IMG/VR virus record: IMGVR_UViG_3300017719_000219
Coordinates: 1-23,124 of that record
DNA: 23,124 bases
Source: a virus
Strand: one strand, 5' to 3'
In this document: in pieces, positions 1 through 23,124 of the stretch
Layout of the letters: each line of letters begins with the position of its first letter
Numbering within the stretch: the stretch's first letter is position 1
Notes under the pieces: model-generated
Told to the model about the DNA's origin: nothing
Databases searched by the model: none
The model's input: the letters and a program-made list of their open reading frames with translations, nothing else
Translations under genes and position numbers: made by a program

Positions 1-1
1 A

Positions 2-451
2 TGGTCTAGAGAATTAGTATCTAAAGTAAATAAAGAAGGTACAGGTTTATATTATAGCCCTTCAAGACGTCCTTCAACTACTTCTGAAGGTGATACTGTA
101 AGTGCTGTATCTATTAATGGTCCTCAAATGGATGAAGTAAGAGAAGCATTTCAAGGTTACTATAAATACATTGATGATTTTATTGATGATATGAAAAAAG
201 TATTTCCAACACTTCAAAATGACTGGGGTGTTTATGTTCCTGAAGTTAAATATCTATCTCCTGAACCATTAGTTGATTACGATACATTAGCATTAATTGA
301 TTATAATAATGTCCATTTTGTAGGTGATGCTTTAAGTGCAAGAGGTATTACAGTATCAGGAGCACAGGGAACATATGTTGCTGAATGGATATTACAATGT
401 GAAGAAGATGAAAAAGAATATACTGAAGTAGGAGATATTATAAATTGGTAA
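2..451 (+). CDS. C-terminal part of a probable FAD-dependent oxidoreductase (5' truncated)
   Basis: The frame is open from base 2 and the gene starts before the window; the ATG at 128 is internal, since coding continues upstream of it (WSRELVSKVNKEG...). About 149 residues are visible. Near the C-terminus, NVHFVGDALSARGITVSGAQG followed by TYVAEWIL resembles the last FAD-binding segment of two-dinucleotide-binding flavoproteins: a hydrophobic strand, G-D, a glycine, then a small-residue helix that packs on the flavin. Phages of this size sometimes carry such NAD/FAD-utilising dehydrogenases, but the substrate cannot be told from this piece. The N-terminal GxGxxG Rossmann motif, which would settle the family, lies outside the window. 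It is followed after 12 nt by the next + strand gene, so it probably belongs to the same accessory block. The flavoprotein assignment rests on one motif and is moderate. Confidence 0.5.
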   Translation, partial: WSRELVSKVNKEGTGLYYSPSRRPSTTSEGDTVSAVSINGPQMDEVREAFQGYYKYIDDFIDDMKKVFPTLQNDWGVYVPEVKYLSPEPLVDYDTLALIDYNNVHFVGDALSARGITVSGAQGTYVAEWILQCEEDEKEYTEVGDIINW

Positions 452-463
452 AATAAATAAGTT

Positions 464-739
464 ATGGCAAAAAAACAAAAATTTTTTGAAGAAAAAGTTA
501 TTAAGTATAAAAATGCAAGGCATTACTTAATACGAATGGATGGTGAAGAACATTGGAAACATCATAGATGGGACCACCCCGCAATTGTTCCTATTAGTAA
601 ATATTCTGAGTTTTCAAAAGGATATTTTCTGAGTGGTATAGAATACTCAGAAGAAGATTTTAGGGAAATAATGAAGGAGCGTGAGGGTTTACCTTGGTAT
701 AAAACTATGAAGGGTAGAGCAGGAGAAAATAGAAACTAA
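464..739 (+). CDS. Small phage protein of unknown function
   Basis: A 91-residue basic, hydrophilic protein with no signal peptide or membrane segment. The core HHRWDHPAIVP ... GYFLSGIEYSEEDF ... GLPWYK is rich in Trp, His and Tyr. It loosely resembles the short 'HR-x-D-G-P-A ... W/Y-x-x-G' units found in many uncharacterised phage proteins, here as one degenerate copy. No catalytic motif is visible and I assign no function. The ATG at 464 follows the previous stop by 12 nt and the next gene starts just after its own stop, so it is packed like an operon gene. Its reading frame is uninterrupted and its codon use matches its neighbours. Confidence 0.75.
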   Translation: MAKKQKFFEEKVIKYKNARHYLIRMDGEEHWKHHRWDHPAIVPISKYSEFSKGYFLSGIEYSEEDFREIMKEREGLPWYKTMKGRAGENRN

Positions 740-740
740 T

Positions 741-1148
741 ATGAGAGACCACACACTAGAGGCAATGCCTTATAAAGGAGAACGACATGAAAAAGCATGG
801 GGTCATGAATTATGGATTATTAATAATGAACTCTATTGTGGTAAATTGTTAGTATTTAAAAAAGATAAATCATTTTCAATGCATTACCACCTGTTAAAAG
901 ATGAAGCATGGTATATTTCTAAAGGAAAATTTTTGTACAAATATATTGATACTGAAGATGCTGAACAGAAATCAATTGAAGTAACAGAAGGTGATTGTAT
1001 ACATTTAATGCCAGGACAACCTCACCAAATGTTGGCTCTTGAAGAAGGAAGTTGTATATTCGAGGTATCAACACAACATTTTGATAGTGATAGTTATAGG
1101 ATAGGAATGGGATCATCACAATTAGAGCCTAAAAAATTACCATTTTAG
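741..1148 (+). CDS. Cupin-domain protein
   Basis: A 135-residue single-domain cupin. Motif 1 is visible as MHYHLLKDEAWYISKGK, with His48, His50 and Glu55 as likely metal ligands. Motif 2 is PGQPHQ, with His95. The segment KAWGHELW before the barrel is typical of small mannose-6-phosphate-isomerase-like cupins. Cupins bind a divalent metal and act as isomerases, dioxygenases or sugar-binding proteins; the fold alone does not give the reaction. The intact ligand set suggests an active metal site. An AGGAG at 720-724 lies about 16 nt before the ATG, too far for a good ribosome site. The same frame has an ATG at 765, but the upstream ATG is kept because it follows the previous stop directly. It sits between two unknown small genes, so sugar or metabolite modification during infection is only a guess. 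Confidence 0.82.
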   Translation: MRDHTLEAMPYKGERHEKAWGHELWIINNELYCGKLLVFKKDKSFSMHYHLLKDEAWYISKGKFLYKYIDTEDAEQKSIEVTEGDCIHLMPGQPHQMLALEEGSCIFEVSTQHFDSDSYRIGMGSSQLEPKKLPF

Positions 1149-1150
1149 TT

Positions 1151-1435
1151 ATGATTAAGAAAAAATATAAAAAAGAAAACAGTGAACTAATTAAATCCTT
1201 AAAAACTATGGGGAGAGATATTGCTGTGTTAGAAATAAAACTAATTGGTACTTCTAAAGTGAAAGATAATTTAATATATGAATGTGTTTACTCAGATAAA
1301 GGTAATATTAAAAACATCCCAATTATTGCTTATGATGTAACTCAAGCATTAGCTAAATTAGATCAATACACCCATTCAGGAATCCCTGAGTCAGTTTTAC
1401 ATTATATGCTTGGAAATGAAAGGTTTAATAAATAA
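1151..1435 (+). CDS. Small phage protein of unknown function
   Basis: A 94-residue protein starting 2 nt after the cupin stop, so probably translationally coupled to it. The N-terminus is very basic (MIKKKYKKENSELIKSLK). It is followed by a probable alpha-beta segment (IAVLEIKLIGTSKVKDN; LIYECVYSDKGNIKNIPIIAY) and a C-terminal helix (DVTQALAKLDQYTHSGIP). There is no membrane segment, cysteine cluster or known catalytic motif. I do not recognise the family. The basic N-terminus could bind nucleic acid, but nothing else supports that. Confidence 0.7.
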   Translation: MIKKKYKKENSELIKSLKTMGRDIAVLEIKLIGTSKVKDNLIYECVYSDKGNIKNIPIIAYDVTQALAKLDQYTHSGIPESVLHYMLGNERFNK

Positions 1436-1445
1436 ATTATAAGTT

Positions 1446-1976
1446 ATGAAAATAGGATTATGTGGTACTATGAGTGTCGGAAAAACAACGCTTGTTGATG
1501 CTTTAAAAAGTGTTCCTGAATTTAAATATTTTGTTACTAGAACAGAACGCTCTAAAGAACTAATGGCTATGGGTATTCCACTAAATACAGACAGTACAGT
1601 AAAAGGCCAAACAGTATTTTTAGCTGAAAGAGCTAGTGAGTTAATGGCAGAAAAGATTATTACAGATAGAACAATTATTGATGTAATGGCTTTTGCTAAA
1701 TGTTCAGAATCTATGTATTATTTTGAGGCAGATGATTTTTGCCAATTTGCATCTTATATGTTAGAAGAATATGATTACATATTTTATGTGTCTCCTGAAG
1801 GTGTAGAAATTGAGGATAATGGTATTAGAGAAACTAATGCTGATTATAGAAAAAAAATTGATCAAGAAATTCAATTATTACTTAATAAATACAGACATAG
1901 AATTAAAAATCTAGTTGAGATTAGTGGTTCAACTGAAGAACGTATAAAATTAATTAAACAAGCAATTTTTTCGTGA
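1446..1976 (+). CDS. P-loop nucleotide kinase / NTPase (AAA_28 or NadR-kinase-like)
   Basis: A 176-residue protein of the small P-loop kinase type. The Walker A motif GTMSVGKTT occupies residues 7-15 right after the first beta strand (MKIGLC). TDRTIIDVMAFAK, near residues 73-85, matches the substrate-side 'D-R-s' segment of NadR-type and AAA_28 kinases. GIRETNADYRKKIDQEI, around residues 127-143, fits the arginine-containing lid. These families phosphorylate nucleosides, nicotinamide riboside or related small molecules, and similar proteins are common in T4-like phages, usually uncharacterised. The substrate cannot be read from the sequence. It starts 10 nt after the previous gene and ends at the first ATATTTATAA promoter-like site, so it is probably the last gene of the upstream unit. 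Confidence 0.8.
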   Translation: MKIGLCGTMSVGKTTLVDALKSVPEFKYFVTRTERSKELMAMGIPLNTDSTVKGQTVFLAERASELMAEKIITDRTIIDVMAFAKCSESMYYFEADDFCQFASYMLEEYDYIFYVSPEGVEIEDNGIRETNADYRKKIDQEIQLLLNKYRHRIKNLVEISGSTEERIKLIKQAIFS

Positions 1977-1992
1977 TATTTATAACAAAAAT
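1976..1992 (+). promoter_or_regulatory. Promoter-like element P1 (ATATTTATAA + AAAAT)
   Basis: ATATTTATAA at 1976-1985, then CA and AAAAT, ending 24 nt before the ATG at 2017. It overlaps the last base of the upstream stop codon. The same 10-mer with the same downstream AAAAT occurs before the genes at 4743, 6673, 14157 and 18223. I infer a phage late promoter. Confidence 0.5.
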
Positions 1993-2016
1993 ATAGTATA
2001 ATAAATTTAACACCAC

Positions 2017-2571
2017 ATGAAAAAATCAGATTTTAAAGAAGCAATTAAGGAAGAAATTTTTGAAATCCTATCAGAAGCAGATCAAGAAGATATTGATGCG
2101 CAGGCTGATTTAAATAAGGAATTAGAAGCAACCAAAGGCCATAGAGATGATTTAGGTGATTCACTATCAGAATCTTTAAACCCTGAAGTAATAAAAGCAG
2201 TAGATCGCTTTATTAAAGCAATGGCTAAAAGATACGGATATGGGGAGCAAGATGCAGTATTTGCCATCCAGGCAGCATTAAAGCAAAGAGAATTTGATAA
2301 ACCTGCTGATATTCCTGGTTTTGAAGGTACAATGGATGCTTTAAATAGTCTCACTATTAGAGAAGATGAAGATGAACCATCTGCAAAAGATGTAAAATCA
2401 TCATCAAAAGATTCAGTATCTAAAATTGCTAATAAATTACAACAAACCACTAAAGAAATGAAATCAGTAGTTAAAAAGTGGAAAAATGCTGATGGTAGTG
2501 AAAAAGATAAGTTAACATCTCGTTTAAAAGATTTAACTAAAATTAAGAAAGAACTTGAAGGGCTTCTTTAA
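2017..2571 (+). CDS. Charged helical phage protein of unknown function
   Basis: A 184-residue hydrophilic, mostly helical protein. The N-terminal helix MKKSDFKEAIKEEIFEILSE is of a type that recurs at the start of structural and assembly proteins of T4-like marine phages. The middle (PEVIKAVDRFIKAMAKRYGY) may be a small helical domain. The C-terminal 60 residues are Lys/Glu/Ser-rich and probably coiled coil. It lies just downstream of promoter-like element P1 and two genes before the large terminase. The small terminase (T4 gp16, 164 aa, also largely helical) often sits in that place, so a small-terminase role is possible. No sequence motif proves it and I do not assign it. The next gene overlaps its end by 17 nt. 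Confidence 0.72.
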   Translation: MKKSDFKEAIKEEIFEILSEADQEDIDAQADLNKELEATKGHRDDLGDSLSESLNPEVIKAVDRFIKAMAKRYGYGEQDAVFAIQAALKQREFDKPADIPGFEGTMDALNSLTIREDEDEPSAKDVKSSSKDSVSKIANKLQQTTKEMKSVVKKWKNADGSEKDKLTSRLKDLTKIKKELEGLL

Positions 2572-3145
2572 AAATATTCAAACACTACTTATAGTAGTAT
2601 TAGTTGTGATTATCCTCTTTATGAGAGGTTGTAGTGGGGGGAGTGTAAATACTGAACCTAAAGTTATTACAAAAATAGAAACTAAATGGGACACAATAAC
2701 AATTGTAAAGAATGTTTATGTCCCTAAATGGAAAACTAAAATAATTAAAGAAGTTGATTCTATTTTAATAAATACCCCAATTGATACTTTAGAAATACTT
2801 AAAGATTATTATACTAAAAATGTTTATGTAGATGAAATTAAATTAGATTCATTAGGTGTAGTAACTATAACAGATACAATTTATAAAAATACAATTTGGA
2901 AAAGAGAAGTAAAATCTAATATTTTATTTCCAACTAGATTAATAACTAAAGAGATATACCTTAATAATAGAGAATTTTATTGGGGTATAGGAGCTTCAGG
3001 CCGATCAGACCAAATCAATTATATAGGAGGAGAAATTTTATATAAAGATAAAAAGAAACAAATATACGGTCTAGGTTTAGGGGTTAACCAAGATTTTAAA
3101 CCTGTTATATCAGGTAAATTATATTGGAAAATAGGTAAAAAATAA
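2555..3145 (+). CDS. Membrane-anchored beta-rich protein, spanin-like in layout
   Basis: About 196 residues if translation starts at TTG 2555, overlapping the previous gene by 17 nt. That start gives a classical signal anchor: MKGFFKN, then the hydrophobic stretch IQTLLIVVLVVIILFM. The first in-frame ATG (2621) would delete the whole membrane segment, so TTG is preferred. A Cys follows the anchor (MRGCSGGS), but Arg at -2 makes a lipobox poor. Downstream is a DTI/ITDTIY-rich region that looks extracytoplasmic. The C-terminus (YWGIGASGR ... YGLGLGVNQDF ... LYWKI) has alternating aromatic/glycine strands like small outer-membrane barrels. Short anchored proteins of this layout in Bacteroidota phages are sometimes thought to be spanins. 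Its stop overlaps the terminase start (TAATG). Confidence 0.6.
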   Translation: MKGFFKNIQTLLIVVLVVIILFMRGCSGGSVNTEPKVITKIETKWDTITIVKNVYVPKWKTKIIKEVDSILINTPIDTLEILKDYYTKNVYVDEIKLDSLGVVTITDTIYKNTIWKREVKSNILFPTRLITKEIYLNNREFYWGIGASGRSDQINYIGGEILYKDKKKQIYGLGLGVNQDFKPVISGKLYWKIGKK

Positions 3146-4719
3146 TGAGTCAGGATTTAAAAAAAGTAATAAGACAAGAATATTTAAAATGTGCTAAAGA
3201 CCCAGTTCATTTTATGAAAAAGTATTGTTTTATCCAACACCCTCAAAGAGGTAGAATCCAATTCAACTTATACCCTTTTCAAGAAAAAACTTTACATTTA
3301 CTTAGAGATAACCCCTATTCAATTATATTAAAATCAAGACAATTGGGTATATCAACTTTATCTGCAGGTTATTCCCTATGGTTAATGTTGTTTCATAAGG
3401 ATAAAAATGTGTTATGTATCGCAACTAAACAAGAGACAGCACGTAACATGGTTACTAAGGTAAAATTCATGTATGACAATTTACCATCGTGGTTATCCAT
3501 AAAAGCAGATGAAAATAATAAACTATCACTTAGACTAAAAAATGGATCTATAATTAAAGCCACCTCAGCTTCAAGTGATGCAGGTAGATCTGAAGCCGTA
3601 TCTTTACTACTAGTTGATGAGGCAGCTTTTATTGATAATATTGGAGAAATTTGGGCCTCAGCTCAACAAACATTAGCAACTGGTGGTGGTGCTATTGTAT
3701 TATCTACACCTTATGGTACCGGAAATTGGTTCCATAAAACTTGGGTTAATGCTGAGGCAAATGAAAATCAATTTTTACCTATTAAATTACCATGGTGGGT
3801 TCATCCTGAAAGAAACCAAGAATGGAGAGACTCACAAGATTCATTATTAGGTGATCCTAGATTAGCAGCCCAAGAATGTGATTGTGACTTTAGTACATCT
3901 GGTGATATAGTATTTCATTCTGAATGGATTGATTTCTTACAAGAAACTACTATCCAGGATCCAGTAGAACGTAGGGGTGTTGATCAAAATTTATGGGTTT
4001 GGGAAAATGCAGATTATTCAAGAGAATATATGGTAGTAGCAGATGTTGCTAGAGGAGATGGTAAAGATTTTTCGGCATGTCATGTAATGGATATAGCAAC
4101 TAATACTCAAGTAGCTGAATATAAAGGACAAATGCCCCCAAAAGAATTTGGATTCTTCCTTACAGGATTAGCTACAGAATACAATAATGCAATGTTAGTA
4201 GTTGAAAATGCTAATATTGGATGGGCAACACTAGATGCAATACAAGAAAGAGGATATAGAAATTTATATCAATCCCCAAAATCAGACCAACGTACAGCAG
4301 AATCATATTTAAGAGTATATGAGGGCAATTCAGAAATGGTTCCTGGTTTTACTATGTCAATGAGAACAAGACCACTTTGTATTAATAAATTTAGAGAATT
4401 TGTTGGTGATAAGTCTGTAACAATTCGCTCAAAACGTTTGATAGAAGAAATGAAGGTGTTCATTTGGAGAAATGGAAGACCAGAAGCTCAAAGTGGTTAT
4501 AATGATGACTTGGTTATGTCATTTGGGATTGGTATGTTCCTACGAGACACATCGTTGAAATTTCAACAACAAAGTTTAGATATGGCTAGAGCAGCATTAG
4601 GAAATATAAAATCAAACAAATCATCATATAGTGGTGGTTTTTCAGGTAATAAAGGTGTTAGCAATCCATATGGTATGGATGTTGGGGGTAAAAACGAAAG
4701 CATTAAATGGCTTTTATAA
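3145..4719 (+). CDS. terL: Large terminase subunit (T4 gp17-like)
   Basis: This is the DNA-packaging motor, with an N-terminal ATPase and a C-terminal RNase H-fold nuclease. It is 524 residues, against 610 for T4 gp17. The ATPase shows a Walker A-type loop SRQLGIS (64-70), Walker B LLLVDEAAF (154-162) with catalytic Glu159, and the coupling motif STPYGTGNW (187-195). The nuclease shows VVADVARGDG with Asp300, VVENAN with Glu354, and GYNDDLVMS with Asp454/455, the expected acidic triad. The ATG shares its A with the stop of the preceding gene, indicating coupled translation. The product docks on the portal vertex during head filling, and the portal gene follows 23 nt later behind a promoter-like element. 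The tail sheath and tube genes that lie between terminase and portal in T4 are absent here. Confidence 0.96.
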   Translation: MSQDLKKVIRQEYLKCAKDPVHFMKKYCFIQHPQRGRIQFNLYPFQEKTLHLLRDNPYSIILKSRQLGISTLSAGYSLWLMLFHKDKNVLCIATKQETARNMVTKVKFMYDNLPSWLSIKADENNKLSLRLKNGSIIKATSASSDAGRSEAVSLLLVDEAAFIDNIGEIWASAQQTLATGGGAIVLSTPYGTGNWFHKTWVNAEANENQFLPIKLPWWVHPERNQEWRDSQDSLLGDPRLAAQECDCDFSTSGDIVFHSEWIDFLQETTIQDPVERRGVDQNLWVWENADYSREYMVVADVARGDGKDFSACHVMDIATNTQVAEYKGQMPPKEFGFFLTGLATEYNNAMLVVENANIGWATLDAIQERGYRNLYQSPKSDQRTAESYLRVYEGNSEMVPGFTMSMRTRPLCINKFREFVGDKSVTIRSKRLIEEMKVFIWRNGRPEAQSGYNDDLVMSFGIGMFLRDTSLKFQQQSLDMARAALGNIKSNKSSYSGGFSGNKGVSNPYGMDVGGKNESIKWLL

Positions 4720-4720
4720 T

Positions 4721-4736
4721 ATATTTATAATAAAAT
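4721..4736 (+). promoter_or_regulatory. Promoter-like element P2 before the portal gene
   Basis: ATATTTATAA at 4721-4730, one base, then AAAAT, ending 6 nt before the portal ATG. It starts directly after the terminase stop. If it is a -10-type element the transcript would be almost leaderless. Confidence 0.5.
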
Positions 4737-4742
4737 AATAAC

Positions 4743-6641
4743 ATGGCAGATACAGGTTTATTTTCAAGATTAAGAAGACTATTCTCTACAGACGTAATTA
4801 TACGTAACACAGGAGACAGTCAACTTAAAGTCTTTGATGTTAATAAAATGCAACAATCTGGGGAAATTGAAACAAATTCTCTAGTAGATAGATTTAATAG
4901 AATTTATTCTAACTCATCAACTTCATTGTGGGGTCAACAAGCAGGATATAATTATCAATACTTAAGACCTCAATTATATTCTGAGTATGATTCAATGGAT
5001 ACAGATGCAATTATAGCATCTGCTTTAGATATTATAGCTGATGAATCTACCCTTAAAAATGAATACGGAGAAGTATTATCAATTAAATCATCAGATGAAG
5101 ATATTCAAAAAATATTATATAACTTATTTTATGATGTTTTAAATATTGAATTTAACCTTTGGCCTTGGGTTAGAAACTTAGCTAAGTATGGTGATTTTTT
5201 CTTAAAATTAGAAATAGCAGAAAAATACGGAGTATACAATGTAATCCCTTATACAGCATTCCATATTGAAAGGCTTGAGGGGGGTGATTTAAGTAACTCT
5301 GAAGACCCAATGAGTGTTAAATTTAGATTTGATCCTGATGGTATTGCAGCTTCTGATTATGGGTATTATAACGTGCCAAATCAAACTAGTCAACCAAATG
5401 CTATTATATTTGACAATTATGAAATGGCTCATTTCCGTTTATTAACAGATATGAACTTCTTACCATATGGTAGATCATACATTGAACCAGCTCGTAAACT
5501 ATTTAAACAATACATCTTAATGGAAGATGCTATGTTAATTCACAGAATTGTTCGTGCACCTGAAAAACGTATTTTCTATATGAATGTTGGATCTATTCCT
5601 CCAAATGAAGTAGATGCATTTATGGAAAAAACATTAAGTAAACTTAAGCGTACTCCTCACGTAGATGAAAAAACTGGTGAGTATAACTTAAATTATAATA
5701 TGCAAAACTTATTGGAAGATTTTTATATTCCATTAAGAGGTAATGATGCGAGTACTAAAATTGAAAGTGCAAACGGTTTACAATGGGATGGTATTCAAGA
5801 TGTTGAGTATTTAAGAGATAAATTGTTTGCTGCCCTTAAAGTACCTAAAGCATTTATGGGTTATGATGAGAACACAGATGGTAAAGCTACATTAGCTGCT
5901 CAAGATATTCGTTTTGCTCGTACAATTGAAAGAATACAACGAATTATAATCTCAGAATTATATAAAATAGCATTAGTTCATTTATATACTCAAGGTTATA
6001 AAGATGAACAATTAGCTAATTTTACCTTAGATTTAACTACCCCTTCAATAATTTATGATCAAGAAAGAGTAGCATTAATGAAGGAAAAAATGGATTTAGC
6101 AGCCCAAATGACTGAAACTAATTTATTCCCAACTGATTACATTTATGATCATTTATTCCATTTAAGTGAAGATCAATATGAGGATTATAGAGAATTAATT
6201 AGAGAAGATGCTAAACGCAAATTTAGAATTGATCAAATTGTAGCAGAAGGTAATGACCCAGTTGAAACAGGTCAATCATATGGTACACCCCATGATTTAG
6301 CTTCATTATATGGTAAAGGTAGAATGTATTCAGATCCAGGAGGAGTGCCAAAACCTGAAGAATATGCTAAAGATGATAAAACAGTTTTAGGTAGACCAAA
6401 AGAAAAAGCATCTAATAGAAATACTCAAGATGATAATTTTGGAAAAGATAGATTAGGAAGAGATGGGATGAAAAAAGATTATAATAGTACATCAAAATCT
6501 GGTTTAGCTTTAGAAAATAACATTAATTTTTCTAAACATCAATCTATGTTAAAGTCAATCCCTACGGGAAAAAAGTTAGTATTTGAACAAAATAGCGAAA
6601 AAGATTCGCTACTTGATGAATCAAATATTAAGGAGCAATAA
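4743..6641 (+). CDS. 20: Portal vertex protein (T4 gp20-like)
   Basis: The dodecameric portal at the head vertex: it nucleates prohead assembly, conducts DNA and binds terminase and neck. It is 632 residues, against 524 for T4 gp20. The conserved central block is clear: RAPEKRIFYMNVGSIPPNEV, then YNMQNLLEDFYIPLRGND, SANGLQWDGIQDVEYLRDKL and GKATLAAQDIRFARTIERIQ, as in gp20 of T4-like phages. The N-terminal part (YDSMDTDAIIASALDIIADE) is also typical. The C-terminal 130 residues are Lys/Asp/Asn-rich, low-complexity and probably disordered, which explains the extra length. Gene order (terminase, portal, prohead proteins, protease, scaffold, capsid) agrees. Confidence 0.96.
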   Translation: MADTGLFSRLRRLFSTDVIIRNTGDSQLKVFDVNKMQQSGEIETNSLVDRFNRIYSNSSTSLWGQQAGYNYQYLRPQLYSEYDSMDTDAIIASALDIIADESTLKNEYGEVLSIKSSDEDIQKILYNLFYDVLNIEFNLWPWVRNLAKYGDFFLKLEIAEKYGVYNVIPYTAFHIERLEGGDLSNSEDPMSVKFRFDPDGIAASDYGYYNVPNQTSQPNAIIFDNYEMAHFRLLTDMNFLPYGRSYIEPARKLFKQYILMEDAMLIHRIVRAPEKRIFYMNVGSIPPNEVDAFMEKTLSKLKRTPHVDEKTGEYNLNYNMQNLLEDFYIPLRGNDASTKIESANGLQWDGIQDVEYLRDKLFAALKVPKAFMGYDENTDGKATLAAQDIRFARTIERIQRIIISELYKIALVHLYTQGYKDEQLANFTLDLTTPSIIYDQERVALMKEKMDLAAQMTETNLFPTDYIYDHLFHLSEDQYEDYRELIREDAKRKFRIDQIVAEGNDPVETGQSYGTPHDLASLYGKGRMYSDPGGVPKPEEYAKDDKTVLGRPKEKASNRNTQDDNFGKDRLGRDGMKKDYNSTSKSGLALENNINFSKHQSMLKSIPTGKKLVFEQNSEKDSLLDESNIKEQ

Positions 6642-6648
6642 TTTTAAT

Positions 6649-6664
6649 ATATTTATAAAAAAAT
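6649..6664 (+). promoter_or_regulatory. Promoter-like element P3
   Basis: ATATTTATAA at 6649-6658 followed by an A-run ending AAAAT at 6664, 8 nt before the ATG at 6673. It matches elements P1, P2, P6 and P7. Confidence 0.5.
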
Positions 6665-6672
6665 AAGTATTG

Positions 6673-7539
6673 ATGTATATAAAACACTCAAAGTTTAGGA
6701 ATACAGGTATCCTGTTTGAAGTAATAGTAAGAAAAATTACTTCAGAAACCCTATCAGGCAAAGACTCTCCAGCTATTAATATTCTTAAATCACATTTTGT
6801 TAATACAGAGTTAGGAAAAGAATATAAATTATATGAAACTATCTTTAATTCAAAGGGATTAAATTCTCTTAAAGCAACAGCTGTGTTAGATACAGTTTTA
6901 GAACAATCTACAAAATTAAATAGAACTGTAATTAGAAAAGAAAAATATAGTTTAATAAAATCCTTAAAAGAGCACTACAATGTAGAAGGTTTATTTAAAA
7001 CTAAACTTAATGATTATAAAGCACAAGCATCTTTTTATACTTTAATTGAAACCTATAATACTAAAAAATTAATAGACCCAAATCAAATAATTGATAACAA
7101 AGTAACTCTACTAGAACATTTAACTTCAAAATCAGTAGATAGAGATAATGTAAAAGAAAATGTAATTGAAGAATTTAAGTCTCAAGATAAAGATATTCGT
7201 ACTTTAACATACCATATAATGTTGGAAAAATTTAATGATAAATATTCTTCATTAAATAATAGACAAAAGCTTATCCTTAAAGAATTTATTGAATCCGTAG
7301 ATAACACCCCATCATTAAAAGAATTTTATAATAAAGAAGTTAATTTTATTAAAGAAGAAATTGCTAAACAATTAAAAGTTGTTTCAAGTGAAGTAATTAA
7401 AATTAAGCTAAATGAAGTAAATTCATTAATTAAAGAATTAAATAAAAGAACAGTTATTAATAGTAAGCATTTAGTTGATTTATTGCAATATCATTCATTA
7501 TTAGAAGAATTAAAAAAATCAAATGGGGTACAATTATAA
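6673..7539 (+). CDS. Uncharacterised prohead-region protein
   Basis: A 288-residue, predominantly helical, lysine-rich protein. I start it at ATG 6673; a TTG immediately upstream (6670) would add one residue but is less likely. The N-terminus, MYIKHSKFRNTGILFEVIVRKI, is distinctive and I believe it recurs in other T4-like environmental phages. No enzyme motif is visible. It lies between portal and protease, where T4 has the internal head proteins gp67 and gp68, so a prohead core or assembly role is the natural inference. It is much longer than gp67/gp68 and no homology to them is evident. It overlaps the next gene by 17 nt. Confidence 0.75.
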   Translation: MYIKHSKFRNTGILFEVIVRKITSETLSGKDSPAINILKSHFVNTELGKEYKLYETIFNSKGLNSLKATAVLDTVLEQSTKLNRTVIRKEKYSLIKSLKEHYNVEGLFKTKLNDYKAQASFYTLIETYNTKKLIDPNQIIDNKVTLLEHLTSKSVDRDNVKENVIEEFKSQDKDIRTLTYHIMLEKFNDKYSSLNNRQKLILKEFIESVDNTPSLKEFYNKEVNFIKEEIAKQLKVVSSEVIKIKLNEVNSLIKELNKRTVINSKHLVDLLQYHSLLEELKKSNGVQL

Positions 7540-8326
7540 ACTTAAAGAAGTAAAAGTTGGTGATGTGGATGTAGCTGGTGGAGTAAAATCTACAGTAACA
7601 GATATAGACCCTGAAACCGGTGGTATAACTTGGGATGTTGATTATATTCCAAATGTAGGAGAATTAGTAAAAGATATTAATGGGTTAACTAAAACAGCAA
7701 AAGAAGTTGCTGTTAAAGTTAAAAATGATCCTAAATTTAGAAATATCTATGATGATACTAAATTATTAAGAAATAAAATTCGAACTCATGTTCGTAACAA
7801 TTACCCAGAAGAATATAGAAAAGCTGTAGGTGTTAGTGAAGCCGATTTAGATGAAATGTCTACAACTGGTGGAGGAGCAGGTGCTGCTTCATTTACAGGT
7901 GGTACAGGAATGCAATATGCAACCCCATACGCATTTAAAAAAACAAAAAAACAAAAATTACCTGAATCTAATAACCCTGGAAGAGATTTAGGCCCAGGTC
8001 CTAAAGCAAGTGAAGATGGGGTTAAAGATAATACTTATGTAAAGCAATTTGGTTACAAATTAGTACCAAAAAAAATTAAAGGGTCCGGTTTAGAAGTTAA
8101 ACAATTATTTGAAGATAGTGATGTAAAATCATTCCAACAAGAAAGAATATCATCATTTGATGTAATTGAACAACAACTTAATGATATTTATAAAATGTTG
8201 AGCAATGCTAAAAATGAAACCAGTGATTACTACACACAAAATCCTAGTTCATTTAATGTAATTAAACCAACAGATTTAGTTTTAGACTATATAAAAGACA
8301 TAAAAGACTTATTAAAAGGAGAATAA
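7523..8326 (+). CDS. Uncharacterised prohead-region protein with capsid-like Gly/Thr motif
   Basis: A 267-residue protein whose ATG lies inside the end of the previous gene. Residues 1-110 are charged and probably helical (LLRNKIRTHVRNNYPEEYRK). Residues 111-128 form a striking low-charge segment (EMSTTGG, GAASFTGGTG, MQYATPYAF), followed by a basic linker (KKTKKQK). The C-terminal 100 residues are helical and acidic. The central segment resembles the region just after the predicted maturation cleavage of the capsid protein encoded at 11622 (TGG ... FTPGTGAQWA). That suggests an internal prohead protein processed by, or displayed like, the capsid protein. No T4 equivalent is recognisable. A chance ATATTTATAA at 8184 lies inside the coding sequence. 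Confidence 0.75.
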   Translation: MGYNYKLKEVKVGDVDVAGGVKSTVTDIDPETGGITWDVDYIPNVGELVKDINGLTKTAKEVAVKVKNDPKFRNIYDDTKLLRNKIRTHVRNNYPEEYRKAVGVSEADLDEMSTTGGGAGAASFTGGTGMQYATPYAFKKTKKQKLPESNNPGRDLGPGPKASEDGVKDNTYVKQFGYKLVPKKIKGSGLEVKQLFEDSDVKSFQQERISSFDVIEQQLNDIYKMLSNAKNETSDYYTQNPSSFNVIKPTDLVLDYIKDIKDLLKGE

Positions 8327-9664
8327 ATGAAAACATTACAAGAACAATACAACCAAATTAAAAAAGGAAAAGGTAGTAAAGAAATTTTCCTTAAAGAAGT
8401 TAAAGCTAAGTACCCTAATTTAGTACGTAATGCTGCAGGGTTTAATGAAGCCTCCTCAGTACTAATTAATAGAAGTATTATAGCAGAAAATATTCATGTA
8501 GCTACAGGCTCAAATGAAAAACCAGATTGGTTTCAATTATTTGATAAAAACATGAATTTAATTTCAGAAGAAGAAGCTAAAGCTATTGAAAAGAAAGTAA
8601 CTAAAGGAGTAACTGATTTACAAGCCCCTGATAGAGGATATGATTATAAAGATGATAAAGCTCTCAATAATGTATCTGGTGAGCAATTTCGTCAAGGATA
8701 TTTTACAGAGTTAACAGATGTAGCTAATGCAGATAAAACTAAAGAAGAACTAATTGATTTAGTTATTAAAAACATTAGTAAGAATCCTTTATATTATGTT
8801 GAAGAAGCTCAATTTGGAATTAAAGGAATAGGCTACACAGAAGAAGCCCCAGCTTTAGGTAAAGGAAAAATGATTAAAGATCCAGGTGTAGGTGGAGGTT
8901 ATGGCGCTGAAACTAAAAAAGACTTCCCAGAAGGTGAAGTAGGTACTGGTTATTTAGAAATTAAAGAAAATAAAAACACAACAAATATGATATCATTATT
9001 AGACTTATATGAAAGCGGTCCTTTAGGAGAAAAAGAATTACCTAAGAAAAAAGCTAAAAAAGTAAAAAAAGAAACAACAGATAGTAAATTAGCTGAAATT
9101 GAAAAAAATGGTAGAGTAGCTACTTTGGAATTACAAATTGAAGCCTTAGAAGAAATTATTGAAGGTAAAAATGGTAGAATTGCTATGGTTACTGAAGATG
9201 ATAGTTTATCTGAATTAGTTGATAAGAAAAAAATGAAAGAAATGCAACGCGAAGTAAAACTTTTAGAAAAGAAAAAAGCGGGCATGGAAAGAATGTATGA
9301 GAAGATGTGTGGTAAATCTTACACCAAGAAAGAAATGGTAGACGAAGTGGATGTTGTTAATGAATTATTTGGTATGGGTGGAAGTACTAAACTACAATCA
9401 CTCCAACCCTTTACTATTGAATTTGCAGATCAAGATACATTAAAACTTGTTATGCAATCTCCACTTTTTGCTAAAGGTGATAAAGGTGAAAGAGTTACAT
9501 TCAGGCAAAATGAAGTAGTAGTTGGAAAACCTTTGAGTTTTGAGCTCAAAAATAGCATCAAAGGGGGTACATCAAATGTTACAAAAATAACTTCTTTAGG
9601 TAAAGATATCAAGAAGTTAAATGTAAAAGATTTAAAAAAAGGTCAGTACAGGATCAAATACTAA
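8327..9664 (+). CDS. Uncharacterised prohead-region protein with coiled coil
   Basis: A 445-residue protein starting directly after the previous stop, with AAAAGGAGA just upstream of ATG 8327. This is one of the few good Shine-Dalgarno sites in the window. The N-terminus (EVKAKYPNLVRNAAGFNEAS) is a short helical domain. A basic, Lys/Glu-rich coiled coil occupies roughly residues 240-335 (KKKAKKVKKETTDSKLAEIE ... MKEMQREVKLLEKKKAGMER). The C-terminal 90 residues appear to be a beta-rich domain (FTIEFADQDTLKLVM; KGERVTFRQNEVVV). The gene ends 10 nt before the prohead protease start. Its place and coiled coil fit an internal head or core component; I do not recognise the family. Confidence 0.75.
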   Translation: MKTLQEQYNQIKKGKGSKEIFLKEVKAKYPNLVRNAAGFNEASSVLINRSIIAENIHVATGSNEKPDWFQLFDKNMNLISEEEAKAIEKKVTKGVTDLQAPDRGYDYKDDKALNNVSGEQFRQGYFTELTDVANADKTKEELIDLVIKNISKNPLYYVEEAQFGIKGIGYTEEAPALGKGKMIKDPGVGGGYGAETKKDFPEGEVGTGYLEIKENKNTTNMISLLDLYESGPLGEKELPKKKAKKVKKETTDSKLAEIEKNGRVATLELQIEALEEIIEGKNGRIAMVTEDDSLSELVDKKKMKEMQREVKLLEKKKAGMERMYEKMCGKSYTKKEMVDEVDVVNELFGMGGSTKLQSLQPFTIEFADQDTLKLVMQSPLFAKGDKGERVTFRQNEVVVGKPLSFELKNSIKGGTSNVTKITSLGKDIKKLNVKDLKKGQYRIKY

Positions 9665-9674
9665 AAAAAACAAT

Positions 9675-10274
9675 ATGAGTCAATTATTAGTAGAAACCCA
9701 TGTCTTTAAACCTAGCAAAGTAAGGCTATCTGAAAGTAAATCAGATAGAGGTCTTCCTTTAGTTGAGGGTATATTAGCTACAGCTGAAGTAAAAAATGGC
9801 AATGGTCGATACTACTCTAAAGATTTATGGAATAGAGAAATAGATAAATATATGCCTTTAGTTAAAGAGCATAGAGCAATGGGTGAGTTAGACCACCCTG
9901 AATCTTCAGTAATTAACTTAAAAAATGTATCTCATAATATATCAGATATGTGGTGGGATGGAGATAATGTAATGGGTAAAATAGAAGTTTTACCTACTCC
10001 AGCTGGTAATATTCTTAAAGCACTTATTGAAAGTGGTATTACAGTAGGTGTTTCATCTCGTGGTATGGGTTCATTAGAAGATAAAGGTGGAGTAATGGAA
10101 GTACAAGATGATTTTGAACTATTATGTTGGGACTTTGTATCAACACCTTCTAATCCTGGTTCATATATGCAATTGGTAAAAGAAAGCAAAGAATTTGAAT
10201 TACAAGATAAATATAAAACTGTAAATGAAGTTTTAAGTGAAATTTTATGTTCACATGGATTTTGTCCAGTTTAA
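9675..10274 (+). CDS. 21: Prohead maturation protease (T4 gp21-like)
   Basis: The serine protease that removes scaffold and capsid propeptides during head maturation. It is 199 residues, close to T4 gp21 (212). Visible motifs are GRYYSKDLWNREI at 44-56, then GELDHPE with probable catalytic His74. GVSSRGMGS at 125-133 supplies the nucleophile, Ser127 or Ser128. WDFVSTPSNPGS at 152-163 is the typical segment after the active site. It is the last gene before a strong intrinsic terminator, so the portal-to-protease block is one unit. Scaffold and capsid, its likely substrates, follow as a separate unit, which would let them be made in much larger amounts. Confidence 0.93.
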   Translation: MSQLLVETHVFKPSKVRLSESKSDRGLPLVEGILATAEVKNGNGRYYSKDLWNREIDKYMPLVKEHRAMGELDHPESSVINLKNVSHNISDMWWDGDNVMGKIEVLPTPAGNILKALIESGITVGVSSRGMGSLEDKGGVMEVQDDFELLCWDFVSTPSNPGSYMQLVKESKEFELQDKYKTVNEVLSEILCSHGFCPV

Positions 10275-10296
10275 TAATTTTTACCCCTGATTCCCT

Positions 10297-10330
10297 AAAA
10301 AGGCGTTTCCACTCTTGGAGCGCCTTTTTT
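10297..10330 (+). terminator. Intrinsic terminator after the protease gene
   Basis: AAAAAGGCG (10297-10305) pairs with CGCCTTTTT (10321-10329). An inner TCCA/TGGA stem encloses the loop CTCT, and a run of six T ends the hairpin. It separates the portal-to-protease block from the scaffold-capsid block. Confidence 0.9.
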
Positions 10331-10348
10331 ACATTTTTATATCTCCCC

Positions 10349-10366
10349 ATATACGTATAATTGATA
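10349..10366 (+). promoter_or_regulatory. Promoter-like element P4 before scaffold-capsid unit
   Basis: ATACGTATAATTGATAA begins at 10351, about 20 nt after the terminator T-run. The core GTATAATTGAT is repeated exactly after the second terminator (13336). It contains a perfect TATAAT, and TATAATTG differs by one base from the Bacteroidota -7 consensus TAnnTTTG. No convincing -35 is seen. The likely leader to ATG 10462 is about 90 nt. Confidence 0.5.
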
Positions 10367-10415
10367 ATATGCCATCTTCTATATGGTATTTAATTTATTT
10401 ATATAAACCCCCCAT

Positions 10416-10435
10416 TACGTTTCTTAATAAACGTA
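10416..10435 (+). repeat. Perfect hairpin in the scaffold leader
   Basis: TACGTTT (10416-10422) and AAACGTA (10429-10435) form a perfect 7-bp inverted repeat with a 6-nt loop, 26 nt before the scaffold ATG. There is no T-run, so it is not a terminator. It could stabilise the abundant scaffold-capsid mRNA or bind a regulator. Confidence 0.45.
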
Positions 10436-10461
10436 GTTTCCCAACAAAAAATTTAGGAAAA

Positions 10462-11580
10462 ATGAACAGAAACTTTTTAAACGAAGCAATCGCTGACGCT
10501 AAAGCTGTAAAAGAATCAGCAATAGCAAATGCAAAAGTCGCGTTAGAAGAAGCATTCTCTCCACAAGTCCAAGCCATGTTTGCTAGTAAGCTAGAAGAAA
10601 TGGAAAAAGAAGATAAAATGGAAGAATCTTATGATGACGTAGACGAAGCTGAAATTACAGAAAAGAAAGAGTACATGACCAAAAAAGAGAAACGTGAAGG
10701 TGACGATCGTAAGTCTGATAATAAGGCTGAGACCGAAACAGAAAAAATGCGTAAACTCAAAGAGGAAGATGAACTTGACTTAGATGAAATTTTAGCAGAA
10801 TTAGAAAAAGATGAAGATCTTGAAGAAAACAAACGTACAGATGCTGAAGAAGAAGGCTATTTGGATGGTATGAGAGACGAAAAAGCGGACTTGAAAGAGG
10901 ACGAACGTACTGATGCTGAAGAAGAAGGCTACGAAGATGGTATGAAAGACGAAAAAGAAGACATGGATGATGAGGACATTGACCTTGAAGATATGTCTGA
11001 AGATGATCTTAAGAAATTTATCGAAGACGTAATCGAAGATATGGTTAGTGCAGGTGAAATTGAAGCCGGTGAATCATTTGAAGATGACGTTGATGTTGAT
11101 GTAGATGAAGAAGGAGACATTGAAATCGAAGATGAGGAAGATGTTGAAGTTGAAGTTACAGAAGCAAAAGAAGAAGTAGATGAAGGTGACGATGAAATGT
11201 ATGAAGTTAAAAAAGATTTAGATGAAGCAATATCTACTATTGAAACATTAAAATCTGAATTAAATGAAATCAATTTATTGAATGCTAAACTACTTTACAC
11301 AAACAAAGTGTTCCGAGGTAAAAATCTTACTGAAGCACAAAAAGTTAAAGTATTAGGAGCTTTTGATAAAGCTGAAACAGTTAAAGAAGTAAAATTAGTG
11401 TTCGAAACACTTAATAGCTCAGTTAAAGCGAAAGCTACAAACAAATCTATTACAGAAGGTGCTAGAGCAAAAGGTAGTGCTTCTAACTTAACAGCTACTC
11501 CAAAAGTAACTAAGAAACAACCTATTGTTGAATCAAATGAGATGGTTAACAGGTTCAAGAAATTAGCTGGTCTAATTTAG
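10462..11580 (+). CDS. 22: Prohead scaffold / core protein (T4 gp22-like)
   Basis: A 372-residue, extremely acidic protein, against 269 for T4 gp22. I start it at ATG 10462 (MNRNFLNEAIADAKAVKESA). The frame is open upstream to 10315, but that stretch contains the terminator and promoter-like element. Residues 45-250 are a Glu/Asp/Lys-rich coiled-coil region. This includes an imperfect 24-residue tandem duplication (RTDAEEEGYLDGM / RTDAEEEGYEDGM) at 125-172. The C-terminal part (LNAKLLYTNKVFRGKNLTEA ... VLGAFDKAETVKEV) is the conserved scaffold segment, and the protein ends NRFKKLAGLI. Scaffolds of this type fill the prohead and are degraded by the protease encoded just upstream. Capsid is the next gene, 41 nt downstream. 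Confidence 0.88.
   Translation: MNRNFLNEAIADAKAVKESAIANAKVALEEAFSPQVQAMFASKLEEMEKEDKMEESYDDVDEAEITEKKEYMTKKEKREGDDRKSDNKAETETEKMRKLKEEDELDLDEILAELEKDEDLEENKRTDAEEEGYLDGMRDEKADLKEDERTDAEEEGYEDGMKDEKEDMDDEDIDLEDMSEDDLKKFIEDVIEDMVSAGEIEAGESFEDDVDVDVDEEGDIEIEDEEDVEVEVTEAKEEVDEGDDEMYEVKKDLDEAISTIETLKSELNEINLLNAKLLYTNKVFRGKNLTEAQKVKVLGAFDKAETVKEVKLVFETLNSSVKAKATNKSITEGARAKGSASNLTATPKVTKKQPIVESNEMVNRFKKLAGLI
10834..10977 (+). repeat. 72-nt tandem duplication inside the scaffold gene
   Basis: Two in-frame copies of a 72-nt unit (10834-10905 and 10906-10977), each encoding R-T-D-A-E-E-E-G-Y-x-D-G-M-[RK]-D-E-K followed by an acidic tail. The first 17 codons are nearly identical at DNA level, so the duplication is fairly recent or is being conserved. 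Confidence 0.85.
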
Positions 11581-11621
11581 TAAAATTTAAAAATTAATAA
11601 AAATCAAAAAACACAAAAAAA

Positions 11622-13274
11622 ATGAGTCAATTAAATTCTCTTTTAGAAAGTGCTAATCCTTACAAGTCGTTACAAAGTGATGCGGCTAGATTAGCAAACA
11701 AATGGAATAAGACAGGTTTGTTAGAAGGTATCGGAAGCGAAACTGAAAAAAACAATATGTCTCTTATTCTTGAAAACCAAGCTAAGCAATTAGTTATGGA
11801 AGAAAGTAATACAGGAGGTCCACTTCCTGGAGCTGGTACATTTACTCCTGGTACAGGAGCACAATGGGCTGGAGTTGCTTTACCATTAGTAAGAAAAGTA
11901 TTTGGACAAATAGCAGCGAAAGAATTCGTTTCTGTACAACCAATGAACTTACCTTCTGGTCTAGTATTTTACTTAGATTTCCAATATGGAACTACAAAAA
12001 CACCATTCGCAGCTGGTGAGTCACTATATGGTGATACTGATGGAAATACTCCATTTGGTAACGGTGCTACAGGTGGTCTTTACGGAGCTGGACGTTTCGG
12101 ATATTCAATTAATAACACACAATCAGCTGCTGAATCAGATCCTACAAACTTTGTAACAGATGCAAAAACAGATGTTGATTGGTTTGCTGATTTACAAGCT
12201 GATTCTTCAGTATCTGCATCTTACGCAGCTGGAGAAATTTCATTAGTAGCAATTGATCTTACAGATCTTCCTAACTATGACACTAGAGCTGTAAAAGGAT
12301 TTTATTTAGTAGATGGTACATCAACTGCTCCTGTAGTAGCTGAACAATATCCTCAATTTACAAAAATTGATGGTACTAAATTAAATTTCTATGTAAATAA
12401 TACAAATTTAGCTGATGCTGAAACATTTAATGTTGAGTATTTACTACAAACAAATGACGCTCAAAGAGGTGATTTTGAAGATGGTAACATTAACTTAAAT
12501 GCTGATAATGCTACAATTTCAATTCCAGAAATCAACATTCAAATGCAGTCAGAAGCAATTGTTGCTAAGACTCGTAAATTGAAAGCAGTTTGGACTCCTG
12601 AGTTTGCTCAAGATTTAAATGCTTACCATTCTTTGGATGCTGAAGCTGAATTAACTTCAATTATGAGTGAGTATATCTCATTAGAAATTGATTTAGAAAT
12701 TCTTGATATGTTAATCGAATCTGCATCTGCTGGTACTGAGTACTGGAGTGCACAGAATAACTTATCATTAGCTTCAACTGGTATTGTTGATGCCGATTTA
12801 GGTTTCTACAACTCACAAGGACAGTGGTTCCAAACTTTAGGAACTAAAATGCAGAAATTGAGTAACATTATTCACCAGAAAACATTAAGAGGTGGAGCTA
12901 ATTTTATGGTATGTTCTCCAACAGTAGCTACTATTATCGAATCTATCCCAGGATTTGCTAGTACTTCTGACGGTGATGCTGCTAAAATGAGCTACGCATT
13001 TGGTGTACAAAAAGCTGGTACTGTTAATTCAAGATATACTGTTTACAAGAACCCATACATGACTGAAAATACCATTTTAATGGGCTTTAGAGGTGGACAA
13101 TTCTTAGAAGCAGGTGCTGTATTTGCTCCATATATTCCGTTAATTATGACTCCATTAGTATACGATCCAGAAACATTTACACCACGTAAAGGTTTACTTA
13201 CTCGTTATGCTAAGAAAGTAGTAAGACCAGAATTCTATGGTAAGATCTTCGTAGAAGGATTAAACACTCTATAA
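11622..13274 (+). CDS. 23: Major capsid protein (T4 gp23-like)
   Basis: The main shell protein: 550 residues, against 521 for T4 gp23. The N-terminal 60 residues form a charged propeptide. QLVMEESNTGG (56-66) is where T4 gp23 is cut, after a glutamate, so cleavage after Glu60 or Glu61 is predicted. Next come a Gly/Thr-rich segment (FTPGTGAQWAG) and the diagnostic LPLVRKVFGQIAAKEFVSVQ and PMNLPSG. Further conserved blocks are KTRKLKAVWTPEFAQDLNAY, the helix LTSIMSEYISLEIDLEILDM, and GGANFMVCSPTVATIIESI. Residues about 120-280 vary more between relatives and contain the extra length. An A-rich leader precedes the ATG. The stop codon lies inside a perfect hairpin and a strong terminator follows. 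Confidence 0.96.
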   Translation: MSQLNSLLESANPYKSLQSDAARLANKWNKTGLLEGIGSETEKNNMSLILENQAKQLVMEESNTGGPLPGAGTFTPGTGAQWAGVALPLVRKVFGQIAAKEFVSVQPMNLPSGLVFYLDFQYGTTKTPFAAGESLYGDTDGNTPFGNGATGGLYGAGRFGYSINNTQSAAESDPTNFVTDAKTDVDWFADLQADSSVSASYAAGEISLVAIDLTDLPNYDTRAVKGFYLVDGTSTAPVVAEQYPQFTKIDGTKLNFYVNNTNLADAETFNVEYLLQTNDAQRGDFEDGNINLNADNATISIPEINIQMQSEAIVAKTRKLKAVWTPEFAQDLNAYHSLDAEAELTSIMSEYISLEIDLEILDMLIESASAGTEYWSAQNNLSLASTGIVDADLGFYNSQGQWFQTLGTKMQKLSNIIHQKTLRGGANFMVCSPTVATIIESIPGFASTSDGDAAKMSYAFGVQKAGTVNSRYTVYKNPYMTENTILMGFRGGQFLEAGAVFAPYIPLIMTPLVYDPETFTPRKGLLTRYAKKVVRPEFYGKIFVEGLNTL

Positions 13275-13288
13275 TCAATAGATTATAG
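13269..13288 (+). repeat. Perfect hairpin containing the capsid stop codon
   Basis: CTATAATC (13269-13276) and GATTATAG (13281-13288) form a perfect 8-bp inverted repeat with the loop AATA. The TAA stop (13272-13274) is in the left arm. It is AT-rich and lacks a T-run, and is separate from the terminator 12 nt downstream. Confidence 0.6.
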
Positions 13289-13300
13289 TTAATAGTAATT

Positions 13301-13330
13301 AAAGCCCCGCATTAGCGGGGCTTTTTTTTT
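13301..13330 (+). terminator. Strong intrinsic terminator after the capsid gene
   Basis: AAAGCCCCGC (13301-13310), loop ATTA, GCGGGGCTTT (13315 onward), then a run of nine T. This is the most GC-rich and stable hairpin in the window and fits a highly transcribed gene end. Confidence 0.95.
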
Positions 13331-13331
13331 A

Positions 13332-13348
13332 ATATGTATAATTGATGA
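13332..13348 (+). promoter_or_regulatory. Promoter-like element P5 before phoH
   Basis: ATATGTATAATTGATGA begins at 13332, immediately after the terminator T-run. It shares the 11-mer GTATAATTGAT with P4, which also follows a terminator. TATAAT is a perfect -10 hexamer. ATG of the next gene is at 13377, giving a leader of about 30 nt. Confidence 0.5.
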
Positions 13349-13376
13349 AAGAGTTATTACTAAAAAATATAAAAAT

Positions 13377-14111
13377 ATGGCATCTAAACCTCACACAGAT
13401 GAAGTGCATAGGAAACAAAGAGTAGTGAAAAACCCAATAAAATTTAAAATCACATTAAACGAAGAACAAAAAGAAGCTAAAGCTAAAATATTAGAAAATA
13501 CCATAACGATGCTAGCTGGTAAAGCAGGTTCGGGTAAAACATTATTAGCGGTTCAAGTTGCATTAGATGGTCTTCTTAGAAGACATTATGAAAAAATTAT
13601 AATTACTAGACCTACAGTATCGAAAGAAGAGATAGGATTCTTACCTGGTGATTTACGAGAAAAAATGGATCCATGGATCCAACCAATCTATCAAAATATG
13701 TTTGCTTTATATGATAAAGTAAAAGTAGAAAAACTTATTGAAGATGGCAAAATTGAAATTGTACCTTTAGCATTTATGAGAGGTAGAACATTCTTAGATT
13801 CATGTATAATTGTAGATGAAGCCCAAAACGTTACCCATGAACAGATGGAAATGATAGCAACTAGAATTGGCTTACGTTCCAAAATGATTATATGTGGTGA
13901 TGACCATCAAGTTGATTTAAAATCAAAACGAGAATCTGGATTTAGATTTTTATATAAATCAATGCGTACTATAAAAAAAGCAATAGGTATAACATTACTT
14001 CAAAACCATAGAGACCCAATTGTAGATGATTTAATCCAAGTGTATGAAAAAGCAAGTGCCCAAGGAATAAATTTAGGATCTTCAGGGACTAGTGGTAAAA
14101 ATAAAAAATAA
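13377..14111 (+). CDS. phoH: PhoH-family P-loop ATPase
   Basis: A 244-residue single-domain PhoH-like ATPase. Walker A is GKAGSGKT (48-55). RPTVSKEEIGFLPGDLREKM (78-97) is the PhoH signature. FMRGRTFLDSCIIVDEAQN (133-151) contains Walker B, and GDDHQVDL (174-181) is the sensor segment. PhoH proteins are predicted RNA helicase or RNase-linked ATPases. They are very common in marine phages, where their role is unproven; phosphate regulation is often suggested but not shown. The basic N-terminal 20 residues and Lys-rich C-terminus could contact nucleic acid. It is the first gene after the capsid terminator and is inserted between capsid and neck genes. Confidence 0.93.
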   Translation: MASKPHTDEVHRKQRVVKNPIKFKITLNEEQKEAKAKILENTITMLAGKAGSGKTLLAVQVALDGLLRRHYEKIIITRPTVSKEEIGFLPGDLREKMDPWIQPIYQNMFALYDKVKVEKLIEDGKIEIVPLAFMRGRTFLDSCIIVDEAQNVTHEQMEMIATRIGLRSKMIICGDDHQVDLKSKRESGFRFLYKSMRTIKKAIGITLLQNHRDPIVDDLIQVYEKASAQGINLGSSGTSGKNKK

Positions 14112-14134
14112 TAATTGATTAAACAAATTCTTAT

Positions 14135-14151
14135 ATATTTATAACTAAAAT
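14135..14151 (+). promoter_or_regulatory. Promoter-like element P6
   Basis: ATATTTATAA at 14135-14144, CT, then AAAAT, ending 5 nt before the ATG at 14157. It starts 23 nt after the phoH stop and matches P1, P2, P3 and P7. Confidence 0.5.
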
Positions 14152-14156
14152 CCAAT

Positions 14157-15470
14157 ATGGCATCTATACTAACTCCATCTTCATTCCAAATTAAAATTAA
14201 GGAGGAACACGTAGTTAAAGGTATAAAAACTACAAATGAAACTTTTAATACATTAAGTAATATTACTAATGTAGATAGAAGAATAGTAACTATACCAGCA
14301 TCTACTTCAATTGATTTAATTAATGTTAATGGTGTAAACCCTTCAGCTGGTACTTTCCCCTCAAGTAGCATGAAATATGCTAGAATTACTAATTTAGATA
14401 CAGAATCTTCTTTAGCAGTTTCATTTACATCTTCAAAATCCCCAGATGGGCAAGGTGTTATTGGGACTGATTTAACTTCATCTTATGATAGTGGGGGAAT
14501 AGGAGGAGTAACAGGATTATATTTAGGAGTTGAAACAACTTCTAGTTTTAGTGGGTCAGGTATGACGTTAGATATTGATATATCATCGTCTTTAATTGAT
14601 AATAATGTAATTGTTGTATCCTCTAATGCTACAAATTGTGCTACTGGTACATACGAAGTCTCTCTGAGTGGGGGGACGGGAACTGAAGCAACTGCTACTG
14701 TAGTAGTAACAGGAGCTAACCCAGAAGCCCCTACAGTTTCAAGTATAACCGTTTTAAATAGTGGAAGAGGTTATGTTGTTGGAGACGTGTTAACAATCGC
14801 CTCAGGTGATTTAGGGACAGGACAATTAGTAAATGGGGTAGCATTAACTAATAACGGTTTAACACCAACAGTAACCAATGATATAACACGAGAAGTAGCA
14901 GTTTATACTTCAACAGGTCAAGGAGCTACAGTTAATGTAGTATCTGTTGGGGGTGTAATTACAACTGTAACTCCTGTAAATATAGGAACAGGGTATGAAG
15001 CAGCTCAAGTAATTACTATTACAGATGCCCAATTAACAAATTTAGGATTTGGAGTAGTAAGTTCAGATTATACTACAACATTACAAGTTGGAGATGTGCA
15101 AGATTCATCAGTAGTAACTTTAACAGCACTTGATTCAAGTAATATAACAACAGGTATATTTCAAGCAAAAATAGCAACATCAGGTACAGGGTATGTAGTA
15201 GGTGAAACTTTAACAGTAGATGGCAGCAATATAGGAAATGCTTCAGATGCTTTATTTACTTTAACATTAAATGATTTCACAGAAAATGGAGCAAGAAGTT
15301 ATTGGACGATGGACGTATTACCCACATCATCTCTAATGTTTTCAAGTCCTCAAGTTACAGGAAGTACATTTAACGGCTTCTTTGAACAAGATATAGAATT
15401 TATTTCTGTATATGCCGAAACAGAAAGAATGGATGTTGAGTATGTAGTAGTTAATTCAGATAACGTATAA
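14157..15470 (+). CDS. Beta-rich virion protein with internal G-x-G-Y repeat insertion
   Basis: A 437-residue, beta-rich, Ser/Thr/Gly-rich protein without a membrane segment. The two ends look like parts of one compact domain: residues 1-95 (SFQIKIKEEHVV ... RRIVTIPAS ... YARITNLDTESSLAVSF) and 375-437 (DVLPTSSLMFSS ... FEQDIEFISVYAETERMDVEY). Between them, roughly residues 120-375, are three degenerate repeats built on 'G-x-G-Y-x-x-G-[DE]-x-L-T-[IV]': NSGRGYVVGDVLTIASG (201-217), NIGTGYEAAQVITITD (275-290) and TSGTGYVVGETLTVDG (341-356). Such repeats are common in phage surface and fibre proteins. It lies between phoH and the neck genes, so a head-decoration, collar or neck-fibre role is plausible. 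No T4 homologue is recognised. Confidence 0.72.
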   Translation: MASILTPSSFQIKIKEEHVVKGIKTTNETFNTLSNITNVDRRIVTIPASTSIDLINVNGVNPSAGTFPSSSMKYARITNLDTESSLAVSFTSSKSPDGQGVIGTDLTSSYDSGGIGGVTGLYLGVETTSSFSGSGMTLDIDISSSLIDNNVIVVSSNATNCATGTYEVSLSGGTGTEATATVVVTGANPEAPTVSSITVLNSGRGYVVGDVLTIASGDLGTGQLVNGVALTNNGLTPTVTNDITREVAVYTSTGQGATVNVVSVGGVITTVTPVNIGTGYEAAQVITITDAQLTNLGFGVVSSDYTTTLQVGDVQDSSVVTLTALDSSNITTGIFQAKIATSGTGYVVGETLTVDGSNIGNASDALFTLTLNDFTENGARSYWTMDVLPTSSLMFSSPQVTGSTFNGFFEQDIEFISVYAETERMDVEYVVVNSDNV

Positions 15471-15480
15471 ATAAAAAAAT

Positions 15481-16644
15481 ATGTCAAATGTAGCAATATG
15501 GCCCGGATCTAGTTCATTTCACCCAGGAGATACACCTTTTGGGTTTTATGATAATGATCCCGAATTTCAAATAGATGCAGATAAGTTTGCAGTTTTTGCA
15601 GCTAGGAGGTTAGGTTATCCTATTGTAGATATAGAACTTCAAAAATATAATTTCTATGCAGCTTTAGAAGAAGCTGTAACTATATATGCTAATGAATTAT
15701 ATGGTTATAAACTTAGAGATAATTATTTAACCCTTGAAGGAGCAGATGCCTCTACTATGGATATTGAAAATACTGTAATTGTGCCTAATTTAGGAAGAAT
15801 CATACAAATATCAGAACAGTATGGTGTTGAAGCTGGAACTGGTGGTAATGTAGATTGGCATAAAGCTTCAATAGAACTAACAGCATCTATACAAGATTAT
15901 GATTTAGAAGCTTGGGCTAAAGCAAATATTCCCCATTATAAAGATCATGATATAGAAATTATGAGAGTATTTTATGAAGCACCTCCAGCATTGTTAAGAT
16001 ACTTCGATCCTTATATTGGTACTGGAATGGGTACTATGGATTTAATGGATACATTTGGGTGGGATGGCTATTCACCAGCGGGCGTAGATTTCTTACTAAT
16101 GCCTATTAATTATGATTTACAAGTAATTCAAACCATTGAATTTAATGACATGATCAGAAGAGCTAATTATTCTTTTGAAATGCACAATAATAAATTAAGA
16201 GTATTTCCTATACCTGATGGTTCAGTTTCAAAATTATATTTTGAATATATTCTTAATTCAGAAAGATCATCAGCATCCTTTGTAGTAGGAGGTAGCAGTA
16301 CTATTTCTAATATATATGATGTACCCTATACTAACCCTAACTATGATGATATCAATTCAATAGGTAGAAGTTGGATATTTGAGTATGCTTTAGCTTTATG
16401 TAAAGAAATGTTAGGGTATATTAGAGGTAAATATCAAGTAGTTCCAATCCCAGGAGATAATGTAACCCTAAATGCAAATGATTTAATTACAGCAGCTACA
16501 GGTGAAAAAGAAAGATTAATTGATAGGTTAAGAGCCTATTTAGGAGAAACATCAAGAGAAAAATTATTGGAAAGAAGAGCAGCAGAAAGTAAATTTGTAC
16601 AAGAAGAATTAGCAAATGTTCCTTTCCCAATTTACATAGGATAA
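15481..16644 (+). CDS. 13: Neck protein, probable T4 gp13-like
   Basis: A 387-residue protein (T4 gp13 is 309). It has an N-terminal FAVFAARRLGYPIVDIELQK / YNFYAALEEAVTIYANELYG block typical of head-completion adaptors. A central aromatic-rich domain follows (RVFYEAPPALLRYFDPYIGT). The C-terminus is helical (GEKERLIDRLRAYLGETSRE). In T4-type phages gp13 and gp14 form the neck that seals the packaged head and receives the tail. Being immediately before a clear gp14-type gene with only 1 nt between them supports this. The sequence itself is too diverged to be certain from reading alone. ATG 15481 has an A-rich leader and follows the previous stop by 10 nt. Confidence 0.72.
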   Translation: MSNVAIWPGSSSFHPGDTPFGFYDNDPEFQIDADKFAVFAARRLGYPIVDIELQKYNFYAALEEAVTIYANELYGYKLRDNYLTLEGADASTMDIENTVIVPNLGRIIQISEQYGVEAGTGGNVDWHKASIELTASIQDYDLEAWAKANIPHYKDHDIEIMRVFYEAPPALLRYFDPYIGTGMGTMDLMDTFGWDGYSPAGVDFLLMPINYDLQVIQTIEFNDMIRRANYSFEMHNNKLRVFPIPDGSVSKLYFEYILNSERSSASFVVGGSSTISNIYDVPYTNPNYDDINSIGRSWIFEYALALCKEMLGYIRGKYQVVPIPGDNVTLNANDLITAATGEKERLIDRLRAYLGETSREKLLERRAAESKFVQEELANVPFPIYIG

Positions 16645-16645
16645 T

Positions 16646-17242
16646 ATGGCACTATTTGGAGGAGCAAGAGATATAAGTCTATTTAGACATTTAAATAGGG
16701 AATTGATGGCTGACATCATTACCCAACAATGTTCTTTCTATAAATTTAAATTAGAAGAAACTAAAGTAAACATATATGGAGAAGCAGCTGAAGAAAAATT
16801 TTACATGGGTCCTGTTTTACTTAATTGTTTAATTGAAAGACCTAATGAAGACTTCCCAGAAACAGATTTAGGAACAGATTTTACATGGGGTGCTACTTTT
16901 AAATTCTTAAGAGATGATTTATTAAACAAAATGGAAGATTTTAATGCTGATTTTGCTCCTACAAATTATCAATATGGTGCAGATTTAGTTCCTGAAGTTG
17001 GAGATATCATTTTATATAATGAAGGGTATTATGAAGTAGATAATGTAAATGCTAATCAATATTTTATGGGTAAAAACCCTGATTATCCAAATTCTCCTCA
17101 ATTACAAAACCCAGGTTTAGAGAACTTTGGCTCATCAATTTCTATTATTTGTGAAACTCATTATGTACCAGCAGATAAGGTAGGAATTACACAAGAAAGA
17201 TTATATACTGGAAACAATTCAAACCCATCACTAAATGGCTAA
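16646..17242 (+). CDS. 14: Neck protein (T4 gp14-like)
   Basis: A 198-residue protein (T4 gp14 is 256). The N-terminus, ISLFRHLNRELMADIITQQC then FYKFKLEETKVNIYGEA, and the segment FYMGPVLLNCLIERP are characteristic of T4-type gp14 neck proteins. So is PEVGDIILYNEGYYEVDNVN, with its 'PxxGDxIxxxxxxxEV' pattern. gp14 joins gp13 at the head-tail junction after DNA packaging. It is translationally coupled on both sides: 1 nt after the gp13-type stop and overlapping the next gene by 8 nt. No oddities are seen apart from being shorter than T4's. Confidence 0.85.
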   Translation: MALFGGARDISLFRHLNRELMADIITQQCSFYKFKLEETKVNIYGEAAEEKFYMGPVLLNCLIERPNEDFPETDLGTDFTWGATFKFLRDDLLNKMEDFNADFAPTNYQYGADLVPEVGDIILYNEGYYEVDNVNANQYFMGKNPDYPNSPQLQNPGLENFGSSISIICETHYVPADKVGITQERLYTGNNSNPSLNG

Positions 17243-18188
17243 AAGAGGAAAAATACCAACACCTAAAACTCAAAGAGAGATTTTAAATTCTCAAATTGAA
17301 CCTTATAACCCTCCTGCAGGGTCACCTGGTTTTTCCGAAACTGGTAATCCTAATGATGCCGGTACTCTAAATAGAGGAGAACAAATTTCATTTAGAGATG
17401 ATACTACAAAACCCTTTACATTAGGGATTAAAGATATTGATGAAGCTATTGCTTATTACATGGAGGAAGTAATTAAACCTACAGTAATACAAAATGGTAC
17501 AGTTCAACAAGTCCCTTTTATATATGGTTCTCCTGAAAGATGGAAGCAAGTTCAAAAAGATGGTTATTATAGGGATAAAAAAGGTAAAATTATGTTACCT
17601 TTAATTACATTCAAACGTAATAATATTGAAAAAGTTAGAAATGTAGCTAATAAATTAGATGCAAATAACCCCCATAATGTAAGTATTTTCCAAAAACAGT
17701 ATAGTGTTGGTAATGCTTATGATAATTTTTCTTTATTAAATAATAAAAGACCTCAAAAAATTAATTATGCTGTAGTTGTTCCTGATTATGTTAATATAAC
17801 TTATGATTTTATTATTGCTACTTATTATATAGAGCAATTAAATAAAATAGTAGAAGCTATAAACTATGCATCAGATTCATATTGGGGTAACCCTGAAAGA
17901 TATCAATTTAGAGCCCGAATAGATAGTTTTGCAACCCCAGTACAAGTAGAACAAAAAGGAGAAAGATCTGTTAAAGCAACCTTTTCTCTAAAACTATATG
18001 GATATTTAGTTCCAGATACAGTACAAAAACAACTCAATGCAGTGAAGAAATTTAATACACCCACACAAATTACATTTAATATGGAAACCGTACGAAGTAT
18101 AGATCAAATATTTGAAGCTGAACAAAATTCACAACCCTCTATCCCAAGTAAAAACAATTTTACAAACTTTGAAGATTCTAAACAATAA
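17235..18188 (+). CDS. 15: Tail completion / sheath stabiliser protein, probable T4 gp15-like
   Basis: A 317-residue protein (T4 gp15 is 272). Its ATG lies inside the last codons of the gp14-type gene. The first 65 residues are Pro/Asn/Gly-rich and probably extended. The block IKDIDEAIAYYMEEVIKPTV, then VPFIYGSPERWKQVQ and KIMLPLITFKRN, follows the gp15 pattern 'I..AI.YYM...I.P......VP..Y..PE.W......K....P.I.F'. The second half contains PDYVNITYDFIIATYYIEQL and YLVPDTVQKQLN, consistent with the same fold. gp15 forms the hexameric ring that caps the tail and binds the gp13/gp14 neck, which fits the gene order 13-14-15. The assignment is good but made by pattern alone. Confidence 0.7.
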   Translation: MAKRGKIPTPKTQREILNSQIEPYNPPAGSPGFSETGNPNDAGTLNRGEQISFRDDTTKPFTLGIKDIDEAIAYYMEEVIKPTVIQNGTVQQVPFIYGSPERWKQVQKDGYYRDKKGKIMLPLITFKRNNIEKVRNVANKLDANNPHNVSIFQKQYSVGNAYDNFSLLNNKRPQKINYAVVVPDYVNITYDFIIATYYIEQLNKIVEAINYASDSYWGNPERYQFRARIDSFATPVQVEQKGERSVKATFSLKLYGYLVPDTVQKQLNAVKKFNTPTQITFNMETVRSIDQIFEAEQNSQPSIPSKNNFTNFEDSKQ

Positions 18189-18202
18189 TAATATTTTTTA
18201 TA

Positions 18203-18219
18203 ATATTTATAAACAAAAT
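18203..18219 (+). promoter_or_regulatory. Promoter-like element P7 before the giant repeat gene
   Basis: ATATTTATAA at 18203-18212, AC, then AAAAT, ending 3 nt before the ATG at 18223. It lies in the 34-nt gap after the tail-completion gene and matches P1, P2, P3 and P6. Confidence 0.5.
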
Positions 18220-18222
18220 TAG

Positions 18223-21200
18223 ATGGGATTAATTTTAAGAAATATTAAAGGTTCTGAGTTAACTTGGACAGAAGTAGATGGAAATTTTTCCCAACTATTA
18301 TACGATGTTGCCCTTTCAGGAGCTCAATTACAATTTTATACTAACAACGGAGTAGATGATGTTTTAAAAAGAACAATAGATTTATCCCAAGTTCCAGGAT
18401 TTGCTGGAGTTACTGTTATGAATAATGGCACCCCAGTTTTAACAGGTGTTACAGAATTAAACTTTTTTGGAGCTGGTATTGCTAGTATAACACCTGATGG
18501 TGGTATTAAAGTTGATATTGAAATCGAGGGAGGAGGCAGTGGACTTGGTTTCCCATATACAGGATCAGCACAAATTACAGGATCTTCAGTTAATGGGCAA
18601 CCTGGTGGGTTTGCGGTAACAGGTAGTTCTTTCTTTGATATAACAGGAACAGGTGAAAAATTTTCAATAGGGGGTTTAAATGTAGAAGATAGACCTCAAA
18701 TTTTAACTTATGATCCTACAACGGGTAAAGTAGGATATGTAGATGTAACAAGTGGTACAAGTGGGTTTAGAGGATCTAATGGTACAGCTGGTGTAAGTGG
18801 TACTTCAGGAACATCAGGTTCCTCAGGTACATCAGGTGATGATGGTACTTCAGGGTTAAGTGGTGTTGTTGGTTCTTCAGGTTCAGATGGTTCCTCAGGT
18901 ACATCTGGTGATGATGGAACAAGTGGATTAAGTGGAGAGAGTAAAACCTCAGGTTCTTCAGGTTCTTCAGGTACTTCGGGTGACGAAGGTACAGCAGGAC
19001 TTAGTGCCTTAAGCGCAACTTCAGGAACATCAGGCTCACAAGGAACATCAGGAGATGAAGGTACAAGCGGATTAAGCAATACTTCAGGCTCAAGTGGTTC
19101 AGCAGGATCTACAGGTACTTCAGGAGATGCGGGTCAATCAGGTTTAAGTAACACTTCAGGTTCCTCAGGTACATCAGGTGATGATGGTACTTCAGGTGAA
19201 AGTACTTTAAGTAACACTTCAGGTTCAAGTGGTTCAAGTGGTACATCAGGTGATGAAGGTACAGCAGGAGAAAGTAATACAAGTAACACTTCAGGTTCTT
19301 CAGGGTCAAATGGTACCTCAGGTGATGAAGGCACAGCAGGGCTTAGTGCTCTAAGCGCAACTTCAGGAACATCAGGCTCACAAGGAACATCAGGAGATGA
19401 AGGTACAAGTGGGTTAAGCAATACTTCAGGCTCAAGTGGTTCAGGAGGTTCAAATGGTACATCAGGTGACGCAGGTCAATCAGGATTAAGTAATACCTCA
19501 GGTTCTTCAGGTACCTCAGGTGATGATGGGACTTCAGGAATAAGTGGAGAAAGTAAAACATCAGGTTCTACAGGTTCAAGTGGTACATCAGGTGATGAAG
19601 GTACAGCAGGGGAAAGTGCTTCAAGTAATACTTCAGGTTCAAGTGGATCAAATGGTACCTCAGGTGATGAAGGTACAGCAGGGCTTAGTGCTTTAAGTAA
19701 CACTTCAGGATCTTCAGGATCTTCAGGTACATCAGGTGATGAGGGTACAAGCGGATTAAGTAATACTTCAGGATCAAGTGGTTCAGCAGGATCTACAGGT
19801 ACATCAGGAGATGCAGGTCAATCAGGTTTAAGTAATACAAGCGGTTCATCCGGTACCTCAGGTGATGATGGAACTTCAGGTGAAAGTACTTTAAGTAATA
19901 CCTCAGGTTCAAGTGGTTCTTCAGGTACATCAGGTGATGATGGTACAGCAGGAGAAAGCACTTCAAGTAATACATCAGGTTCTACAGGATCTTCAGGTAC
20001 ATCAGGTGATGATGGTACTTCAGGTGAAAGTGCTTCAAGTAATACATCAGGCTCTACAGGTTCAAGTGGTACATCAGGTGACGAAGGTACAGCAGGACTT
20101 AGTGCTTTAAGTGCAACATCAGGTTCAGGGGGTTCTTCAGGTACTTCAGGTGACGCAGGTCAATCAGGATTAAGTAATACCTCAGGTTCATCAGGTACAT
20201 CAGGTGATGATGGAACAAGTGGGTTAAGTGGTTCATCTGAATCTTCAGGTTCTTCAGGATCAAGCGGTACGTCTGGTGATGAAGGCACAGCAGGAGAAAG
20301 TAATATAAGTAATACATCTGGATCTACAGGTTCAAGTGGTACATCAGGTGATGAAGGTACAGCAGGGTTAAGTAATGTAAGTGCAACTTCAGGTTCTTCA
20401 GGATCAAATGGTACAAGTGGTGATTTTGGTACTAATGGGGAAAGTAATACAAGTTCAACTTCAGGCTCAAGTGGGTCTTCAGGATCTACAGGTACATCAG
20501 GAGATGCAGGTCAATCAGGATTAAGTAATACCTCAGGTTCTTCAGGTACCTCAGGTGATGATGGTACTTCAGGAGAAAGTGGATTATCTGAATCTTCAGG
20601 TTCAAGTGGTTCCTCAGGTACATCAGGTGATGACGGTACAGCAGGAGCTAGTACATCTAGTAATACATCAGGATCTTCAGGATCTTCAGGTACATCAGGT
20701 GATGATGGTACTTCAGGTGAAAGTGCTTCAAGTAATACATCAGGCTCTACAGGTTCAAGTGGTACAAGTGGAGAGGATGGAACAAGCGGAGAAAGTGCTT
20801 CAAGTAACACTTCAGGTTCCTCAGGATCTTCAGGTACATCTGGTGATGACGGGACTTCAGGAGAAAGCGCTTTAAGTAACACTTCAGGTTCTACAGGTTC
20901 AAGTGGTACAAGTGGGGATGATGGTACAAGTGGAGAAAGTGGTTCTTCAGAAACATCAGGTTCAAGTGGTTCTTCAGGATCTACAGGTACATCAGGTGAC
21001 GCAGGTCAATCAGGGTTAAGTAATACCTCAGGTTCTTCAGGTACATCTGGTGATGATGGAACAAGTGGGTTAAGTGGAGAAAGTAAAACCTCAGGTTCTA
21101 CAGGTTCAAGTGGTACTTCAGGTGATGACGGTACAGCAGGAGCTAGTACATCTAGTAATACATCAGGCTCAAGTGGTTCTTCAGGTACATCAGGTGATGA

Positions 21201-23124
21201 AGGTACAGCAGGAGAAAGTGCTTCAAGTAATACATCAGGTTCAAGTGGTTCCTCAGGTACTTCAGGAGATGATGGTACAAGTGGGTTAAGTGGAGAGAGT
21301 AAAACCTCAGGTTCTACAGGTTCAAGTGGTACAAGTGGAGATGATGGAACAAGCGGAGAAAGTGCTTCAAGTAATACATCAGGTTCTTCAGGATCAAGCG
21401 GTACGTCTGGTGATGAAGGCACAGCAGGGCTTAGTGCTTCAAGTAATACATCAGGTTCAAGTGGTTCAGGAGGTTCATCAGGTACATCAGGAGATGCAGG
21501 TCAATCAGGTTTAAGTAATACAAGTGGTTCATCAGGTACTTCAGGTGATGACGGAACAAGTGGAGAAAGCGGTTTATCTGAATCCTCAGGTTCTTCAGGA
21601 TCTTCAGGAACATCAGGTGATGATGGTACAGCAGGAGAAAGTAATGTAAGTGCTACCTCAGGTTCTACAGGTTCAAGTGGTACTTCAGGTGATGAAGGTA
21701 CAGCAGGAGAAAGTGCTTCAAGTAATACATCAGGTTCAAGTGGTTCTTCAGGTACATCAGGTGATGATGGGACAGCAGGAGCTAGTACATCTAGTAACAC
21801 CTCAGGTTCTACAGGTTCAAGTGGTACAAGTGGAGATGATGGAACAAGCGGAGAAAGTGCTTCAAGTAATACATCAGGTTCAAGTGGTTCCTCAGGTACT
21901 TCAGGAGATGATGGGACAGCAGGAGAAAGTAACATAAGTGCAACATCAGGTTCAGGAGGTTCTTCAGGTACTTCAGGTAACGCAGGTGTAGCAGGTTCAA
22001 GTAATGTAAGTGCAACATCAGGTTCAGGAGGTTCAAGTGGTACAAATGGAGATGCAGGTGTAGCAGGAGAAAGTAATGTGAGCGCAACATCAGGATCAGG
22101 AGGTTCTTCAGGTACTTCAGGAGACGCAGGTGTAGCAGGTTCAAGTAATGTAAGTGCAACATCAGGTTCAAGTGGTTCAAGCGGTACTAATGGTGATGCA
22201 GGTCAATCAGGATTAAGTAATACAAGTGGTTCATCAGGTACCTCAGGTGATGATGGTACTTCAGGAATAAGTGGAGAGAGTAAATCATCAGGTTCTACAG
22301 GTTCATCAGGTACCTCAGGTGGCGAAGGTACAGCAGGGCTTAGTGCTTTAAGCGCAACTTCAGGATCAGGAGGTTCTTCAGGTACTTCAGGAGACGCAGG
22401 TGTAGCAGGTTCAAGTAATGTAAGTGCAACATCAGGTTCAAGTGGTTCAAGTGGTACAAATGGAGATGCAGGTATAGCAGGAGCTAGTAACATAAGCGCA
22501 ACCTCAGGTTCAGGAGGATCAAGCGGTACATCAGGTAATGCTGGTGTAGCAGGAGAAAGTAATGTAAGTGCTACCTCAGGTTCAGGAGGATCAAGTGGTA
22601 CTTCAGGAGACGCAGGTGTAGCAGGAGAAAGTAACATAAGCGCAACATCAGGTTCAGGAGGATCAAGTGGTACTTCAGGTAATGCGGGAGCAAGTGCTTC
22701 AAGTGATACAAGCGGTTCATCAGGTTCCTCAGGTACATCAGGTGATGACGGTACAGCAGGAGCTAGTACATCTAGTAATACATCAGGATCTTCAGGATCT
22801 TCAGGTACATCAGGAGATGCAGGTACAGCAGGGCTTAGTGCTTTAAGCGCAACTTCAGGTTCAGAAGGTTCTTCAGGTACTTCAGGAGACGCAGGTGTAG
22901 CAGGTTCAAGTAATGTAAGTGCTACTTCAGGATCAGGAGGTTCTTCAGGTACTTCAGGTAACGCAGGTGTAGCAGGAGAAAGTAACATAAGCGCAACATC
23001 AGGTTCAGGAGGATCAAGTGGTACTTCAGGTAATGCTGGTGATGCGGGAGCAAGTGCTTCAAGTAATACATCAGGTTCAAGTGGTTCAAGCGGTACTAAT
23101 GGTGATGCCGGTCAATCAGGTTTA
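18223..23124 (+). CDS. Giant collagen-like (Gly-X-Y) virion fibre protein, 3' end outside window
   Basis: The frame is open from ATG 18223 to the window end: at least 1634 codons with no stop. Residues 1-177 are non-repetitive. They begin GLILRNIKGSELTWTEVDGN, an N-terminal signature seen in phage tail and fibre proteins ('KGspLTWxEvDxNF'), followed by a beta-rich segment (IASITPDGGIKVDIEIEGGG). From residue 178 onward glycine, or a single substitute, occupies every third position for about 485 triplets without a register shift. X and Y are mainly Ser and Thr, with a recurrent acidic triplet GDD/GDE/GDA. No proline occurs after residue 166 and aromatic residues are almost absent. This is collagen-like in spacing but not in composition. 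Triple-helical fibre and polyglycine-II bundle are both possible folds. It probably forms a virion appendage; receptor binding would depend on the unseen C-terminus. Confidence 0.9.
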   Translation, partial: MGLILRNIKGSELTWTEVDGNFSQLLYDVALSGAQLQFYTNNGVDDVLKRTIDLSQVPGFAGVTVMNNGTPVLTGVTELNFFGAGIASITPDGGIKVDIEIEGGGSGLGFPYTGSAQITGSSVNGQPGGFAVTGSSFFDITGTGEKFSIGGLNVEDRPQILTYDPTTGKVGYVDVTSGTSGFRGSNGTAGVSGTSGTSGSSGTSGDDGTSGLSGVVGSSGSDGSSGTSGDDGTSGLSGESKTSGSSGSSGTSGDEGTAGLSALSATSGTSGSQGTSGDEGTSGLSNTSGSSGSAGSTGTSGDAGQSGLSNTSGSSGTSGDDGTSGESTLSNTSGSSGSSGTSGDEGTAGESNTSNTSGSSGSNGTSGDEGTAGLSALSATSGTSGSQGTSGDEGTSGLSNTSGSSGSGGSNGTSGDAGQSGLSNTSGSSGTSGDDGTSGISGESKTSGSTGSSGTSGDEGTAGESASSNTSGSSGSNGTSGDEGTAGLSALSNTSGSSGSSGTSGDEGTSGLSNTSGSSGSAGSTGTSGDAGQSGLSNTSGSSGTSGDDGTSGESTLSNTSGSSGSSGTSGDDGTAGESTSSNTSGSTGSSGTSGDDGTSGESASSNTSGSTGSSGTSGDEGTAGLSALSATSGSGGSSGTSGDAGQSGLSNTSGSSGTSGDDGTSGLSGSSESSGSSGSSGTSGDEGTAGESNISNTSGSTGSSGTSGDEGTAGLSNVSATSGSSGSNGTSGDFGTNGESNTSSTSGSSGSSGSTGTSGDAGQSGLSNTSGSSGTSGDDGTSGESGLSESSGSSGSSGTSGDDGTAGASTSSNTSGSSGSSGTSGDDGTSGESASSNTSGSTGSSGTSGEDGTSGESASSNTSGSSGSSGTSGDDGTSGESALSNTSGSTGSSGTSGDDGTSGESGSSETSGSSGSSGSTGTSGDAGQSGLSNTSGSSGTSGDDGTSGLSGESKTSGSTGSSGTSGDDGTAGASTSSNTSGSSGSSGTSGDEGTAGESASSNTSGSSGSSGTSGDDGTSGLSGESKTSGSTGSSGTSGDDGTSGESASSNTSGSSGSSGTSGDEGTAGLSASSNTSGSSGSGGSSGTSGDAGQSGLSNTSGSSGTSGDDGTSGESGLSESSGSSGSSGTSGDDGTAGESNVSATSGSTGSSGTSGDEGTAGESASSNTSGSSGSSGTSGDDGTAGASTSSNTSGSTGSSGTSGDDGTSGESASSNTSGSSGSSGTSGDDGTAGESNISATSGSGGSSGTSGNAGVAGSSNVSATSGSGGSSGTNGDAGVAGESNVSATSGSGGSSGTSGDAGVAGSSNVSATSGSSGSSGTNGDAGQSGLSNTSGSSGTSGDDGTSGISGESKSSGSTGSSGTSGGEGTAGLSALSATSGSGGSSGTSGDAGVAGSSNVSATSGSSGSSGTNGDAGIAGASNISATSGSGGSSGTSGNAGVAGESNVSATSGSGGSSGTSGDAGVAGESNISATSGSGGSSGTSGNAGASASSDTSGSSGSSGTSGDDGTAGASTSSNTSGSSGSSGTSGDAGTAGLSALSATSGSEGSSGTSGDAGVAGSSNVSATSGSGGSSGTSGNAGVAGESNISATSGSGGSSGTSGNAGDAGASASSNTSGSSGSSGTNGDAGQSGL
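19135..20511 (+). repeat. Super-repeat block with 342-nt period
   Basis: The marker codons for QSGL (DNA caatcagg) fall at 19135, 19477, 19819, 20161 and 20512. That gives three exact 342-nt intervals (114 aa) and one of 351 nt (117 aa). Copies 1 and 2 have the same order of sub-modules (GDDGTSG, GDEGTAGES, GDEGTAGLSALS, GDEGTSGLS, GDAG). Copy 3 replaces two of these with GDD forms. Confidence 0.9.
20512..23112 (+). repeat. Longer super-repeats of 495, 495, 702 and 909 nt
   Basis: The same QSGL marker recurs at 20512, 21007, 21502, 22204 and 23113, giving intervals of 495, 495, 702 and 909 nt. All are multiples of 9. The two last steps each add exactly 207 nt (69 aa), as if blocks of modules had been inserted. 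Confidence 0.88.
21940..23060 (+). repeat. 72-nt repeat subfamily (GVAG / SATSGSGG type)
   Basis: Units of exactly 72 nt (24 aa, eight triplets) carry GVAG, then [EG]S-N[VI]S-ATS, then GSGGSSGTSG[DN]A. The GVA-position codon falls at 21988, 22060 and 22132; at 22402, 22474, 22546, 22618 and 22690; and at 22897, 22969 and 23041, in three runs with perfect 72-nt steps. This subfamily is absent from the first 3.1 kb of the tract. Confidence 0.9.

What the first reader, a model, noticed from the sequence alone, without database searches (positions are those of the whole stretch)
18754..23124. About 485 Gly-X-Y triplets in a single unbroken register, without proline
The distance from the first to the last glycine codon checked is an exact multiple of 9 nt. 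Where glycine is missing (NTS, ATS, ALS, ASS, KTS, TLS) it is substituted, never inserted or deleted, so the register survives every interruption. Strong selection on phase is implied. Classic collagens use proline; here the tract has none and is Ser/Thr with a phased acidic triplet. If it were a triple helix at about 0.29 nm per residue, the visible part alone would be about 420 nm long, far beyond a T4 long tail fibre. Fold and function are inference.
Basis: partly seen in the sequence, partly recalled or inferred. Interest (0 to 1): 0.75.

Follow-up and report, generated by a model that had tools for sequence, protein, structure and literature searches.

The report
Giant proline-free collagen-like phage fibre
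A marine T4-like phage encodes a roughly half-micrometre-long collagen-like fibre that contains no proline, and the genes just downstream include a close relative of an enzyme that attaches sugars to serine, suggesting (untested) that the serine-rich fibre is sugar-coated.

Summary
Window 18754-23124 is one open frame with all triplets in one phase and no proline, but 386 of 486 triplets start with Gly. The other 100 are in-phase substitutions spaced every 8 triplets (24 residues), not random losses.

The contig ends inside the gene. A second IMG/VR contig (L113) matches its last 615 nt at 100%. Joined, the gene encodes 2321 aa: a 177-aa N-terminal domain, 659 triplets (517 Gly, 0 Pro) and a 167-aa C-terminal domain like an annotated Immutovirus tail fibre. 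Dozens of related T4-like contigs carry the same fibre at the same place; complete ones reach 4977 aa.

New here: downstream lies a conserved cassette of glycosyltransferases, an FkbM-type methyltransferase and an autotransporter-type serine O-heptosyltransferase (TibC/AAH family, 321 bits against a 200 cut-off, catalytic and iron-finger residues kept). The cassette glycosyltransferase has a collagen tract upstream in 40 of 40 contigs with at least 5 kb upstream. Ten relatives lacking the fibre lack the cassette at that locus.

Best reading: a long tail-associated fibre whose Ser-rich Gly-X-Ser tract is O-glycosylated by co-encoded enzymes. Glycosylation, trimer and triple helix are inferred, not shown.

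The parts
18223..18753 (+). N-terminal domain (aa 1-177) of the fibre; its first ~60 residues (MGxILRxxKGSELTxxEVDxNF...) are a conserved module
   Evidence: Shared with relatives L002, L018, L064, L079, L072 and others; no Pfam or PHROG match; AlphaFold2 model uninformative, pLDDT 32.5
18754..23124 (+). Collagen-like tract, first 486 of 659 triplets, one phase, no Pro, 24-residue periodic loss of Gly
   Evidence: Pfam PF01391 E 6e-107
22510..23124 (+). 615-nt end that is identical to the start of contig L113 (IMGVR_UViG_3300017746_000093), which holds the rest of the gene (to L113:2679) and the cassette (L113:2692-9534)
   Evidence: 615/615 identity, dovetail, no 93-mer repeated in the joined tract
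17235..18188 (+). Conserved 317-aa virion-region neighbour (T4 gp15-like by position only), the upstream boundary of the fibre cassette
   Evidence: At least 415 relatives in IMG/VR; 46% identity to Flavobacterium phage immuto
15481..17242 (+). Neck-region proteins of 387 aa and 198 aa upstream; the first matches a head-tail adaptor family
   Evidence: phrog_211 E 3e-12 for the 387-aa protein; 198-aa protein unnamed
11622..13274 (+). Major capsid protein gp23-like: T4-like phage
   Evidence: PF07068 E 1.6e-76
3145..4719 (+). Terminase large subunit, T4-type
   Evidence: PF03237 E 1.4e-12, phrog_2 E 5.5e-51

Best explanation
The ORF is the first two thirds of a 2321-aa tail-associated fibre of a T4-like phage, probably of Flavobacteriales. 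The short conserved N-terminal module would attach it to the virion, the 659-triplet Gly-X-Y tract would be a very long, thin, probably trimeric stalk, and the C-terminal domain would be the distal tip. The fibre is made as a module with its own sugar-adding machinery: a TibC/AAH-type O-heptosyltransferase would attach the first sugar to serines (Ser fills 69% of Y positions), two other glycosyltransferase genes would extend the glycan and an FkbM-type methyltransferase would cap it. Sugars on Ser could supply the hydration and stiffness that proline/hydroxyproline gives ordinary collagen, or shield the fibre, and the regular Gly-free sites every 24 residues could be hinges or preferred acceptor sites. 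Shown: sequence, register, full gene, cassette and its association. Inferred: virion location, trimer, triple helix, glycosylation, host. Rough likelihoods: virion fibre 0.85, glycosylated by the cassette 0.65, a triple helix over most of its length 0.5.
For: Tract and register. Full gene through a 615-nt identical overlap. C-terminal domain 40% identical to that of relative L018 and 34% to Immutovirus gp047 'tail fiber protein' (also for L018). Relative L095 ends in Peptidase_S74 (E 1.2e-19), a domain known to mature homotrimeric phage fibres (own knowledge). Complete relatives of 2291-4977 aa. Cassette on the window's own continuation: BAHT TIGR04414 321.4 bits (cut-off 200) and PDB TibC E 6.7e-60; GT with PF00534; second GT4; FkbM methyltransferase 73.6 bits (cut-off 37.7). 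Catalytic Asp110 and Lys230, Arg286, Trp305 and iron-finger Cys339/342/358/370 of TibC (PMC4358343) are kept in the alignment. A GT query that contains no collagen finds a collagen tract upstream in 62/65 loci (>=1.5 kb upstream) and 40/40 (>=5 kb); 10 fibre-less relatives have none of the cassette there; 8/8 against 0/10 complete intervals, Fisher 2.3e-5, not corrected for kinship. Distant Mel-JY01 has BAHT and collagen; Immuto has neither. TibC modifies Ser, not Thr, and one mapped site is T-N-T-S322 (PMC4358343); NTS is the commonest Gly-free triplet here (42 of 142).
Against: No proline, and about 22% of triplets without Gly, would destabilise a classic triple helix. AlphaFold2 gave no usable model and trimers could not be modelled. 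Known BAHT substrates are beta-helical autotransporters, not collagens; megaphage LR756504 has a BAHT but no collagen. TibC donor-selecting Pro300 is Gly here, so the sugar is unknown, and no clear heptose pathway was found in the phages. The cassette association is partly shared ancestry. The window and L113 are two metagenome contigs, so they may be two strains of one population. The N-terminal domain has no family match.
Confidence: 0.62

Rival explanations
1. The tract is not a collagen triple helix but a glycosylated, extended or polyglycine-II-like chain (mucin-like stalk or antiparallel bundle), in which six-triplet segments are separated by Gly-free hexapeptides acting as turns or hinges.
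For: No proline, Ser/Thr-dominated X and Y, Gly-free pairs every 24 residues; lag-8 period in 29 of 49 non-redundant tracts; glycosyltransferases next door.
Against: Gly-free triplets are substituted in phase rather than replaced by loops of free length, which a helix explains better; relative L009 has 98% Gly over 1569 triplets with no proline and the same locus; an E. coli prophage collagen is a proven trimer (PMC3368898), though that one is not proline-free.
Confidence: 0.35
2. The cassette enzymes act on something else: the host surface (superinfection exclusion), another phage fibre, or phage DNA; the fibre is an unmodified collagen-like protein.
For: Phage glycosyltransferases often modify DNA or host glycans (PMC12619734); a second fibre-like protein lies in the cassette of several relatives; LR756504 has a BAHT without collagen.
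Against: The initiating enzyme belongs to a protein-Ser O-glycosyltransferase family typically encoded next to its substrate (PMC4358343); cassette and fibre are gained or absent together; Immuto keeps two GT4 genes elsewhere but no BAHT.
Confidence: 0.2
3. Assembly or repeat artefact: the tract is chimeric or collapsed.
For: The contig ends inside the repeat; many IMG/VR contigs break there.
Against: Longest exact repeat 92 nt, none at 93; a second contig agrees over 615 nt; many relatives have complete ORFs without stops.
Confidence: 0.05
4. Phase is kept passively: 72- or 63-nt units spread by recombination, so no selection on triplet phase is needed.
For: Units of 7 or 8 triplets only; some relatives shift phase.
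Against: Synonymous sites are diversified while Gly codons never change at positions 1-2 within the six Gly-X-Y columns; most relatives keep one phase over hundreds to >1500 triplets.
Confidence: 0.25

Closest known systems
Phage collagen-like tail fibres (EPclA-D of E. coli O157:H7 prophages, PMC3368898; PHROGs 5073, 6320, 1806)
   Same: Gly-X-Y stalk between an N-terminal domain and a C-terminal tip in a phage tail-region gene; PHROG tail-fibre profiles hit the tract
   Different: Here no proline, 659 triplets, 24-residue period of Gly loss, no match of the end domains to those families, and a glycosylation cassette; EPclA was found unglycosylated when expressed
Bacterial autotransporter heptosyltransferases (TibC, AAH; TIGR04414; PDB 4RAP)
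   Same: The cassette enzyme matches over its length with the catalytic base and iron-finger cysteines kept; Ser-specific family
   Different: Encoded by a phage next to a collagen-like fibre, not an autotransporter; the donor-selecting Pro300 position is Gly
Mimivirus collagens with their own collagen glucosyltransferase (PMC9546862)
   Same: A virus encoding both a collagen-like protein and a collagen-modifying glycosyltransferase
   Different: Mimivirus modifies hydroxylysine with a different enzyme; here the predicted target is Ser and the virus is a phage
Immutovirus (Flavobacterium phage vB_FspM_immuto)
   Same: Same virion gene order and homologous neighbours; its gp047 tail fibre shares the C-terminal domain
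   Different: No collagen tract and no BAHT anywhere in the genome
Glycosylated bacterial collagens (e.g. Bacillus BclA, own knowledge) and the prokaryotic collagens reviewed in PMC8968730
   Same: Hydroxyproline-free Gly-X-Y repeats rich in Thr/Ser
   Different: Those carry about 19% Pro at X on average (PMC8968730); here 0%, and Ser rather than Thr dominates Y

Membership tests
Collagen-like repeat (Pfam PF01391) | Gly every third residue over many triplets, above Pfam's cut-off | tested here: met
   349.9 bits against 27.2; 79% of triplets carry Gly
Collagen-like repeat (Pfam PF01391) | Proline-rich X/Y positions | tested here: not met
   0 Pro in 486 triplets of the window and 659 of the full gene; hence called collagen-like, not collagen
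Collagen-like repeat (Pfam PF01391) | Three-chain triple helix | not testable with these tools
   No trimer prediction offered; the monomer model was uninformative
Phage tail fibre | Encoded in the virion/tail gene block of a tailed phage | tested here: met
   Follows gp23- and head-tail-adaptor-like genes; relatives and L113 continue to sheath and tube
Phage tail fibre | End domains homologous to known fibres or a trimerising chaperone | tested here: met
   C-terminal domain 34% identical to Immutovirus gp047 'tail fiber'; Peptidase_S74 in relative L095; N-terminal domain without match
Phage tail fibre | Present on virions | not testable with these tools
   Needs virion proteomics or microscopy
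Autotransporter heptosyltransferase (BAHT, TIGR04414) | Score above the curated cut-off | tested here: met
   321.4 bits against 200 for L113:8335-9531; 336 for L097
Autotransporter heptosyltransferase (BAHT, TIGR04414) | Catalytic Asp110, Lys230, Arg286, Trp305 and four iron-finger Cys | tested here: met
   All kept in the phmmer alignment to TibC 4RAP; Thr226 is Ser, Pro300 is Gly
Autotransporter heptosyltransferase (BAHT, TIGR04414) | Encoded beside an autotransporter substrate (usual, not obligatory) | tested here: not met
   Beside a collagen-like fibre instead; so a sequence member of the family, with a different presumed substrate
Autotransporter heptosyltransferase (BAHT, TIGR04414) | Transfers heptose to Ser | not testable with these tools
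   Needs an enzyme assay
Glycosyltransferase family 25 (PF01755, includes animal collagen galactosyltransferases) | C-terminal domain of the ~900-aa GT scores above Pfam's cut-off | tested here: inconclusive
   26.5 and 24.7 bits against 24 in two relatives, 18.2 in the window's own continuation; no PDB match

The most novel reading that the evidence does not exclude
A widespread group of aquatic phages makes a collagen without proline by using serine O-heptosylation, with a phage-borne autotransporter-type heptosyltransferase, as the chemical substitute for hydroxyproline, and the 24-residue Gly-free sites (NTS, NVS, ATS) are the programmed acceptor or hinge positions.
Probability: 0.25. Interest if true: 0.88.

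Novelty: new variant of a known kind. Interest (0 to 1): 0.68.

Why it matters
Phage collagen-like fibres are known, but a giant proline-free one bound genetically to a protein-Ser O-glycosyltransferase cassette is, as far as ten literature searches of the open library showed, not described. If true it would show a second chemical route to stabilise or functionalise a Gly-X-Y stalk, give a ready genetic system (enzyme plus substrate in one cassette) to test whether glycosylated serine can replace proline in collagen, extend the BAHT family to phages with a new substrate class, and add fibres of 0.5 to 1.3 micrometres to what phages may use to reach hosts.

Tried and rejected
AlphaFold2 on the N-terminal domain plus tract start (12 sequences) and on the C-terminal end of relative L018 (4 sequences): pLDDT 32.5 and 33.0; no fold search was run on such models. 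N-terminal domain against Pfam, PHROGs and the annotated phages: no match. ~900-aa GT profile and its C-terminal third against the PDB: nothing significant. Heptose-nucleotide pathway in the phages: only a short cytidylyltransferase-like protein, below the ADP-heptose synthase cut-off, so the donor sugar is left open. N-X-S sequons (NTS, NVS, NIS) were considered as N-glycosylation sites and set aside: Ser is general at Y, and no N-oligosaccharyltransferase was seen among the cassette genes (not searched for elsewhere). Long antisense Pro-rich ORFs over the tract were judged by-products of the repeat composition. One call failed for an over-long region and two for frame errors.

Full report
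WHAT IS THERE. The window is a 23124-nt IMG/VR virus record with a T4-type terminase, a gp21-type prohead protease, gp23-type capsid protein, PhoH, a head-tail-adaptor-like protein and, last, ORF 18223-23124 (+), which runs off the contig end. From aa 178 it is a Gly-X-Y tract of 486 triplets in a single phase, with 386 Gly, no proline, Ser at 347 of the Y positions and Thr or Ser at 315 of the X positions. Pfam Collagen scores 349.9 bits. Shuffling never brings more than 42% of Gly into one phase (observed 97%).

THE CORRECTION. One hundred triplets lack Gly, and they are ordered: usually six Gly-X-Y triplets followed by two Gly-free ones, for example GSS GSS GTS GDD GTS GES ASS NTS. Units are 8 (45) or 7 (14) triplets, so length changes come in whole triplets. 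The lag-8 signal is a family trait: in 29 of 49 non-redundant tracts, the window included, the strongest autocorrelation of Gly-free triplets is at exactly 8 triplets. Phase is not sacred everywhere: L060 and L064 change phase several times. Synonymous sites are diversified and Gly codons never change at positions 1-2 in the six Gly columns, so the protein pattern is under selection, but unit duplication by itself also preserves phase.

THE MISSING END. A pattern from the last bases of the window finds IMG/VR contig 3300017746_000093 (L113/L190). Window 22510-23124 equals L113 1-615 without a mismatch, end to end, while the longest exact repeat in the tract is 92 nt. The joined ORF is 2321 aa: 177-aa N-terminal domain, 659 triplets (517 Gly, 0 Pro; 660 Ser; Ser at 456 of 659 Y positions) and a 167-aa C-terminal domain. 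At 0.286 nm per residue the tract would be about 565 nm long if triple-helical. The join rests on two metagenome contigs and could combine two strains of one population.

RELATIVES. A search with the 317-aa upstream neighbour gives 415 relatives, 80 fetched. Most of those that extend past it carry a collagen-like ORF next. Complete ones measure 2291, 2467, 2542, 3007, 3938 and 4977 aa; the last has 1569 triplets, 98% Gly, no Pro. Over 21114 triplets in 49 non-redundant tracts only 188 Pro occur and Ser fills 63% of Y. End domains vary: a C-terminal domain shared by several relatives, by the window's own protein and by Immutovirus gp047 'tail fiber protein', or a Peptidase_S74 chaperone (L095). 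Host: the nearest isolate is a Flavobacterium phage, and two contigs binned in Flavobacteriales genomes hold the same module, so Flavobacteriales is likely but unproven.

THE CASSETTE. In L113, directly after the fibre, come a methyltransferase-like gene (189 aa, weak match), a 234-aa gene, a 904-aa glycosyltransferase (PF00534; its C-terminal third resembles GT25, the family of animal collagen galactosyltransferases, above Pfam's cut-off in two relatives but not here), a 319-aa GT4, an FkbM methyltransferase (73.6 bits, cut-off 37.7), a 399-aa protein of TIGR04414 (321.4 bits, cut-off 200), an 83-aa gene, then sheath and tube. The 399-aa protein aligns with crystal-structure TibC at E 6.7e-60, keeping Asp110, Lys230, Arg286, Trp305 and the four iron-finger cysteines; Thr226 is Ser and Pro300 is Gly (residue roles from PMC4358343).

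ASSOCIATION TEST. Using the ~900-aa GT, which contains no collagen, as the query gives 79 loci. A collagen tract lies upstream on the same strand in 62 of 65 with at least 1.5 kb upstream, 50 of 51 with 3 kb and 40 of 40 with 5 kb; in 78 of 78 loci reaching the sheath the second GT and the heptosyltransferase are present before it. Ten relatives in which the 317-aa neighbour is followed by the sheath without a collagen fibre have none of these genes in the interval, and none of eight such contigs nor the whole Immuto genome has a TIGR04414 match. For whole intervals: 8 of 8 against 0 of 10 (Fisher 2.3e-5), which is not corrected for common descent. Outside the clade, Microcystis phage Mel-JY01 and megaphage LR756501 have both BAHT and collagen tracts, Immuto has neither, and LR756504 has a BAHT without collagen.

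MECHANISM. Proposed steps: (1) the N-terminal module anchors the protein to the virion (inferred from conservation and position); (2) three chains trimerise, helped by the C-terminal domain or, in L095, an S74 chaperone (inferred); (3) the tract forms a long stalk, with Gly-free sites every 24 residues as hinges or acceptor sites (inferred); (4) the BAHT glycosylates Ser, and the GTs and FkbM enzyme extend and methylate the glycan (inferred from family membership and association). A lead, not a test: TibC modifies Ser but not Thr, and one of its two mapped sites in TibA is T-N-T-S322 (PMC4358343); NTS is the commonest Gly-free triplet here (42 of 142). Against: known BAHT substrates are beta-helices, the donor sugar is uncertain, and structure prediction failed.

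KNOWN OR NEW. Collagen-like phage fibres (PMC3368898) and viruses with their own collagen glycosyltransferases (mimivirus, PMC9546862) are known; bacterial collagens average 19% Pro at X (PMC8968730). The searches found no report of a proline-free phage collagen tied to an autotransporter-type heptosyltransferase; the library is open-access only. Filed as a new variant of a known kind.

Noticed in passing
Microcystis phage Mel-JY01 PP395634.1, 29-2170 (+); L183: Collagen-like frame of about 1000 aa on the + strand, where the deposited annotation places hypothetical genes on the other strand (1-651 and 739-2298): probable mis-annotation.
   Followed up: partly
LR756501.1 (735 kb megaphage), e.g. 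103533-110705, 400407-418213: Several giant collagen-like ORFs (1665-3488 aa) plus a BAHT at 580171-581325 in one uncultured megaphage.
   Followed up: no
L004:9603-16238 (-) and minus-strand ORFs over the window tract: Very long proline-rich antisense ORFs (to 2229 aa) over the repeat; most likely a composition by-product.
   Followed up: no
window 741-1148: Cupin protein with a match to D-lyxose isomerase (PF07385 27.5 bits, cut-off 20.8): a possible sugar-metabolism gene in the same phage.
   Followed up: partly
window 14157-15470: 437-aa virion-region protein with repeated 'GxGYxxGxxLT' motifs, weak match to phrog_6005 virion structural protein; unexplained.
   Followed up: no
L111, L112, L098, L101, L184 (576-583 aa forms); Mel-JY01 4750-8430: The heptosyltransferase is fused to a methyltransferase-like domain in some relatives, and lies in a 1226-aa protein annotated FkbM methyltransferase in Mel-JY01.
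   Followed up: partly
G003:C1:68066-68449, G006:C1:43421-43804, G028:C1:124421-124804: Stand-alone cytidylyltransferase-like protein resembling the ADP-heptose synthase C-domain (about 100-112 bits, cut-off 181.5), present in fibre-bearing genomes, absent from Immuto.
   Followed up: partly
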